Positions 1-64,000 of a DNA stretch of 64,000 nucleotides are shown here, in pieces. Source of the stretch: Neobacillus sp. PS3-12 (GTDB taxonomy: Bacteria; Bacillota; Bacilli; Bacillales; Cytobacillaceae); contig NZ_CP133268.1 of the NCBI RefSeq assembly GCF_030915385.1, positions 1,736,001-1,800,000 of the forward strand, written 5' to 3'. Made by a program: the position numbers and the translations under genes. Each line of letters opens with the position of its first letter. Position 1 is the stretch's first letter. The notes beneath the pieces are model-generated. The model worked only from the letters and a program-made list of their open reading frames with translations. It did not search any database and was not told the DNA's origin.

Positions 1-342
1 TACGGTATCAAGGATTTTAGTTGAAACAATGGCGATTTTAAAACCGTTGTCTTTCAACCTTTTAACCGTTTCGTTCACACCTTTAAATTCCTTTACAAGA
101 AGATCATGATTTTCATGATTGTATGTACGGTACTCACGAATCATTTCTTCTGCCCGCTCAGGATCAATTCCGCCGAACGTTTCATAAAGTGAAGGCCCCA
201 TAAATGGAAGTACATCCTCACGCTTAAACTTGTCAGGATAATATTTTCCAAGGGTGTGCAGGAAAGAGGAAATAATTAATTCGTTTGTATCAACGAGTGT
301 TCCGTCCAAATCAAATAAAATGGTATCAATATTTTTGTTCAT
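1..342 (-). CDS. ppaX: Pyrophosphatase PpaX, N-terminal part (runs off window)
   Basis: HAD-family phosphatase that hydrolyses the pyrophosphate released by HPr kinase/phosphorylase (known role of PpaX). Translation starts at 342 with [19 protein letters not shown], which holds the HAD motif I nucleophile DLDGT. The motif II region (IVSTK) is reached before the left edge cuts the gene at about 113 codons. It is the last visible gene of the run hprK-lgt-(yvoD remnant)-ppaX, the same order as in B. subtilis, and its start overlaps the end of the preceding remnant by 17 nt. The link to hprK supports the assignment over other HAD phosphatases. Confidence 0.9.
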
Positions 343-517
343 AAGATGGTTCCTTTCTTTTCATGATGCCCGAACGTCTCCAAATGTTCCCAATCACTAA
401 CGTTAAAATAACGGCGACGCTAAAGCGAATGCCAAACAATCCATAAATCGGGACACCGAGCGGCGCAAACAGCAATGTATCCTCAACAATGGCGTGGCAG
501 GCAGCGAGAAAAATCAT
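326..517 (-). pseudogene. C-terminal remnant of a YvoD-like membrane protein
   Basis: A 63-codon frame, also open about eight codons upstream back to the lgt stop, encodes a hydrophobic piece with MIFLAACHAIVEDTLLF and a basic tail. It occupies the place of yvoD, a roughly 300-residue nucleoside-recognition (Gate-type) membrane protein in B. subtilis, and resembles that family's C-terminal end. An AGGGGAG ribosome site follows lgt immediately, but the nearest ATG after it (out of frame) closes after six codons. About three quarters of the expected protein is missing, so I call it a deletion remnant. It could instead be expressed as a small membrane protein. Confidence 0.5.
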
Positions 518-550
518 CGCATCGAGCCAATCATTTCTCGCTACTCCCCT

Positions 551-1384
551 TTAGTGTGATAACCCCTGATTGCTTTTATCCTGATAGCGAAGGTCCGCAA
601 GCCCCGCTTTTCTTCTATATATAATGATGACAATGGCAAGTACGACAAGCGCAATGGAAATCATTTGTGCCATGCGAAGTGTTGATGTCAGCATTAAGCT
701 GTCTGTCCGCATGCCTTCAACGAAGAAGCGGCCGATGGAATACCAAATTAAGTAAGACATAAACAATTCCCCGCGCCTTAAATTCACTCTGCGCAGAAGG
801 ACAAGCAAAATAAAGCCAGTGATATCCCAAATGGATTCATATAAAAACGTTGGATGATAGTAGGTTCCTTGAATATACATTTGATCGATAATAAACTTCG
901 GTAAATGCAGGTTTTCAAGGAATGCTCGGCTAACTGGGCCGCCATGTGCTTCCTGGTTCATGAAATTGCCCCAGCGGCCAATCGCTTGGCCAAGAATAAG
1001 ACTTGGGGCGGCAATGTCAGTTATTTTCCAAAAAGAAATGCCTTTTGAGCGGCCAAAAAAGAAGACTGTAAGGACACCGCCAATAATAGCTCCATGGATC
1101 GCAATCCCGCCTTGCCATATTTTAGGCGCTTCACTAAGATGCTTTGAATAATATCCCCATTCAAACAAAACATAATAGATGCGGGCACAAATAATGGAAA
1201 TTGGAATCGCCCAAATCATTAAATCAGCAAACGTCTCTTTAGGCAGTCCGCGTTTATTTCCTTCACGGATGGCCAAATACAAAGCCAAGGCCAAACCTGA
1301 ACCAATAATAATCCCATACCAATGCACTTGAATCGGGCCAAGTGTAAAAGCAATCGGATTAAGCGGCTTAATTGTTTCATTCAT
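551..1384 (-). CDS. lgt: Prolipoprotein diacylglyceryl transferase Lgt
   Basis: Transfers diacylglycerol from phosphatidylglycerol to the lipobox cysteine of prelipoproteins, the first step of lipoprotein maturation, in the cytoplasmic membrane. The protein has 277 residues and about seven hydrophobic helices. It carries the Lgt signature around residues 130-145 ([18 protein letters not shown]), with the essential Arg and Asn in GRWGNF, and the HPTFLYES motif near residue 177. The length is normal for the family. It sits 40 nt downstream of hprK, as in other bacilli. Its substrates would include the lipoprotein cytochrome c551 encoded later in this window. Confidence 0.97.
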
Positions 1385-1424
1385 GAATTAAAATCTCTCC
1401 TTTGTTTTTCAATCTTTAAGAATA

Positions 1425-2361
1425 CTAAATATCTTCATGCTCGCCTTCTTCAATCACATCAGAGAGACGCTCAGTGAATTGCTGAGCAGCATTGACGCCC
1501 ATTCTTTTTAAACGGAAATTCATCGCTGCAACCTCGATAATAATCGCAAGGTTACGCCCTGGCCTTACAGGAATAGTAAGCTTTTGAATTTCTGTGTCGA
1601 TAATTTTAATTTTCTCTTCGTCGAGCCCCAAGCGATCATACTGTCGTTTTGGATCCCAAATCTCCAAGTAGACAACAAGGGAAATTTTCTTATGACCGCG
1701 GATGGCCCCTGCGCCAAAGAGCGTCATGACGTTAATGATTCCTAAGCCGCGGATTTCAAGTAAGTGTTCGATTAATTCAGGTGATGTACCAACTAATGTA
1801 TCCTGGTCTTCCTGGCGGATTTCCACACAATCATCAGCCACAAGCCGGTGACCGCGTTTGACCAATTCCAAAGCCGTTTCACTTTTACCAACACCGCTTT
1901 GTCCGGTAATTAATACACCCACCCCATAAATATCAACAAGAACACCATGAACGGCTGTTGTCGGAGCTAATTTACTTTCCAAAAAGTTTGTCAGCCTGCT
2001 TGAAAAACGAGTCGTTTTCATTGTGACCTTTAAAACGGGAACAGATTCCCGCTCCGATGCTTCAATTAACTCTGGCGGAACCTCAAGACCCCTTGTCACA
2101 ATAATCGCTGGTGTTATATCGGTGCATAACTGCTCCATTCTTGATGCACGTTCACTGGCAGATAGCTGATTAAAAAAGGATAATTCTGTTTTGCCTAATA
2201 ACTGAATCCGTTCGGCGGGATAATAGTCAAAGTCAGCCGGCCATTTCAATTCCTGGACGGGATATATCACTCATGGTAATGGGACGGTTGATTCCTTCTT
2301 CCCCACTAATTAAATCTAGCTGGAATTTTTCTAATATATCTTTTGTTCGCACTTTCGGCAA
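1425..2361 (-). CDS. hprK: HPr kinase/phosphorylase HprK, with one frameshift
   Basis: Phosphorylates and dephosphorylates Ser46 of HPr and so controls CcpA-dependent carbon catabolite repression. The start is TTG at 2361, encoding (M)PKVRTKD, with AAAGGAGG about 8 nt upstream. The frame then reads to GIEMAG and meets a stop near 2235. One extra base (C at about 2234 on the plus strand) explains this: without it the protein reads [23 protein letters not shown] and continues to the end at 1425. The Walker A motif GQSGVGKS and the HprK signature [16 protein letters not shown] are intact downstream. Restored length is about 311 residues, normal for the family. The indel lies 4 nt from a CCGG, like others here, so a sequence error is more likely than a real mutation. 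Confidence 0.93.
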
Positions 2362-2593
2362 ACGGATTCCCTCCTTTAATCTTTCAAAATACGATTCGTT
2401 GTTGTTGTGTTGTTAGCGTTAAAAATTCATATTTTCAACTGTCTCTTATTTTAACATTTTTTCGAAAAGAACAAAAAGTATTCGGTGATTGAAAATCAAG
2501 GAAAAATAGCTAACCTTGGCTGTGTTAAATTTGTCTGTTGATTTCCGCTCCAATCAACATGTAAAAAAATCAGCCATTTCCTTTAAACCAGCC

Positions 2594-2623
2594 ACAAAAA
2601 AATAGCGCTTGCTCGGCGCTATT
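2594..2623 (-). terminator. Rho-independent terminator after yvlD
   Basis: On the minus strand AATAGCGC pairs with GCGCTATT across a seven-base loop and is followed by a run of seven T. It overlaps the last codons of the yvlD-like gene and ends the yvlBCD transcript. Confidence 0.8.
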
Positions 2624-2975
2624 GGTGTTGTTCATGAAAAATTGTTTTTTGGATCACCAGATTGACGATTGACATAATGACTGTTGCCAGCAAGGCCATC
2701 CCAAAACCGGAAATTTCAAAGTCTGTTCCCATCAACATATCAGTCAGTTCCAGCGTAACGGCATTAATGACAAACAGGAATAAGCCCAGAGTAAGAACAG
2801 TTGCGGGCAAAGTTAACAAAATCAGGAGCGGGCGAACAAGAACATTTAAGATCGATAATAGAAAGCTCGCCGATATGGCTGCCGCAAAACCAGAGACATG
2901 AAAGCTGCCATTAAAGTACCCGGCCAAGGCCATAAACAATACCGCATTAATGAGAATTCCCAGCAGCCACTTCAT
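2619..2975 (-). CDS. yvlD: YvlD-like phage-holin-family membrane protein
   Basis: Small integral membrane protein of 118 residues with four hydrophobic helices, matching the YvlD family (PF04020-type, phage holin family). In B. subtilis the yvlABCD genes respond to cell-envelope stress, but no biochemical activity is established for YvlD. It overlaps the PspC-domain gene upstream by 4 nt, which implies translational coupling, and it is the last gene of the unit before a strong terminator. Confidence 0.85.
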   Translation of the reverse strand: MKWLLGILINAVLFMALAGYFNGSFHVSGFAAAISASFLLSILNVLVRPLLILLTLPATVLTLGLFLFVINAVTLELTDMLMGTDFEISGFGMALLATVIMSIVNLVIQKTIFHEQHQ

Positions 2976-3172
2976 CGTGTGTTACCTTGGTCATTTGGCA
3001 TCATAAACATCAGCAGAATATACAATAATGACATTGGTAAAAAGGCCGTGACAAACACTAAAATAATGAAAAGAAGGCGAAGCCATCTTGCCTTAACACC
3101 CAGTCGTTCCGCTATTCCTCCCAGTACACCCGCAAACACACGATTTGTTCTTGATCGCTCCCACGTTTTCAA
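2972..3172 (-). CDS. yvlC: PspC-domain protein YvlC
   Basis: A 66-residue protein made almost entirely of a PspC domain: the motif NRVFAGVLGGIAERLGVK at residues 9-26, then one transmembrane segment (LLFIILVFVTAFLPMSLLYI). PspC domains sense or relay membrane stress. It lies between the DUF4097 gene and the yvlD homologue in the conserved yvlBCD order, with 13 nt to the gene upstream and a 4-nt overlap with the gene downstream. Product class is firm; the exact role in bacilli is inferred from context. Confidence 0.88.
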   Translation of the reverse strand: MKTWERSRTNRVFAGVLGGIAERLGVKARWLRLLFIILVFVTAFLPMSLLYILLMFMMPNDQGNTR

Positions 3173-3185
3173 ACTAAATTCCCTC

Positions 3186-4307
3186 CTATTTGAATGGAAC
3201 TACCTTATCGGTTTTTTGGACCGAAATAGAACCTGTCTTCGTTTCTGCAATCACTGTTAAGGCCGATGCTGTTTTGTTTACCGATTGGAAGCGAAGCAGC
3301 TTCTGAATGACTTCATTTTTTTCCTCAGTAATATGAATTCCATCGAGCAAAATATTAAAACCGCCTAAATTTGACCTAACTTCTCCATTTACAGAATTCC
3401 CCTCGGGAACGTAAATATCAACGCTGCCTGTCGTGGCCCTGGCCGTAATCGATTTGCAGCGAGCTCCGTTCAGATTCGTTGTTAAATTTCCGTTGAAGCT
3501 TTGGGCCTCAACAATTTGGAAGTCTCCATCCAATTTTATGGCCCCGTTGATGGTTTCTGCTTCAAGAACATCCACAAGACTTTGACGAATCTTAATTCGC
3601 CCATTAGCAGTTTCCGCTTCTAGCTTACTTCCGCTAATTTCTGAAAGATCAATTTTTCCATTTGCTGTTTTTACACGTAGATTAGCGACCTCGAGTTTTT
3701 CTCCCTGAATCGGGCCGTTAAAAATCCGTATCCGTGCTTTTTCATATTGTTTTTGCGGAATGTAGGCAACCGCCTCTACCTTCATCCATTTTTGCTGGGT
3801 TGTAAAACGCAGCTTTTCTCCCTCGATGGCAAAGTTGATGTCCTTTAAAAAGTTTTGCCGTGCCTGATCCTGGTTATCTACTCGATATACTTTTGCCTGA
3901 CATTCAATCCGGACATCGTTTTGGCTCCATGGAATTAATTTAAGAGAACCATTCGCCACATCGAAATCCAATTCCTTCAAGAAAACATCACCTTGTTGAA
4001 AAATATGTGAAATTTCTACAGACTGACCAAAATTCAAATCTAAATCAAAATCCTTCATTTTTTTCAGTGCCGAATCCACAAATTCGAATATCTTTTCTTT
4101 TGTTGATTGAAATTTTTGATGAACCGTTTCTTCTTTTTTCGCTTCATCAAATTTGACTGCTGTCGAAAGCTCTTTCACAATTTCTGCTTGCTTCTGTTCA
4201 GCTGTTTGTGAAGCTTTTTCCAACTCTTCAAGTAAACGAAATGCTTCTTCTGCCGAAACTTTGCCTTCCTCGACCATTCTTAAAATCCGCTTTTTTTCCT
4301 CATTCAT
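3186..4307 (-). CDS. yvlB: YvlB-like DUF4097 beta-strand repeat protein
   Basis: The protein has 373 residues. It begins with a SHOCT-like helical segment (residues 1-35, KKRILRMVEEGKVSAEEAF) and a coiled stretch, then a long run of short beta-strand repeats (about residues 160-330, repeated TANGKI/ETINGAI/QSFNGNL units) typical of DUF4097 adhesin-like solenoids. No signal peptide is seen, so it is probably cytoplasmic or membrane-associated through its partners YvlC and YvlD. A ribosome site AAGGAGG lies before ATG 4307. The order yvlB-yvlC-yvlD is the same as in B. subtilis, where the operon belongs to the envelope-stress response. The molecular function is unknown. Confidence 0.85.
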   Translation of the reverse strand: MNEEKKRILRMVEEGKVSAEEAFRLLEELEKASQTAEQKQAEIVKELSTAVKFDEAKKEETVHQKFQSTKEKIFEFVDSALKKMKDFDLDLNFGQSVEISHIFQQGDVFLKELDFDVANGSLKLIPWSQNDVRIECQAKVYRVDNQDQARQNFLKDINFAIEGEKLRFTTQQKWMKVEAVAYIPQKQYEKARIRIFNGPIQGEKLEVANLRVKTANGKIDLSEISGSKLEAETANGRIKIRQSLVDVLEAETINGAIKLDGDFQIVEAQSFNGNLTTNLNGARCKSITARATTGSVDIYVPEGNSVNGEVRSNLGGFNILLDGIHITEEKNEVIQKLLRFQSVNKTASALTVIAETKTGSISVQKTDKVVPFK

Positions 4308-4639
4308 AAATAAACCTCCTTGTGGTTTATGAAAAAAGACCTGAATCCGCGTAATTTTATTTTTCCATTAAGACCTTTACACCTTTAACTATATTCCAAA
4401 TCATGACTGTAATGCTAACTATCACAATAGTGAGTTTAGCTATTTTACGTTGTAAGCGGTTGGAAAGTTTCAAATTTTTGAGAGTGTATTTAGGTGTAGG
4501 GGTTTTGGGCCCAAATCTTTGGCTCTTTTTTTTAGAATTATCTATATATTTTTATTAGGTACGGCTGTAATATAATAGTAGAAAGAGATTTTTGTGGAAA
4601 CATCACAACTTATTATCATTAATAAGGAGTGGGTCCAAA
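4308..4639. other. Divergent intergenic region between yvlB and a small plus-strand gene
   Basis: 332 bp, AT-rich, holding the promoters of the two divergent units. On the plus strand TATAAT occurs at 4571-4576, without a clear -35 box. An imperfect inverted repeat GCTAACTATCAC/GTGAGTTTAGC lies near 4410-4440. I see no gene and no recognised operator. Confidence 0.4.
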
Positions 4640-4960
4640 ATGTATCGCTTTTTCAGCAAACGAGAGCAACAAGCACACTGCATTTCCATGGTCCTTAACG
4701 CCCTGATTGCCGCCGCCATCCTCTACAGCCTCTTCCGTCCAACAGAACCCCTCTCATTTCTCATTTTCAGTTTTCTCGGTGTCCTAGCTTTCCAACTATA
4801 TACCATGTTTGCTCCGGAATTAATCCAAAAGATCTTTTTTAAAAAATGCACACCACTTGAAGAACAGCTGATCCTAAGACGGAAAATCAAATGCATCCAG
4901 GAGGAGATCAAGCGAATCAACCGACAGCCCTATGATAAAGATGTGTTTCGTGGTTATTAA
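4640..4960 (+). CDS. Small two-helix membrane protein, unknown function
   Basis: The start at 4640 is chosen because AAGGAG sits 10 nt before ATG; the frame stays open upstream but without a ribosome site. The 106-residue product starts MYRFFSKREQQ, has two hydrophobic segments (about residues 16-34 and 37-55) and a charged C-terminal half with a predicted helix (LEEQLILRRKIKCIQEEIKRI). I do not recognise the family. It is the only plus-strand gene in the first 24 kb and lies between the yvlBCD and uvrBA units. Confidence 0.6.
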   Translation: MYRFFSKREQQAHCISMVLNALIAAAILYSLFRPTEPLSFLIFSFLGVLAFQLYTMFAPELIQKIFFKKCTPLEEQLILRRKIKCIQEEIKRINRQPYDKDVFRGY

Positions 4961-5013
4961 AAAAGAATCTCGTCGGTTGGCGTTTGGCTATGCTTGAGAG
5001 GAGCACCGGCTAT

Positions 5014-5057
5014 TCGTTCCACTTCCCTTGCTTTTTCTTCGAGAAGTGGAATGATTA
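5014..5057. repeat. Palindromic repeat of the TTCCACTTC family (single copy)
   Basis: The unit has the arms GTTCCACTTC and GAAGTGGAAT around a 17-base centre. It matches the three units found at 38391-38535. It lies in the convergent gap between the small plus-strand gene and the end of uvrA. Confidence 0.6.
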
Positions 5058-5118
5058 GCTCCTCTAATTCTAAGGAAGTGGTGAACACTTAGCCGCCCCC
5101 TCCTATCTCTTACCACAC

Positions 5119-5148
5119 AAAAAACACAAGGCCGCGGCCTTGTGTTTT
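5119..5148 (-). terminator. Terminator after uvrA
   Basis: A perfect 14-bp inverted repeat centred on GGCCGCGGCC, flanked by A and T runs on both sides, so it could work in both directions between the convergent genes. Confidence 0.85.
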
Positions 5149-5155
5149 TGTTTTC

Positions 5156-8033
5156 TTAACTTTTCACTGCTATTTCTTGTTTTTCAATTTGTTTTTTCAT
5201 CCGTAAACGATCTCGTTCGAGAATGGGCTTTAGGTATCTACCTGTATAGGATTCTGGTACTTCTGTAATTTGCTCTGGCGTTCCGGTTGCCACGATGGTG
5301 CCGCCTTTGTCGCCTCCCTCAGGACCGAGGTCGATCAGATGATCGGCTGCTTTAATAACATCGAGATTATGTTCAATGACAAGCACGGTATCGCCATTTT
5401 CAACCAGCCTTTGCAACACGACAAGCAAGCGCGAAATATCGTCAACATGCAGCCCTGTTGTCGGTTCGTCCAAAATATAAAAGGATTTGCCCGTTGAACG
5501 GCGATGCAATTCAGAAGCCAGCTTGACCCGCTGCGCTTCACCACCGGAAAGTGTTGTGGCCGGCTGGCCAAGTTTCACATAGCCAAGCCCGACATCGGCG
5601 ATCGTTTGCAGCTTGCGGGCGATTTTCGGAATGTTTTCGAAAAATTGCAATCCATCCTCGACCGTCATTTCGAGAATCTCTGAAATATTTTTCCCTTTGT
5701 ATTTCACCTCGAGGGTTTCACGGTTATACCGTTTGCCATGGCACACCTCACAAGGCACATAAACATCAGGCAAAAAGTGCATTTCGATCTTGATGATTCC
5801 GTCACCACGGCAGGCTTCACAGCGTCCGCCTTTCACATTAAAGCTAAACCGACCCTTTTTATAGCCGCGAACCTTTGCTTCATTCGTTGCCGCAAACACA
5901 TCGCGAACATCATCAAATACACCTGTATAGGTTGCCGGGTTCGAGCGCGGTGTCCGGCCAATTGGCGATTGGTCGATATCAATCACCTTTTCTAATTGTT
6001 CAATGCCTTTCACACTCTTATGCTGACCTGGCTTTGTTTTCGCCCGATTCAGCTTTTGTGCGAGCGATTTATAAAGGATTTCATTAATCAATGTACTTTT
6101 TCCCGATCCTGGAAACACCTGTTACTGCAATAAACAGACCAAGCGGCAACTTCACATTTACATTTTTTAAATTGTTTTCCGAAGCACCTTTGATTTCAAT
6201 ATAACGGCCATCGGGCTTCCTTCGCTCTATTGGCAGCGGGATAAATTTTTTACCAGAAAGATATTCTCCAGTTAACGAATTCGGATCGGCCATGACCTCC
6301 GCAGGGGTTCCAGCGGATACAATTTCCCCGCCATGAACACCGGCACCAGGACCAACATCAATTAAATAATCTGCCGCCAGCATCGTATCTTCATCGTGTT
6401 CAACGACAATCAAGGTGTTGCCGATATCACGCATATGTTTTAATGTGTCAATCAAGCGCTCATTATCGCGCTGATGCAGGCCAATCGATGGCTCATCCAA
6501 AATATAAAGTACTCCAGTCAGGGCCGAACCAATTTGAGTTGCAAGACGAATCCGCTGCGCTTCCCCGCCTGACAATGTTCCAGCCGCACGGCTTAAAGTC
6601 AAATAGTCAAGACCCACATTAATTAAAAATCCAAGTCGCTCCTTAATTTCCCGAAAAATTAAGCGGGCAATTTGCATCTCTTTTTCCGTTAACTGTAATC
6701 CTTCAAAAAATTGGTATGCTTCTGTTATCGAAAAATCGGTTACATGGGATATGTGCTGCCCGTCAATTAACACCGCCAGGCTTTCTTTTTTCAAACGATA
6801 GCCTTTACAGGTCGGACATGGCTGCTGCCCCATATATTTTTCCATTTGTTCGCGGATAAAATCTGAGCTTGTGTCTTTATAGCGGCGCTCAACATTCCGT
6901 AACACGCCCTCAAACTCAATATATCCCTCACGTAATTGCCCAAAATCGTTTTGATAACGGAAATAAACTTTTTCACCTTCAGAACCATATAAGACCTTGT
7001 CAAATAGATTCTTTGGTATGTCTTTAACAGGAATATCCATATCAATGCCATAATGATTGCAAACCGCTTCCAAGAGCTGCGGATAATATTGCGAACTCGT
7101 CGGCTCCCACGGCGCAATCGCATGCTGCTTCAAGGTTAAATCTTTGTTAGGCACAACAAGATCCACATCTACTTCCAGCTTTGAACCAAGGCCATCACAT
7201 TCCGGGCAAGCACCGAACGGACTGTTAAACGAAAACATCCGCGGTTCAAGCTCCCCGATGGAAAAGCCACAGTGCGGACAAGCATGGTTTTCACTGAAAA
7301 GCAGCTCCTCCTCACCAATAACATCAACAATGACCTTCCCTTCACCAAGCTTTAATGCAGTTTCAAGGGAATCGGCCACTCGTGAAGCAACGCCTTCTTT
7401 GACGACAATTCGGTCAATGACTACTTCAATCGAGTGTTTTTTATTTTTTTCCAATTCGATTTCATCACCAAGATCGGCCATCTCGCCATCAACACGTACG
7501 CGAACAAATCCTTGTTTTTTAATGTCTTCAAGAACTTTAACATGTGTACCTTTTCGTCCAGATATCACTGGAGCTAAAATCTGCATTTTTGTCCGCTCTG
7601 GGTATTCCATAATGCGGTCCACCATTTGCTCAATCGTTTGCGAGCTAATCTCGATGTGGTGGATCGGACAGGTTGGCCTGCCGACACGCGCAAATAAAAG
7701 CCGCAAATAATCATAGATTTCTGTCACAGTTCCCACTGTTGAGCGTGGGTTGCGGCTCGTTGTTTTTTGATCAATTGAGATTGCCGGGAAAGACCTTCAA
7801 TTGTATCCACATCCGGTTTATCCATTTGCCCTAGAAATTGGCGGGCGTACGCCGACAATGATTCGACGTATCGGCGCTGCCCTTCTGCATAGATCGTATC
7901 AAAAGCGAGCGAAGACTTTCCAGGATCCGGAAAGCCCCGTTAGCACAACCAGCTTATCTCTCGGAATGGTGACATCGATATTTTTTAAATTGTTTGCTCT
8001 GGCGCCTTTTACAATCAGTTTATCCATCGCCAT
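5156..8033 (-). CDS. uvrA: Excinuclease ABC subunit UvrA, with three frameshifts
   Basis: The damage-recognition ATPase of nucleotide excision repair. The start ATG 8033 lies 7 nt after the uvrB stop with AAGGATGA upstream and encodes [15 protein letters not shown]. Three single-base errors break the frame: an extra base at about 7922 inside the first Walker A (expected GLSGSGKS), a missing G in the G-run at 7786-7788 (expected EGLSPAISIDQ), and an extra base at about 6110 inside the second Walker A (expected GVSGSGKSTL). Both ABC signatures (TLSGGEAQR) and the zinc-finger cysteines (CPHCG...[14 protein letters not shown]...CEVCHG) are intact. The corrected length of about 957 residues is normal. 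Each indel is in or beside CCGG. A true pseudogene with three hits and no missense decay is less likely than base-calling error. Confidence 0.93.
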
Positions 8034-8040
8034 TGTTTCG

Positions 8041-10020
8041 TCATCCTTCCGCTTTTAACTCAAATAAAAGATCGCGAAGCTCAGCTGCCCGTTCAAAATC
8101 AAGCGCTTTGGCGGCTTCTTTCATTTCTTTTTCCATATCGTGGATTAAGCGATCTCTTTCTTTTTTAGACATTTTTCCAAATGCTGCCGTTGGTTTGTAA
8201 TCTTCCTGTTCTTCCGCAGCATGTGTAGCTCTAATGACAGCCCGAATATCTTTTTGAATCGTTTTCGGTGTGATGCCATGCTTTTCATTATATTCTTCTT
8301 GAATGGCTCGGCGCCGTTTCGTTTCACTGATGGCGATTTCCATGGAATTCGTCATTTTATCAGCATACATGATGACTTTTCCATTAGCATTCCGCACTGC
8401 CCGGCCGATCGTCTGAATCAAGGACCTTTCTGAACGAAGGAATCCTTCTTTATCAGCATCGAGGATGGTAACCAGTGATACCTCAGGAATATCAAGACCT
8501 TCACGCAAGAGGTTGATCCCCACAAGAACATCATATTTTCCGAGTCTTAGCTCACGGATGATTTCAATCCGATCCAAAGTTTTTACCTCAGAATGCAAAT
8601 AGTTAACCTTTATACCAATTTCTTTCAGATAATCGGTTAAATCCTCGGACATTTTTTTCGTTAAAGTTGTAACTAGTACGCGTTCATTGCTCTTCACCCG
8701 ATCTTGAATCTCACCGATTAAATCATCGATTTGGCCTTCAATCGGACGAACCTCGATGATTGGATCCAAGAGACCTGTCGGACGGATGATTTGCTCAATC
8801 ATTGTTGGTGTATGTTCAATTTCGTATGGTCCAGGTGTGGCTGATACGAAAATTATATTGTGAATATGCTTTTCAAACTCATCAAACATCAACGGGCGGT
8901 TATCGAGTGCTGACGGCAGGCGGAAGCCATGATTGACTAGGACTTCCTTTCGTGCTTTATCGCCGTTAAACATCCCTCGGATCTGCGGCAGGGTCACATG
9001 TGACTCATCAATGACAATCAGGAAATCCTCTGGAAAATAATCGATCAGCGTGTACGGAGTTGAACCAGGCGGCCGAAGCGTCAAATGGCGCGAATAGTTT
9101 TCAATTCCTGAGCAAAAGCCCATTTCCCGCATCATTTCAAGGTCATAACGGGTACGTTGTTCAAGCCGCTGTGCTTCCAATAATTTATTATCATCTTTTA
9201 GAATCTGAAGCCGCTCCTCCAGTTCTTTTTCAATATTCTCAATCGCAACCCGCATCTTTTCTTCTCTGGTAACGAAGTGGGAAGCCGGGAAAATAGCCAC
9301 ATGGTCACGTTCACCCGTGATTTCTCCAGTTAAAGCATCAACTTCGCGAATACGATCAATTTCATCGCCAAAAAACTCGATCCTGATGCAATGCTCATCA
9401 CGGGATGCCGGGAAGATTTCAACAACATCACCGCGGACACGGAAGGTTCCCCGTTTGAAATCGATATCATTCCGCTCATACTGGATATCCACTAAGCGAT
9501 GAAGAAGCTGATTACGCTCCAATTCCATTCCGGTTCGCAGCGAGACAACCATTTCTCGATATTCCTCTGGCGAACCGAGACCATAAATACAAGATACACT
9601 CGCGATGACAATGACATCCTTGCGCTCAAAAAGGGACGATGTTGCAGAGTGGCGCAATTTATCAATTTCATCGTTAATGCTAGAATCTTTTTCAATATAG
9701 GTATCCGTCTGCGGCACATAGGCCTCTGGCTGGAAGTAATCATAATAACTAACAAAATACTCTACAGCATTATTGGGAAAAAACTCTTTGAATTCGCTGT
9801 AAAGCTGACCGGCAAGTGTCTTATTATGGGCGATTACCAACGTTGGTTTGTTGACCTCTTTAATCACGTTTGAGATTGTAAAGGTTTTTCCTGTGCCTGT
9901 TGCACCAAGCAACGTTTGGTACCGCTTGTTTTGGCTGAGGCCATTGACTAATTCTTTAATCGCTTCGGGCTGGTCCCCTTGCGGCGAATATTTAGAAACT
10001 AATTCAAATTGGTCATTCAC
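8041..10020 (-). CDS. uvrB: Excinuclease ABC subunit UvrB
   Basis: The DNA-unwinding and damage-verification subunit of the Uvr excinuclease. The start is GTG at 10020 ([18 protein letters not shown]), preceded by AAGGAGG; the longer frame to 10059 lacks a ribosome site. The 659 residues hold Walker A GATGTGKT (about residue 38), the beta-hairpin [12 protein letters not shown] (about 91-103), helicase motifs including [10 protein letters not shown], and the C-terminal UVR domain ([15 protein letters not shown]) that contacts UvrC. It is intact, unlike its partner uvrA, with which it forms an operon. Confidence 0.97.
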
Positions 10021-10127
10021 AAACACGTTCCTCCTTATGCATAAAGAGCATATTAACATTTTACCACAAATTACTTATTGCAAACCATTTACACACGAAC
10101 TAATATTCGTATTTTTTCTACTAGCTA

Positions 10128-10165
10128 AAAAAAAAGCCTGCCGATAAGTTCGACAAGCTTGACTG
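10128..10165 (-). terminator. Terminator after csbA
   Basis: On the minus strand AAGCTTGTCGA pairs (with two G-U pairs) with TCGGCAGGCTT and is followed by a T-run of nine. It closes the csbA transcript and separates it from uvrB. Confidence 0.75.
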
Positions 10166-10175
10166 GACTAGTTGT

Positions 10176-10412
10176 TTAACTTTGTTTTGCGGCTCTGCGT
10201 TTTTTCATCTCGGCAGCGAGCCAAAAACCAAATGTCAGTGAAAAAGCATCAATGATCATGACAGGCCATGTATGGGTGTACCCTTTATAAACAGAAGCTG
10301 TAATGAGTGCCACCGTTAAGATGAGACCGATTACTCGATTATAAGTAACCCTTGTGAACAGCAAAACCAGTGTACAAGGCATTATAAAAGCTGCTAACAG
10401 TTCAATCAACAA
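10176..10412 (-). CDS. csbA: CsbA-like small membrane protein
   Basis: A polytopic membrane protein of about 78 residues with the family motif FTRVTYN and the highly conserved SVYKGYTHTWPV near its middle. In B. subtilis csbA is a sigma-B controlled gene of unknown function beside uvrBA. Start choice is uncertain. GTG at 10421 overlaps its own ribosome site AGAAGG, while TTG at 10412 has better spacing, so I use TTG. I could not find a convincing sigma-B promoter (GTTT/GGGTAT) upstream. Confidence 0.85.
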   Translation of the reverse strand: MLIELLAAFIMPCTLVLLFTRVTYNRVIGLILTVALITASVYKGYTHTWPVMIIDAFSLTFGFWLAAEMKKRRAAKQS

Positions 10413-10498
10413 TAGGTACACCTTCTTTCCTAATAATCATCATTCTAAAAACTTCTATATAAAAAAGCAACAAATTTATCCTAAAAAGGCACAAATAC

Positions 10499-11419
10499 CT
10501 AGTTACATGTTCCATGCGGGCTCGGGCAGCCATTGGCTGCTTTTTCGACCTGGATCGTGCTATGCTCAATATCGAATTGATCATGCAGCACTTTTTGCGA
10601 TAGCAGGAGTACATCGTCATGTACTGCTTCGTTTTCAATCGTTATATGGCAGCTTAAAACAGGATAACCCGAGGTAATGGTCCAGACATGAAGGTCGTGA
10701 ACCCCTTTGACCATCGGAATGTTGCATAATGCTTTTTTAATCCCTTTCATATCCATTTGTGAAGGTGCCCCTTCCATCAAGATCTGATTGGATTCTTTCA
10801 TCACACGGCAGCCGCTGATTAAAACGAGCACTGCGACAATGACACTTGCAATCGGGTCAGCAAGCTCCCAGCCAAAGAATAAAATGAAAAGGGCGGCAGC
10901 AATTGCTCCAACCGATCCGAGCAAATCACCAAGCACATGTAAAAACGCACTGCGAACGTTTAGATTTTCTTCTTTGTCACCTTTCATTAAAATCGCTGCG
11001 GCAACAATGTTTACAATCAGACCAATAGTAGAAATCAATAACATTCCTTTGCTCTGCACTTCTGGCGGAGCAAAAAAGCGGTTGGCCGCTTCATAAAAAA
11101 TATAAAGAGCAACGACAATGAGCAAAAGTCCATTAATCGCAGCAGCAATAATCTCAAAGCGCTTATAGCCGTATGTTTTATTGAGCGATACCTCTCGCTC
11201 GCCTAGTTTTAAGGCAAAAAAGCTGAGTCCCAGCGATGCGGCATCACTTAGCATATGGCCCGCATCAGAGAGCAATGCCAGGCTGTTTGTGACAATTCCG
11301 CCGATCACTTCAACCACCATAAAAACGAGGATCAAACAAAATGAACTAAATAAAGCATTTTTATTTCCAGTATGTGAATGGCCATGTGTGTGACCATGAT
11401 GGTGATGATGGTGGCCCAT
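10499..11419 (-). CDS. czcD: Cation diffusion facilitator (CzcD-like zinc/cobalt exporter)
   Basis: CDF transporter that exports Zn(II), Co(II) or Cd(II) in exchange for H+ or K+. The 306 residues begin with a His-rich tail (H-G repeats, residues 2-16), have six transmembrane helices, the metal-site motifs LLSDAGHMLSDA (helix II) and HVLGDLLGS (helix V, HxxxD), and a C-terminal cytoplasmic domain with HDLHVWTITSG. Start ATG 11419 follows AGGAGGGTT. It lies downstream of cadC-cadA, separated by a phased repeat array, so the two efflux systems may respond to the same metals but probably not as one transcript. Confidence 0.92.
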   Translation of the reverse strand: MGHHHHHHGHTHGHSHTGNKNALFSSFCLILVFMVVEVIGGIVTNSLALLSDAGHMLSDAASLGLSFFALKLGEREVSLNKTYGYKRFEIIAAAINGLLLIVVALYIFYEAANRFFAPPEVQSKGMLLISTIGLIVNIVAAAILMKGDKEENLNVRSAFLHVLGDLLGSVGAIAAALFILFFGWELADPIASVIVAVLVLISGCRVMKESNQILMEGAPSQMDMKGIKKALCNIPMVKGVHDLHVWTITSGYPVLSCHITIENEAVHDDVLLLSQKVLHDQFDIEHSTIQVEKAANGCPSPHGTCN

Positions 11420-11521
11420 GATGAACCCTCCTAATCAAAAAGATACTAGTAAAGTATGAATAAGGACGTTAGTTTGTTTATTTTTTATAAAAAAAGAAAG
11501 CGAATATACGTCGCCAGCCAT

Positions 11522-11635
11522 TTATTTCGCTAAATCGTATAGTTATTTCGCCGAATTTACGATTATTTCGCCGAAATGGAGCAAGATTTCGCCAAATATG
11601 ATGTTAATTTCGCCGATTACAATATTTCCGCCCAG
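11522..11635. repeat. Phased palindrome array 1 (TTTCG-S-CGAAA family)
   Basis: Six units related to TTATTTCGCCGAAAT. TTTCG starts at 11525, 11546, 11566, 11587 and 11608, with a degenerate TTTCCG at 11625. Steps are 21, 20, 21, 21 and 17 bp. The core is an 11-bp palindrome with a one-base centre. All units read in one direction (GGCGAAATAA on the minus strand, which is the sense strand of both neighbouring genes). The array fills the gap between the cadA stop and the czcD start. Confidence 0.85.
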
Positions 11636-11636
11636 C

Positions 11637-13688
11637 CTATTTTTCCGCCTTTACCTTTAGCAGCCTTAACCCATTTAAGGTGACAAGTAAGGTAGTGCCC
11701 ATATCCGCAAAGATCGCAATCCATAATGTCAGCCAGCCGGGAATGACCAGCAGCAAGGCGAGAAGCTTGATGATAATGGAAAAACTAATATTTTGCTTAA
11801 TAATCGTTAAGGTTTTCCGGCTAAGGTTGATCGTGAACGGGAGCTTTTTCAAATCATCATTCATCAATGCAATATCAGCTGTTTCAAGGGCAGCATCTGT
11901 TCCCGCTCCCCCCATCGCAATTCCAACCGTTGCCGCAGCAAGTGCCGGTGCATCATTGACTCCATCGCCCACCATGGCAACACGACCATAATCCGCTTTT
12001 AGTTTTTTCATGACTTCTAATTTTTCTTCAGGTAAAAGTTCAGCCTGCAAATCCGTAACTCGCACCAATCCAGCAATGGCTTCTGCCGTTTTCGTATGAT
12101 CGCCCGTTAGCATGATCGTTTTCTTGATTCCAAGATCATAGAGACGGCCAATCACTGCTTGACTTTCTTTGCGAACGACATCAGCAACTGCCACAAGGGC
12201 GAGGATTTCTTGATCTGTTCCCACGATGATGACCGTTTTTCCTTGTGCCTGCATTTCCTCTATTTTAACAAAAGTTTCCTCTGGGATAGTCTTAAATAGC
12301 TTACTATTTCCAACAAAATAAACTTGATCATATACTTTTCCAGATACACCTTTTCCCGTAAGTGAAACAAACTCTTCCACAAGAATATCCTCTGTATCAG
12401 CCTCCCTTAAAATAGCCGAAGCAAGTGGATGCTGGGAGCGGCGCTCAAGGGCTGCAACAATCGAAAAAATCTGTGGATCCCCGCTATAGTTAATAAAATC
12501 AGTCACAACGGGAAGACCTTTCGTCAGTGTACCGGTCTTATCAAAGGCAATGGCAGATAACATGCCTGCTTCTTCTAAATAATTTCCACCTTTAATTAAG
12601 ACACCATTCCTAGCCGCATTACCAATCGCTGTGACAATGGAAACAGGCGTCGAAACCACAAGGGCACATGGGCAGCCAACTACAAGGACCGCCAGCCCCT
12701 GATACACCCACTCCTTCCAGCCACCGCCAAAGGCCAATGGCGGAACAACGGCAACCAATAGGGCAATCCCCATGATCACTGGTGTATAATAGCGGGCAAA
12801 CCGATCAACAAATCGCTGTGAAGGCGCCTTTTCTCCTTGAGCTTCTTCAACTAAATGAATGATTTTAGCAATCTTCGTATCTTCGGCAAGCTTTGTCACT
12901 TTTATTTTTAAAAAACCGTTCTCGTTGATTGTTCCGGCAAAAACTTCATCATTGATATTTTTTTCAACTGGGACCGATTCGCCTGTAATTGCCGCCTGAT
13001 TGACCGTTGATGTTCCTTCAACCACAACGCCATCCATGGCAATCCTTTGTCCTGGTTTTACGATCATCACATCTTCAATCCTGATCATATCAATTGAGAC
13101 CAGGGTTTCCTGACCTTTTCGGATGATGGTGGCTTCCTGTGGAGAAAGTTCCATCAACGACCGAATGGATCCTCTTGCTTTTTCCATCGAATAACTTTCA
13201 AGCACCTCGCTAATCGCAAATAGGATCACGACAACGGCGCCTTCGCTCCATTGACCGATTACCGCCGCACCGATAATAGCAATGGTCATAAGCGTCTTCA
13301 TATCAAACTGCAGACGGATTAAATTTTGCAATCCTGTTTTAAAAAGAGGATAGCCGCCCGTGATGATCGCAGCAGCAAAGAAGAGTACCCCGATTTTTTC
13401 AGTAAAATAGCCTGCTAGTAATAAAATGATGGAGATTTCGAGTGTAAGATACCGTTTCCAGAATGCTTTTTTTGGAATATTTTCATTTTCCGTAGCAACC
13501 GTGATATGGTCAAAAACACCTGCCTTTTCAATCTCCTCCACTTTTGCCTCTCCAAAAACAGTCAGTTTTGCTGCGCCAAAATTAATTTTTGCATCAACAA
13601 CACCATCCAGGTGTTGTACGTTCTTTTCGAACTTAGCTGCACAGCTCGCTCATGATAAGCCTTGTACACGGTAAACCTGCTTTTCCAT
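11637..13688 (-). CDS. cadA: Zn/Cd-exporting P1B-type ATPase CadA with in-frame TGA in the HMA motif
   Basis: P-type ATPase exporting Cd(II), Zn(II) or Pb(II). The full gene starts at ATG 13688 ([12 protein letters not shown]) after GAGGTGG. The HMA metal-binding loop reads [17 protein letters not shown], so TGA at 13652-13650 replaces the first Cys of the CxxC motif expected as GLSCASC. The frame on both sides is intact and conserved. A second possible start, GTG 13541 with GGAGAGG 5 nt upstream, would give a 634-residue ATPase without the HMA loop. That part holds the CPCALV metal-site motif, DKTGTLTKG phosphorylation site, the HP motif (SQHPLAS) and [14 protein letters not shown] with STP points to the Zn/Cd group, and cadC just upstream agrees. 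The TGA may be a point mutation, a sequence error or a selenocysteine codon. Confidence 0.9.
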
Positions 13689-13712
13689 GTTGCCACCTCA
13701 TCTCTTGTATCT

Positions 13713-14087
13713 TTACTGTTCCCGCTTATTCAAATCCGCTAAATGTTCAAAGGCAATTTGAATGAGCTCTTTGACGTGATCATCATCAAGGGAATAATAG
13801 ACAAGCTTTCCTTCTTTTCGGTATTTTGCCAGCCCCAGGCTTTTTAAATGGCGCAAATGATGGGAGGCCGTTGCCGTGGTAGCTCCAACAATATTGGCAA
13901 CATCACATACGCAAAGCTCCTCTTCGATTGTGAGCGCATAGGCAATTTTCAATCTTGTTTCATCTGATAATGCTTTAAAAAGCTTTGAAACTTCATGAAT
14001 AGTTCCTTCTTCAAGCTGATGTTGGACACGATTGACTTTTGTCTGGTCAACACATGGAACTTCGCAAACATCTTGTTCTTCTTTCAT
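13713..14087 (-). CDS. cadC: ArsR/SmtB-family metal sensor CadC
   Basis: Winged-helix repressor that leaves the cad operator when Cd(II), Pb(II) or Zn(II) binds. From ATG 14087 it has 124 residues: an N-terminal Cys-rich part (DVCEVPCVDQ), the helix before recognition with the CadC metal motif ELCVCD (about residue 60), the recognition helix TATASHHLRHL, and the alpha-5 acidic site DDDHVKELI. A longer frame to 14138 would translate through an operator copy, so the 14087 start is preferred. It is 24 nt upstream of cadA, forming a cadC-cadA operon. Confidence 0.93.
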   Translation of the reverse strand: MKEEQDVCEVPCVDQTKVNRVQHQLEEGTIHEVSKLFKALSDETRLKIAYALTIEEELCVCDVANIVGATTATASHHLRHLKSLGLAKYRKEGKLVYYSLDDDHVKELIQIAFEHLADLNKREQ

Positions 14088-14105
14088 GGAGCAGCCTTCT
14101 TTCTC

Positions 14106-14152
14106 ATTCAAACGTTCATTTGAATATATCATATTCAAATAGGCATTTGAAT
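14106..14152 (-). promoter_or_regulatory. Two tandem CadC-type operators
   Basis: Two copies of an 8-4-8 inverted repeat: ATTCAAAT-AGGC-ATTTGAAT at 14133-14152 (perfect arms) and ATTCAAAC-GTTC-ATTTGAAT at 14106-14125 (one mismatch). They are 27 bp apart centre to centre. The half-site TTCAAAT matches known cad/SmtB operators. They lie directly upstream of cadC, which suggests autoregulation of cadC-cadA. Confidence 0.8.
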
Positions 14153-14191
14153 GTCAACAATTTTATATGGAATATTCAGAAACAACAAAAA

Positions 14192-14216
14192 AAGAAGAAC
14201 CATGAAGGCTCTTCTT
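14192..14216 (-). terminator. Terminator after the soluble-sensor-less chemoreceptor gene
   Basis: On the minus strand AAGAAGAGCC pairs with GGTTCTTCTT (one G-U pair), followed by seven T. It overlaps the stop codon of the chemoreceptor. Confidence 0.8.
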
Positions 14217-15705
14217 ATTTCTGGGTATCGACATGAAAGGCGGTTTTGATTTTTTCCGCACTGCCTGAAAGGTCTTTGATGTTACCGGCGATTTGCTGAT
14301 TGTCTTCACTGATCGACTCAATGGTCGCACTCATTTCTTCAAGGCCTGCTGATGCCTCTTCGATGACTGCTGCAAGTTCACTTGTGGATAATTCAACATT
14401 CGTTGACTTAACCGTTACATCATTAACCAATTCCTCAAAGCTCTTGAATTTATTATTTAAGCCACTTACTGTTTCGTTTAACTGCAAGAAATAGTCGGCC
14501 ACTTTCACAGTTGTATCTAAGCTAGTCTTAAACTTGGAACCACTTTGATTAATTTTTTCAACTGCCAAACTACTTGTTTGATTGACATCAGATAGATTAT
14601 TCGTGATGTTTTCTGTCGTCCGTTTGGTCGTTTCCGCTAATTTACGAATCTCTTCAGCCACAACGGAAAATCCTTTGCCGGCATCACCAGCACGGGCAGC
14701 TTCGATCGAAGCATTGAGTGCAAGTAAGTTGGTTTGTGAGGTAATTTCCTTGATTGATTCGGCATAGCCGTTTGTTTCGTGAATCTTACTCGTGAGATTT
14801 TCAAAAACATCATTAACTTCCACAATCATTTCTCTTAGCTCATCCATACTTTTTCGCAGTTCAGAAATTTTCACTTCACCGTTTTTGGTAATATCATGAG
14901 CCACTTCTGTGTCTTTAAATAATTCTTTTGTGACATCACTCATTTGCTCCATCGCAAGGACAGTTGAGCGAACATTCTCTGATATTAGGGTAACCTGGTC
15001 ATTTTGCGTTTGCCCACCTGCGGCAACTTCTTGTACAGCGGCTTTCATTTCCATCTGCGCCCCGCTGTTATTCTGGACCTGTTTATTGATGTCATTAATC
15101 GTATCAACCATTTGGGTCACTTCACATTCCAGCAGCTCTCTTTTTGCTTTCATATCCTGGGAGCTTTCTTCTGATTCAATCAGCAAATGCTCAATCTTCT
15201 CTTTTTGCGTGCCATTTATTTTAACCAAGGAAAACAATGCGATGGCCGTTAAAATAAAGGTCATTAAAGCGGGCATAAAAGCCAACTGGGTGGATGGGTC
15301 CACCGCTCTTAGATAATTAAGGACTACCGCAATAATCCCCAATGAACTGCCCAGCATAAAGATTCCAAATGACAATTGAATGATGGAATAAACCTGTAAA
15401 AAGGCGATCATTTGGTAGTCTGAGGCTGTCCCGCCCTCTATTAAGATCTGGGCAATTGTACAGCCATAGATTAAAATCACGCTTGCATAAGGAAATAAAT
15501 GCTCTCTTTTAACGATTTTTTGCAAAATAAGAAACAACAGAATAAAGGCCAATAACTCAAAACCAAGTACCGACAGTTTTTCTACGCTGCTATGGGTGAG
15601 AAAGCCGAAAATCTCATTCGCGATGATCGATATTAAAAAAGTAAAAAACATCAGCGTATTTTTTGATCTCAGCACTTTTAAATTCATTTCTTTAATTGCT
15701 TCCAA
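14215..15705 (-). CDS. Methyl-accepting chemotaxis protein with multi-helix N-terminus
   Basis: Chemoreceptor of 496 residues. The N-terminal third (about residues 12-165) is five or six hydrophobic helices with no large extracellular domain, so it may sense membrane state or a membrane-soluble signal. A coiled coil follows, then the MCP signalling domain with the hairpin tip [15 protein letters not shown] and [11 protein letters not shown] near residues 330-360. There is no HAMP-like domain that I can see. A sigma-D type promoter lies upstream, so it belongs to the motility regulon although it is 28 kb from the flagellar cluster. Ligand unknown. Confidence 0.9.
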
Positions 15706-15750
15706 ATGGCTCCCTCCAGCACTACAAAATAAGACTAATTTACTATTATT

Positions 15751-15775
15751 ATATCGGATAAAAAGAAGCTTTTTA
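15751..15775 (-). promoter_or_regulatory. Candidate sigma-D promoter of the chemoreceptor
   Basis: Minus strand TAAA - 13 nt - TCCGATAT, ending 46 nt before the start codon. The -10 box matches the motility sigma factor consensus GCCGATAT at seven of eight positions; the spacer is one or two bases short. Confidence 0.55.
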
Positions 15776-15835
15776 TTAGCAAAAAATGAAAGTTTTCTAG
15801 CAGTTACAGTAAAAAACTTTTATTGGGGTAATTGT

Positions 15836-15872
15836 CAAAAAAAATATCCGGCTGGTTCATGAATCGGTCGGA
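15836..15872 (-). terminator. Terminator after the sensor kinase
   Basis: Minus strand TCCGACCGATTC pairs with GAACCAGCCGGA through several G-U pairs, then a run of eight T broken by one A. Confidence 0.7.
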
Positions 15873-15887
15873 CATTTTTTTGGAACC

Positions 15888-17123
15888 TTATGCAGGAATT
15901 CTTATCGTAAAAGTTGTTCCTTTCCCCTTTTCACTTACCACTTCAATTTTTCCATTTATTTTATGTACCGTACTGTAAACCATCAGCATCCCTAGTCCGG
16001 TACCTTCCTTTTTGGTCGAATAATAAGGACTGCCCAAGCGTGAGATTTCCTCACTGGTCATTCCAACGCCCTCATCCTTGATCATCACCACAATGTGTTT
16101 CTTTTGCTCGGTAACATGAATAGAGAGTGTGCCGCCTTTTCCTTTCATAGCTTCTATTCCATTTTTATAAAGATTGATCAGACATTGTTGGATTTGGTTT
16201 TTATCATACTTAAAATGTAAGCTGTTTTGAAAGTGAAAATCGATGGTCACGTGATGCATGTTCGCATAAGGCGTAATAATGTCTTTTACATACTCTGCTT
16301 CGTCTTTTAAATTAGACTCAATCATATTTTCTGATTGCGGTTTGGCAAAAGCAAGAAAGTCATTCACTATTTTTTCAGCGCGTCTTACTTCTGACAATGA
16401 AAAATCGATATACCTTTTATCTTCTTCTGAAACCGTCTTAGATTGTTTTAACAGCTGAAGAAAGCCGCTCGTCACCGTAAGCGGATTTCGGATTTCATGT
16501 GAGACACTGGCGGATAACTCACTTATGATATGGAGTTTTTCCGAATGTAAATAAGATTCGCGTGTTTTTTTATTACGTATGATTTGCTCCACTAAAATCA
16601 TAATAATGAGCATAAAAACAACATAGGTTGTTAAGGCATTAATGGTTAAAGTCCAATATTCCCTGTTCAATGCGGGCAAAAAGAACACCATGCTGCTCAA
16701 GTAGAGGACCATGGTAATAAATGCAGCGGATGTTGCGGTAATAATTCTGTTTTTCGGGCTTTGTTTCATAAAGCTTTTATGGGGGAGCCCAGCCAAAATA
16801 AAAATAACAGTTGAAAAGATGAATGACTGAATCGTACCTTCGCCGCCGATCATAAACCGATAGATATTTAACACGGCATAAAGCGAGAAGGAATATTTGT
16901 ATCCCCCGAAAAGGGCAACAATGATAAACGGAATATAGCGTAAATCAAAGATATATCCCATTTTCAATTTAATCGGGAAGTGCATGCACAAAACCATCGT
17001 AACAGCCGGAAGAAGGATGCTGATATACTTGTTAATTTTGGTTGGCCTGTTTTCAAAAAAGATCAGAAAAATGACAACAGGAATAAGTAGAAAAAGAAAA
17101 TTGATCAGTAGAGATTCAAGCAA
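15888..17123 (-). CDS. KinB-like membrane sensor histidine kinase
   Basis: Sensor kinase of 411 residues. The N-terminus (residues 1-180) has about six helices in the 5TMR-LYT arrangement (motif FIIVALFGGYKYSF near residue 70), as in sporulation kinase KinB. Then comes a HisKA domain with SVSHEIRNPLTVTSG (phospho-acceptor His near residue 209) and a HATPase_c domain with N box LINLYKNGIEA, G1 DEGVGM and G2 GTGLGM. There is no adjacent response regulator, which is usual for orphan kinases feeding the sporulation phosphorelay. Whether it acts on Spo0F is inference; LytS-type sensing is the alternative. Confidence 0.85.
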   Translation of the reverse strand: MLESLLINFLFLLIPVVIFLIFFENRPTKINKYISILLPAVTMVLCMHFPIKLKMGYIFDLRYIPFIIVALFGGYKYSFSLYAVLNIYRFMIGGEGTIQSFIFSTVIFILAGLPHKSFMKQSPKNRIITATSAAFITMVLYLSSMVFFLPALNREYWTLTINALTTYVVFMLIIMILVEQIIRNKKTRESYLHSEKLHIISELSASVSHEIRNPLTVTSGFLQLLKQSKTVSEEDKRYIDFSLSEVRRAEKIVNDFLAFAKPQSENMIESNLKDEAEYVKDIITPYANMHHVTIDFHFQNSLHFKYDKNQIQQCLINLYKNGIEAMKGKGGTLSIHVTEQKKHIVVMIKDEGVGMTSEEISRLGSPYYSTKKEGTGLGMLMVYSTVHKINGKIEVVSEKGKGTTFTIRIPA

Positions 17124-17235
17124 GATGTGATACTCCTTTCTAAGCTGCTATATCTTACTGTTTCGTATTTTTATTATAAGTTTTCATATTGAAGAATGGT
17201 ATGAACAAAGTTAGAATATGCAGTTGAAAAGGGGA

Positions 17236-17262
17236 GAAAAAACCTCTTCAAAAATGAAGAGG
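17236..17262 (-). terminator. Terminator after minJ
   Basis: Minus strand CCTCTTCA pairs with TGAAGAGG across a short T-rich loop, followed by six T. Confidence 0.8.
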
Positions 17263-17293
17263 CCTTTCATTCTATCGATTTTATTAGAGATAG

Positions 17294-18490
17294 TTATCCG
17301 ATTTTTGCTCCGTCGTTGCGCTCATCCTGTACGAACAAAATTCCCAGTTCATAATGATCGCCTTCGTAAAGAGCCCGCTGTTCAAATCGCACTTCACCAT
17401 TTGTGTCAAAAACCTCAAGCCGGCAATGGGCTCGGTTGATTTGCAAGGCTTCATAAAAATCTTTTTCGTCTGATACCAGTCTGCTATTTACCTTTGTAAT
17501 CAATTCGCCGACCTTTAAGTCCATTTTGCTGGCTGGCGAATCGGGTATGATCCCTAAAATCATCAGGCCATTATTTTTTCTTGAAAAATAAAATGGCATC
17601 CCGTCTTCCCGTACTTTCTGCAGATATGCAAGCCCTTCATGGCCGAATATGGCTAGTACAGTAGCTATGATCGATGCAAGCGGGTACCAATACCCTGCGA
17701 TAGATCCTGCAAGAATAATGGTCCCCAATACAAGGATTTTTTTCCCAAAAGCTTGAACTGCTTGTTTTGGCAGCATCCCTTGAATTCTCTGCTGAAATCC
17801 AACTCCGAACGGGACAAAAAATAAATAATAATTTTCAGCCCCTAGGTGAAAGACTGGCCACCAAGAAAACGGCAGATGGACAGCGTTTCCGGGAACGAGC
17901 ATAAGAACTGGCAAAAGCCATAGACGCTTTACTTCATGAACACCAACACGACGGCCACGCTTACTTTTAATCAGTTTTGGTGATGTCCCATGGCTGCCAT
18001 TTTTTAAAATCAGATATCCCTCAGCGATGATCAATAAACCCATTAAAACAGCTAAAGACGGGTATACCCTTTCATCCATTGAATGGAAGATATTCTTGAA
18101 TATGGGCAAAGACAAATTCCCTTGTACGATTAAAAGAATGGCAATAAAAGCAGCGCCAACCGTATATACCGGCCCCATTAGCCTTACGTTGGTCGTCAAA
18201 CTCCATAAAAAAGTAAAAAGGGCGATCAACAGGATGGCGGCAAACGGTACGGTAATTCCAACGGCAAAAATAATAATCGATAAAACCAGACCAGCAAGCA
18301 AACCAGGCATTTGAATCAATTGCCGCAGCTCAAAATAGGCATCATATGCCCGGATATTGAAATTTTTTCGCTCCCGTTTGACTCTTCTAACACCGAGTAT
18401 TCCAGCGAGGATCACAAGATAGTAGGCCACGGGATTAAGAAAGAACCTGCCTATCCCTTTTAACACCTCAAGAAGCCATAGTTGCACCAA
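17294..18490 (-). CDS. minJ: Division-site topology protein MinJ
   Basis: In B. subtilis MinJ bridges DivIVA and MinD and so restricts division-septum placement. This protein has 398 residues, the family length, with about six to eight transmembrane helices in residues 15-280 and a C-terminal PDZ domain (GIIPDSPASKMDLKVGELI, near residues 315-335). Its position next to ctpB and ftsEX is the same as in B. subtilis and is the main reason for the name, since membrane-PDZ proteins are otherwise generic. Confidence 0.85.
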   Translation of the reverse strand: MVQLWLLEVLKGIGRFFLNPVAYYLVILAGILGVRRVKRERKNFNIRAYDAYFELRQLIQMPGLLAGLVLSIIIFAVGITVPFAAILLIALFTFLWSLTTNVRLMGPVYTVGAAFIAILLIVQGNLSLPIFKNIFHSMDERVYPSLAVLMGLLIIAEGYLILKNGSHGTSPKLIKSKRGRRVGVHEVKRLWLLPVLMLVPGNAVHLPFSWWPVFHLGAENYYLFFVPFGVGFQQRIQGMLPKQAVQAFGKKILVLGTIILAGSIAGYWYPLASIIATVLAIFGHEGLAYLQKVREDGMPFYFSRKNNGLMILGIIPDSPASKMDLKVGELITKVNSRLVSDEKDFYEALQINRAHCRLEVFDTNGEVRFEQRALYEGDHYELGILFVQDERNDGAKIG

Positions 18491-18626
18491 GACCTGCCAC
18501 CAACCTCTATTAAAATTCTAGTTATATACTATTTTATCAAATTAGTGGAGCAAAACCTATTGCTAGTTTTTTGAAAAATCGGAGATGTGGTGAAATGAGG
18601 ATATGGTCGGATGTCACAGTTAACGA

Positions 18627-18735
18627 GATTTCACCAAATTAGGGACTTATTTCGCCAAAAATAAGTTTATTTCACCGATTCAAATCGTTATTTCGCCAAA
18701 TAGAAAATTTATTTCGCCAAACGCCATTTTGCCAC
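18627..18735. repeat. Phased palindrome array 2 (TTTCG-S-CGAAA family)
   Basis: TTTC starts at 18629, 18650, 18670, 18691 and 18712, with a degenerate TTTTGCC at 18727. Steps are 21, 20, 21, 21 and 15 bp, the same sequence of steps as array 1. Units here are more decayed (TTTCACCAAA, TTTCGCCAAA). Reads GGCGAAATAA on the minus strand, between the minJ start and the ctpB terminator. Confidence 0.8.
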
Positions 18736-18737
18736 CG

Positions 18738-18769
18738 AAAAAAAACCAGGGGCGAGCTCTCCCCTGGTT
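18738..18769 (-). terminator. Terminator after ctpB
   Basis: Minus strand AACCAGGGG pairs with CCCCTGGTT around GAGAGCTCG, then eight T. Confidence 0.9.
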
Positions 18770-20215
18770 CTAATTTGTTAACATCCTTAGTGCAGATTGC
18801 AGCTGCAAATCATTTTTCTCTTTTTTCATTTCCTTAACAGCCTCTTCCTCAAGCAGCATGGCAGTCTGCGAATCAATTTTCCCCGTTTCTTTAATGCCGT
18901 GATCATTCTGGAATGCTTTCACAGCCTTGGCCGTATCACTGTTAAAATAACCGTCCGTACGGCCTGGTACCAAGCCCAGCCCTTTTAAAATTTCCTGGGC
19001 ATTTTTGACCTGTTCGTTATTCATATCCTGCACCAGTGGCTTTTCTGCTTGAATGGGATGCGTATTAAAAATAGCTGGCTGTTTTACAGGCACATCCGGC
19101 TCGATTCCCTTTTTATGAATCCAGTTTCCGTCCGGGGTCAGCCATTTGAACAAGGTCAATTTTATATTGCTGCCATCACCCATTGGTACGGCCTGCTGAA
19201 CGGTACCTTTACCAAAGGTCTTTTCACCCACAAGCTTGTAGCCTTCTGCTTCCTGCAGGGAACCCGCCAATATTTCAGATGCGGAGGCACTGCCTTTATC
19301 GACAAGGACCTCAACAGGATAGCTTTTCTTTTGCGTTAAGCTCGAGTAAAACTGGTCCTTATCGCCGTTACGCTTTTGAATTTGCACCATTGGTTTATCC
19401 TTGGTAACAAATTGTTTTAATATATCCTCCACGCTTGTTAAAAGACCACCAGGATTGCCACGGACATCAATGATCAATCCTTTTAGTGATGACTTTTCTA
19501 ACGAACTTAGCTGCTTTTTAAAATCCATCGCGGTATCTTGCGAGAATTGCGTAATATCAATATAGCCAATGTTCTCCCCATTTACCTTTTTCAATGAGGA
19601 ATGAACCGTTTCAAGCGGAATTTCATCCCGTTTCACCGTAACATCGATCGGGTCTCTCACATTTTGTCTGGCAATCTCTAATTGTACGTTTGTTCCTCTT
19701 TTGCCGCGGATTTTTAATGTTACATCGTTTAAATTTAATCCGTTAACACTTTTGCCATTCACCTTTAATATTTGGTCATGCGGCCGGAGACCTGCTTTTT
19801 CAGCTGGAGAATTTTTAAAAGGAGAAACAATGACAACTTTGCCATCCTCCATCCCTACCTCGGCACCAATGCCCTCAAAGGATGATTCAAGTGATTGCGT
19901 AAATTGTTTGGCCGTATTCTTGTCCATATAAACAGAATAGGGATCCTTCAAAACAGAGAGCATTCCTTGGATAGCTCCCGCAGCCAGCTTATCGCGGTCA
20001 ACCTTTTCAACATACCTGTTTAAAATTAGATCATAGGCCTGGCTTACTTTTTCTAAATTAACATTATCCCTGGCCGTTAAATCTGTACTTACCTTTTGAT
20101 GATTTATTTTTTCAAGGGGTGGCGTTCCATGTATCCAGCTCATGCCCGCATACGTTCCTCCCGCCCCAGCCAACAGTGACCCTGTCATTAAAAGGACAAT
20201 CCATTTCCGATCCAT
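18770..20215 (-). CDS. ctpB: C-terminal processing serine protease CtpB (S41)
   Basis: PDZ-regulated S41 protease. In B. subtilis CtpB cleaves SpoIVFA and helps activate sigma-K during sporulation. From ATG 20215 (AAGGAGG upstream) it has 481 residues: an N-terminal signal anchor (IVLLMTGSLLAGAGG), the PDZ domain (about residues 110-190), and the S41 domain with the catalytic serine in GSASASEILAG and the catalytic lysine in GKGTVQ. A peptidoglycan-binding domain (LGLVPGRTDGYFNSDTAKAV) follows at the C-terminus. A longer frame to 20377 runs through the upstream terminator and lacks a ribosome site. Confidence 0.92.
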   Translation of the reverse strand: MDRKWIVLLMTGSLLAGAGGTYAGMSWIHGTPPLEKINHQKVSTDLTARDNVNLEKVSQAYDLILNRYVEKVDRDKLAAGAIQGMLSVLKDPYSVYMDKNTAKQFTQSLESSFEGIGAEVGMEDGKVVIVSPFKNSPAEKAGLRPHDQILKVNGKSVNGLNLNDVTLKIRGKRGTNVQLEIARQNVRDPIDVTVKRDEIPLETVHSSLKKVNGENIGYIDITQFSQDTAMDFKKQLSSLEKSSLKGLIIDVRGNPGGLLTSVEDILKQFVTKDKPMVQIQKRNGDKDQFYSSLTQKKSYPVEVLVDKGSASASEILAGSLQEAEGYKLVGEKTFGKGTVQQAVPMGDGSNIKLTLFKWLTPDGNWIHKKGIEPDVPVKQPAIFNTHPIQAEKPLVQDMNNEQVKNAQEILKGLGLVPGRTDGYFNSDTAKAVKAFQNDHGIKETGKIDSQTAMLLEEEAVKEMKKEKNDLQLQSALRMLTN

Positions 20216-20297
20216 CCTGATCCTCCTTAACTTCGCATAATGTTCGTTAGTGCCCGTAATTAACATATATGACGAGGATGGACGAGTTATGATAATA

Positions 20298-20324
20298 GAA
20301 AAAAAGAAGAGACGTTTTGTCTCT
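20298..20324 (-). terminator. Terminator after the M23 peptidase gene
   Basis: Minus strand AGAGAC pairs with GTCTCT across AAAAC, with a long T-rich tail. Confidence 0.75.
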
Positions 20325-20328
20325 CCTT

Positions 20329-21612
20329 TTAGAATGGAACGATTCCAGTTGGATTGATGGCACTGTGGTAGGCCCATGGTCCATTATAAAGTTCGAAATG
20401 CAAATGCTGGCCTGTTGCCTCGCCTGAGCTTCCCATAAAACCGATCTGCTGGCCTTTCGTTACCGTTTGTCCTTCAGATACCATATATCTAGACATATGT
20501 GCATATACCGTTGTATAAATGTGTCCGTTAATGGAATGGGAAATATAAACGACATTACCATAACTGCTTGATACGTGTGCGGTCACAACCACTCCATCTG
20601 CTGCCGCAACGATGGGAACATTTGGGCCGCTGTTTGCGATATCCACTCCATAATGGAATGTACCCGCACCAGTAAATGGATCAGTCCGTCCGCCATAACC
20701 TGAAGTGACAGAACCTGAAGCTGGTCTCGTAAAGCTGCCGCTTGATACCGAAGGTGCCGCTGCAGTAGTTCCGCCACCACTTGACGATGTCGGAGCTTTA
20801 GCGGCTGCTGCTTGTTGCTTGGCCTCTTCAGCTTGGCGAGCCTGTTCGTTTTGAATTGCTTTTTGGATGGCGCTGGATTGAGCAGCCAGAATTTGCGATT
20901 GTTCCTGCATATCCATTTTGCCATCTGTCGCTTCTTTTTCCTCTTGCTGCAGGCTTCCTAAAAGGTTCGCCTGTTGTGTTTTTTGCGAATTTAACTTGTT
21001 ATTTAAGTTCTCTAAATCACGAACCATTTTTTGCAGGTTATCCAGATCAGTCTGAACCTGTGCTTGCTTTTGCTCCAGCTCTTGTTTGTCACTTTGAGCC
21101 TGCTGCAAAATTGCCTTGTCAGCTTCCATAATCGTAGCAACAGCGCCAGCCAAATCTATCAAATCCCCAAAACTTTGTGCTCCCATTAAAACACTGACAT
21201 AATTAACGTTACCATTTTCCTGATAATTACGGGCCCGATCCTTCAAAAGCTCATTTCGTTTTTGAATCCGCTCCTGAATCACCTTAATTTCATCCTGCAG
21301 TTTGGAAATTTGGACCTTGGTGTCTTGAATTTTAGATTCTTTGTCTTGGATCCCTTTATTTGTGTTATCAATCGCTAAACCAATCCGTGTTAATTCAGAC
21401 TGAACATCTACTTGCTGACCTTTTAAACTATCAATCTTTTGATCTGCCTTATTAATACTAGAATTCAAATCAGCTTGTTTATTTTGAATATCGCTTTGTT
21501 TTTGTTTTAAGCTTGAGATGGATTCGGCTTCTGTTTTTATGGCCGTTCCTCCTAACAAACTCCCCATGCATACCGCTGACGCAACGGTAAGTGACAACAA
21601 TGACCTTCTCAA
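20329..21612 (-). CDS. EnvC-like coiled-coil M23 peptidoglycan hydrolase
   Basis: Secreted 427-residue protein. Signal peptide at residues 1-29 (LTVASAVCMGSLLGG), long coiled coil at about 30-265, an Ala/Ser/Gly linker, and a C-terminal M23/LytM domain with HYGVDIA (H-x3-D) and HLHFELY (HxH), so all zinc ligands are present and it should be catalytic. The layout is that of EnvC/PcsB-type proteins that FtsEX controls from inside the cell. It lies 107 nt downstream of ftsX. In B. subtilis FtsEX instead activates CwlO, an NlpC/P60 enzyme, so this M23 protein is a likely direct FtsEX partner here. That link is inference from domain layout and position. Confidence 0.88.
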   Translation of the reverse strand: MRRSLLSLTVASAVCMGSLLGGTAIKTEAESISSLKQKQSDIQNKQADLNSSINKADQKIDSLKGQQVDVQSELTRIGLAIDNTNKGIQDKESKIQDTKVQISKLQDEIKVIQERIQKRNELLKDRARNYQENGNVNYVSVLMGAQSFGDLIDLAGAVATIMEADKAILQQAQSDKQELEQKQAQVQTDLDNLQKMVRDLENLNNKLNSQKTQQANLLGSLQQEEKEATDGKMDMQEQSQILAAQSSAIQKAIQNEQARQAEEAKQQAAAAKAPTSSSGGGTTAAAPSVSSGSFTRPASGSVTSGYGGRTDPFTGAGTFHYGVDIANSGPNVPIVAAADGVVVTAHVSSSYGNVVYISHSINGHIYTTVYAHMSRYMVSEGQTVTKGQQIGFMGSSGEATGQHLHFELYNGPWAYHSAINPTGIVPF

Positions 21613-21670
21613 CGCTTGATTTCTCCCTTCCTTTTATCTAACTATGTACGGGTAAACCACCCTTATATGT

Positions 21671-21719
21671 AGGAAAGATGCCTCAGCATGGTTATGCAGA
21701 ACCAATACCATGAGGCATC
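21671..21719 (-). terminator. Hairpin between ftsX and the M23 gene
   Basis: Minus strand GATGCCTCA pairs with TGAGGCATC around a 25-nt loop with secondary pairing. The following T-run is weak (TTTCC), so it may attenuate rather than end transcription from ftsEX into the M23 gene. Confidence 0.5.
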
Positions 21720-21731
21720 CTTTTAATAAAC

Positions 21732-22625
21732 TTATACTTTTAAAAACTTTCTTACGGACATAACACTGCCCCAGACACCAATGACGGCACCCATTAAAAT
21801 AAGCAATCCAGAAACCTGATACATAAACGGCGAAATCGGCAGAATTTGAATAAAGTTGCCTGCCAGCTTTGGTGCGATATAAGCATAGGCATTGTAGTAT
21901 AAAATAGAAATCACAATGATTGGTACAATTGAACCTAGAATCCCCAGCCATAAGCCTTCTAAAAAGAATGGCCAGCGAATAAAAGAATTCGTTGCTCCTA
22001 CCAACCTCATAATCTTGATTTCTCTTCTCCGTGCAATAATCGTAATTTTAATCGTATTGGAAATTAAGAAGATCGCCGTAAACAACAGACCAATAATCAA
22101 GACAACTCCAACATTTCGGGCTGTTTTAATAAAGGAAAATAGCTTCTCGACTTGACCTTGTCCATATTTAACCTTGTAGGCAAAGTTCATTTTTTCAATT
22201 TTCTTTGCTGCTTTCGGTGTGTCAGTCGGATTCTTCGTTTTAACAATAAATACATCATTTAAAGGATTATCCTGTTCGAACAGCTTAAATGCCTTACCTT
22301 CTGAACCAAGACTGGTAATCAGATTATTCAGTTCATGCTTTTTCGAAGAAAATTGAATACTTTTTACTTCGGGTAGCTGTTCAATCTGTTTCTTCAATGT
22401 GGCTTGGTCCTGTTTAGATGCAGCCACATCGATATGAACGCGGATTTCAACGTCACCTTCAATGGTTGAAGCCACTTTATTAAGATTCATCATAATGACG
22501 AAAAACACACCAACTAATACTAACGTTACAGTAACGGCACTTACAGACGCAAATGTCATCCAGCCATTTCGGCCAATGCTCTTAAAGCTTTCACGAGCAT
22601 GCCGGCCTAGTGTTCTAAGCTTCAT
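21732..22625 (-). CDS. ftsX: Cell-division ABC transporter permease FtsX
   Basis: Membrane subunit of the FtsEX complex that controls peptidoglycan hydrolases. From ATG 22625 (MKLRTLGRHARESFKSIGRNGWM) it has 297 residues: helix 1 at about 25-47, a large extracellular domain, then three helices (VLIIGLLFTAIFLISNTI and two more). The start codon lies inside the last codons of ftsE, an 11-nt overlap, so translation is coupled. A frame extending to 22763 only reads back through ftsE and is ignored. Confidence 0.95.
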   Translation of the reverse strand: MKLRTLGRHARESFKSIGRNGWMTFASVSAVTVTLVLVGVFFVIMMNLNKVASTIEGDVEIRVHIDVAASKQDQATLKKQIEQLPEVKSIQFSSKKHELNNLITSLGSEGKAFKLFEQDNPLNDVFIVKTKNPTDTPKAAKKIEKMNFAYKVKYGQGQVEKLFSFIKTARNVGVVLIIGLLFTAIFLISNTIKITIIARRREIKIMRLVGATNSFIRWPFFLEGLWLGILGSIVPIIVISILYYNAYAYIAPKLAGNFIQILPISPFMYQVSGLLILMGAVIGVWGSVMSVRKFLKV

Positions 22626-23301
22626 AGCCGTAATCACCTCTTTGTTCATCACGAGCGATCTTGCCTGCTTCGATGGCAATGACGCGATGTTTGATCGTGT
22701 TGACGATTTCTTTGTTATGGGTAGCCATAACAATTGTCGTTCCTCTAGTATTGATTTCATCAAAAATGTTCATGATTTCCCAAGATGTGTCTGGATCAAG
22801 GTTTCCCGTAGGCTCGTCCGCAATCACGACCTTCGGAGAATTCACGATGGAACGGGCAATCGAAACACGCTGTTGTTCCCCGCCTGATAGTTCCGTTGGC
22901 AGCATTCTTGCTTTATGCTTCAAATTAACGAGATCAAGCACTTCCATTACTCGTTTTTTAATAACCTTCGGAGTCGCTTCAATAACCTCTAACGCAAAGG
23001 CAACATTTTCATAGACTGTTTTCGTTTGAAGAAGTTTAAAGTCCTGAAAAACTACCCCGATATTGCGTCGAAACAGCGGAACCTTGCTATTTCTCAATTT
23101 TGCCAGGTTGACACCATTTATCGAAATCGTACCTGATGTCGGAACTTCTTCACGGTACATCATCTTAATAAAAGTGGATTTCCCTGCACCACTCGGCCCT
23201 ACGACATAAACAAATTCACCCGGTTCAATCCGAACATTGATCCCATTGACAGCTGTTACACCATTGGGATACTTCTTATAGACATCTTGCATTTCAATCA
23301 T
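22615..23301 (-). CDS. ftsE: Cell-division ATP-binding protein FtsE
   Basis: ATPase subunit of FtsEX. The 228 residues from ATG 23301 (MIEMQDVYKKYPNG) include Walker A GPSGAGKS, Q-loop VVFQDFKLL, signature LSGGEQQR and Walker B VVIADEPTGNLD. AGGTGAT lies upstream of the start. It precedes ftsX with overlapping ends. The start is 278 nt downstream of cccB and its terminator, so ftsEX has its own promoter in that gap. Confidence 0.96.
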   Translation of the reverse strand: MIEMQDVYKKYPNGVTAVNGINVRIEPGEFVYVVGPSGAGKSTFIKMMYREEVPTSGTISINGVNLAKLRNSKVPLFRRNIGVVFQDFKLLQTKTVYENVAFALEVIEATPKVIKKRVMEVLDLVNLKHKARMLPTELSGGEQQRVSIARSIVNSPKVVIADEPTGNLDPDTSWEIMNIFDEINTRGTTIVMATHNKEIVNTIKHRVIAIEAGKIARDEQRGDYGYEA

Positions 23302-23522
23302 ATTATTATCACCTAATGTTTTATTTTTCCCAAAAAACTTCAGCACGGCTGGTTAAGTTCACAAAAAATAGCACTAAAAACGAACACAACTCATTATAAC
23401 ATCATAATCCGACAAAAAAAGCGGTAAATATATTACATTTTCTTTTCATTCTTGACAAAACACTATAATGGAACGAACGTTTCAGTTATATTTGGTGCTG
23501 TGACTAATGGTTATATTCGCAT

Positions 23523-23559
23523 AAAAAAACGATCTGTTTTTTTGTCAGACCGTTTTTTA
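23523..23559 (-). terminator. Terminator after cccB
   Basis: Minus strand AAAAAACGGTCTG pairs with CAGATCGTTTTTT (one G-U pair) and ends in a T-run. Confidence 0.8.
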
Positions 23560-23579
23560 CATGCCCTTATTTCTTATCA

Positions 23580-23903
23580 TTATTTTTTGGCAGCGAGCCA
23601 TTCAGCTACTTTATCGGCGTCATTGCCAGAAATTAAACCAGCTGGCATTTTCCCTCCGCCTTTACCGTTTTTAATAATATCGAGGATTTCTGCTTTTGAG
23701 TATTTTGAGCCAATTTTTTGCAAGTTTGGACCTACGACACCTTGAAGTTGATCTCCATGGCAGCTCGAGCATTTTTGATTAACAATCTTTTGCGGGTCTG
23801 CAGATGCAGTGTCTGTACTCTTTGAGCTAGAACCGCCGCCGCAGGCTGCCAGTCCCATGACCACTGTTGCGCCCATGATGAGTGTTAGTAGCTTTCTTTT
23901 CAA
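23580..23903 (-). CDS. cccB: Lipoprotein cytochrome c551
   Basis: Small membrane-attached electron carrier. The 107 residues have a lipobox LAAC at residues 18-21, a Ser/Thr linker, one haem motif CSSCH (about 46-50) and the axial Met in GGKMPAG near the C-terminus. This is the class I cytochrome c layout of B. subtilis CccB, which is also upstream of ftsE. It could pass electrons between the bc complex and cytochrome c oxidase, and it is the only conventional c-type cytochrome near the multihaem cluster. Confidence 0.95.
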
Positions 23904-24304
23904 TTGCTACTCTCCTTTCAGAAATAAATTCCAGCAAAACTAGTATAAACCAATTTTGGCTAAGATTAAAACCCTCTTCACAAACTACAGATGAAGTTCT
24001 ACCGATGAAGAATACAGATAAATCAAGGCTTTTGCCCACTTGTTTCAATTTTGTGAAACCTTGATTATTGTATTGGAAATTCGACATACGTTTTTAGTTT
24101 TACTTATTTTGTTTCAAATATTCCATGCATGTTTCATGAATTTTTTTCTATGCATTCAAAAAAACAATTATAGAATCTTAATTCGTTTAGATATATATAA
24201 TTCCGGTAAAAATGGTAATATGGTTATTGAATCTAGTAGAATACATTAATTTATATAAAAAAGAAAGGCATGACAGTCTTAAAAGGGAATGAGGTGCTGC
24301 AATA
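23904..24304. other. Intergenic region between cccB and the SEC-C gene
   Basis: 401 bp, strongly AT-rich, between divergent genes. It must hold both promoters, but I see no clear consensus hexamers with good spacing. It marks the left edge of the accessory region that separates cccB from secA/prfB. Confidence 0.4.
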
Positions 24305-26218
24305 ATGGATGTTAAAGTAGGCAGGAATGATCCTTGTCCGTGCGGTAGCGGAAAGAAATATAAAAAATGCTGTGGGGTTAATGAGGTTATTTCTCTTACC
24401 CAGGTTCTCGAATCGGACATTGACGACTTGGAAAAACAACTGTTACATTTCGCATTACGAAATTACGGAAATCAAATCGAAGAAAGTTTTGAAAACTTCC
24501 AGCAAGAATATGATTTAAATAATGACGATGAGGTCAAGTTTTTTGAATTCGTACATACCATTTGGTTTACACTTTTTGCAAAAGCAGATCAAGGTGGAAC
24601 TATTCTTGATCAATTTATCAATTCAGAATTAAGGAGAATAAAACGTCCCAAGCTTAAGCAAGTGGTGCAATCGTGGAAAGATGCGAGAGTCTTTTTCGGA
24701 ACAATCATTAGTATTGAAGATAACAGCTATATAATAGAAGATCTTTTTAGCAGTGACCGGCTTGAAGCAGTAGTCGTGACAAATCTGGAGAAACAGTATG
24801 AACAAAATGGATTTTTCGCAGCGATACTGTTGCCATTTGATCAAAAATTTGTGTTTTTCCCAGCACCGTTTGATCTTCCAAGCCTGGATAGTGAGTCTGC
24901 AGCCGAATTTATTCGTCAGGCCTATTCAGAATCCAACTATGATAACCGAAACGATTTTATGACGGAATTCTTCATGGAATTAATGTACGACCTTCCAGAA
25001 GTCGGTGCCCATTACGAAATCAACGAAATGGAATGGACAGAGCCCATTTTTCAAGAAGTGGCAGAGATTTTTCAAACCGAACTAGAGCAAATGGGTGTTG
25101 AACAAGACATCATTGACACAGGGATTTATCTTTGGAATTTATTTTGCCATAAGAAGCAAAAAAAGATTAAAAACCCATATATTTATGTCGGAGCCCTTCA
25201 TTATTTCATTTCGACGTTTGCTCCAATGGAAACGAATTATACACAGAAACAGCTGGCTGAAAAGTATGGTGTTTCCTATGGCTCACTCTCTTCTGTCTAT
25301 CGAGAATTAGAAGACACCTTGGCTGAGGATCTAGACTCCTATGAGGAGGACAACGAGGATGGGCCTGTTATCCAAATGGGTGGATCAATGGCTACTGAGA
25401 GGGTAATGCAGGAAGCTTTAGAGGAAATTAAAAACCAAGACTTTAATAATATAGAAGAAATAAATGACTTTCTTTCGAAAAAGCTGGTCTCAGCAACTTC
25501 CGGCAAGCTAAAGGACGATGCTCAGTCGCTGCTATACGATGCCTTTGAGGCTGATGGTCCCGAGCGTTATCGGTTAGCAGAAAAAGCTCTGAAACAGAAT
25601 CCAAATCTTGTCGATGCTTATAACATTCTCGCTGAAGACGCCGATTCTCTTGAAGAAGCGATCCAAATGTATGAAAAAGGTATGTGGATTGGTCAGAAAG
25701 AGTTGGGCAAAGCCTTTTTCAAGGAAAACAAAGGACATTTTTGGCTCATTTTTGAAACCAGACCATTTATGCGGGCAAAATTCAATTACGCCATGGCCCT
25801 CCTCGAATTGGGAAAACCAAATGAAGCGATTGCCCAATTTGAAGAATTGCTGGAGCTCAATCCAAATGACAGCCAAGGAGTTCGTTATTCCCTTTTTATT
25901 GCTTATGTAGAAAGAGGAGATTTACAGAAAGTCGGCAGGCTGTTGAAACAATTCGAAGAGGATAGCGCACAATCCCACTATAATACACTTTTATTGGAAT
26001 TATTGAAAAACGGTTTTTCGGCAAAAGCGAAAACATTATTAAAAACAGCCAAGGAAAACAACAAATTTGTTATCCCATATTTAAATGAAAGAAAACGTCT
26101 TCCAAAAGCAATCCCAGACAATTACGGATTTGGGGATGAAGACGAAGCAATCGTTTATGCTGATGCGCATTTGCATTTGTGGAGAATGATTGAGGGATTA
26201 CGGGACTGGTTGAAGTAA
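24305..26218 (+). CDS. SEC-C motif / TPR protein of unknown function
   Basis: A 637-residue protein with no signal peptide. The SEC-C zinc motif is at the N-terminus ([19 protein letters not shown], residues 7-25), the same motif that ends SecA in this window. The middle has an acidic region and a helix-turn-helix-like segment ([20 protein letters not shown], near residue 320). The C-terminal half has TPR-like helices ([38 protein letters not shown]). The start at ATG 24305 follows GAGGTG. It is on the plus strand beside the cytochrome cluster but is separated from it by two terminators. I recognise the domain types, not the function; SecA/SecB-linked quality control or nucleic acid binding are both possible. 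Confidence 0.75.
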
Positions 26219-26223
26219 AACTG

Positions 26224-26257
26224 CCGAGAGGGCTGGAAAGCCTCTCGGTTTGTTTTT
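26224..26257 (+). terminator. Terminator after the SEC-C gene
   Basis: CCGAGAGG pairs with CCTCTCGG, followed by TTTGTTTTTG. Confidence 0.9.
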
Positions 26258-26310
26258 GTCGATTGGGTGCAATATTTCCTTGGAAATTTGTCGAGTGATT
26301 AAATTTATAA

Positions 26311-26342
26311 AAAAATCGAAAGGGTTTCACCCTTTCGATTTT
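26311..26342 (-). terminator. Terminator at the end of the cytochrome cluster
   Basis: AAATCGAAAGGG pairs with CCCTTTCGATTT around TTTCA; A and T runs on both sides make it possibly bidirectional. Confidence 0.9.
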
Positions 26343-26350
26343 TAGTAGTT

Positions 26351-27907
26351 TTATGGTGTTGCTGAAGAAGGAGCATGTGCGGCTTCTATAAAGGAATGAG
26401 AAGTTCCGCCGTGACAGGAAGAACAGCCTTGAGTATCACTTTGTTGATGCCCTGTAATTGCATTGCCGCTTCCGTCAGCTAATGGAAGATTTGCTGTTTT
26501 TCCATAAAGCTCTTTAGAATCGCTGTGGCAATTTAAACAGAAATTCCTTTCATTGGCAGCATCCCATGTTGTGCCACTCGAAGTAAACTTTTTCGTATTA
26601 TCAGTGATTTGTATATTTCCCAGCTTGTCTCTTAACATCTTCATATTTGTGGAACCATGTGTTTCATGGCATTCTGCACAAGGAAGCTGCCCGTTTAATG
26701 TACTTCCGCTATCACCAGTTGCTGTAATTTTATGTCCAGACTGGCTGGTATAGGTACTATTTGCATAATATTGCTTAATATTTGAAGCTTTTGTTCCATC
26801 ATGACAGCTTAAACATAATGAAAAGTCATCAGCAGTGCCAGTTGACGTGCTTGCTTTTTTATAATTGTATGTTTGTGCTGTTGTATTAGAAATTCTGTTA
26901 ATGTGGTTCGGATTATCTTTACTCCAATCAGAATGCGGATCATGGCAGCTTGTACATGATGATGAATCATTTATTTGCGCATGCTGATTAGTGCTATTAT
27001 ATTTATCCGGCATTGGTGTACCATTTGTTCCATCATGACATGCCATACATAGGTTGTCAGAGTTCTCTCCAAATTTCCCGCCTTGCAGCATGTCATTAGA
27101 GCCATTATGAACGCCATGGCAGTAATCGCAGGAATTGGTTACGTTTGAAAAGTTACCATGGATAACGTCTGGTTGACGGTATTCATTTGATTCAAACTGG
27201 TATTGCGTATTCAAGCTAATTGTCGTAAATTTAAAAAATCTCGGAATGATTCGATTACCGTCATCATTTGTAAAACCTGGGTTTAAATAAACATAATAGC
27301 TAGTACCGGGCTGAAGCAGATTGGCAGGATCAGGAGTAAATGTAAAGACATATTCATTCACGCCATTTCCCACTGCCGTTATTGTCACAAGTTTCTGAGT
27401 TCCTGTGATTTTATCCCCACTAGCTGATGATACCTCCAGCAAATGCGATGGATTAGTAATTGTTCCAGAATTCCTGACAGCAACTCTTATTATGTCATTC
27501 ACTGGTACCTGAGTCATATCTTCAGCAGACAAGTAGGTGCTTTGATCGTTAATATCCCCGACCAAACTAACATCAGACACATAAGGTCTATTGACACTCG
27601 CCAATGCAGCAGGTTGGCTCAAACTTGATGAAATACGTACTGTTTGCTGTGTTGTCGTCGCCCCACTAACAGTTGTTGTTGCTGTCGGCTGTGTTGTCGT
27701 CGTCCCGCTAACAGTTGTTGTTGCTGCTGGCTGTGTTGTCGTCGTCCCATTATCAGTTGAGGTTGTTTGCGTGCTTGTTACTCCGGTATCGGTTGCTGCA
27801 GCAAAAACATCAATTTTATAAGGGGAATATAAAAGGAAGGAACCTATAAAAATGCTCCATATGGCAATGCATGAAAAGATCTTTCGTTTGAAGTTCTTCC
27901 TCCTCAT
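26351..27907 (-). CDS. Secreted seven-haem c-type cytochrome with Ig-like domain
   Basis: Start ATG 27907 is chosen because GAGG lies 9 nt upstream; the ATG at 27916 is too close. An N-terminal signal peptide is followed by a Thr-rich segment with about three copies of a 14-residue TTTTQP-x-ATTTVSG repeat (residues 50-95). Next is a beta-rich Ig-like module resembling Big_5/SbsA-type domains (about 105-230). The C-terminal half has seven haem motifs: CDYCH, CMACH, CTSCH, CLSCH, CAECH, CLNCH, CSSCH. The first block HGNFSNVTNSCDYCHGVHNG is shared with the two hexahaem proteins, so the three are related. No sortase or S-layer motif is visible, yet the Thr-rich spacer and Ig module suggest exposure at or through the wall. 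It is the last gene of the cluster. Confidence 0.88.
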   Translation of the reverse strand: MRRKNFKRKIFSCIAIWSIFIGSFLLYSPYKIDVFAAATDTGVTSTQTTSTDNGTTTTQPAATTTVSGTTTTQPTATTTVSGATTTQQTVRISSSLSQPAALASVNRPYVSDVSLVGDINDQSTYLSAEDMTQVPVNDIIRVAVRNSGTITNPSHLLEVSSASGDKITGTQKLVTITAVGNGVNEYVFTFTPDPANLLQPGTSYYVYLNPGFTNDDGNRIIPRFFKFTTISLNTQYQFESNEYRQPDVIHGNFSNVTNSCDYCHGVHNGSNDMLQGGKFGENSDNLCMACHDGTNGTPMPDKYNSTNQHAQINDSSSCTSCHDPHSDWSKDNPNHINRISNTTAQTYNYKKASTSTGTADDFSLCLSCHDGTKASNIKQYYANSTYTSQSGHKITATGDSGSTLNGQLPCAECHETHGSTNMKMLRDKLGNIQITDNTKKFTSSGTTWDAANERNFCLNCHSDSKELYGKTANLPLADGSGNAITGHQQSDTQGCSSCHGGTSHSFIEAAHAPSSATP

Positions 27908-28006
27908 GTAATTCATCCTCTTCTGTTTACATTATTTAATATATAAATGCTAAATTTATTATATCAACTGAATTAACATTAATTTTCATCGTTAAGTTAA
28001 ATTTTT

Positions 28007-28036
28007 TTGACATTTTATAATGTGTATCTCTATAAT
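28007..28036 (+). promoter_or_regulatory. Perfect sigma-A hexamers facing the cytochrome genes (antisense)
   Basis: TTGACA - 18 nt - TATAAT on the plus strand, between two minus-strand cytochrome genes. A transcript from it would run through the hairpin at 28042 and into the 3' end of the next gene in antisense. The region is AT-rich, so chance is possible. Confidence 0.35.
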
Positions 28037-28041
28037 AATGA

Positions 28042-28076
28042 AACAAGGTGGCAAAAGTGATGTTTGTCACCTTGTT
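28042..28076 (-). terminator. Hairpin between the 6-haem and 7-haem genes
   Basis: AACAAGGTGGCA pairs with TGTCACCTTGTT (one mismatch). It has no strong T-run. A closely related stem (AACAAGGTAACAA) lies after the other hexahaem gene at 29731, so the two 3' ends are paralogous. Confidence 0.5.
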
Positions 28077-28128
28077 CAGAGGTTGTTGTTGCTGACAAAT
28101 AGCGAACTATTTGTTAGCTTTTTTTAAT

Positions 28129-29397
28129 TTACTTAATTAAAGCCTTACCAGAATAGTCTCCTCCAGGTACACCCACAGGATATCCGTTTGTTCCGGCTGT
28201 ATTAGGAATAGTAGCTGTTGATGTATGACATGTCCAACATATAGAATAGTTAGTAAACCTCTTTAAGGTTGAACCTTCTTTTGTTACATCTTTCATGTAT
28301 TGTCTAGCTAGTTCATCAGACCACGCCTTTCCGCCTTGATCCAATGGTTTTTCCAAATCTGCAATTGTTTTTCCAGATGTATCTCTTAATAATGTAATAT
28401 CTGTACCATGAGCATAGTGACATGATGTACAGCTTCGGCCTTGTTTTGTGCTGCTAGTTGAGTGTGTATATAAGTGTGCGCCATCATCAGCAAGCATAGA
28501 TCTAGAGCCTGCTTCTCTGCTTCTGTAATAATCGGTATGACAGCTTCCGCATAATGCTGAGTAATTCAATCTGTAATTACGAACGTCAGCTTGGCCAACT
28601 GTGGAACCATCCACTGCTGTTACTGTACCAAGTGAACCGTCAGGATTTTTTGGTAAATCGGTTTCAGCATAAATCCCCTTGGATTTGTAAATCTTCAATC
28701 CAGACAAGTTTGTAGCAGTATTGATTGCTGAATATGCTGGATCAAGTTGTAAATTAAGTTTAATTGCCTTTGTTCCTAATGGGATGGTACTCGTTTTTGT
28801 TATTGTTTCAGCATATCCCACAATACTAACGTTATATGTGGAACCATACTGGTTACCAGCCACTTTTTCATTTAATAAGCGGTCATTAGCAGATCCGTGA
28901 GGATTATGACAGCTTGAACATTCAAAAGTTGCTGTAGAAGTATTTTTTAAGGTTGCACCATTTGTAGTATTTACAGTTCCTGTTGACCCAGGAGCTGCAT
29001 TTTCATTTAAATGTGATTCAACTTGGTGCATAGAAGCACTTTGGTCTTGAGAAAACATGATACCTGCTTCACTTGCTGTTGTAACATCATAAAAACCTAA
29101 AGTACCATCATGGCATGACATACAGAGTTCAGATGCGCCACTCTTCATTAACAGCGTATCAGTTTCACCGTTATGCACACTATGACAGTTTGAACAAGAG
29201 TTTGTGTTATTTTGAAAGTTACCATGTGTTCTCTGTGAATTGGTAGTTCCAGTGTTATCAATTGTTGCATTGTTTAAGGTTGATGTCGGATGCTGCAAAT
29301 TAGTTGGATCAAAACCTGCTGCAGAGACAAGCCCGCCAAACATGCCTAAGAAAATAAGCATAAAAAATGCTGACAAGCCGATTTTTAACTTGCTCAT
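28129..29397 (-). CDS. OmcS-like secreted hexahaem cytochrome (paralogue A)
   Basis: Secreted 422-residue cytochrome. Signal peptide at residues 1-27 (probable cleavage VSA-AGF). Six haem motifs in order: CSNCHSVHNG, CMSCHDG, CSSCHNPHG, CGSCHTD, CTSCHYAHG, CWTCH. Number, order and flanking residues match the 391-residue paralogue encoded upstream. As I remember the sequence, they also match Geobacter OmcS (about 430 residues, six haems, CxxCHxMHN first, CSSCHDPHG third, CxSCHxAH fifth, last motif near the C-terminus). OmcS forms micrometre-long filaments, so a filament role here is a hypothesis. Unlike OmcS, the protein has about 35 residues after the last haem. GGAGG lies 8 nt before ATG, and a second perfect Shine-Dalgarno sequence lies about 85 nt upstream. 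Confidence 0.87.
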   Translation of the reverse strand: MSKLKIGLSAFFMLIFLGMFGGLVSAAGFDPTNLQHPTSTLNNATIDNTGTTNSQRTHGNFQNNTNSCSNCHSVHNGETDTLLMKSGASELCMSCHDGTLGFYDVTTASEAGIMFSQDQSASMHQVESHLNENAAPGSTGTVNTTNGATLKNTSTATFECSSCHNPHGSANDRLLNEKVAGNQYGSTYNVSIVGYAETITKTSTIPLGTKAIKLNLQLDPAYSAINTATNLSGLKIYKSKGIYAETDLPKNPDGSLGTVTAVDGSTVGQADVRNYRLNYSALCGSCHTDYYRSREAGSRSMLADDGAHLYTHSTSSTKQGRSCTSCHYAHGTDITLLRDTSGKTIADLEKPLDQGGKAWSDELARQYMKDVTKEGSTLKRFTNYSICWTCHTSTATIPNTAGTNGYPVGVPGGDYSGKALIK

Positions 29398-29478
29398 TTC
29401 TAAAAACCTCCCTATTTTTCTCTGTTTTCTCTCTCTTTTTATGGTTTAATAAGATGTAAATACCTCTGTGAGTAAACC

Positions 29479-29493
29479 ATCACCTCCTTAAAT
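29479..29493 (-). promoter_or_regulatory. Distant perfect Shine-Dalgarno element in the leader (STAB-SD-like)
   Basis: ATTTAAGGAGGTGAT on the minus strand, fully complementary to the 16S rRNA 3' end, 82-96 nt upstream of the start codon, which has its own ribosome site. The identical 15-mer is present in the leader of the paralogous gene. An unproductive strong Shine-Dalgarno sequence in a leader is known to stabilise cry3A-type mRNA in Bacillus. Confidence 0.55.
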
Positions 29494-29656
29494 GATAAAT
29501 AAATATATTTTATGCCTAATGAACGCATTTAAAATGTATATATTATCAAAAAACAAACCTAACTGGGAGGCAAATTGTCTGTTTCTTGCTCCTCTTCAAA
29601 TTTATAAAACAATATTTCATAACTTAGATTCTCTATTTGTTTAAATTACTTTTCTA

Positions 29657-29674
29657 TGTGATTAAAATTTCACA
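29657..29674. promoter_or_regulatory. Palindrome TGTGA-N8-TCACA, possible regulator site
   Basis: Perfect 5-bp outer arms with an AT-rich centre. CRP/FNR-family sites in Bacillus are TGTGA-N6-TCACA, so the spacer here is two bases too long for a standard FNR box. It lies about 260 bp upstream of paralogue A. Confidence 0.3.
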
Positions 29675-29730
29675 TATATTGTCAGTGCTTATTTCTAAAA
29701 TATTTTTATTTCAATAAGATTCAAATGATT

Positions 29731-29768
29731 TAGAACAAGGTAACAACACCTATTGTTACCTTGTTCTA
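29731..29768 (-). terminator. Hairpin after hexahaem paralogue B
   Basis: TAGAACAAGGTAACAA pairs perfectly over 16 bp with TTGTTACCTTGTTCTA. Only short T-tracts follow, so it may act as terminator or as a 3'-end stabiliser. Confidence 0.6.
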
Positions 29769-29786
29769 TTTAATTACTTTTCTTAT

Positions 29787-30962
29787 TTAGTTGCCCACTA
29801 TTTTTGATTTTCCAAGCATATTGCCGGCCCCATCTTTGTATTTCGGGTCAACAGTTGTTGAAATTTTGCCTGCATGACAAGCAAAACATACTGCGCGATT
29901 AGTAAATTTCTTCAATGCGGATCCACCAGGTGCTATATCTTTCATGTATGCTGTAGCTTGGTCCTGGGTCCAGCCATATATTCCGCCTTGATCAGTTGGT
30001 TTTGTATAATCGGCAATTGTATTTCCAATAGCATCCATCAACGTTCTCTCATCTGTACCGTGTGCATAGTGACAAGCCGCACAGTTTCTACCTTGTTTAG
30101 ATGAATTAGTTGTATGCGTATATTTTCCATAATTCGAGTGAGCAGCCTGATAGGTAGCATCATTTTGGCTAGTTTTACCTGTACTTCTGTTTGCAAAATA
30201 ATCATCATGACATGCTCCGCAGAATTGTGAATAGTAGATATCACTTGCTACTGAATTATAGGTTGCAGTAGCAACAGGACCTGCGGATTTTGTAATTTTC
30301 ACACCGTTTGGACCAGTTGCATCATTGACAGCTTTATAAGTATCATCATTTGTTAAGTTCATTTTAATTGTTTGAGTTCCTGTCGGAACAGGTGTTTGTG
30401 TACCATTTACTAAAGAAGTTGCAAAAGTAGTGCCATTAACTTTTTCATTTAATAATCTATCATTTGGTGAACCGTGTGGGTTGTGACAGCTGGAGCATTC
30501 TAATACATCTGTTGATTTATTGTTATATGCTCCTGGTGCTGTTCCAATTTTAATTGCTTCACCAACATTGTGCATAGAAACACTTGTGTGTCCTGCTGTT
30601 TTATCAAAATCAAATACTCCGGCTCCGCTTGGAGCTGTAACATCGTAGAAGCCCATTGTACCATCATGGCAAGATTCACATAGTTCGGAATCTCCAGATT
30701 TCATTAACAAATAATTGGTTTGCCCGTTGTGCACACTATGGCAGTTTGCACAGGAGTTTGTGTTGTTTTGGAAATTACCGTGTGTTCTTTGTGTACCTTG
30801 AGAACCATCATTATTGACATCAGCTGAATAAATATTTGGTGCCGGATGTGTTGATGTCGGTACGAATGATGGATCTGGAGCTGCTGCAAAGGCCACAGCG
30901 CTGAACATGCCTAATAAAATAAGCATGAATACAGTTGATAAGCCTAATTTAATCTTGCTCAT
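29787..30962 (-). CDS. OmcS-like secreted hexahaem cytochrome (paralogue B)
   Basis: Secreted 391-residue cytochrome with signal peptide (residues 1-27, AFA-AAP). Six haem motifs: CANCHSVHNG, CESCHDG, CSSCHNPHG, CGACHDD, CAACHYAHG, CFACHAGK, the last about 30 residues from the end. It shares with paralogue A the block THGNFQNNTNSC before the first haem and RLLNEKV after the third, so the pair arose by duplication. The linkers, especially between haems 3 and 4, have diverged. The haem order is the same as in OmcS (from memory), including a helix rich in A/Y before the sixth motif. Extra histidines (for example MHN, HSNYGKYTH) could be distal ligands for bis-His haems. It lies 102 nt after the NHL gene. 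Confidence 0.88.
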   Translation of the reverse strand: MSKIKLGLSTVFMLILLGMFSAVAFAAAPDPSFVPTSTHPAPNIYSADVNNDGSQGTQRTHGNFQNNTNSCANCHSVHNGQTNYLLMKSGDSELCESCHDGTMGFYDVTAPSGAGVFDFDKTAGHTSVSMHNVGEAIKIGTAPGAYNNKSTDVLECSSCHNPHGSPNDRLLNEKVNGTTFATSLVNGTQTPVPTGTQTIKMNLTNDDTYKAVNDATGPNGVKITKSAGPVATATYNSVASDIYYSQFCGACHDDYFANRSTGKTSQNDATYQAAHSNYGKYTHTTNSSKQGRNCAACHYAHGTDERTLMDAIGNTIADYTKPTDQGGIYGWTQDQATAYMKDIAPGGSALKKFTNRAVCFACHAGKISTTVDPKYKDGAGNMLGKSKIVGN

Positions 30963-31035
30963 TCTAAAAACCTCCCAAAGTTTTCTCTCTCTTTTTTCTA
31001 AAAATATATATCTTTAAGTTGTGATCCTTTACGCA

Positions 31036-31050
31036 ATCACCTCCTTAAAT
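31036..31050 (-). promoter_or_regulatory. Second distant perfect Shine-Dalgarno element (STAB-SD-like)
   Basis: The same 15-mer ATTTAAGGAGGTGAT as at 29479, here 14 nt after the NHL stop codon and 74-88 nt before the start of paralogue B. No start codon with workable spacing follows it. It could protect a processed 5' end and raise the amount of cytochrome mRNA relative to the upstream genes. Confidence 0.55.
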
Positions 31051-31064
31051 AAATAACAGAAATT

Positions 31065-32027
31065 TTATTTAAAGATGGATACCCTTTGGTTAACTGTATC
31101 TGTCACATACAATTGATCACTATCATCAATGAACAGGCCATTTGGGAGATAAAACTTATCATTTGTAGTACCCATACCGCCTAATTCATATAATTCTTTC
31201 CCATTCTGGTCAAACGCATAAACAGTATGTGAGAGATTGTTCACTACATAAAGGTTACCCTTTGAATCGACACCTACACCTCTTGGATTTAAGAATGTTG
31301 GATTGCCTTTACCATCTTTTGACCCGTTAATTAGTTTGATATATTTTCCGTTTTTATCAAAAATTTCAACTCTATTATTTGCAGAATCTGAGACATAGAT
31401 ATTATTATTAAAATCTACTGTTACAGCATTAGGTGCGATAAATTTTCCGGCAGCATCGCCAGGTCCGCCAATCTCCATTAATTTTTTTCCGTTCAGATCA
31501 AAAACAAATACCTTATTTACTTTAATATCTGTAACATAAAGTTTTTCATTAAAAATTCGCATACCGCCTGGAGCTTTAAGAACTTTGTCCTTATCGTTAA
31601 AATATTTGATGAATTTACCCTTAGAATCAAAGATAGAAATATTGGCATTATTCATATCTGCAACATAAATGTGGCCATTGCTATCTCCATCTATTCCATA
31701 TGGAAAAGCAAATTCACCTTCTTTATTACCCGCCTTCCCAAATTTGAAGGCTGCGGATCCGGATTCATCAAAAACTTGTACATCTTTACTGTTTGCGTCG
31801 GTTACATAAATGTAATTGTCAACTTTTGCGACATCCATCGGCTTTTTAAGTGGCTGATTGAAGTCCCCGTACAATGCATTTGTAAATGTTTTTGGACCAG
31901 ATTTAACACTAGCAACAACCGGTTTTATTATTTTTGATTCTAAATGAAAAATAGAGACTACTGCAAAAAAAGCAACGGCAAGGGCAACAATGCCACCCAT
32001 TATAAAATAAACAGTTTTCTTTTTCAT
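31065..32027 (-). CDS. Membrane-anchored NHL-repeat beta-propeller
   Basis: A 320-residue protein with one N-terminal transmembrane anchor (residues 6-28, IMGGIVALAVAFFAVVSIF) and then six NHL repeats forming a beta-propeller outside the membrane. The repeat signature is YVTDxxNxxVxVFDxxGK, seen at about residues 72, 118, 162, 208, 256 and 304. NHL propellers often sit beside multihaem cytochromes in electron-transfer loci and are thought to act in assembly or docking; the function here is inferred. AAAGGAG precedes ATG 32027, and the gene begins 16 nt after the TPR gene, so the two are cotranscribed. Confidence 0.85.
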   Translation of the reverse strand: MKKKTVYFIMGGIVALAVAFFAVVSIFHLESKIIKPVVASVKSGPKTFTNALYGDFNQPLKKPMDVAKVDNYIYVTDANSKDVQVFDESGSAAFKFGKAGNKEGEFAFPYGIDGDSNGHIYVADMNNANISIFDSKGKFIKYFNDKDKVLKAPGGMRIFNEKLYVTDIKVNKVFVFDLNGKKLMEIGGPGDAAGKFIAPNAVTVDFNNNIYVSDSANNRVEIFDKNGKYIKLINGSKDGKGNPTFLNPRGVGVDSKGNLYVVNNLSHTVYAFDQNGKELYELGGMGTTNDKFYLPNGLFIDDSDQLYVTDTVNQRVSIFK

Positions 32028-32043
32028 GTGTGGTCAACTCCTT

Positions 32044-32751
32044 TTACTTGTTGTCTTTTTGTTTTGCAGCGACTCTTTCCAAGCCTTGAGATGCAGGTTT
32101 ATATAGCGGATCGTAGGATAAAGCCTCTTTAAAGAATTTCTCAGCTTCTTTATTGTTGCCCTGATCTTCTTTTACTCTGCCTATTTCCGTAATAATATCC
32201 GTGTTTGTCGGCATAATCTTAAGTGCTGACTGCAGGGATTTAAGTGCCTTATCGTACTGTTTCAAATTACGATAGACCATACCTGATAATAAGTGTGCCT
32301 GGAAATTTTTAGGTCCAAGCGTTTCTGCTTTTTGAGCCATTCTTATCGCATCGTTGTATCTTTTCTCAGAATTATAAACAAGTCCAAGGTTAAAGTAAGC
32401 ACCGAAGTTTTTGTTATCCAGGTTTATCGCAACTTGCAGCTGTTTAACCGCATTATCTGTATCACCTGTTAAAAAGTATGAGTAGCCTAAGTTTACGCGA
32501 TTTTCAGGATTATTTGGCTTTTTATCCACTAATCCTTTATAGTAATCTACTTGTTCATAGAGCCTCGCTTCATCTTTACTAGGCCACACATATTTATTGC
32601 ATATAAAGTACCCTGCACCCAAACTAATGACTAAGGTTGCGAATATAAGCAAAAATGACTGTAATTTTGAAAAGCTCTTCTTTTTTTCCTGTTGAAGCTG
32701 CGTTCTTTCATTATTTTCCGGTTCTGGATTTATTGGCTGTGTAGCCTTCAT
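32044..32751 (-). CDS. Membrane-anchored TPR protein
   Basis: From ATG 32751 (GAGGTGG upstream; an alternative ATG at 32784 lies inside the inverted-repeat region) the protein has 235 residues. A polar N-terminus with a coiled stretch is followed by one transmembrane helix (about residues 34-55). About four TPR repeats follow outside (for example ENRVNLGYSYFLTGDTDNAV and AYFNLGLVYNSEKRYNDAI). TPR arrays near multihaem cytochromes in other bacteria serve as scaffolds. It sits between the 12-haem gene and the NHL gene and is separated from the former by a perfect 20-bp inverted repeat. Confidence 0.8.
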   Translation of the reverse strand: MKATQPINPEPENNERTQLQQEKKKSFSKLQSFLLIFATLVISLGAGYFICNKYVWPSKDEARLYEQVDYYKGLVDKKPNNPENRVNLGYSYFLTGDTDNAVKQLQVAINLDNKNFGAYFNLGLVYNSEKRYNDAIRMAQKAETLGPKNFQAHLLSGMVYRNLKQYDKALKSLQSALKIMPTNTDIITEIGRVKEDQGNNKEAEKFFKEALSYDPLYKPASQGLERVAAKQKDNK

Positions 32752-32784
32752 AAATATCCACCTCAAATTCAGTTTTATTTGCAT

Positions 32785-32835
32785 AACTACTGATAGTTTT
32801 GTTGATGGTAAAATACAACAAAACTATCAGTAGTT
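32785..32835. repeat. Perfect 20-bp inverted repeat between cytochrome and TPR genes
   Basis: The arms at 32785-32804 and 32816-32835 are fully complementary (20 of 20), with an 11-nt loop. No T-run follows in either direction, so it is not a standard terminator. It is suited to block 3' exonuclease decay of the upstream 12-haem message or to attenuate readthrough. Confidence 0.85.
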
Positions 32836-32845
32836 TAATAGTGTG

Positions 32846-34009
32846 TTAATCTTCCTTGTGGCATTTTGTACAAGTGTTTTGATCATGACACTTATAGCAT
32901 GTTGCTGAAGGTTTCGTAATTCCAGCTAACGGAATTGGATGTGTATCAAGTTCTGAAACCTTTTTATGTGTGGCCGGATGGCATGTAGCGCAAATTACTT
33001 GATTTGAGTTAGTCGAGCCTATCTTGCTAGTATCGTGGCACGCTTTACATGTTTCTATATTGCTTCCAGCAACTGTTCCATGGTTGTTGAAGAAATTACT
33101 ATCGTGACTTGCCGGTTTCTTGGCATGGCATTTCTGACAGAAAGTATTTTCCTTAGCGTATTGAGTTGCTGTAATTGTACCTGTGCTTGAAGTGCTATTT
33201 TCTAAAAATTGCTGTGAAACAGTTTTTGTTTGAAGATCCTTGATTGGATCATCAGACATATATGAGTGGCAGCTGTCACATTTCTTAATATCTTTTTCTG
33301 CAAGCTTGCCATGTCCGCCCTTCATAAAGTTCGGATCATCATGAGTCGTCGGTTTCAGGCCCGTTGAATGACAAGTCTTACATGCTGTCGAAACATTGTT
33401 CGCTTTGTGGCAGCTAATGCAATCTTCCATTTTTGGCTGAGTAAATTTCACATCACTCATCATTTGTTTTCCAAGAGTATCGTTCCATTTATCGTAATCT
33501 GTTTTAAAAGTTACATTCCGATCGGATATATCTCCATGTGCAACACCGCTGTGGCACTCAACGCATTTGACGCCTTCCTTTAAGTGCTTTTCATGCGGTA
33601 TGATAATATCTCCTGCCGGTGTAACATCCCGCGTCTTCATATTGTGACATTTCTCACAAGTAGAATTTGGAATTTGTGTTGGCATATGAATAGGTGCTGG
33701 ATAACCGTTGGTTACTTTTTCATATACCTGTACCAGACCGTTCATTTTCGCTTTCGCATAATTAACCACGCCAGATTGAATATGGCATTCCTTACATTCC
33801 ACATTACTATGGGATGAGGCTTTCAGTGTTTCAGCTTCCGGTTTCATTTCATGGCAAGTACTGCAAAACGATTTACTTGATGTTTCTTCGACCGTTGCGT
33901 AACCTGCTACAATTAATAAAACAAGAGAAGCAAATACAATAGTCAGGATTTTGTAAAAAGTAGCTCGTGAACGAGTTATTGATGTTCTTTCTTTTTTATC
34001 GTCTTCCAT
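32846..34009 (-). CDS. Membrane-anchored twelve-haem NapC/NrfH-type cytochrome
   Basis: A 387-residue protein with one N-terminal transmembrane helix (residues 20-42) and twelve CXXCH motifs outside: CSTCH, CKECH, CEKCH, CVECH, CISCH, CKTCH, CDSCH, CQKCH, CKACH, CATCH, CYKCH and CTKCH. The first block (SFCSTCHEMKPE...VECKECHI) is the NapC/NirT/NrfH quinol-dehydrogenase signature, which normally has four or five haems. Seven or eight extra haems are appended. Expected role: take electrons from menaquinol and move them outward across the wall. AAGGAGG precedes ATG 34009. It follows the 8-haem gene by 174 nt and is likely cotranscribed. Confidence 0.9.
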   Translation of the reverse strand: MEDDKKERTSITRSRATFYKILTIVFASLVLLIVAGYATVEETSSKSFCSTCHEMKPEAETLKASSHSNVECKECHIQSGVVNYAKAKMNGLVQVYEKVTNGYPAPIHMPTQIPNSTCEKCHNMKTRDVTPAGDIIIPHEKHLKEGVKCVECHSGVAHGDISDRNVTFKTDYDKWNDTLGKQMMSDVKFTQPKMEDCISCHKANNVSTACKTCHSTGLKPTTHDDPNFMKGGHGKLAEKDIKKCDSCHSYMSDDPIKDLQTKTVSQQFLENSTSSTGTITATQYAKENTFCQKCHAKKPASHDSNFFNNHGTVAGSNIETCKACHDTSKIGSTNSNQVICATCHPATHKKVSELDTHPIPLAGITKPSATCYKCHDQNTCTKCHKED

Positions 34010-34183
34010 TTAATGTCCCTCCTTACTCTTGACGTTAATTAAAATTTGGATTCACCTTTTAAAAAATCTTATCTCCGAAAAAAGGTGAAATACACTTCAG
34101 TGGGTGCCTGTCCATCTTTTAAGTTTTTTTGTGATCATGGCACACAATATTTTGTATTATGTTCTATAAGCCACTCTCACGCG

Positions 34184-35323
34184 TCAAGTTTTTGAAGGGA
34201 GATTGCTATGGCAAGTCTTACAAAAAGTATTCTTGTTTGCTTCGTCATTTGCCTGTTGGGCATTTGGTACGTATTTTGGAGCTTTATCTCCATATTTTAG
34301 TAAAGTCATAATATCTTGTTTCGCAATTGGTCTTAACCAGTTGGAATCCTGGTGACAGTTCATACATTTATCTAATTGCTGAACTGCATCTGCACCGTGA
34401 TTGCTGTTAAAATCAGCATTTTGGTGGTACTTTGGAATGCTCATGCTTGAGTGACAAGTTTTACATTCCATTGAAATTTTTGAATGTGTTTGATCCTTGC
34501 CGATTGCTTCTAACATGATTTTTTGGGTATCAGCTTTTGTTACAGTTGTTGTAGATCCAGTATCTTCCGCTTTTGTAGTCTTTTCTTCCGGATTTGCTGG
34601 CACATTGTATGCAGCTTCCTCCCATGGCTTTTCACCTTTGTTTACTTTTTCATGGCAATCAATACATGTTCCCATGTTCGGACGCAAATACTTTTCTTCA
34701 ATTAACTTTTCAGCATTTTGCTTGGATGTCCATTTCGTACGATCCGCTGCGACATTAAGGTCACGAGCTGCCATCTTGGCGTGTACAACACCAGAGTGAC
34801 AGGTGATACAAGGAATCCCCTCATCAATATGTTTCTTATGATCAACCTTCGTATCGCCTGATGGTGTGACTAAGCGATTCTCGGAATGACATTGTAAGCA
34901 GTTCTGGTTGGATACAGCTTCCTCTTCTGTCTGGACGATTTGATTTGGAACACCTGTAACGTGGTAATAGACCTCTTTAAGTGATTTCACTTTGTGTGTC
35001 AGCATGTTGACAACACCTGGTTTGATGTGACACTGCACACAACTAATCTGATTATGTGCACTAGCTGTATAAGTTGAATATTCCGGTGCCATTTCATGAC
35101 AGCTGGAACAAAAAGATGGCGAGTTTGTGAACGAAAGTACACCATACCCTCCACCAAATACAACGACACAGCCGACCAAACTAGCTAAGAGCAATTTCCA
35201 GCGATTTACGGGATCTTTCCAATCTATGCTTTGAATCTTTCGCCATAGTCTTCGTATGGGGCCAGATTTATTTCTGTCTTCTCTGGTCTCTATCTCTGTA
35301 GGTTTTTTCCCCCAAAAGGCCAC
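34184..35323 (-). CDS. Membrane-anchored eight-haem NapC/NrfH-type cytochrome
   Basis: First gene of the cluster. Start is GTG 35323 with AAAGGGTGA upstream; GTG 35332 is too close to that site. The roughly 379-residue protein has a 40-residue basic cytoplasmic tail, one transmembrane helix (LLLASLVGCVVVFGGGYG) and eight CXXCH motifs: CSSCH, CVQCH, CLQCH, CITCH, CIDCH, CKTCH, CMNCH, CKTCH. The first four haems and their spacing (SFCSSCHEMAPE, SCVQCHIKPGVV, CLQCHSENR, PCITCHSGV) match the NapC/NrfH fold and align with the first four of the 12-haem protein. It is a probable menaquinol oxidase module feeding the outer cytochromes. No nitrite reductase NrfA or nitrate reductase gene is nearby. 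Confidence 0.9.
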   Translation of the reverse strand: MAFWGKKPTEIETREDRNKSGPIRRLWRKIQSIDWKDPVNRWKLLLASLVGCVVVFGGGYGVLSFTNSPSFCSSCHEMAPEYSTYTASAHNQISCVQCHIKPGVVNMLTHKVKSLKEVYYHVTGVPNQIVQTEEEAVSNQNCLQCHSENRLVTPSGDTKVDHKKHIDEGIPCITCHSGVVHAKMAARDLNVAADRTKWTSKQNAEKLIEEKYLRPNMGTCIDCHEKVNKGEKPWEEAAYNVPANPEEKTTKAEDTGSTTTVTKADTQKIMLEAIGKDQTHSKISMECKTCHSSMSIPKYHQNADFNSNHGADAVQQLDKCMNCHQDSNWLRPIAKQDIMTLLKYGDKAPKYVPNAQQANDEANKNTFCKTCHSNLPSKT

Positions 35324-35797
35324 TATGCTCACCCTTTCTGTATTGGACTAGCCTTACGATAATTAACCTCTCTAAAGGTAGTATCTATCATTGAAAGGGT
35401 ATTTTCCAATGTACAATTTGTGAATATTTGTCGATAGGTGAAAAGTATGATTTTTTTAGAAAAACAACATAGAAATGTTGTTAAATAAGGGTGTTGGTTA
35501 GCATTGTATAAATAGTGTTAACTGCATAAGACTTTATTTTTATACAGTTTTGATGTGTTTCATGCAATTGTAAGAAAACTTTCACAGAATGTTTTGAATT
35601 GGGGACCTTTTAAGCTTAGACATTAAGATTTTGTAAAGGTTGGATTAGGATCTTGCATATGTTGTCACTGAATAGAGGAAATGGTAAGATGGTTAGAGTT
35701 ACCTAAGAGTATTTTGGAGGATTCGGCCTAATTAAAGCGAATCTTTTTTCATTAGGATGGTTTTGAAGATGTTTGATAAAAGGAGAGTTTATCAAGA
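35324..35797. other. Divergent promoter region between the cytochrome cluster and secA
   Basis: 474 bp, AT-rich, with the promoters for both the cytochrome operon (minus) and secA (plus). A small hairpin ACAACATAGAAATGTTGT lies near 35465. I see no certain FNR, ResD or other operator and no open frame worth calling. Confidence 0.4.
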
Positions 35798-38305
35798 ATG
35801 GGGATTTTAAATAAAGTATTTGATTTAAATAAACGTGAATTAAAACGATTGGATAAGCTCGCTAATCAGATTGAAGCACTTGCGGCTGAAACTGAAAGGT
35901 TAACGGACGACCAGCTCTGCGAAAAAACCGAAGAGTTTAAGGAACGTTATCAAAAAGGTGAATCACTTGATGATTTATTGGTGGAAGCGTTCGCAGTGGT
36001 CCGTGAAGGTGCCCGCCGCGTCTTGGGATTGTATCCTTACCATGTGCAGTTAATGGGTGGTATATCCCTGCATGAAGGTAATATCTCCGAGATGAAAACT
36101 GGTGAAGGTAAAACCTTAACGGCAACAATGCCTGTATATTTAAACGCCCTTTCAGGCAAAGGTGTTCATGTTGTTACCGTCAACGAATATTTGGCCAGCC
36201 GTGATGCAACGGAAATGGGTGAGCTTTACAACTTTTTAGGCTTATCAGTAGGACTGAATTTAAATAGTATGTCTTCTGAAGAAAAACAAGAAGCGTATGC
36301 AGCCGACATCACTTACGGAACGAACAACGAATTTGGCTTTGATTATTTGCGTGACAACATGGTCCTTTATAAGGAACAAAAAGTGCAGCGTCCGCTCTTT
36401 TTTGCGGTCATTGACGAGGTTGACTCCATTCTTATCGACGAAGCCCGTACACCGTTGATTATTTCCGGTGCCGCTGAAAAATCGACTGTTCTTTATATTC
36501 AAGCGAATGCCTTTGTCCGCACGCTTACGAAAGTGGAAGATTACACGTACGATGAAAAAACAAAGAGCGTTATGCTGACAGAACAAGGGATTGCCAAATC
36601 AGAGAAGGCTTTCGGAATTGAAAACCTGTTTGATATTTCCCATGTATCGCTTAACCACCATATCAACCAGGCATTACGGGCCAATGTCAGCATGCATCTG
36701 GATGTTGACTATGTAGTCCAAGAAGGCGAAATTGTCATCGTGGACCAGTTTACCGGCCGCTTAATGAAGGGACGCCGCTATAGTGAGGGTCTTCATCAGG
36801 CGATTGAAGCTAAAGAAGGCGTGGAAATCCAAAACGAAAGTATGACAATGGCAACGATTACGTTCCAAAACTACTTCCGTATGTATGAAAAATTATCTGG
36901 GATGACCGGTACAGCCAAAACCGAAGAAGAAGAATTCCGTAACATTTATAATATGAATGTTATCGTCATTCCAACCAATATGCCGATTGTCCGTGATGAT
37001 CGCGCCGATTTAATTTATGCCTCAATGGAAGGTAAATTCAAGGCTGTAGTCGAGGATATCGCCGAGCGCTATCAAAAAGGACAGCCAGTCTTGGTTGGTA
37101 CAGTAGCGATTGAAACATCTGAATTGATTTCAAAACTGCTGCTCCGCAAAGGTGTCCGCCACAATGTCTTGAATGCGAAAAACCATGTGCGTGAAGCTGA
37201 AATTATCTTAGAAGCTGGCCAACCAGGCTCAGTTACAATCGCAACAAACATGGCCGGCCGTGGTACAGATATCAAGCTTGGTGAAGGTGTTCGTGAATTA
37301 GGCGGTCTTGCCGTTATCGGTACCGAGCGCCATGAAAGCCGACGGATTGATAACCAGCTCCGCGGACGTTCCGGACGTCAAGGAGATCCAGGTATTACCC
37401 AATTCTATCTTTCGATGGAAGATGAATTGATGCGCCGCTTTGGTTCTGACAACATGAAAGCCATGATGGCCAAGCTTGGCATGGATGACACGCAGCCAAT
37501 CCAAAGTAAAATGGTATCCAGAGCAGTGGAATCTGCGCAAAAACGCGTTGAAGGTAATAACTTTGATGCTCGTAAACAGCTGTTGCAATACGACGATGTA
37601 CTTCGCCAGCAACGGGAAATCATTTACAAGCAGCGTGACGAAGTACTTGAATCAGAAAACCTTCGTGAGATTGTTGAAGAAATGATTTTAAGAACGATTC
37701 AACGCAATATTGATGCCCATGCCCCACTTTCTGATGATGAGGAAACATGGAATCTTAAAGGGATTGTCGATTTTGTTCATGCAACCCTTCTTCCTGAAGG
37801 CGACATTACTGTTGAGGACCTACAAGATAAAGAACCTAGTGAAATGGTTGAGGCTATTTTTGCAAAAGTAAAAGTTCGCTATGATGAAAAAGAAGCCATT
37901 TTGGAACCTGAACAAATGCGCGAATTTGAAAAAGTTATCGTCCTTCGTTCGGTTGACTCCAAGTGGATTGACCATATCGATGCGATGGACCAGCTTCGTG
38001 ACGGAATTCATCTTCGTGCCTATGGCCAAATTGATCCCTTGCGCGAATATCAGTCTGAAGGCTTCTTGATGTTTGAAAACATGATTGTTTCGATTGAAGA
38101 AGAAGCAACACTTTACATCATGAAGGCGGAAATCCGCAATAACCTTGAGCGCCAAGAAGTCGCAAAAGGACAGGCTGTGAATCCGAAGGAAGACGAGTCC
38201 GTTAAGAAAAAGCCAGTTGTGAAAGAAAAGCAAATTGGCCGTAATGATCCATGTTTCTGCGGAAGCGGCAAAAAGTACAAAAACTGCCATGGTGCAATGG
38301 CTTAA
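35798..38305 (+). CDS. secA: Preprotein translocase ATPase SecA
   Basis: Motor ATPase of the Sec translocon; it would export the cytochromes and flagellum-independent secreted proteins encoded here. 835 residues, normal length. Visible features: Walker [27 protein letters not shown] (motif II), [27 protein letters not shown] (motif VI), and the C-terminal SEC-C zinc motif [24 protein letters not shown] precedes ATG. It is on the plus strand although flanking hpf and ftsEX, its usual codirectional neighbours, are on the minus strand. Confidence 0.98.
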
Positions 38306-38315
38306 TCTTCAAAAA

Positions 38316-38350
38316 TGGGGCCGGCTGAGATGCCGGCTCTTCGTTTTTGA
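38316..38350 (+). terminator. Terminator after secA
   Basis: GCCGGC pairs with GCCGGC around TGAGAT, followed by CTCTTCGTTTTT. It separates secA from prfB. Confidence 0.75.
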
Positions 38351-38390
38351 TTATGTTGCAGGTAGCCTGTGTTAGGAAAGAGATAATTAT

Positions 38391-38535
38391 TTCCACTTCT
38401 CTGAAAAAATTGGGCTAGTGTGGAATGATTATGCGCTATTCATTCCACTTCTTCTTGAAAAACTAGCTGAAGTGGAATGTTTAGATGCTTTTCTTTCCAC
38501 TTCTTCTTGAATATCGGGCTGGAGTGGAATGAAAG
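38391..38535. repeat. Three tandem palindromic units of the TTCCACTTC family
   Basis: Units at about 38391-38427, 38441-38479 and 38495-38535. Each pairs ATTCCACTTC or TTCCACTTC with GAAGTGGAATG-like arms around a 15-17 nt centre with the conserved core TTCTTGAA. Another copy is at 5014-5057. The block lies in the secA-prfB gap, where most bacilli have only a short spacer. Confidence 0.7.
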
Positions 38536-38568
38536 CTCTTTTTAATAAATCCTTACCATTAACATTTT

Positions 38569-38598
38569 TTGAATTTTTATTGGTACATTCGTTATAAT
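38569..38598 (+). promoter_or_regulatory. Candidate sigma-A promoter of prfB
   Basis: TTGAAT - 18 nt - TATAAT, about 58 nt before the prfB start codon and after the secA terminator, so prfB is transcribed on its own. Confidence 0.6.
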
Positions 38599-38655
38599 GA
38601 TTAAGTAAATTATATTAACAGCGAGATTTTTTTAATTTTTATAGAGGTGAAGAAA

Positions 38656-39757
38656 ATGGAATTAGCGGATATTCGCAATGAGTTAGAAAAAATGGCTAAG
38701 CAATTAGCAGGCTTTAGGGGGTCTCTTTGACCTCGAAAATAAGGAAGCTCGGATCGCTGAGCTTGACGACCAAATGCTACACCCGAACTTTTGGGACGAT
38801 CAACAGGCCGCACAGGTTGTGATCAACGAATCCAATGCGTTAAAGGATCAGGTTCACACCTTTTACGAAATGAATGAAAGCTTTGAAAACCTCGAAGTAT
38901 CCTATGAGCTTGTTAAAGAAGAAAACGACGCTGAGCTGCAGGCAGATTTAGAAGAAGAGCTTACGCAATTAATCAAGCGTATGGAAGACTTTGAACTCGA
39001 GCAGCTGTTAAGCGAAGAATACGATAAAAAGAATGCCATTCTTGAGCTGCATCCTGGTGCAGGCGGTACCGAGTCACAAGACTGGTGCTCCATGCTCTTG
39101 CGGATGTACACACGCTGGGCAGAAAAGCACGGTTTCAAGGTGGAGACACTCGATTACCTGGCAGGCGATGAAGCAGGGGTGAAAAGTGTTACGTTGTTAA
39201 TCAAAGGCCACAATGCCTATGGATATTTAAAAGCGGAGAAAGGTGTTCACCGTCTCGTAAGGATTTCTCCGTTTGACGCATCTGGCCGCCGTCATACTTC
39301 ATTCGTATCTTGCGAAGTCATGCCGGAGTTTAACGATGAAATCGAAATTGAAATTCGTCCTGAGGATCTTCGGGTTGATACGTATCGTGCCAGTGGTGCG
39401 GGCGGTCAGCATATTAACAAAACCGAGTCTGCTATACGGATTACGCATATTCCTACTGGGCTCGTTGCTTCATGCCAAACGGAGCGTTCACAAATTCAAA
39501 ACCGCGAGCATGCGATGAATATGCTGCGTTCTAAGCTCTATCAGCGTGAAGTTGAAGAAAAAGAGAAGCAGTTGCTTGAAATCCGCGGTGAACAAAAAGA
39601 AATCGGCTGGGGCAGCCAAATTCGCTCCTACGTTTTTCATCCTTACTCCATGGTGAAGGACCACCGGACGAGTGTAGAGTCAGGGAATGTTCAAGCTGTG
39701 ATGGACGGGGATTTAGACCCGTTTATTGATGCTTATTTGAGATCGAGGATACAATAA
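38656..39757 (+). CDS. prfB: Peptide chain release factor 2 with programmed +1 frameshift
   Basis: RF2 ends translation at UGA and UAA. The start is ATG 38656 with GAGGTGA upstream. Codons 1-24 end at CTT followed by in-frame TGA at 38728-38730. The classic autoregulatory site is present: the Shine-Dalgarno-like AGGGGG, then TCT CTT TGA C, so ribosomes shift +1 from CTT and continue in the frame of [13 protein letters not shown]. Total 366 residues. The stop-codon recognition motif SPF (RISPFDASG) and the catalytic GGQ ([10 protein letters not shown]) are intact. This shift is natural and differs from the indels in uvrA, hprK and fliW. Confidence 0.97.
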
Positions 39758-39784
39758 TATGTGGGAAGCCTTCGCTTTGGATAA

Positions 39785-39915
39785 TTTCGGCGAAGGCTTT
39801 TTTGTTCGTGAATTGGCTTTTGGCGAAATTATGGGCGGTTTTGGCGAAATAAAATTTTTTTCGGCGAAATAAATTCCATTTTCGGCGAAATAACGGATGA
39901 TTTCGGCGAAATAAT
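39785..39915. repeat. Phased palindrome array 3 (TTTCG-S-CGAAA family)
   Basis: CGAAA cores at 39824, 39845, 39865, 39886 and 39907 (steps 21, 20, 21, 21), preceded by weaker copies near 39791 and 39807. The best units read TTTCGGCGAAATAA. Orientation is GGCGAAATAA on the plus strand, the sense strand of prfB just upstream. The array lies at the right edge of the inverted secA-prfB segment. Confidence 0.87.
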
Positions 39916-39979
39916 CTTTAGGTCTTAAAATCAGCACGTAGAAAAAGTGTAGTTTTAGCGAATCAGTTTAAATGAAATG

Positions 39980-40013
39980 TAAAAAGCCTTGTCCGATTCA
40001 TTCGGCAAGGGCT
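39980..40013 (-). terminator. Terminator after the coiled-coil gene
   Basis: Minus strand AGCCCTTGCCGA pairs with TCGGACAAGGCT (two G-U or mismatched positions), then five T. Confidence 0.7.
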
Positions 40014-40075
40014 CTTGTTTGGGATTTTTATATTGCCGAATGGCAGATGATACTTCTTGAGGTTATTTTGCGGCT

Positions 40076-40501
40076 TTATACTTGCATACGCATTTTAATT
40101 TGGTTGATTTCTTTATCGTGGAGACCATCTTTCTTACTTAGGTATTCGATATCAAACTTTACCCCTTTGATTTCATCTGCAACTGTTTTAAAAATGGCTT
40201 CATGTTCATCCAACTTTTTTTCAATTTGCCTAAAATGACTGCGAAACTCAGTTGCATTATTTTCAACAGTTTCCTTAAGGGATTCCACGGTTATTTCTAA
40301 CTTATCAAGACGTTGCTCTACTTGGTCAAGATGTTGCTCTACTCCGTCAAGGCGTTGCTCTACTCGGTCAAGACGCTTGTCCATTTGGTCAAACCTCTTG
40401 TCCATTTGATCAAAGCGCTTGTCCATCGCTTCAAAACGCTTGTCTATTTTTTCAAACTGCTGATTCATTTGCTCCATCATTTTCTTAAGCAATTCTTCCA
40501 T
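40076..40501 (-). CDS. Heptad-repeat coiled-coil protein, unknown function
   Basis: A 141-residue cytoplasmic protein. Residues 15-75 are near-perfect heptads (DKRFDQM, DKRLDRV, EQRLDGV and variants), encoded by 21-bp direct repeats. The rest is also helical, with a more conserved C-terminus (FDIEYLSKKDGLHDKEINQI). Proteins of this kind are common in Bacillus, but I know of no assigned role. AAGGAGG precedes the start. It is convergent with prfB and lies downstream of hpf behind a terminator. Confidence 0.75.
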   Translation of the reverse strand: MEELLKKMMEQMNQQFEKIDKRFEAMDKRFDQMDKRFDQMDKRLDRVEQRLDGVEQHLDQVEQRLDKLEITVESLKETVENNATEFRSHFRQIEKKLDEHEAIFKTVADEIKGVKFDIEYLSKKDGLHDKEINQIKMRMQV

Positions 40502-40547
40502 CCTGCTTCACCTCCTTATTCGACAATTATACCATAAAAAGAGCAAT

Positions 40548-40583
40548 TTAAAACGCAGCCCCTAAATTTGGGAGCTGCGTTTG
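40548..40583 (-). terminator. Terminator after hpf
   Basis: Minus strand AAACGCAGCTCCC pairs with GGGGCTGCGTTT (one bulge) and is followed by a weak T-run. Confidence 0.75.
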
Positions 40584-40592
40584 ATTTCATTA

Positions 40593-41138
40593 TTAATGTG
40601 CTTCAATTAAGCCATAGCGGCCATCTCTACGCTTGTAAACCACGTTGGTGCGGTTAGTGTCAGCGTTTGTGAAAACATAGAAGCTGTGGCCGAGCAAATT
40701 CATTTGCAGGATGGCCTCTTCGCTGTCCATTGGTTTCAAGTCGAAACGTTTGGTACGGACAACCTCTAGCTCGTCTTCATCATAGTCAACATTTTCAGGC
40801 ACTGGGTTGGTAAATGTTAAACCAACATCGCCTTTTTCACGGAATTTGCGGTTCACTTTTGTTTTATGCTTGCGGATTTGACGCTCCAGTTTGTCGACGA
40901 TCAAATCAATTGCTGCATACATATCATCGTTTGTTTCCTCTGCACGGAGGACAAGATTCGGCATTGGAATGGTTACTTCTACTTTAGATGTTTTATCTTG
41001 ATTAAATCGAAGATTTACGTTTACGTTCGCCTCAGGTGTTTCAGAAAAATAGCGCTCCAACTTTGCCACTTTCTTCTCTACATATTCTCGAATTGCTGGA
41101 GTTACCTCAATGTTTTCACCACGAATGTTATAATTCAT
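40593..41138 (-). CDS. hpf: Long-form ribosome hibernation promoting factor
   Basis: Binds the 30S decoding region and dimerises 70S ribosomes into inactive 100S particles in stationary phase. 181 residues: the N-terminal S30AE/HPF domain (MNYNIRGENIEVTPAIREYV) and the C-terminal dimerisation domain (about residues 125-181, KPMDSEEAILQMNLLGHSF). The length makes it the long form typical of Firmicutes. It lies where yvyD/hpf sits in B. subtilis next to secA, but secA here faces the other way. A combined sigma-B and sigma-H type promoter is visible upstream. Confidence 0.96.
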   Translation of the reverse strand: MNYNIRGENIEVTPAIREYVEKKVAKLERYFSETPEANVNVNLRFNQDKTSKVEVTIPMPNLVLRAEETNDDMYAAIDLIVDKLERQIRKHKTKVNRKFREKGDVGLTFTNPVPENVDYDEDELEVVRTKRFDLKPMDSEEAILQMNLLGHSFYVFTNADTNRTNVVYKRRDGRYGLIEAH

Positions 41139-41185
41139 ATAGTGAACTCCTCCTTTTGTTAAGACTATGTAAATACATTTCTATT

Positions 41186-41211
41186 TTACCCTTTCATTAT
41201 CCTGCTTAATC
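41186..41211 (-). promoter_or_regulatory. Candidate stress promoter of hpf (sigma-B, overlapping sigma-H)
   Basis: Minus strand GATTAA - 14 nt - GGGTAA resembles sigma-B GTTTAA/GGGTAT. Overlapping it, GCAGGATAA followed 12 nt later by ATAGAAAT resembles a sigma-H promoter. B. subtilis yvyD is known to use both sigma factors. Confidence 0.5.
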
Positions 41212-41375
41212 AGCAAGAAAATTTTGTCGGATTAGTGACAAAAGCAACGGTAAAATAGTGAGAAACTTATAATCAAAAGGATTATTTATCCTTTGATTAT
41301 GCTTTAATTTTACAAAAAATTTCAAAAAGTTTCAAGTTTTGAGCATTACGGCTCCATTGGTCGAATTGTGGATTT

Positions 41376-43412
41376 TTATACTTTAAATTTTTTAATCGTA
41401 TCATGAAGTTCTTCCGCCATTTCAGCCAGTGATGCAGCGGATGCTGCAATCTCTTGCATGGAAGCCAATTGTTCTTCTGTTGTAGAAGATACATCTTGTG
41501 TCTCTCCGGTGACTCTTACCGTAATTTCTTTAATTTCATCTACACTTTCAACAACATGCTCAGCCCCAGATGTTGCCTCTTCAATAGATGCTGAAACCTC
41601 CTGAAATTGCCTATTTGTTTGACTGACAAACAGCTCAATTTGATAAAATGCCTCGCCGGCACTTTTTATAAGATCCATACCCTTCGTAAATTCCGTCTTT
41701 CCTTTATCCATCGAGGATACAGCCTGATTCGTATCACTTTGGATTGATGAAATTAAATGTCTAATATTCTCTGTTGATTTGGACGATTGTTCAGCTAACT
41801 TCCTAACCTCATCTGCAACAACAGCAAATCCTTTTCCATGTTCTCCGGCTCTAGCCGCTTCTATAGCCGCATTTAAAGCCAGCAGATTGGTTTGGGCTGC
41901 GATACTTGAAATAACATCAATAATTTGATTAATTTCTTTAGAACGTTCACCAAGAGTATGAATGACAGTACCCAAATTGTTTACCGTATCCTGAATAATT
42001 TCCATTTGATTTTTTGATAATTGGATCGTTTCATTTCCATGACTTACGACTTTAGCTGCTGCAATTGATTCATTGGCAACTGTTGTGGAACGATTCATTA
42101 TTTGTTCCATTTGAGTAGACATTCCTTTAATAATCCCAGTACTCTCCTCGATCAACACATTCTGTCTTTCAGTACTTGAAGCTACCTCTTGAATGGAGTT
42201 CGTAATTTGCTCAGTCGCCAAGCTGTTTTGCTCGGAGCTGGCCATAAGCTGTTCAGAGGATGCAGCTAGGAGTTCAGCCTTTTCGTCAACCTGTTTAATG
42301 ACTTCCCGAAGTGAGGTAACCATTTTATTAAAACTTACCCCGAGGATGTTTATTTCATCCTTGCTTTTTACATCAAATATCTGGGTTAGGTCTCCCTCAC
42401 TAACCTTATCCGTTGCTGATATTAATTTTCTTAGCGGAACAGTTATTGAATGAATAATAAGGTAGGAAATGGCGATTCCTAAAAGTATAAAGATACCGAT
42501 ACAGATAAATGTGGTTTTTAAGATTGGATTGGAGTCCTGATTTACTTCATTTAAGTTCATGGTCCCTGCAATCTTAAATCCAGTTAGCTTATTGGTTTCA
42601 AATTCCATTACCTTATCTGTACCATTTTGGTTATAGGAAATATTGCCGCTATCCTTGTATAAAAGCGTCTGAACCCAACTGCCTTGTGCCATCGTACCAG
42701 GTTTTTGAGATGGATGCACAAGATAGGTACCTTTTGCACTAACAATTAAAGGGTAGCCTTCCCTGCCAATTTTCGCACCGCTAGTGACTGCTTTTAAGGA
42801 AGCCAAGCTTAAATCAAAACCAATTACACCGGAGCCATCATTTAACTGCTTTGCGACCGTTACGAGAATGTTGCCTGAAATTTGATCAACGTAAGGTTCG
42901 GTAATGATCGTTTCTCCATTCGCTGCTTTCGCCTGGGTATACCAAGGGCGCGTGCGGGCATCAAATCCGGGAGGTAAATCTGCATGAGGATAGATCATAA
43001 GTTTTCCCTGTTCTGATGCCGCATAAGTTGCAGAAATCTCCGGATGAAAATCCGTGTATTGTTGGAGTACGGACAACGAATTGTTCATATTGTCGGGATC
43101 AAAGGAACCCTTATTGAACTGTTTAGCAAATTCAGCTGAATCATCAATTTTTGGCTTAATGTAATTAGTTAAATATCGATCGATCATGCCCACATTCTCT
43201 TTGGCGTTCAACAGGATTTTTTCCTGCAGTTTCTGTTGAGCAGTATGATAGGAAAAGAAACCGATGGTAATAGAAGGAATTAACAAAATGAATAAAAAGG
43301 AGAATATCAGTTTTTTTCTAATCGTAAATCCTGAGTGTTTCTTTTTTCTGTGTTCTGGGTGTCTCTCCATAAAAGTTTGCAAACCTGCTTTCTGATAAGA
43401 TTGTTCTAACAT
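41376..43412 (-). CDS. Methyl-accepting chemotaxis protein with dCache-type sensor
   Basis: Chemoreceptor of 678 residues. Transmembrane helix 1 at about 34-54, then an extracellular double-Cache-like domain (about 55-300; motifs [13 protein letters not shown] and [13 protein letters not shown] typical of Cache), transmembrane helix 2 at about 305-328, HAMP ([21 protein letters not shown]), and an MCP domain with the tip [15 protein letters not shown]. The Cache motif RPWY suggests amino-acid or small organic ligands, as in McpB/TlpA-type receptors. A good sigma-D promoter lies 48 nt upstream. Confidence 0.93.
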
Positions 43413-43459
43413 TGAAATTTACCTGCTATTTATAACTTTTTTACAGTTATTACACTAAT

Positions 43460-43485
43460 TTATCGGATGAATATGAAAATTTTTA
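43460..43485 (-). promoter_or_regulatory. Sigma-D promoter of the dCache chemoreceptor
   Basis: Minus strand TAAA - 14 nt - TCCGATAA, close to the consensus TAAA-N15-GCCGATAT. Confidence 0.6.
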
Positions 43486-43518
43486 ACACTTCCGATGATT
43501 AAAGAGACATTCAAATAT

Positions 43519-43554
43519 AAAAAGGAACTGATCCCATAAGGTTCTAGTTCCTTT
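43519..43554 (-). terminator. Terminator after fliS
   Basis: Minus strand AAAGGAACTAGAACC pairs imperfectly with GGGATCAGTTCCTTT, followed by a T-run. Confidence 0.75.
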
Positions 43555-43679
43555 GAAATGGTTACTGATTAAACTTTTTATCAATATGGGGGTGATCGAT
43601 TTTCTTAAATATAAAAATTAATCAGCATCCCCGTTACTGGTTCTGCCAGCTTGCAAATGATTGATAATCCCCATTGCTT

Positions 43680-44081
43680 TTATACCTGTCCACCTTCAGC
43701 ATATTGCTTCTGTCGATTAATTTGGATGACCTGCTTCCAGGTATCGCGGAAATCAGTGACAAACTCTTCAACCTCTTCTAAAATGGCTACATCACTTTTT
43801 ATATTGGCTTCAACTAGCCTGCGGTAAACATAATCATAAAGGGGCATCATACTTTTTGAAACCTCTAACTCAGGGTTTAGTGTGACCATCAGTTCCTGAA
43901 TGATTTTTTGGGCCTTTTGGATGTTGGTGTTTTTCATCTCAATGTTTTTTTCTGCAATGGCCGTTTTAGCAACATGAATAAACTTTAGGCATCCATTATA
44001 TAACATTAAGGTCAACTCACCTGGTGAGGCGGTGTTAATGGCATTTTGCTGATAGGACTGATATGGATTTCGTACTGACAT
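43680..44081 (-). CDS. fliS: Flagellin export chaperone FliS (copy 1)
   Basis: Cytoplasmic chaperone that binds the flagellin C-terminus and prevents early polymerisation. 133 residues with the family start NPYQSYQQNAINTASPGELTLMLYNGCLKF and four helices. It follows flaG by 59 nt. A second FliS-like gene at 48637 sits next to a flagellin gene, so the two may serve different flagellins. Confidence 0.95.
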   Translation of the reverse strand: MSVRNPYQSYQQNAINTASPGELTLMLYNGCLKFIHVAKTAIAEKNIEMKNTNIQKAQKIIQELMVTLNPELEVSKSMMPLYDYVYRRLVEANIKSDVAILEEVEEFVTDFRDTWKQVIQINRQKQYAEGGQV

Positions 44082-44140
44082 TTACTAAAACACTCCTTTT
44101 ATTTGTTGCAAAAAATCAAGGTAGTTATACTTACTAAAAG

Positions 44141-44518
44141 TTATATTTTTCGATCGACAAGCAGACCGAGGCGCTCCGCCATTGCTGCATAGGTATCCAA
44201 CAATTTCTTGGCTGGAATTTCTTTTACAACTTCGTCTGTATTGTCATTCACAATAACAACATAATATTCATTTAGCTTTTCATGCAGCTTAAAGCGGACA
44301 GATGTATGTGCTGGCTCCAGAAAGTGATTTAAGCCATCTACTACTGCTTCTAGCTTATCTTTCTTTTTTCCATCAGGGTATTCTGCTTTTTTTTGCTCAT
44401 AATAGTTCGTTGCTGCAGGCTTTTCTTCTACTTTAATCGGGTTTACCTTAACCCCTTCTTGGATTGCAGGTCGTTGTTGGATGGGGGTGTCTGTACCGCT
44501 TAGACGATCGATCATCAT
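44141..44518 (-). CDS. flaG: FlaG family protein
   Basis: A 125-residue protein of the FlaG/YvyC family. A variable N-terminal half is followed by the conserved domain VRFKLHEKLNEYYVVIVNDNTDEVVKEIPAKK (residues about 75-106; shown here only for its key pattern of a basic strand-turn-strand). FlaG affects filament length in other bacteria. A sigma-D promoter lies 36 nt upstream. AAGGGGAG precedes two adjacent ATG codons, either of which could start. Confidence 0.92.
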   Translation of the reverse strand: MMIDRLSGTDTPIQQRPAIQEGVKVNPIKVEEKPAATNYYEQKKAEYPDGKKKDKLEAVVDGLNHFLEPAHTSVRFKLHEKLNEYYVVIVNDNTDEVVKEIPAKKLLDTYAAMAERLGLLVDRKI

Positions 44519-44553
44519 AATCTCCCCTTAAAAAACAATCCATTCTATTTTTA

Positions 44554-44580
44554 ATATCGGATACATATTGAAAACCTTTA
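44554..44580 (-). promoter_or_regulatory. Sigma-D promoter of flaG-fliS
   Basis: Minus strand TAAA - 15 nt - TCCGATAT: exact -35 box and spacing, and seven of eight positions in the -10 box. It is the best motility promoter in the window. Confidence 0.7.
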
Positions 44581-44617
44581 GATAAAAAAACTTGCGAAAT
44601 ATACCATATCAGTATTC

Positions 44618-44646
44618 AAAAAAACAAGCCAGGATTTCTCCTGGCC
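44618..44646 (-). terminator. Terminator after the small barrel-like gene
   Basis: Minus strand GCCAGGA pairs with TCCTGGC around GAAA, then GTTTTTTT. Confidence 0.85.
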
Positions 44647-44653
44647 ATCAGTA

Positions 44654-44866
44654 CTAAAAAACTCCTCTTACTAACCTGAATAGAGCGACGATCAGTGCCA
44701 AACGAATAATCATTCGTACTACTCGGCCCCTAATTCGAGTTTCTAAAACAAGAGAATCACTACCTACTGACACAAGGGTACCAGTATAAGTGCCTTCGGT
44801 TGTAACAATTTCTACATCTTGTCCTACTAGACGATACGCTTGTTGGATAAAATTCTTTCTAGTCAA
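44654..44866 (-). CDS. Small protein with Sm-like barrel and membrane tail, unknown
   Basis: Start TTG 44866 with AAAGGTGG upstream; 70 residues. Residues 8-48 form a short beta pattern (GQDVEIVTTEGTYTGTLVSV) reminiscent of Sm-like or DUF2642-type barrels. Residues 50-70 are hydrophobic and basic (VRMIIRLALIVALFRLV) and could bind the membrane. I do not recognise the family. It lies inside the flagellar cluster, between fliT and flaG, with its own terminator. Confidence 0.5.
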   Translation of the reverse strand: MTRKNFIQQAYRLVGQDVEIVTTEGTYTGTLVSVGSDSLVLETRIRGRVVRMIIRLALIVALFRLVRGVF

Positions 44867-44960
44867 TCTTTTCCACCACCTTTCTTGTAATTAGTAGATG
44901 CGGTAGTAGAAGAAAGGATTGGACTTTTACTAGAGAAAGTAGATTTTTTTTATTCTTGTA

Positions 44961-44998
44961 AAAAAAATCCTCTCAAGATGTACTTGAAAGGATTTTTA
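44961..44998 (-). terminator. Terminator after fliT
   Basis: Minus strand AAATCCTTTCAAG pairs with CTTGAGAGGATTT, followed by eight T. Confidence 0.85.
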
Positions 44999-45051
44999 AA
45001 TAGAATAAGTTGTATATGGCTTTAAAAAGTTGCTAAGATTTTGAACCCCTA

Positions 45052-45402
45052 TTAATTCCTTTTATCGTAATAAGCTCCTTCATTAAAAACATTAGTATAA
45101 GGATTAATATATTTGGGCGTGTTCTTTTTTTGGTTTTTGGCAGCTAAAAAATCTTGTTGAATTTCGAGCTTAATGGTAGCAAAGATTTCATGAAGATTTT
45201 TCTCAAATTCAATCATTTCCCTGCCCAACTGCTGTTCTTCGGGGTTATATGGCCCCTTCATTTCCTTTAATAGAATTTCCCGTTTCGCTAGGAATTCATT
45301 AATCTTTAAAATGACATTGTCCCGTTCATTTTTAGGTGAAGGTTTACTTATCTCTTCCAAAAATGAACCTGTCAAATTGTATACGTCGTGCACAACACTC
45401 AT
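45052..45402 (-). CDS. fliT: FliT-like flagellar export chaperone
   Basis: A 116-residue helical protein directly downstream of fliD (21-nt gap). FliT proteins bind the cap protein FliD. Sequence is weakly conserved in this family; helical content, size and the fliD neighbour support the name. The basic, Asn/Tyr-rich tail (KYINPYTNVFNEGAYYD) is unusual. Confidence 0.7.
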   Translation of the reverse strand: MSVVHDVYNLTGSFLEEISKPSPKNERDNVILKINEFLAKREILLKEMKGPYNPEEQQLGREMIEFEKNLHEIFATIKLEIQQDFLAAKNQKKNTPKYINPYTNVFNEGAYYDKRN

Positions 45403-45423
45403 TGGACATTTCCCACCTTTTCA

Positions 45424-47025
45424 TCAACCAGCACTAAAATTTTGGGAAATATATGATGCCTGATTATTTGCTTGCTGCATTGCTTGCTCCATCGCAGAAA
45501 ATTGACTGTAATAACGATTTTCGATGTCGGTCAGTTTTGATTGAAAATCGGTAATTTGCGTACTGATATCCGTTAATTGTTTGCCAATATCAAATTGGTT
45601 ATTAGTATAATTTGCTTGTCCGGCAATCGTAGTAACTTGACTTGAGGCGTTGGCAATTGTATCACGCAAACGCTTTGCGAGCCCCTCGGTTTCATATGTA
45701 TAGTTACCACTCGCATCATTAGACCTAACACCGCTATTAAACAATTGATAGATTGCCTGTGGATTGTCTTGAATTGCTTGCCGAAGCTTTGTTTCATCAA
45801 TCACTAATTTACCGTTATCAGAATAATCTGAAGATGTCGTGATCCCAATTTGCGATAGCTGCGTGTATCCGGTCGTAACACTACTTCCGGTAACAGGCGA
45901 ATATAAATCCTGGCGCATTTTACTTAGTCCGCTAGAAAGGATGGAATCATTGCTTAACATCCCACTTTTAGCTTTCGCTTCCCACTGAGAGATTTGCGTA
46001 TCATTCATTGAAGCTCTTTGATCATCGGTAAGTGGCGGAAAGTCCCGTTCACGCTTTTCGGAAATTTTGTCGTTGACCTTTTTAATTACATCATTGTATT
46101 TATCAACAAAGCCTTTGATTGAATTGTAAATGGTGTCGACGTCAGTGGCGGTTGAAACCGTCACAGGTGCTGTCGTTTTATTTTTGATGGTGTAATTAAT
46201 TCCATTAACCGTAAAATTGTTAGAGCTTTCTTTCATCTCATAGCCGTTTATAGAGACTATTGCATCATCTCCGGCCGTACTCGTTGGAAAACTATAGGTT
46301 GTTACTTGAGTATTAAGGTCGGTGGAGGAGTTGATTGTAAAACCAAGATTTGTCATAAAATCAGCTGTCTGCTGATCTTTAGGAATAATTGATGATCCTG
46401 ATCCAGTTTTATTGTTTGATAAAACAATCGTGTTATCTACATAATTTCCTTTAGAGTCTTTAATTGAACCCTTCATAGCTGTCATATCAAGCTTAGAATT
46501 ATTGAATTTTTGGATGATATCGTCAATTGTATCCGTTCCAGAAATGGAGATCGTTACATCTCTAGGTGTAGAACTCCTCGGGTCTGCGACAGAAAAGGTA
46601 AGTGTTTTATCACTGCCCCCTAACGTGCCAATCGTCCCGCTGCTTTTCCAAGTAGCTGCTGTTGCCAAGTTGGATACTTCAATCTGAGTAGATGTATTAT
46701 TTGCTGAATTTAAGGCAGTTGCCGTCACATAATTTGAATCCGAACTCGTGACAGTCTTTTTGTTAAATGTCGAGTTCATCATAATTCCATCAAAGATAGT
46801 TGTATCCAAATCACTTAGGGAGGTATTCATGTCACGATAATCATCACGCTTCCATTGAAGAAGCTGCTGATTTTGTTTCATCTTATCTAGCGGGAGAGCT
46901 TCAGCTTTCATTAATTTGCTGACCATCCCGTCAATATCCATGCCGCTTGCCATCCCGTTTACCCGCATAAGTCCGCTATACTGGCTGGCAATTGTTCCAC
47001 TGCTGGTAGTACCTGTAGTAGCCAA
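45424..47025 (-). CDS. fliD: Flagellar filament cap protein FliD
   Basis: Caps the growing filament and helps flagellin fold in. About 533 residues: FliD_N (MRVNGMASGMDIDGMVSKLM, residues about 19-38), a central variable domain, a flagellin-IN-like segment (TVNGINYTIKN) and FliD_C. The start is uncertain: GTG 47037 overlaps its ribosome site, while TTG 47025 has AGGTGG 8 nt upstream, and I use that. A sigma-D promoter lies upstream, so fliD-fliT form a late flagellar unit. Confidence 0.95.
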   Translation of the reverse strand: MATTGTTSSGTIASQYSGLMRVNGMASGMDIDGMVSKLMKAEALPLDKMKQNQQLLQWKRDDYRDMNTSLSDLDTTIFDGIMMNSTFNKKTVTSSDSNYVTATALNSANNTSTQIEVSNLATAATWKSSGTIGTLGGSDKTLTFSVADPRSSTPRDVTISISGTDTIDDIIQKFNNSKLDMTAMKGSIKDSKGNYVDNTIVLSNNKTGSGSSIIPKDQQTADFMTNLGFTINSSTDLNTQVTTYSFPTSTAGDDAIVSINGYEMKESSNNFTVNGINYTIKNKTTAPVTVSTATDVDTIYNSIKGFVDKYNDVIKKVNDKISEKRERDFPPLTDDQRASMNDTQISQWEAKAKSGMLSNDSILSSGLSKMRQDLYSPVTGSSVTTGYTQLSQIGITTSSDYSDNGKLVIDETKLRQAIQDNPQAIYQLFNSGVRSNDASGNYTYETEGLAKRLRDTIANASSQVTTIAGQANYTNNQFDIGKQLTDISTQITDFQSKLTDIENRYYSQFSAMEQAMQQANNQASYISQNFSAG

Positions 47026-47077
47026 TTTTTCCACCACCTATAATTTTTTTAACAAGACCCCTATTTATGTACTTTTT

Positions 47078-47104
47078 ATATCGGCCCCTTTTTAAAAAAG
47101 TTAA
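47078..47104 (-). promoter_or_regulatory. Sigma-D promoter of fliD
   Basis: Minus strand TTAA - 15 nt - GCCGATAT, with a perfect -10 box, about 53 nt before the chosen start. Confidence 0.65.
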
Positions 47105-47125
47105 ACACAGTACCTTGACTGTGTT

Positions 47126-47563
47126 CTAGGTATAAATATTTATTAACATTCCTTTGATTTCTCCAACCATGCCGAGGATATCCAGGCCTTTATTTTCCTT
47201 ATCCAGAACAGCATTCGTTAGATCAATCAGTTTTTTATCGACTTCTTTTACAAGCTTGTAGACTTTGGATGATCCCCGGTGGCTAAAGCCTCGTTTTTCT
47301 TGAAGCTCCAGGCCGTTTTTCACTGCGTCATCCATGAAATCTTTTACAAGCTTTTTATATTTACGCAGGTTTTCAACCGTTCTGGAGTCAGCCAATTTAT
47401 TGCCTTGACTCTCAATCTCCTGCATCTTTTGATTTAACCGTTCCAATGTCACATCTGATCGCTTTTTCCCCATGATCTCTTGGAAAGCAATCGAATCTTT
47501 TGCGACATCTTCCTTCGCCCCCACTTTCGTTAGCGAAGTCTTATTTATTCGTTGTACTTCCAT
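47126..47563 (-). CDS. YaaR-family (DUF327) protein
   Basis: A 145-residue protein of the YaaR/DUF327 family: conserved helical stretch LRKYKKLVKDFMDDAVKNG and the C-terminal DILGMVGEIKGMLINIY. Other members lie in the yaaQ-yaaR locus or next to flagellar genes. Function unknown. Its place between a flagellin gene and fliD suggests a link with the filament. Confidence 0.8.
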   Translation of the reverse strand: MEVQRINKTSLTKVGAKEDVAKDSIAFQEIMGKKRSDVTLERLNQKMQEIESQGNKLADSRTVENLRKYKKLVKDFMDDAVKNGLELQEKRGFSHRGSSKVYKLVKEVDKKLIDLTNAVLDKENKGLDILGMVGEIKGMLINIYT

Positions 47564-47640
47564 TCTTTCACACCCTTACAAAAGTACTCTATTTACCATT
47601 ATAAATTATTCTTTGTATTACTAGTAGAGTCATAAATGTG

Positions 47641-47666
47641 AAAAAGGAGAGGTTCCCCCCCTCTTG
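47641..47666 (-). terminator. Terminator after the short flagellin gene
   Basis: Minus strand AGAGG pairs with CCTCT around a G-run, followed by CCTTTTT. Modest stem. Confidence 0.6.
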
Positions 47667-47672
47667 TTAAAG

Positions 47673-48620
47673 TTATTTTAATAATTGCAGCACGCCTTGC
47701 GGCAACTGATTTGCTTGTGAAAGCATCGCTTGAGCCGCTTGGTTTAAGATATTATTTTTCGTAAAGTTTGTCATTTCCTCAGCCATGTCGACATCCCTGA
47801 TTCGTGATTCTGAGGAAGTTACGTTTTCATTCATGGTTTTCAAGTTGTCAACAGTATACTCCAAACGGTTTTGCACGGCACCAAGGTGGGCGCGCTCAGA
47901 TGAAACACGCTGAATGGCATCATCAATAACCGTGATCGCTGCCTGCGCCTTCTGGTTGCTAGTGACATCAAGGGCATTCTGAGGAGTCCCTGGTGCCAAG
48001 CCATTATCTGCACCCGCAGTTGTTGTATACCAAACTGTTGCCTGCGTCGTGCCATCAGATAAGGTAATGGTATTTCCTGCCGTAGGACTTCCAGTATTAG
48101 AGCTGACTGCTAACGCAGTGGCACTCATATCACCGATTTCAAGCGAAACGGTTTGCCCAGCATTTGCTCCGATTTGAAAATTAAGGGCATTAGCGCCTTG
48201 CTTGCTGCCATCCAACAGTTTACCAGTGTTGAACTCCGTTGTATTGGCAATCCGATTAATCTCTGACGTAAGCTGGTTAACCTCTTTTTGAATTTCTTGT
48301 CGGTCTGTATCCGTATTGGAATCGCTCGCCGACTGTACGGAAAGCTCGCGCATCCGCTGTAAGATTTCCTGAGTCGAGTTTAGAGCCCCATCTGCCGTCT
48401 GCACGACGGAAACACCATCCAACGCATTGCGCCCAGCCATATCCAGGCCACGAATTTGCGACCTCATTTTTTCAGAAATGGCAAGTCCGGCAGCATCATC
48501 GGCAGCACGGTTGATCCGTAAGCCAGAAGACAATTTTTCTAAACTTTTAGATGTATTTTCATTGTTAATTTCCAGATTTCGATATGCATTTAAGGCTGCA
48601 ATATTATGATTAATTCGCAT
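47673..48620 (-). CDS. Flagellin (short, 315 residues)
   Basis: Filament subunit with conserved N-terminal (MRINHNIAALNAYRNL...KLSSGLRINRAADDAAG) and C-terminal (VTSSESRIRDVDMAEEMTN...QGVLQLLK) D0/D1 domains and a short D2 region. Start ATG 48620 follows AAGGGG. It lies 16 nt downstream of a fliS copy and follows ylqG-ylqH, so it may be cotranscribed with them. It ends at its own terminator. The window holds a second, larger flagellin at 53145. Confidence 0.95.
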   Translation of the reverse strand: MRINHNIAALNAYRNLEINNENTSKSLEKLSSGLRINRAADDAAGLAISEKMRSQIRGLDMAGRNALDGVSVVQTADGALNSTQEILQRMRELSVQSASDSNTDTDRQEIQKEVNQLTSEINRIANTTEFNTGKLLDGSKQGANALNFQIGANAGQTVSLEIGDMSATALAVSSNTGSPTAGNTITLSDGTTQATVWYTTTAGADNGLAPGTPQNALDVTSNQKAQAAITVIDDAIQRVSSERAHLGAVQNRLEYTVDNLKTMNENVTSSESRIRDVDMAEEMTNFTKNNILNQAAQAMLSQANQLPQGVLQLLK

Positions 48621-48636
48621 CAATAAAACCCCTTAT

Positions 48637-49062
48637 TTAAAAATTTTTCCTCATGATATTGTTTTCATAGGCTAACACTTTTTTCGTCACATTTGACTGC
48701 GTATGTACTTGTTTCTTTAAAATTTCATTCCATGCCTCAGCAATGGGTTGAACCAGTTTCAACACATTTTGAATAATTTGTGGATCTTTTCGAAGATTCG
48801 CCTCAATGAGCAGGTTTGCCATATAGTTATACAAAGTGTCCAATTGCTCGGCGATTGGACCTGCTTCGTACTTGAGCCCAACACCTAAACGCTCCAAGAT
48901 GTCATTTGCTTTTTGAATTTTCTTGTTTGTATCCATAAAGTTTTTGGTTTTGATGCATTCAATTGCTTCTTCCAAGTTCATGATGAGCCCTTCGTATAAA
49001 AGAGCCGTCAACTCCTGAGAACTTTTTTGATATAACATTTCTTCTGAGAGGAGATCCATCAT
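48637..49062 (-). CDS. FliS-like chaperone (copy 2)
   Basis: A 141-residue FliS-family protein (LYEGLIMNLEEAIECIKTKN; LYNYMANLLIEANLRKDP). Starts at the first of two adjacent ATG codons, 49062, behind GGAGG; the longer frame to 49161 has no ribosome site. It is more divergent than the FliS at 43680 and has an extra basic C-terminal tail. It sits directly upstream of the short flagellin, which suggests a dedicated pair. Confidence 0.88.
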   Translation of the reverse strand: MMDLLSEEMLYQKSSQELTALLYEGLIMNLEEAIECIKTKNFMDTNKKIQKANDILERLGVGLKYEAGPIAEQLDTLYNYMANLLIEANLRKDPQIIQNVLKLVQPIAEAWNEILKKQVHTQSNVTKKVLAYENNIMRKNF

Positions 49063-49114
49063 TACGCCTCCGTTCATTTCACTATTATTTTTATCGGCTG
49101 TTGTTTGGAAAAAA

Positions 49115-49405
49115 TTAATAGTCTGACTCGATTTTTTCAAGCAAAACAAAGATTTCTGCAATCACCTCATATAATTGGGGCGGAACGGAGTCGCCTAAAT
49201 CTATTTGCAGCAGGTTTTCAATCAGAGCTGAATCTTCCTGAAGAAGAATATGGTTTTGCTTGGCTGCCTCAATAATCTTCTGGGCAACATAACCGGAGCC
49301 TTGGGCAACAACGGTTGGAACCTTCCCGTTTTCATATTTAATGACTGCCGCGGAGGGCCCATTGATTTCTTTCCGCTTTTTCGCATTGAAAAAATAGTTG
49401 TTCAT
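49115..49405 (-). CDS. ylqH: YlqH, FlhB C-terminal-domain-like protein
   Basis: A 96-residue soluble protein similar to the cytoplasmic C-terminal domain of FlhB/YscU (AAVIKYENGKVPTVVAQGSGYVAQKI; DLGDSVPPQLYEVIAEI), without the NPTH autocleavage motif and without the membrane part. Its start overlaps the ylqG stop (ATGA). In B. subtilis ylqG-ylqH lie far from the hag cluster; here they are inside it, which supports a role in the flagellar export gate. Confidence 0.88.
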   Translation of the reverse strand: MNNYFFNAKKRKEINGPSAAVIKYENGKVPTVVAQGSGYVAQKIIEAAKQNHILLQEDSALIENLLQIDLGDSVPPQLYEVIAEIFVLLEKIESDY

Positions 49406-51654
49406 ATCGTGAAATCATATCCCTTCTCTGTAAAAGCAGCCCTCATTGGTACAGCCTTTTCCTCATTTGTTTGTTTTTCCGATAATGGCTTGAATTGAAT
49501 AGCACCTACCTGATAACCGATTTCTTGTAAGTGATCTTTCGTAACCTCGGTTAATGGTTGGACCTTCGATTGAAGGTCATCGAGATTATTTTTTAAGGTA
49601 ATCGATAGATTGCGATTGACAGCGGAAATCGAAATTCCGACGGCACCGAGCTTTTTCGTTTCTAGTAAAAAGGTTAAATTGCAGTTTTCCCAATCGATTT
49701 TTTCGCCTTTTTTTTGCGAATTCACATAAACCTTTACATTCTCAACCTGCTTGTTTAAGAGAATCGGCAATTGCATAAACAGGTTTTGCACGCTGGAACT
49801 GTCTGGTTTATTAAGGAGTTGCTGCCCGGTAATGGTTGACAAGGCCTGTTCAGTCTTTGTGTTTGACTGTCCATCAAGCATCTGCAGCAGTACTGACTTT
49901 AAATTGGAAGGCGCTTCCTCTTTTTTAATAAGTGCATTTGCTGAATCAATTTCATGTGTCAATCCGAGTTTCTTGATCGTTTCAAAAATATCTCTAGCAC
50001 TAGCGTTAGTGCTGACTGCTTTTTCTATCATCGACTTTGGTGTAAGTAATTCCTGATCAGAAATCATGTGCTTTACTCTAGAATCGGAAGGCTTAAAAAT
50101 AAGCCCATCTACATCATTTTTTACTTCTTTGGCAATTCGGTTGGCCTCAGTGATATTTCCTTTGGTTAAAAGATTCTTGGCTTCCGTAAGTCGCGAACTT
50201 GCGGTTAATAGTTTTTTCTCCGTTGACATGTCAGTGTAAAGCAAGAAGTTGCCTTTTAAAATCGTTTGATCGAGTTTACTAATTGTCGCTTCGAGCATTT
50301 GTTTCGCAGGAACCGCATTTTTTGCATCCATTAGCCTTGATGAAGCATCCAAATTACGGCTGATTTCCTGACGTGTTTGTTTAAAATCAATCGCCAGCTG
50401 TGACAGCTTTTTGGTAATTTGCGTGACTAATACATTTTTTGAGTCCAGCTTGAGGGATTGTACAGCCTCGTTAATATAATATTGTTCTGCTTTAGTGAGG
50501 CTGGAATCTTCTGAATGCGGGTTGCTATCTTGGAGCTGCTGGACCGCTGCTGAGAGTTCCTTTCGAGCAGCCAACTCCCTACCCTGTCCGTAAAGCTGGG
50601 TTGCTTTTTCCAGGGCAGATTGAAGTCCACTTAACTCGCTGGTAGTATCTAGTAATTTTTTCATTCCCTCCAAAACTTTTTCCAGAGAGGGTTCTTTTTG
50701 AAGTAACTTTATAGCAGCCTGCATTGGTTCATCGGCAGTATTGCCATTCGCTATCCCCTTTAATGAATCCTCAAGGCGAGCGGCACCAATTTTCTCAAGT
50801 TTTAAAGCATCTTGGATAGCTGCTTCAACATTTTGCGACAGCTGTTGTCTCTTTAAGATCTGAACGATTTTACCTAGATCAGTTTCATTCCGAATGGCTT
50901 CTTTAAGGTCAGATTCAGGCAGTTCTTGAAGGATTCGATCAATACCCGCTTTCTGAATTTGCAGTGCCTTTTTTATATCAACAATAGTCTGTGTATCTTT
51001 TACCGGATCAAGGGACTCTATTAATTTTTGAATCGACTCGGAGCCAGTTCCGTTCGATGAACTATTGGTTGTCTGTGGTAAATCTAAAGAACCACTAGTA
51101 AGGTTCATGAGTGTTTCGGTTAAGGATGTTCCGTTAAGTGCAGTATTAACAGCATGTAGCTGTATTTGGGTAAACTCCAAATTCTTTAGCTGCATGATTT
51201 TGATTGTTTCAAGCTTTTCTGGAAAGGTTCCCGCATCATTTTTTAAAAAGTCTTGAATATTTGTCAGCGTGTCCTTGGAAACTGTTCCCCCGCGTGAAAT
51301 GATTAGGTTGGTAGCCTCTTTTAACTCCGGATTCGTGTTTGGATCAAAGCCAGACTTTCTGAGCAAATCATCGACTGATTGCGAAGCGGATGAAGATTTT
51401 GAGTTTGCTAGAGTCTTTACAGTAAACTGCCCATTATCGTTTTGGCCCGTCACTTGAACGAGGCCCCTGTCCTCAGATGGCATTGCCCCTTCAAAAGACA
51501 CAGTTAATTCCTGGCCTTTAATCGATACCTTCGCTTCGTTGTTTCCTGTCCTCTCTTTTATTACCATTGAATTAATATCACCAATTTTGATGGCGCTAGC
51601 GGCAAAATCCTGCCCCATATAATTACTGATTTGACTGCGATTATTAACTTCCAT
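49402..51654 (-). CDS. ylqG: YlqG-like, FliK-related large protein
   Basis: A 750-residue, mostly helical protein. Start ATG 51654 (MEVNNRSQ) with CGGAG upstream is preferred over GTG 51663. The C-terminal part (about residues 640-720) resembles the FliK/hook-length C-terminal domain (strand pattern NLTFLLETKKLGAVGISIS and SITLKNNLDDLQSKV). Coupled to ylqH (FlhB-like). FliK and the FlhB C-terminus together switch export specificity in flagella, so this pair may be a second or accessory switch. A sigma-D promoter precedes it. Confidence 0.75.
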   Translation of the reverse strand: MEVNNRSQISNYMGQDFAASAIKIGDINSMVIKERTGNNEAKVSIKGQELTVSFEGAMPSEDRGLVQVTGQNDNGQFTVKTLANSKSSSASQSVDDLLRKSGFDPNTNPELKEATNLIISRGGTVSKDTLTNIQDFLKNDAGTFPEKLETIKIMQLKNLEFTQIQLHAVNTALNGTSLTETLMNLTSGSLDLPQTTNSSSNGTGSESIQKLIESLDPVKDTQTIVDIKKALQIQKAGIDRILQELPESDLKEAIRNETDLGKIVQILKRQQLSQNVEAAIQDALKLEKIGAARLEDSLKGIANGNTADEPMQAAIKLLQKEPSLEKVLEGMKKLLDTTSELSGLQSALEKATQLYGQGRELAARKELSAAVQQLQDSNPHSEDSSLTKAEQYYINEAVQSLKLDSKNVLVTQITKKLSQLAIDFKQTRQEISRNLDASSRLMDAKNAVPAKQMLEATISKLDQTILKGNFLLYTDMSTEKKLLTASSRLTEAKNLLTKGNITEANRIAKEVKNDVDGLIFKPSDSRVKHMISDQELLTPKSMIEKAVSTNASARDIFETIKKLGLTHEIDSANALIKKEEAPSNLKSVLLQMLDGQSNTKTEQALSTITGQQLLNKPDSSSVQNLFMQLPILLNKQVENVKVYVNSQKKGEKIDWENCNLTFLLETKKLGAVGISISAVNRNLSITLKNNLDDLQSKVQPLTEVTKDHLQEIGYQVGAIQFKPLSEKQTNEEKAVPMRAAFTEKGYDFTI

Positions 51655-51689
51655 TCTAAGCACACTCCGTACAAGGTTATCTACTATAT

Positions 51690-51716
51690 GTATCGGCTTT
51701 ATTTTTAAACTTTCTA
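51690..51716 (-). promoter_or_regulatory. Sigma-D promoter of ylqG-ylqH-fliS-flagellin
   Basis: Minus strand TAGA - 15 nt - GCCGATAC, about 36 nt before the ylqG start: correct spacing, one mismatch in each box. Confidence 0.6.
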
Positions 51717-51718
51717 AT

Positions 51719-51752
51719 AGAAAAAAATGGATGGTGCAAAAAGCACCACCTA
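51719..51752 (-). terminator. Terminator after the acyl-CoA dehydrogenase gene
   Basis: Minus strand GGTGGTGC pairs with GCACCATCC around TTTTT and is followed by seven T. Confidence 0.85.
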
Positions 51753-51753
51753 T

Positions 51754-52896
51754 TTAATCTTCGTTTAATGCATTTTCAGCAAGCATTTTAAATGTAATAT
51801 CATCCATCGGCGGATTATGAAGTCCAGCGCGGACGTTTTGATAATAGCGATGAAGCGGATTTTGCTGTGACAAGCTTCTTGCACCAACAATCCTCATTGC
51901 AAGATCAACAATTTCCATCGCATTATTCGTCACAAACGTTTTAACTGCCGCCATTTCAACTTTAAAATCCTTGTCTTGATTTTCTTCATATTGTTTGGCA
52001 ATTGAATACATAAACTCTCGGGAAGAAATTAATTTTAATTCCATTTCACCGATTTGCTGCTGCATATTTGGCAAGGTACCAATCGGTTTATCGAGACTTG
52101 TCGGCACATAGGTTGCGGCAAATTTAACTGCATAGTCACGGGCCGCACCAGCAATTCCAAGATAACAGGCAGGAATATGAAGCAGCCAGCCTTTACGACG
52201 TAATTTACTTTCTGTCGTTGAGTATTCATTTAAGTAGTTAACAGAAACTTCTACATGATCAAGAACGAGGTCATGACTAGCTGTTCCGCGCAATGCTACA
52301 CTATCCCATGTTTCACGGATTGAAACCCCTTCTAGATTTCTTGGAACAAGGAAATTCGCAACCTGTCCATCCTCTAAGGTTGCCGTTACGAAAAAGTAAT
52401 CGAGTACAGGTGATGCTGAAGTGAATATTTTTTCACCTGTAATAATGTAGGATTGCTTGTCTTCCGATAAGACAGCGGTTGTTCTAGGTTTGGCACCGCG
52501 AAGGGGACTGCCGGCATTTCGTTCACTGGCAGCTGAATTGATCAAGGCACCATCTAAAAATGCTTCAGTCAAAAGTGGGATCAGATCGATATTCCAGTGA
52601 TGGTGTTCGGCGAATTCTAGTATCGTTCCCATATGCCAGCCAATTGACAATGCTGTGGAGCCGCATCCCTTGGCGATTTGTTCTTGGAAGAGAAGAAAAT
52701 CCGTTAAAGTCATTCCTTCACCGCCGAATTCTTTTGGTAGGGTTAGGGTGGTATAACCGATTGCTTTTAGGTCTTCGATGTTTTTATATGGGAAAGAGTT
52801 CAGTTGATCTAATTCGGGTTCGCGTTTTTGGAAAACTGGGGTTAGTTCATGTAGTTTTGAGAGTATAAGTTTTCTTGCATCTATTGGAGCAGACAT
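51754..52896 (-). CDS. Acyl-CoA dehydrogenase family protein (YdbM-like)
   Basis: FAD-dependent enzyme of 380 residues with the acyl-CoA dehydrogenase fold: N-terminal helical domain (TLPKEFGGEGMTLTDFLLFQEQ), middle beta domain with FAD contact (YIITGEKIFTSASPVLDYF), and C-terminal helices (GNAMEIV-like region NNAMEIVDLAMRIVGARSL, HRYYQNVRAGLHNPP). The usual catalytic Glu is not in a recognisable position, as in several divergent members such as YdbM. It has no clear link to motility, yet sits between the two flagellin units, with its own terminator. Confidence 0.85.
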   Translation of the reverse strand: MSAPIDARKLILSKLHELTPVFQKREPELDQLNSFPYKNIEDLKAIGYTTLTLPKEFGGEGMTLTDFLLFQEQIAKGCGSTALSIGWHMGTILEFAEHHHWNIDLIPLLTEAFLDGALINSAASERNAGSPLRGAKPRTTAVLSEDKQSYIITGEKIFTSASPVLDYFFVTATLEDGQVANFLVPRNLEGVSIRETWDSVALRGTASHDLVLDHVEVSVNYLNEYSTTESKLRRKGWLLHIPACYLGIAGAARDYAVKFAATYVPTSLDKPIGTLPNMQQQIGEMELKLISSREFMYSIAKQYEENQDKDFKVEMAAVKTFVTNNAMEIVDLAMRIVGARSLSQQNPLHRYYQNVRAGLHNPPMDDITFKMLAENALNED

Positions 52897-53083
52897 TAAT
52901 TGTTCCCCTTCTTTAACTAAGCTTATTTGTATAGTCGGATTACTAAGCTATTAATCCTCTATTAATCAATAGGTGATACATTTTCAAAACAATTGAATTC
53001 CTCTTTGATTATAACACGCTGTTTTGGATGGGCATAACTTAGTGAATTTATTTATTTTTTGTTTATACATGTACGTCTATAAT

Positions 53084-53117
53084 GAAAAAGAGCCAGAGTG
53101 ATTTTCACCCTGACTCC
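53084..53117 (-). terminator. Terminator after the large flagellin gene
   Basis: Minus strand GAGTCAGGGTGA pairs with TCACTCTGGCTC (one G-U and one mismatch) around AAA, followed by five T. Confidence 0.9.
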
Positions 53118-53144
53118 TTTGTATTACTAATAAAAGTTTATCAA

Positions 53145-54713
53145 TTAACGCAATAATTGAAGAACCTGTTGTGGTTGTTGGTTGGCTTGAGCTATCATAG
53201 CTTGAGCAGCTTGAGCAAGAATATTGTTCTTAGAGAATGTTGCCATTTCTTTAGCCATATCAACGTCTCTGATTCTTGATTCAGAAGCTGTTAAGTTTTC
53301 ACTCGATGTTCCTAAATTAGCTATTGTATGTTCTAATCTGTTTTGGAAAGCACCAAGTTTTGCTCTCTCTGTTGAAACTTTCTGTATAGCATTATCTACC
53401 ACTGTTGTTGCTGTTTCAGCACCTTGTTGAGTTGAAACATCTACTGAACTTAATGATAATGCTTGTACACCCATGTTGTTTATATCAACTTTCATAGTTT
53501 GACCTTCATTAGCTCCAATTTGCAAGTTTAATGATGAATCAGTATGAGTATCTTGTGCTGCCTGTGTTTCTTTTAATGAACTTAATTGGTTATTAAATAA
53601 ATCCCTGTTAGCTACATTTAGCTTTATATCTGATAAACTATTTGCAGTTCCATTAGCACCAGTAACAACAATTTGACCAGCTGCATTTATTGCAGAAGTT
53701 CCACCTGTCATATTATTTACAGCTGTTAACAAATCACTCAAATGAGTTGTCGTACCATTTGTTTCACCAACAGTTAATCCTGTATTCAATCCAGCATTAG
53801 TTGAACCAGTAGCCTGAACATCTTTTCCTGAAGCTGAAGCAAAAACTAATTTGCCTCCTGAATTAGTAACTGTAATATCGGCTCCAGAACCCGCTGCGGC
53901 ATTCATTTTTGCTGCAATATCTGTAGCTACAGTAGCCATAGTAGTAGTACCACCAGTGGCTGCAGCTAATGTGCCTGTTGTATAAGTTTGACCATTATAA
54001 GAAAATGAAAGTGTGTCAGTATTAGCGATATTTGCGTTAATATTACCACCTCCATCACTTACATCAGCAGATGTAGTGGTGTTACCTGCAACAGTAAATG
54101 AACCTGAAATTGCAGAGCCATTCTTCAATCCACTTAGATTTACAACGTCTCCACCTTTTAGTCCAAAATTATTTCCATTAGCATCAGCTAATGATTGTAA
54201 AGTAGTTGTAGAACCAGTACCTGAAATAAGGGAACCACCTGATTTTAATGCTACTGTGTTAGCAACAGTTCCTTGAGCTACTGTTCCAGTTGACAAATTA
54301 CCATTCAATAGATTTTTTGTGTTGAACTGAGTAGTATTGGCTATTCTGTCTATTTCAGTTGAAAGTTGTTTAGTTTCTAATTGCATTTGACCTCTATCGG
54401 CATCAGTTGCAGTATCATTTGATGATTGAACAGCCAATTCTCTCATTCTTTGAAGAATTGATGTTGTTTCATTCAAGGCACCTTCAGCTGTCTGAGTTAA
54501 AGAAATGCCATCCTGAGCATTAGCAGAAGCTTGGTCAAGTCCTCTGATTTGACCTCTCATTTTTTCGGAAATTGCTAATCCTGCTGCATTATCTGCTGCA
54601 CTATTGATAGCTAGACCTGAAGAAAGTTTTTGCATTGATTTAGAAGCTGCTGCAGAGTTGGCATTCATGTTACGAATTGCATTCATGCCTGGTAAGTTGT
54701 GATTAATAATCAT
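53145..54713 (-). CDS. hag: Flagellin Hag (large, 522 residues)
   Basis: Major filament subunit candidate. Start ATG 54713 (MIINHNLPGMNAIRNM) with GGGAGG upstream. Conserved D0/D1 ends (KLSSGLAINSAADNAAG; NLTASESRIRDVDMAKE; QQVLQLLR) surround a large central domain of about 230 residues with two flagellin-IN-like segments (LSFSYNGQTYTTGTL; ITVTNSGGKLVFASA). Codon use is markedly richer in T- and A-ending codons than in neighbouring genes, which fits high expression or acquisition by transfer. Position next to csrA-fliW and the leader's CsrA sites identify it as the hag of this locus. Confidence 0.95.
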   Translation of the reverse strand: MIINHNLPGMNAIRNMNANSAAASKSMQKLSSGLAINSAADNAAGLAISEKMRGQIRGLDQASANAQDGISLTQTAEGALNETTSILQRMRELAVQSSNDTATDADRGQMQLETKQLSTEIDRIANTTQFNTKNLLNGNLSTGTVAQGTVANTVALKSGGSLISGTGSTTTLQSLADANGNNFGLKGGDVVNLSGLKNGSAISGSFTVAGNTTTSADVSDGGGNINANIANTDTLSFSYNGQTYTTGTLAAATGGTTTMATVATDIAAKMNAAAGSGADITVTNSGGKLVFASASGKDVQATGSTNAGLNTGLTVGETNGTTTHLSDLLTAVNNMTGGTSAINAAGQIVVTGANGTANSLSDIKLNVANRDLFNNQLSSLKETQAAQDTHTDSSLNLQIGANEGQTMKVDINNMGVQALSLSSVDVSTQQGAETATTVVDNAIQKVSTERAKLGAFQNRLEHTIANLGTSSENLTASESRIRDVDMAKEMATFSKNNILAQAAQAMIAQANQQPQQVLQLLR

Positions 54714-54721
54714 GATTTGTT

Positions 54722-54756
54722 TCCTCCCTGAATTTGTTTTTAGGACATCCTTGTCC
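54722..54756 (-). promoter_or_regulatory. CsrA-binding sites in the hag leader
   Basis: Minus strand GGACAAGGATGTCC at 54756-54743 forms a 5-bp stem with AGGA in the loop and contains ACAAGGATGT, the CsrA consensus. A second GGA lies in the ribosome site CAGGGAGGAA at 54730-54721. Two such sites, one on the Shine-Dalgarno sequence, are how CsrA represses hag in B. subtilis. Further upstream GCCGACCT at 54886-54893 may be a weak sigma-D -10 box. Confidence 0.75.
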
Positions 54757-54964
54757 ATTATTTATAGTTAAGCTCTATGAGCCTACTAACAAGATTTGTT
54801 GCATTTCAGCATACCTTGTTACCTCGCAATGCTGAAACACACAACTGACGATATATGATTAATGCACATTCGTTAGAGTCAAATCAGGTCGGCCGCCCTT
54901 ATTTTCTCTTACAGTTTTTTTATCGTCATCAAACAGGAATAGTTTAATAGTACTATGTAATTTT

Positions 54965-55183
54965 TTACTCTTTTTTAAAGAAATTTAGCAATCCTGATAT
55001 ATCCTTAGAAGCTTCTTGGTTTTCAGATTGGATTTGTTCATAAAGTTCTTTGCGAAAAACCTCTATATTTTTCGGAGCTTTAATCCCGATCTTTACTTGG
55101 TCATTCTTCGCTGAAATGATGGTGATTTCGATGTCGTCACCAATTTTGATTGTTTCACCATTTTTGCGGGTTAGCACTAACAT
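54965..55183 (-). CDS. csrA: Translational repressor CsrA
   Basis: A 72-residue RNA-binding dimer ([42 protein letters not shown]). Represses hag translation and is titrated by FliW. Start ATG 55183 follows AAAGGGTGA, which also contains the fliW stop codon, so fliW and csrA are coupled. A GTG at 55192 is in frame but overlaps the ribosome site. Confidence 0.96.
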
Positions 55184-55188
55184 GGAAA

Positions 55189-55613
55189 TCACCCTTTCTG
55201 AATGATAAAATGCTTTGTATTATAGCGTTGGTCATTTAGAATCACTTGCTTTGATTGATGGTTTGATCTATTAACAATAACTGGTGCTTGCAAGTTGGCA
55301 GTTGTTGTTTCAAAAGGATCCCCAACTGAAAGGATAGAAAACACCATCACATCTTTCTCAGCTTTTATTTCAAGTTCCTCCAAAACTGCATCTTCAAGCT
55401 TAAATTCATAGTCCTTAAAAAAGTTAAACGGACTTGAAATCACGAATGCTACATAAGGGGTATTTACCGATTGCATGATCGAAAATGTTTGGTCATCCGA
55501 CAATGGCAAAAGCACAAACTCCTTTTCGTCTAAAAAACGGGAATTCCTTTTTCAAAATGAAGGATCTCTCCAGTATTAATTTCAATTTCACCATGATATT
55601 TTGTCTGAATCAT
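55189..55613 (-). CDS. fliW: Flagellar assembly factor FliW, with one frameshift
   Basis: Binds CsrA and flagellin and so links hag translation to secretion. The start is ATG 55613 ([15 protein letters not shown]) with AAGGA upstream. The frame meets a stop after HFEKGIPVF. Restoring one C beside CGGG at about 55538 on the plus strand (CCGGG) gives [20 protein letters not shown] and joins to the rest, which is intact to 55189. Corrected length is about 141 residues, normal for FliW. Like the indels in uvrA and hprK it lies at a CCGG, so sequence error is likely. Confidence 0.92.
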
Positions 55614-55628
55614 GCTTACACCATTCCT

Positions 55629-56183
55629 TTATAATGAAATATCAATGTTTAATGACGGGTATTGCTTCATACTTATATTTACTTTGCCTGAATAATAATT
55701 AATAATTGGTTTATGACTTTGGCTGTTGATGATCGGCTTGTGGATGGTCCAATTGATATTCAACTGACTAGGGTCATAGTCAATTTCCACACTGCCATAA
55801 GATGGAACCCAGCCAAGGCCAAATTCTTGTTCTGGAATCAAGTTATGCTGTTTGGCTTGCTGCGCAATCGGATTTCCGCCATTTTCAATCTTCATCAGTT
55901 CCTCGCCCTCTTGAGCTCGGCGAGCGATTCCCTGTGCGACACTTTGCTGTCCTTGCTGCGCCGCATCTTCTATTCTTTGCCGAGCACTTTTTAAATCAAC
56001 ATCCGCACGTGCTTTTGACTGGTCAATTGTCAGCCTTGATGGAATCCGATTAATGGTCATTTCTGCTTTAGGCTGTTCAATGCTTAAATCAGCTGGCGGT
56101 TGTTCGATTGTTAAACTGGCATTTTGCGTGTTGATTTCGATTTGGCCATATGTGGAATGCATCGTAATCTGTGGGAAGTTCAT
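55629..56183 (-). CDS. yviE: YviE-like protein (DUF6470)
   Basis: A 184-residue protein of the YviE family, always between flgL and fliW in bacilli. The N-terminal half repeats short strand motifs (SLTIEQPPADLSIEQPKAEM). A conserved core FGLGWVPSYGSVEIDYDPSQ follows near residue 120. No assigned function. AGAAGGGAG precedes the start. Confidence 0.9.
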   Translation of the reverse strand: MNFPQITMHSTYGQIEINTQNASLTIEQPPADLSIEQPKAEMTINRIPSRLTIDQSKARADVDLKSARQRIEDAAQQGQQSVAQGIARRAQEGEELMKIENGGNPIAQQAKQHNLIPEQEFGLGWVPSYGSVEIDYDPSQLNINWTIHKPIINSQSHKPIINYYSGKVNISMKQYPSLNIDISL

Positions 56184-56202
56184 CGTACCACTCCCTTCTA
56201 AT

Positions 56203-56233
56203 AAAAAAAGCTATTCTCGGTAGAATAGCTTTT
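56203..56233 (-). terminator. Hairpin terminator after flgL
   Basis: Minus strand AAAAGCTATTCT pairs with AGAATAGCTTTT around ACCG, then more T. It overlaps the flgL stop, so yviE-fliW-csrA may have reduced readthrough transcription. Confidence 0.85.
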
Positions 56234-57122
56234 ATTTGAGAAAGTCCAATAATGATGGCTGCATGATTCTGGAACCAACACTTAATGCTGCCCGATGGAC
56301 ACTTTCTTGGTTCGTTAAATCCATAATTACTTTTTCCATATCAACATCCTCGTTATCCGACAAGACTTGTGTTGCTGTAACTTCTTGCTGGTCAAGCCGG
56401 CTTTCCACCATGTCCAAACGATTGGATCGGGCTCCCAGTTCGGAATGTTCAGCAGACATGTTATCCATGACATTATCAAGCCTTGTCAGCAGGCTGTCCA
56501 TATTGGTGGAACCACTATTCTGCAAAGACGTTTGGATATCGCCAACAACATTAAATAATTCCTGACTGAACACATTTGCTGGATTCACATTGGCTTTTAG
56601 CTGAACTCCATCGGACACTTCAATGCTGTAATTGTCTATTGAAGGTGAATCTAAATTTGTGGCAACTGTTGGTGGATTCTCAACAGGCACAGTAGGATTC
56701 ATCACATCGTTGCCATGGAATATATATTTTCCGGCTACCTGGGTGTTGGCGGTTTTCACTAAATCCTGCTGCATCTGCCCTACTTCATCCGCAAGTGCCT
56801 TACGGTCTACGTCGGTAAGAGCACTATCCTGGCTCTGGACCACAAGTTCACGAATTCGCTGCAACGCACTGTTCGCCTGATTCATACCCGACTCGCTATT
56901 ATCCATCCATGTATGAAGTTCGGACACATTCCGTTTATATTGGTCAACTGACGCCAAATCAGAACTGTAAGCCATCCCTTTCATTGCGGCAACTGGATCA
57001 TCAGATGGCTTTGTAATTTTTTTACCTGTCGATAACTGGTCCTGGTATTGCCCCATCTTTTGGTAGCTGTTAGAGATGTTCCTCAGTGAATTTGCCGAGA
57101 TCATCGATTGTGTGACGCGCAT
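56232..57122 (-). CDS. flgL: Flagellar hook-filament junction protein FlgL
   Basis: Second junction protein between hook and filament. 296 residues with flagellin-like ends (MRVTQSMISANSLRNI; QESVHRAALSVGSRI). AGGTGA precedes the start; 9 nt after flgK. Confidence 0.95.
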   Translation of the reverse strand: MRVTQSMISANSLRNISNSYQKMGQYQDQLSTGKKITKPSDDPVAAMKGMAYSSDLASVDQYKRNVSELHTWMDNSESGMNQANSALQRIRELVVQSQDSALTDVDRKALADEVGQMQQDLVKTANTQVAGKYIFHGNDVMNPTVPVENPPTVATNLDSPSIDNYSIEVSDGVQLKANVNPANVFSQELFNVVGDIQTSLQNSGSTNMDSLLTRLDNVMDNMSAEHSELGARSNRLDMVESRLDQQEVTATQVLSDNEDVDMEKVIMDLTNQESVHRAALSVGSRIMQPSLLDFLK

Positions 57123-57131
57123 TTATTTCAC

Positions 57132-58682
57132 CTATCTTCCACCGGTACCCATACCGTTAATAATTTTATCGAGCAGTTCATCTTGCAGGGTAATCATTCG
57201 GGCTGCAGCATTGTATGCATGCTGATATTGGATCATGTTGGTCATTTCTTCATCAAGTGAAACTGAACTGACGGATTGGCGTTTTTGATCAACTGATGCC
57301 TGGAGTGTCGTACTGTTGGTGGTCATTCGCGTTGCTTCTTGCGATTGTACCCCCATGCCGCTTATGACATTTTGGAGATAGCCTTGAAAGTCTGCTTCCT
57401 GGCTGTCGGAACCATAATTAAAGCTTGTTTTGATCACTTTTGCTAGTGCAGTTGCATTGCTGGAGTCACCTTTCGTTGCGACGGATGGATCTGATCCGCT
57501 TGCCGTAGCAATGTTATCAAGGCTATCCTGGATTTTTTGCGAAAGCCCGATTCGGCTTGCAAAGCCTTTTTTATCGGTAATGTCTCCGTTGACATTATCA
57601 GCAAAAAACGGAATATCTTCTGCTTGGTTGTTGGTGATTTCGTTTGGACTCAAGCCCGCTTCATGCACCTTGTTAAATTCCGTAGCAAAGGTGTAAGCGA
57701 GATTATCGAGTTCATTTCTCATATCGGTATAGGTACCCTTCGCTTGTCCGTTGCTGTCATATCCATAGGATTCGATTAATGATTTGAGCTGACCACTTGA
57801 GTTCATTTTTGAAAAATCAATAGGTTGGCCACCGATTGAAATTGTTTTAACGGATTGGTCTGCTCCATCATAATTGACCGTTAGGTTGTTTGTGCCTGCC
57901 GGGCCCAGAAGGACGCCCAGTTCCGAGCCATCATCATTGATCATTTTAATTGATAATTGGCCTTCAGCATTGGGGTTTGCGTTTCCACCGGATTTTTGGT
58001 AATCGACCTTAATGTTGACGACGGAGGATAATTCATCGAGCAGCCGATCACGCTCATCGTACAAATCATTTGGCAGATAACCGTTTGGTTCTACTGCCCC
58101 AATCTGCTGATTGACATTCTTTAATTGATCAAGCAGGGAATTAGCTTGTTTGACGGTAACATCAAGTTGGTCCTTTTGATCTTTTTGGACGGTCGAAAGT
58201 GAGTTTGATAGATAATTAAACGTGTCGGCCACTGCTTCACCGCGCTGACGGACAACGGAGCGTGAGCCAGAGTTGGTTGCATCGCTGGCTAAGTCCTGCA
58301 GGGAAGACCAAAATTGGTCCATTGCATTTGATAAACCAGAGCCGGTCGTTTCATTCATGATGCTTTCCATTTTGCTCAGCGAATCGGATCGAGATTGCCA
58401 GTATCCAAGTTTACTATTTTCAGTGCGATACTGGACATCGAGAAATGATTCACGTGATCGTGTGATCGAACCTGCTTCGACGCCTGTTCCCATTTGTCCG
58501 GGGATACTCGGCGCATTGATACCAACGCTTGGATATGGCTCGGTTTGCTGAAAATTAACCCGCTGCCGCGTATACCCTGGCGTATTGGCATTGGAAACGT
58601 TTTGCCCCGTTACATATAAAGCGCTCTGCTGGGTCGCCATGGCACGGCGCGCGATTTCTAATCCCATAAAGGTTGAAGCCAT
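57132..58682 (-). CDS. flgK: Flagellar hook-associated protein FlgK
   Basis: First junction protein on the hook. 516 residues: N-terminal rod/hook motif (GQNVSNANTPGYTRQRVNF, near residue 27) and C-terminal FlgK motif (SLDEEMTNMIQYQHAYNAA). GGAGG precedes ATG 58682. Follows flgN by 16 nt in the order flgM-flgN-flgK-flgL. Confidence 0.97.
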   Translation of the reverse strand: MASTFMGLEIARRAMATQQSALYVTGQNVSNANTPGYTRQRVNFQQTEPYPSVGINAPSIPGQMGTGVEAGSITRSRESFLDVQYRTENSKLGYWQSRSDSLSKMESIMNETTGSGLSNAMDQFWSSLQDLASDATNSGSRSVVRQRGEAVADTFNYLSNSLSTVQKDQKDQLDVTVKQANSLLDQLKNVNQQIGAVEPNGYLPNDLYDERDRLLDELSSVVNIKVDYQKSGGNANPNAEGQLSIKMINDDGSELGVLLGPAGTNNLTVNYDGADQSVKTISIGGQPIDFSKMNSSGQLKSLIESYGYDSNGQAKGTYTDMRNELDNLAYTFATEFNKVHEAGLSPNEITNNQAEDIPFFADNVNGDITDKKGFASRIGLSQKIQDSLDNIATASGSDPSVATKGDSSNATALAKVIKTSFNYGSDSQEADFQGYLQNVISGMGVQSQEATRMTTNSTTLQASVDQKRQSVSSVSLDEEMTNMIQYQHAYNAAARMITLQDELLDKIINGMGTGGR

Positions 58683-58698
58683 TGAGATTCCTCCATTG

Positions 58699-59169
58699 TT
58701 ATGCTTTTAAATTCAGCAGTCCCGGTGTGGCTGCTTGTCCTACCTGCTGGCCATAGTTGTAATCTTCGGGCTGTGGGGCGATTAAATTTAAGGACAAATT
58801 GACAAACTGCAGGGATTGAAAGAGCATCTGCTGGTTTAACTCATTCCGCTGTTGAATTTCGGAAATTGTATTTTTCAATTCAGACCTTAAGCGGTCGAGT
58901 TTGTTGTGGGAGCTTTCATCCGCCACAGCAAGGCAGTCCTCGATCGTTGGCTTTTCCGTCCTTGGTACCAGCGATGAGGTGACCTTCTGCCGTTCATTTT
59001 CTAATAAGTTGATGGCCGTTAGATGGGCCTGCTCGTCCTTGAGTATTTGATTCAGAGCTTCGATGTCGCCAATTTTAACGATTTCCGTCTTTTTTTGGGA
59101 AATTTCATAAAGACTTTTATGAAGTTTTAACAGCTTTTCCATCGTGGAAATTAATTTTTCAGCCGACAT
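58699..59169 (-). CDS. flgN: Export chaperone FlgN
   Basis: A 156-residue helical chaperone for FlgK and FlgL (FlgN/YvyG family), with a long coiled coil (LDRLRSELKNTISEIQQRNELNQQM). AAGGGG precedes the start. Order and spacing in the operon agree. Confidence 0.9.
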   Translation of the reverse strand: MSAEKLISTMEKLLKLHKSLYEISQKKTEIVKIGDIEALNQILKDEQAHLTAINLLENERQKVTSSLVPRTEKPTIEDCLAVADESSHNKLDRLRSELKNTISEIQQRNELNQQMLFQSLQFVNLSLNLIAPQPEDYNYGQQVGQAATPGLLNLKA

Positions 59170-59180
59170 GATCGAACCCC

Positions 59181-59444
59181 TTATTTTTTATAAAAATTAA
59201 CGATGCTCTTCGCAACGGCTTTTGGATCGACTTTATAGGTGCCATTTTCGACCTGGATTTTGAGCTCGTTGACTTTTTCATCGCGTTCATTCGTAATTTG
59301 TGATTCCTGCTGCATTTCTTTGGCGGCAGATGAAATTTCTACTTTGTCTGCCGCTTTTCTGGCCATTGTATTGGCTTGATCCTGCTTGTTCATTTGCCGC
59401 ATATAAGGGTTAATTCCCTGTGATCCCAGTGGATTAATTTTCAT
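59181..59444 (-). CDS. flgM: Anti-sigma-D factor FlgM
   Basis: An 87-residue protein that holds sigma-D inactive until the hook is complete. It has the family start MKINPLGSQGINPYMRQ and the sigma-binding C-terminal part (VNELKIQVENGTYKVDPKAVAKSIVNFY). GAGGTATACCT precedes ATG. First of the flgM-flgN-flgK-flgL run after yvyF. Confidence 0.95.
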   Translation of the reverse strand: MKINPLGSQGINPYMRQMNKQDQANTMARKAADKVEISSAAKEMQQESQITNERDEKVNELKIQVENGTYKVDPKAVAKSIVNFYKK

Positions 59445-59501
59445 AGGTATACCTCACTTTCCATCCTCGAACCTTGTTCTATACCTATTATCGGCTCTTT
59501 T

Positions 59502-59900
59502 TTAATTTTTTTTATACAAATAGGTTCTTTTCTCGCTTTCCTTTTTGCGTTGTTCTTCTTTATGGAAGGTTTCGAGGTCTTCTTGTAGTTCTTTTGAGCA
59601 TTCTCCACAAAGTTTTCCCTTTTGGATAAACCTGCCGCAGCGGTCACATGGATATCCTAGGTTTGGAAACATGCTCGGCTGGAGCCGACCTTTTTTAATA
59701 AATTTTAGGATCAATTCTTCACTCACACCTGTTTGGTCAACAATTTGCTCGATGGTTGCCACACGATTAACCCGTTTCCGCATAAAGTTATTGACTGTCT
59801 GAAAGTCTTGCTCTTCTTTTTTCCAGCATTTTGGACAAACATCACGAAATTTATTTTTTTCAAAAATCGCATTACAGTTTGGGCAGTTTATAAGTTCCAT
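59502..59900 (-). CDS. yvyF: YvyF-like flagellar operon protein (TIGR03826 type)
   Basis: A 132-residue protein with an N-terminal zinc ribbon (NCPNC-x14-CPKC), a helix-turn-helix-like middle (VDQTGVSEELILKFIKKGR) and a second Cys cluster (CDRCGRFIQKGKLCGEC). Found before flgM in bacilli; its role in flagellar gene control is suspected but not proven. AGGAGGGG precedes the start. Last 20 codons are Lys/Glu/Arg-rich. Confidence 0.9.
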   Translation of the reverse strand: MELINCPNCNAIFEKNKFRDVCPKCWKKEEQDFQTVNNFMRKRVNRVATIEQIVDQTGVSEELILKFIKKGRLQPSMFPNLGYPCDRCGRFIQKGKLCGECSKELQEDLETFHKEEQRKKESEKRTYLYKKN

Positions 59901-59929
59901 CAGGGGTTCCCCTCCTATGTATTTTGCGT

Positions 59930-60022
59930 TTGGCGAAATAATTTTATTTTCGGCGAAATTATCGTCCGATTCGGCGAAATCATTTTATTTTTGGCGAAAT
60001 AATCTCCAAAATCGGCGAAATA
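59930..60022. repeat. Phased palindrome array 4 (TTTCG-S-CGAAA family)
   Basis: CGAAA cores at 59934, 59954, 59975, 59995 and 60016: steps 20, 21, 20 and 21 bp. Units read (C)GGCGAAATAA on the plus strand, opposite to the transcription of both flanking genes, unlike the other three arrays. It lies between the yvyF start and the end of a membrane-protein gene. Confidence 0.85.
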
Positions 60023-60065
60023 AACCTTTTTCTTTATATTATAACTTTATGGATTGTTGCTGAAT

Positions 60066-60092
60066 ATAAAAAAACCCACTAAATTAAGTGGG
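60066..60092 (-). terminator. Terminator after the membrane-protein pair
   Basis: Minus strand CCCACT pairs with AGTGGG around TAATTT, then seven T. It overlaps the stop region of the upstream gene. Confidence 0.8.
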
Positions 60093-60659
60093 CAAAGACT
60101 CTTCCATTGCTATAGGATTTTGTGAGAATAATAGAAGTAGTCCGACAATCACCTTAACGATGACATCGATATAGGCGATCACAAAGAACGGAATCGATGG
60201 AGTTTGCATGCCGAGCAAAGCATTGATTGATACCAATACACCGAGAACAATCATGGATTTGCCATGAACGATGGCAAAAGGGAAGAAATGAAGTCCGATT
60301 GCTAGGAAAGCACCAAGCCAAATCATCCGATAGTTATGTACTCCGTAATAAGGTCCGCCGATGAACACCAATAACACAAACATAATGATGATCGAGGCAA
60401 AGGACATTCTTTTTTGGAAATTGGATGGTCTACCATAGGATAATTTACGCATCAGCCATTTGTTACCTACGGTTAGCCACAAGCCTCCGAAGTAACCAAT
60501 ATAAAAGATCGTCTGCTGGATTTGTTGTTCTCCTCCAAAAATGGTGCTTAACAAAATCACAATCGAGATCCAAATCAGCCAGATACCGCAGGTTCGTTTG
60601 TTTAAGAATTGCAGTTTTTCTCCTTCCACATAAACCAATTTAGTTAGTAAACGACTCAT
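60084..60659 (-). CDS. Polytopic membrane protein, unknown function
   Basis: A 191-residue protein with about six hydrophobic segments (for example LIWISIVILLSTIFGG, MSFASIIIMFVLLVFIGG, YIDVIVKVIVGLLLLF) and short loops. I do not recognise the family. It overlaps the next upstream membrane-protein gene by 20 nt, so they are coupled and probably form a complex. Confidence 0.7.
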   Translation of the reverse strand: MSRLLTKLVYVEGEKLQFLNKRTCGIWLIWISIVILLSTIFGGEQQIQQTIFYIGYFGGLWLTVGNKWLMRKLSYGRPSNFQKRMSFASIIIMFVLLVFIGGPYYGVHNYRMIWLGAFLAIGLHFFPFAIVHGKSMIVLGVLVSINALLGMQTPSIPFFVIAYIDVIVKVIVGLLLLFSQNPIAMEESLPT

Positions 60660-61113
60660 TTGTTACCTCCATCCTATTTGTTATCTTGGTCGTGGCGATC
60701 CACATCGCAATGAACATTAATACACCGAATATATCAGAAACAATTACATAGCGGCCGATGAATAGTTTTTCATAATGAAATAAAGGAGTGTTATAGATGG
60801 CAATAACTAGTGAAACAAGCATTGGAATCAGGGTAACCTTGTTTTTTGTTATCGCAAAAGAGCAGTACAAAAATGCCGTATAGGCCCAAAATTGTGCAAC
60901 ATACCAGGCATGGGATAAGCGGATTCCCTCTTTGGTATGGAAGGTGGTAAACACTAACACCATCAGGACCAAAAAGGCGAGGATTGGAGCAAACTTTACA
61001 AATTGAAGCAGCCTTAGAAGGCGTTTTGGCATGTTTGATTTTTCCATTACTTTCGTCTGATGGTTTATGAGAAAAATCATCCCCACACTGCAAGCAAAAA
61101 TCAAAAACTGCAT
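60640..61113 (-). CDS. Polytopic membrane protein, partner of the gene downstream
   Basis: A 157-residue protein with five predicted helices (FLIFACSVGMIFLIN, APILAFLVLMVLVFTTF, VTLIPMLVSLVIAIY and others). Unknown family. Cotranscribed with the overlapping 191-residue membrane protein. GGGGG precedes the start weakly. Confidence 0.65.
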   Translation of the reverse strand: MQFLIFACSVGMIFLINHQTKVMEKSNMPKRLLRLLQFVKFAPILAFLVLMVLVFTTFHTKEGIRLSHAWYVAQFWAYTAFLYCSFAITKNKVTLIPMLVSLVIAIYNTPLFHYEKLFIGRYVIVSDIFGVLMFIAMWIATTKITNRMEVTNESFTN

Positions 61114-61192
61114 ACTTTTCCCCCTTGTTGTTTTATTTATCTATCACTTTAAGATTATATACTATTTTTAGGAAATTTTGTATTTAAATAAA

Positions 61193-61222
61193 ACAAAAAA
61201 AACATCAGAAATAATCTGATGG
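61193..61222 (-). terminator. Terminator after the Rpn remnant
   Basis: Minus strand CATCAG pairs with CTGATG around ATTATTT and is followed by eight T. Confidence 0.85.
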
Positions 61223-61230
61223 ACTGCTTA

Positions 61231-61506
61231 TTAATCATTTATTTTTAGCATTTTACTTAATTGCTGAGTAGAGTAAGGCGTGAATTTTGCTGCATCTTCA
61301 AGGGACATTCCACTTTCAATAAGTTTTTTGACTACATTTAAGATACCAGTCTCGAATCCTTTTTGTATCCCTTCTTCTTTTGCATCTTCTAGTCTGCTGC
61401 GTTCATCTGAAAGGGCTTTTGCTCTACGCTTGTATTCCCTTCTTGCCTCTGGGTCGGCACTTAATCTTTGTAATTTTTCTTCAGCTTTATTAACACCAAC
61501 ATCCAT
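61231..61506 (-). pseudogene. C-terminal remnant of an Rpn/PD-(D/E)XK transposase-like nuclease
   Basis: About 91 codons from ATG 61506 resemble the C-terminal tail of Rpn-family recombination-promoting nucleases (EARREYKRRAKALSDERSRL, then IQKGFETGILNVVKKLIESG and a degenerate helix-turn-helix DAAKFTPYSTQQLSKML). The nuclease domain, normally some 200 residues upstream, is absent. GGGAGG happens to precede the ATG, so a short product could still be made. It lies between comFC and the membrane-protein pair. Confidence 0.7.
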
Positions 61507-61567
61507 TTGAACAACCTCCCTCAAATGAATTCTCCTCATAATTTCACCATATAATTTCCTTTATTAT

Positions 61568-62275
61568 CTAGCGAGCAAGTGTGATGGATTGAATTCTCTC
61601 GGCTCCTGCTTCTTTAAGAATTTTCGCCGCATGCCTGAGGGTGGAACCGGTTGTATAAATATCGTCGATTAATAGGATTTTTCCACTCACACTCTCTGAA
61701 ACTTGGAAAACTTGCCGCACATGAATTCGCTCATTCCTTGATTTTTTTGATTGTTTTTCGGAGTGGATCCGTGTGAGGAGAGGTGTCGGTGTATATCCTG
61801 CAATAGTCAGCAAAGCCTCAGCCTGATTGAAGCCGCGTTCGTATAACCGTTCCTCGCTCAGAGGAATCGGAACAAGGAAGTCGTATTCGAGTTTTGCCAG
61901 TTCTGACTTAATTTGCTCGGCAAATGCTTTAGCAATGACGTAATCTCCGCGGAATTTAAAGCGGGCGATTACCTCTTTTAAAAAATTATTGTATTGAAAA
62001 AGCGAGACGTTCTGATCGAGGTAGCCCTGCCACTCAGAATCAGCTTCCCAGCGGACACAATCATTGCATAGGTCCCCATGACGGAATTGCTCATCCATCT
62101 GAGAAAAGGGGCGACAGCACATCCTGCAGCATTCGCCACTGACCGTCTCCAATCGGCCCTCACACGTCGAACACAGTAGCTGTTCTTTTTCTGGTGAAAA
62201 CAAGGTAGTCCAGCTAATGGTTGGCATAATGGGCTCGTGGCAAAGGAGGCAATGGGGTTGTGAAAATAAAACCAT
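61568..62275 (-). CDS. comFC: Competence protein ComFC (phosphoribosyltransferase fold)
   Basis: Needed for DNA uptake in transformation, probably with ComFA. 235 residues: N-terminal zinc-binding Cys motifs (CLLCHEP; CSTCEG; CCRMCCRPF; CNDCVRW) and a C-terminal PRTase domain with the PRPP loop ILLIDDIYTTGST. AGAGGTGA precedes ATG 62275. comFB, usually between comFA and comFC in B. subtilis, is absent; only 118 nt separate the two genes. Confidence 0.94.
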   Translation of the reverse strand: MVLFSQPHCLLCHEPIMPTISWTTLFSPEKEQLLCSTCEGRLETVSGECCRMCCRPFSQMDEQFRHGDLCNDCVRWEADSEWQGYLDQNVSLFQYNNFLKEVIARFKFRGDYVIAKAFAEQIKSELAKLEYDFLVPIPLSEERLYERGFNQAEALLTIAGYTPTPLLTRIHSEKQSKKSRNERIHVRQVFQVSESVSGKILLIDDIYTTGSTLRHAAKILKEAGAERIQSITLAR

Positions 62276-62393
62276 GAATTATCACCTCTACTAAAAAATG
62301 GAAAAAAGAACATACACAAATCAAAATGGTTCATGGTTTATCTAATTTGGTTCATAGCCCCTAAAAAATGGTTCAAATACTTGCAAAAATCGA

Positions 62394-63887
62394 TCATTCT
62401 ACATCAATCAACCCTCTTTCCACACCCTCTCGATTCATCGAAACAATTTGCTTTTGCGCTTTGAGCATGGCGTTGGTTTTTCCATAATGAAAAAAAGTCA
62501 CATTTCCAGTTGGATGATCGGCACTGCGTCCAGCCCGACCAGCAATTTGGACGAGGGCACTTTCTGTAAAAATGGGTTCTTCTGCTCCGATAACAGCGAC
62601 ATCGATATTGGGAAAGGTAACACCGCGTTCAAGGATGGTTGTGGTTAATAGCAAGGCTAGTTCTTTATTGCGCATTTGCTGCACTTTCTCTTTTCGTTCA
62701 GGATCCTCGGCATGGACAGCCGCTATTTTGGGTTCGAATTCACGTAGGATAGGCAGTGTTTTTTCCATTAGAGGGATGTGTGGAAAAAAGATCAGGGCTT
62801 GCTTGCCTGCTTGAAGGCGTGTTTGGATCCAACGGAGGATATTGGCTGGCAGTTTGTCATTACGGAGCAGCTTCTGCCAATTGCCGCACCAGGCGAATTC
62901 AGGCACGGGAAGTGGATGGCGGTGGAAGCGGGCGGGAATCGTGGTATAGTTCCGTTTCCCTTGCTGGCATTCTCGCTGCCATTTTTCATTTGGCGTGGCG
63001 GTAAGATAGATCATCGCTGAGGTTGGTTTTCGCGCCTGGGCTGCAGCATATTGGAGTGACGCTTCGACGGTATAAGGAAAAGCATCAACTTCATCGAGGA
63101 TCACCGTGTCAAAGGCTTGGTAAAAGCGGAGTAGCTGGTGGGTGGTCGCAATGGTCAGCGGGGCGTGGAGGTGGCGGTCTTCACTGCCACCATAAAGGGA
63201 AGCGACCTTGATTTCTGGGAATGCAGCTTTCAAGCGGGGCGTTAATTCCAATACCACATCTGTTCTCGGCGTGGCGATGCACACACGTTTCCCTGCCTTG
63301 AGTGCAGTGTTGATTCCTTGAAAAAGAACTTCGGTTTTGCCCGCACCGCACACAGCCCAGACAAGTAGTTCTTTGTTTTGCTGAACCGCCTCTACCACCT
63401 GGTCCGAGGCGGTCTTTTGTCCTGCGGAAAGGGTGCCGCTCCATGCCAGGGGCTGATCGGATAATGTGGTTGACGGTGGCGGTCCCTTCCAGCCAAGAAG
63501 CAGCGCACAAGAACTGACTCGTCCCATCATGAGGCATTTGCGGCAATACAAGCAGGTTTCGCCGCAGCGAGCGCACGGAAACGATGCAAACCACGACAGA
63601 TCCTTGTTGCCGCACCTGACACAGGTCGGCTTTCTTCCTATATAAATAATCGCTTTTCGATACGTCAGGTGCCCATGCTCATAATGATTTTGGATTTCAT
63701 TAAGCGAAAAAGGAAGTTCATCGACGAGAAGTTGTTTACCTGTGAGAAACTCTTGGAGTGCAGGATTGAATCGGAACGAAGGATGGAGTGGCGGGTCGGG
63801 AATGGAGTTGATTTTTCCAAGAGGAAGGGTGTTTTCGGTTTTGGTCTTTACGGGAATTAGCTTGTCTTCCTGGGCAATGAAGCGCAT
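62394..63887 (-). CDS. comFA: Competence DEAD-type helicase ComFA
   Basis: ATP-driven DNA translocase that helps pull single-stranded DNA into the cell during transformation. 497 residues: a four-Cys zinc finger (CVRCG...CARCG...CLYCRKC, about residues 92-120), Walker A CGAGKTE, DEVD box (ILDEVDAF), motif III TATP and motif VI QIAGRAGRS. The start codon ATG 63887 directly follows the stop of the gene upstream (TAAATG), which indicates coupling. Confidence 0.95.
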   Translation of the reverse strand: MRFIAQEDKLIPVKTKTENTLPLGKINSIPDPPLHPSFRFNPALQEFLTGKQLLVDELPFSLNEIQNHYEHGHLTYRKAIIYIGRKPTCVRCGNKDLSWFASFPCARCGETCLYCRKCLMMGRVSSCALLLGWKGPPPSTTLSDQPLAWSGTLSAGQKTASDQVVEAVQQNKELLVWAVCGAGKTEVLFQGINTALKAGKRVCIATPRTDVVLELTPRLKAAFPEIKVASLYGGSEDRHLHAPLTIATTHQLLRFYQAFDTVILDEVDAFPYTVEASLQYAAAQARKPTSAMIYLTATPNEKWQRECQQGKRNYTTIPARFHRHPLPVPEFAWCGNWQKLLRNDKLPANILRWIQTRLQAGKQALIFFPHIPLMEKTLPILREFEPKIAAVHAEDPERKEKVQQMRNKELALLLTTTILERGVTFPNIDVAVIGAEEPIFTESALVQIAGRAGRSADHPTGNVTFFHYGKTNAMLKAQKQIVSMNREGVERGLIDVE

Positions 63888-64000
63888 TTAGGTCAAATCC
63901 TTTCGGTGGTAGACTCGGGCTTTGGTATTGCCGGTGTGGGGGAGGTTGAGCTTTTTTAGGTATTTTTGGGCGATGTCTTTTGTTGGGATGTGGAGAAACC
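63888..64000 (-). CDS. C-terminal end of an unidentified gene (runs off window)
   Basis: The last 36 codons of a frame that reads FLHIPTKDIAQKYLKKLNLP and ends in HRKDLT before TAA at 63890-63888. The piece is basic and looks helical. Its stop is adjacent to the comFA start. I cannot name the family from this fragment; in B. subtilis the genes here are yviA (DegV family) and degU, but neither is evident. Confidence 0.45.
   Translation of the reverse strand, partial: FLHIPTKDIAQKYLKKLNLPHTGNTKARVYHRKDLT

Follow-up and report, generated by a model that had tools for sequence, protein, structure and literature searches.

Seven consecutive genes on the minus strand of the Neobacillus sp. PS3-12 chromosome seem, on balance, to encode a quinol-fed electron conduit that leads through the thick cell wall to an acceptor outside the cell. 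They occupy positions 26351-35323 (or 35332, depending on the start of the first gene) of the 64,000-nucleotide stretch of DNA analysed here (the window). In order of increasing coordinate their reading frames contain 7, 6, 6, 0, 0, 12 and 8 CXXCH motifs, 39 in total; in a window-wide count, all remaining open frames of 60 aa or more had at most one CXXCH, and an Rfam scan of the window returned zero matches. Motif counts and Pfam thereby confirm an earlier sequence-only reading, which had described a one-strand, seven-gene, 39-haem set including a TPR and an NHL protein. We refer to the genes as g1 to g7 in the direction of transcription. For g1 the GTG start at 35323 appears likelier than that at 35332, because some relatives have an ATG at this place (as judged by eye). 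New here are a 22-bp promoter element, mRNA-stabiliser-like leaders, and six conserved free His residues for six haems.

Motif counts, Pfam and alignment identify g1 (34184..35323, minus strand; 8 CXXCH) and g2 (32846..34009, minus strand; 12 CXXCH) as NapC/NrfH-type cytochromes with a membrane anchor. Both contain the NapC/NirT N-terminal region of Pfam (g1: 2.3e-29, 102.8 bits; g2: 9.5e-19, 68.2 bits; cut-off 24.1) and both retain the first haem motif CXXCHxM, which we take to be that of the quinol-side haem of NrfH; the sequence-only reading had assigned the first two genes to the same type, and these two features agree with it. Both proteins score under the NCBIfam equivalog cut-offs for NrfH and for NapC, and in PDB sequence comparisons NrfH (2j7a) is the only match of g1 and the best match of g2. 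g1 is the probable quinol oxidase of the set. Its aligned relatives possess 10 haems, except for that in the sister locus L027, which has 8 as in the window; the gap between g1 and g2 (34010..34183, minus strand) includes what looks like decayed g1 haem modules 9-10, recognised by eye in the gap translation compared with A3. The next two genes code for a TPR protein (g3, 32044..32784, minus strand) and an NHL six-bladed propeller (g4, 31065..32027, minus strand), identified by their Pfam domains and each with one N-terminal membrane helix found by eye.

The remaining three genes, all with Pfam doubled-CXXCH domains, encode the secreted cytochromes proposed earlier, which our analysis bears out and to which it adds conserved axial histidines. 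g5 (29787..30962, minus strand; motifs, Pfam, alignment) and g6 (28129..29397, minus strand; motifs, alignment; 51% identity to g5) are hexahaem proteins. All six free His of the family are fixed in 27 of 27 aligned hexahaem rows and no CXXCK was found among 87 rows; judged from these ligand patterns, the fixed His and the absence of CXXCK speak for conduction over catalysis. The hexahaem profile matches the nanowire cytochrome OmcS weakly (E-value 1.7e-4); two PDB chains score better, one from a cystathionine beta-synthase entry, the other labelled "Cytochrome c". AlphaFold models are poor (hexahaem pLDDT 53.8, pTM 0.48; g7 pLDDT 51.4): a Foldseek search with the low-confidence g5 model gave no meaningful match, and one with the likewise low-confidence g7 model (best E-value 5.2e-3) gave at most an Ig-like hint. 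A PHROGs search of g5 and g7 returned no match. g7 (26351..27916, minus strand; motifs, Pfam, model, fold search) is secreted and carries 7 haems; its haem part is preceded by a beta-rich region that may be Ig-like, and it is probably the outermost element of the set. It is also the most variable member, with 7, 8 or 10 haems in longer frames and with Ig-like or LysM-like parts in some; no wall anchor was recognised in the window's g7 by the Pfam scan.

Upstream of g1 lies a conserved 22-bp element (35405..35426, minus strand), which is the same in 37 of 44 loci, occurs as a single copy in its own genome at up to 3 mismatches, and is found within 2 mismatches in 73 of the 80 cluster-bearing genomes of the family. 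It overlaps the -35 hexamer of a putative sigma-A-like promoter (35380..35409, minus strand; TTGGAA at 35404-35409, GATACT at 35380-35385); 44 of the 47 upstream regions compared have these two hexamers spaced by 17 or 18. On its other strand the element contains TTTGTGAAT, presumably the ResD motif, and we regard ResD as a lead for the regulator acting through it; the 9-mer TTTGTGAAT alone occurs in the window at chance level (2 found, 1.94 expected), and the portion of PMC4409812 used here does not give the ResD motif. Two other candidates were rejected. An Fnr box 5' of g1 is exact in one of 47 upstream regions (L066), has one mismatch in five others, and is absent from that of the window. 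For a Rex operator, compared using the motif in the consulted part of PMC2883068, only the half TTCACAA is constant across the regions; over its full length the operator deviates by 2 or 3 mismatches in most of them, by 1 in one and by more in some, and the upstream region of the window has none at up to 3 mismatches.

A leader scan detected STAB-SD-like sequences 5' of g5 (31032..31048, minus strand) and of g6 (29477..29492, minus strand). Such leaders precede 51 of 57 hexahaem genes (those without are in L028, L038, L043, L046, L060 and L063), 2 of 206 background ORFs and 0 of 169 other cluster genes. For want of a usable start or upstream sequence the comparison leaves out 28 of the 43 rows for g7 and 23 of the 177 for g1-g4, so that g7 contributes 15 rows to this zero; a ribosome-binding sequence was one of the criteria by which starts in the loci were picked. 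Like the STAB-SD 5' mRNA stabiliser of cry3A, these putative stabilisers resemble a Shine-Dalgarno sequence, here 77-123 nt before the start and apart from the start's own, but they sit inside an operon and have a GAGAGA-rich tract. The operon also contains a perfect 20-bp hairpin between g2 and g3 (32785..32835, minus strand; folding z -8.6) and another hairpin between g5 and g6 (29724..29775, minus strand; z -6.5).

The co-occurrence search suggested by the sequence-only reading revealed a conserved unit. Searching with g1 gave 44 named loci; the whole gene order is kept in 41 of them, and in 42 the cluster is divergent beside secA. The profile of the 12-haem gene matches 80 of 193 genomes of the window's GTDB family. 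These counts are not independent, because of shared contigs (L103 and L070 stand for one and the same contig) and because named loci overlap the family genomes (L027 lies in G001, L028 in G024). Carriers include Neobacillus vireti DSM 15602 (L030) and N. bataviensis LMG 21833 (L034). The core order (12-haem NapC-type cytochrome, TPR, NHL, hexahaem) extends to Bacillota outside Bacilli, being present in 17 of 20 distant regions fetched, which represent 20 of 31 other matching genomes, chosen among the best matches. The inputs of NapC/NrfH type, the secreted cytochromes, the lack of a reductase in the block and the co-occurrence as a unit survive from the earlier interpretation, and its external acceptor stays a proposal; its claims that the cluster interrupts the cccB-prfB-secA order and is a recently acquired block do not. 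The sister locus L027 has cccB-prfB-secA unbroken, with the cluster placed between secA and hpf. A 16-kb inversion, spanning about 24283-40540 of the window, accounts for the apparent interruption. Against recent acquisition speak the 80 family genomes and a member of another Bacilli family (G618), in which the set also stands beside secA. An unrooted g2+g4 tree (36 sets and the window) places G618, G616 and the non-Bacilli G118 nearest the family, and fixes neither direction nor time of transfer, because several nodes have support of only 21-64.

We propose that the anchored g1 and g2 draw electrons from the menaquinol pool and would hand them to the secreted g5 and g6, which may be produced in bulk from stabilised mRNA and would carry them across the peptidoglycan to g7 at the surface; from there they could pass to Fe(III), humics, an electrode or a partner. 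g3 and g4 would probably serve as assembly or docking factors, and one dedicated promoter beside secA may drive the operon, probably at low oxygen. Among own-genome matches of PF13435, PF02335, PF14522 and PF09699 there is no OcwA- or OmhA-like protein, and g7 would therefore have to be the terminal element. A check for cytochrome c maturation genes, also suggested earlier, found ResB in the genome. In favour of the conduit we counted the kept order, the NrfH and OmcS matches, the free His, the Thermincola and SmhB parallels, the leaders, ResB and the cluster-bearing genomes without NrfA; against it, the weakness of the OmcS match, the poor models, the NrfA association, the missing wall anchor of g7, the two haems fewer in g1 and the lack of an OcwA- or OmhA-like protein among those own-genome matches.

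One rival reading is that the cluster acts as an additional wire from quinol to a soluble extracytoplasmic reductase whose gene lies elsewhere; the foremost candidate would be NrfA, which turns nitrite into ammonium. The statement that no terminal reductase lies nearby holds for the block (neither NrfA nor NapA is among the seven proteins according to Pfam and NCBIfam) and for the window, but not genome-wide, since NrfHA is encoded about 335 kb away (NrfA at G000 2106409-2107653). Moreover, within the family NrfA is present in 61 of the 80 genomes that bear the cluster, against 33 of the 113 without it (odds ratio 7.8, kinship ignored), although kinship may account for much of this association, because one genus (g24) supplies most carriers. 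We nevertheless consider this wire distinctly unlikely: 19 of the 80 genomes, including the sister G001, have no PF02335 match, NrfA has its own adjoining NrfH, and a membrane-bound NrfHA needs no three secreted multihaem proteins. Alternatively, g7 itself might reduce a soluble acceptor (a metalloid, N or S oxyanion), making the set a self-contained respiratory complex without a wire to solids. Its variability in haem number and in Ig-like or LysM-like parts is as expected of an acceptor-specific end, but with eight columns of conserved free His against seven haems, and no CXXCK, g7 has no evident open haem site, and we rate this option as unlikely.

Multihaem conduits can be reversible, and electrons could run inward, from outside reductants or partner cells to the quinone pool; for members of the family, which we take to be organotrophs, this is very improbable. 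A non-respiratory role in the wall, for instance as a redox sink or a store of haem guarding the cells against oxidants, would suit the high hexahaem expression suggested by the leaders and hosts that we assume to be mainly aerobic. However, the 41 of 44 loci that keep the full set have two NapC/NrfH-type anchors, which would then be needless, and we give this idea hardly any credence.

Should the cluster indeed be a conduit, it may be an added contributor to soil iron, humic and nitrogen cycling. In the literature as far as consulted, Gram-positive external electron transfer by multihaem cytochromes has been elucidated in a small number of thermophilic anaerobes; a compact, conserved version in cultured bacilli would allow passage through the Gram-positive wall to be tested in mesophiles, with the 22-bp element and the stabiliser-like leaders as concrete handles. 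More speculatively, and with considerable doubt, the mesophilic, oxygen-tolerant spore-formers of the Neobacillus group might mass-produce OmcS-like hexahaem wires through peptidoglycan from stabilised mRNAs, under one dedicated, ultraconserved promoter, which would let common soil bacilli respire minerals or humics directly.

Among known systems, the NrfH/NapC quinol dehydrogenases share with g1 and g2 the N-terminal helix and the first four haems, whereas g1 and g2 carry four to eight extra haems and belong to an operon without NrfA or a Nap partner. OmcS of Geobacter resembles the hexahaem proteins in its six haems, similar length, one conserved free His per haem and the weak profile match; unlike in Geobacter, a Gram-positive wall takes the place of the outer membrane, similarity is weak, and filaments here are hypothetical. 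Among the seven proteins there is no outer-membrane beta-barrel porin partner as in MtrCAB and other porin-cytochrome conduits. According to the parts of the literature used here, Thermincola has a proposed ImdcA-PdcA-CwcA-OcwA pathway (TherJR_1117, 0333, 1122, 2595), in which ImdcA (10 haems) is the proposed membrane quinol oxidase and CwcA (6 haems; modelled on OmcS) lies in the wall, their genes being five gene numbers apart. A membrane multihaem cytochrome of about 10 haems and a 6-haem secreted protein are thus common to both, a likeness drawn from published descriptions; here, however, the host belongs to Bacilli, a single operon also encodes a second anchored cytochrome with 12 haems, TPR and NHL proteins and a 7-haem protein, and the four family scans showed nothing like OcwA. 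Haem numbers and sizes also resemble those reported, in the material consulted, for external electron transfer in Carboxydothermus, where SmhB of C. ferrireducens branches near "bacillary hexahemes" and is raised under ferric citrate. In the locus L115 (G108), a 14-haem NapC-type gene stands collinear with TPR and NHL genes; a further gene, of the hexahaem family but with 12 haems, is divergent, one 806-aa ORF away. This locus differs from the window's cluster in these haem counts, in that divergent gene and in having no adjoining g1 or g7, and in gene size and spacing it agrees with two genes of C. ferrireducens, for a 14-haem membrane and a 12-haem secreted protein, in the part of the published table consulted.

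The seven genes g1-g7 are all on the minus strand, flanked by secA and a SEC-C/TPR protein gene, both on the plus strand, and together encode 39 CXXCH motifs; the ORF and motif counts bear out the single-strand cluster described in the sequence-only reading, and outside the cluster none of the window's open frames of 60 aa or longer has more than one CXXCH. The products of g1 (34184-35323, 8 motifs) and g2 (32846-34009, 12 motifs) match Pfam NapC/NirT well over the cut-off, in agreement with the NapC/NrfH type assigned to them, g3 (32044-32784) matches TPR, g4 (31065-32027) matches NHL, and g5 (29787-30962, 6 motifs), g6 (28129-29397, 6 motifs) and g7 (26351-27916, 7 motifs) match the doubled-CXXCH family. 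By eye, a single N-terminal membrane helix is visible in each of g1-g4, and a signal peptide in each of g5-g7. The genome (G000) is one contig of 5,612,023 bases with a contamination estimate of 11.98, and the window is its stretch C1:1736001-1800000. In many relatives the SEC-C/TPR gene (24305-26218) is likewise close to the block, though not always on the same side.

The sister of the window is the locus of 'Bacillus sp. EB600' (L027; g1 identity 81%), in which cccB-prfB-secA is unbroken, with secA and hpf on either side of the cluster. Compared with positions 4673-20607 of this sister locus, window 24283-40540 is inverted (16 kb, covering prfB, secA, the cluster and the SEC-C gene), with breakpoints within 24058-24283 and 40540-40592. 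Thus, the broken gene order in the window results from an inversion and does not reflect the insertion point. In 32 of the 42 near loci hpf and secA point towards each other; they are arranged otherwise in the remaining ones, one of which has no visible hpf; the orientation of the secA-cluster unit relative to hpf differs between relatives. In an alignment of g1 relatives every row except those of the window and the sister has 10 haems (g1 of G616, a genome from another family, has 9). The gap after g1 (34010-34183) contains shifted-frame remnants similar by eye to the lost haem modules ('VCHDHKK', 'APTEVY'), and is apparently the decayed remnant of two C-terminal haem modules, also absent from g1 of the sister.

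The search for co-occurrence suggested at the outset revealed a conserved unit. A single scan of named genomes with g1 yielded 44 loci, mainly from Neobacillus or Bacillus, of which 41 keep the order g1, g2, TPR, NHL, one to three genes of the hexahaem family (g5/g6 type) and a g7-type frame; the exceptions are L067, which stops at a contig end, and the distant L069 and L070. In 42/44 loci secA has as its divergent neighbour either g1 or an additional copy or fragment of it. On the far side of secA, L040, L042 and L068 have a second g1-type 10-haem gene. The g2 profile (E 1e-60 or better) detects 80 of 193 genomes of the window's GTDB family, in 11 of 25 genera; these overlap with the named loci. 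It matches 3/299 genomes of a class sample, namely G000 and two from other families (G618 and G616), and 32/398 of a phylum sample (at 1e-30), the other 31 all being outside Bacilli, with NrfH-length matches only in G099, G359 and G441. G618 carries g1-g2-TPR-NHL-hexahaem and a second g2-TPR-NHL-hexahaem set, also divergent from secA; in G616 secA is not near the set. Regions were fetched from 20 of the 31 distant genomes: the g2-type, TPR and NHL genes are collinear in 17/20 and a hexahaem-family gene comes next in 15/20 (weakly, 75-99 bits, in L114 and L121), with a g7-type protein also present in L104 (G118). In an unrooted g2+g4 tree with partly low inner supports, G618, G616 and G118 adjoin the family, apart from other lineages.

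Upstream of g1 we found the element TATTCACAAATTGTACATTGGA (35405-35426), identical in 37/44 loci and with at most 4 mismatches in 42/44. It is single-copy in G000 (at most 3 mismatches) and at up to 2 mismatches occurs in 77/193 family genomes, including 73 of the 80 that bear the cluster; the reversed element was absent among the matches listed for the family. Four positive genomes have no g2 match: G514 (66% complete), G575 (720 contigs), and G023 and G599 (both at two mismatches). G618 retains a looser form (by eye). The end of the element overlaps TTGGAn, which precedes GATACT by 17 or 18 bases in 44/47 upstream regions, a putative sigma-A-like promoter with TATTCACAAATTGTACATTGGA as a probable activator site; ResD is one candidate reader. 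Right behind the -10, close to the expected transcript start, lies the conserved ACCTTTAGAGAGGT (35366-35379). A second feature, the leader ARGGDGGTG at 77-123 nt before the start followed by GAGAGA-rich sequence, is present in 51/57 hexahaem genes, including both in the window, in 0/169 usable other cluster genes and in 2/206 background ORFs of the same loci. It resembles the STAB-SD mRNA stabiliser as described in PMC4113751, and by this analogy suggests that hexahaem proteins may be made in bulk. Hairpins far below shuffled energies occupy the g2/g3, g5/g6 and g6/g7 gaps.

Counting free-His columns present in at least 85% of rows, we found 6 for 6 haems in the hexahaem family (each in 27/27 rows), 8 for 7 in g7, 10 for 10 in g1 and 10 for 12 in g2, which leaves two g2 haems without a conserved free His in this count; CXXCK occurs in 0/87 rows (20+20+27+20). 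The first g2 motif is CXXCHxM, as in NrfH, which we take to be an NrfH-like mark of the quinol-end haem. Together these patterns fit electron conduction with an NrfH-like quinol end. In PDB sequence searches the sole match of the g1 profile is NrfH (2j7a, 1.9e-14), and g2 retrieves NrfH (2.8e-15) before cytochromes c3 and others; the hexahaem profile retrieves a cystathionine beta-synthase entry at 8.5e-8, through brief segments with the haem motif, followed by a 'Cytochrome c' chain (4.8e-5) and OmcS (1.7e-4). As the structure models are poor, fold evidence is absent. Among six g7 relatives scanned, L104 and L062 have Ig domains that pass the Pfam cut-off, whereas the Ig match of L054 falls short of it and L035 has a sub-threshold LysM; the window's g7 has no Pfam Ig match, its model displaying just a beta-rich stretch.

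Beyond the cluster, scanning G000 with PF09699, PF13435, PF02335 and PF14522 gave only NrfHA (about 2106409-2108267), a weak frame at 1041593 and a truncated 6-haem g2 copy (G000:C1:2912701-2913360; L156:9702-10361), directly followed by a Crp-type regulator gene and with no reductase seen beside it. Of the cytochrome c maturation machinery that the sequence-only reading called for, ResB is present. NrfA occurs in 61/80 cluster-bearing versus 33/113 other family genomes; this speaks against independence from the cluster, and kinship may or may not be the cause.

The multihaem set is real and conserved. We regard a quinol-fed electron conduit through the cell wall as its likely function, and wire formation as possible. 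Among the matches listed from open-licence literature, no title deals with the cluster in either Neobacillus or Bacillus, and the word 'multiheme' does not occur in a paper of 2012 about B. bataviensis, which carries the cluster (L034). According to PMC7096707 and PMC7911101, Thermincola has a 10-haem ImdcA (TherJR_1117) and the 6-haem, OmcS-modelled CwcA (TherJR_1122), thought to span the wall. According to PMC7829351, SmhB of Carboxydothermus ferrireducens, which goes up under ferric citrate, has TherJR_1122 as its best Thermincola match (24% identity) and its clade branches from 'bacillary hexahemes', one cluster of Firmicutes hexahemes being labelled 'unassigned function'. The promoter element and the stabiliser-like leaders are two features not met in the available parts of this literature (also PMC3475470, PMC6703420, PMC11748539, PMC6497744, PMC4409812, PMC2883068). 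In L115 (G108) a 14-haem NapC-type gene, a TPR gene and an NHL gene form a set, and a single ORF separates it from the gene of a secreted 12-haem protein; sizes and spacing fit published C. ferrireducens genes. The cluster resembles the Thermincola and Carboxydothermus multihaem kind, here in bacilli.
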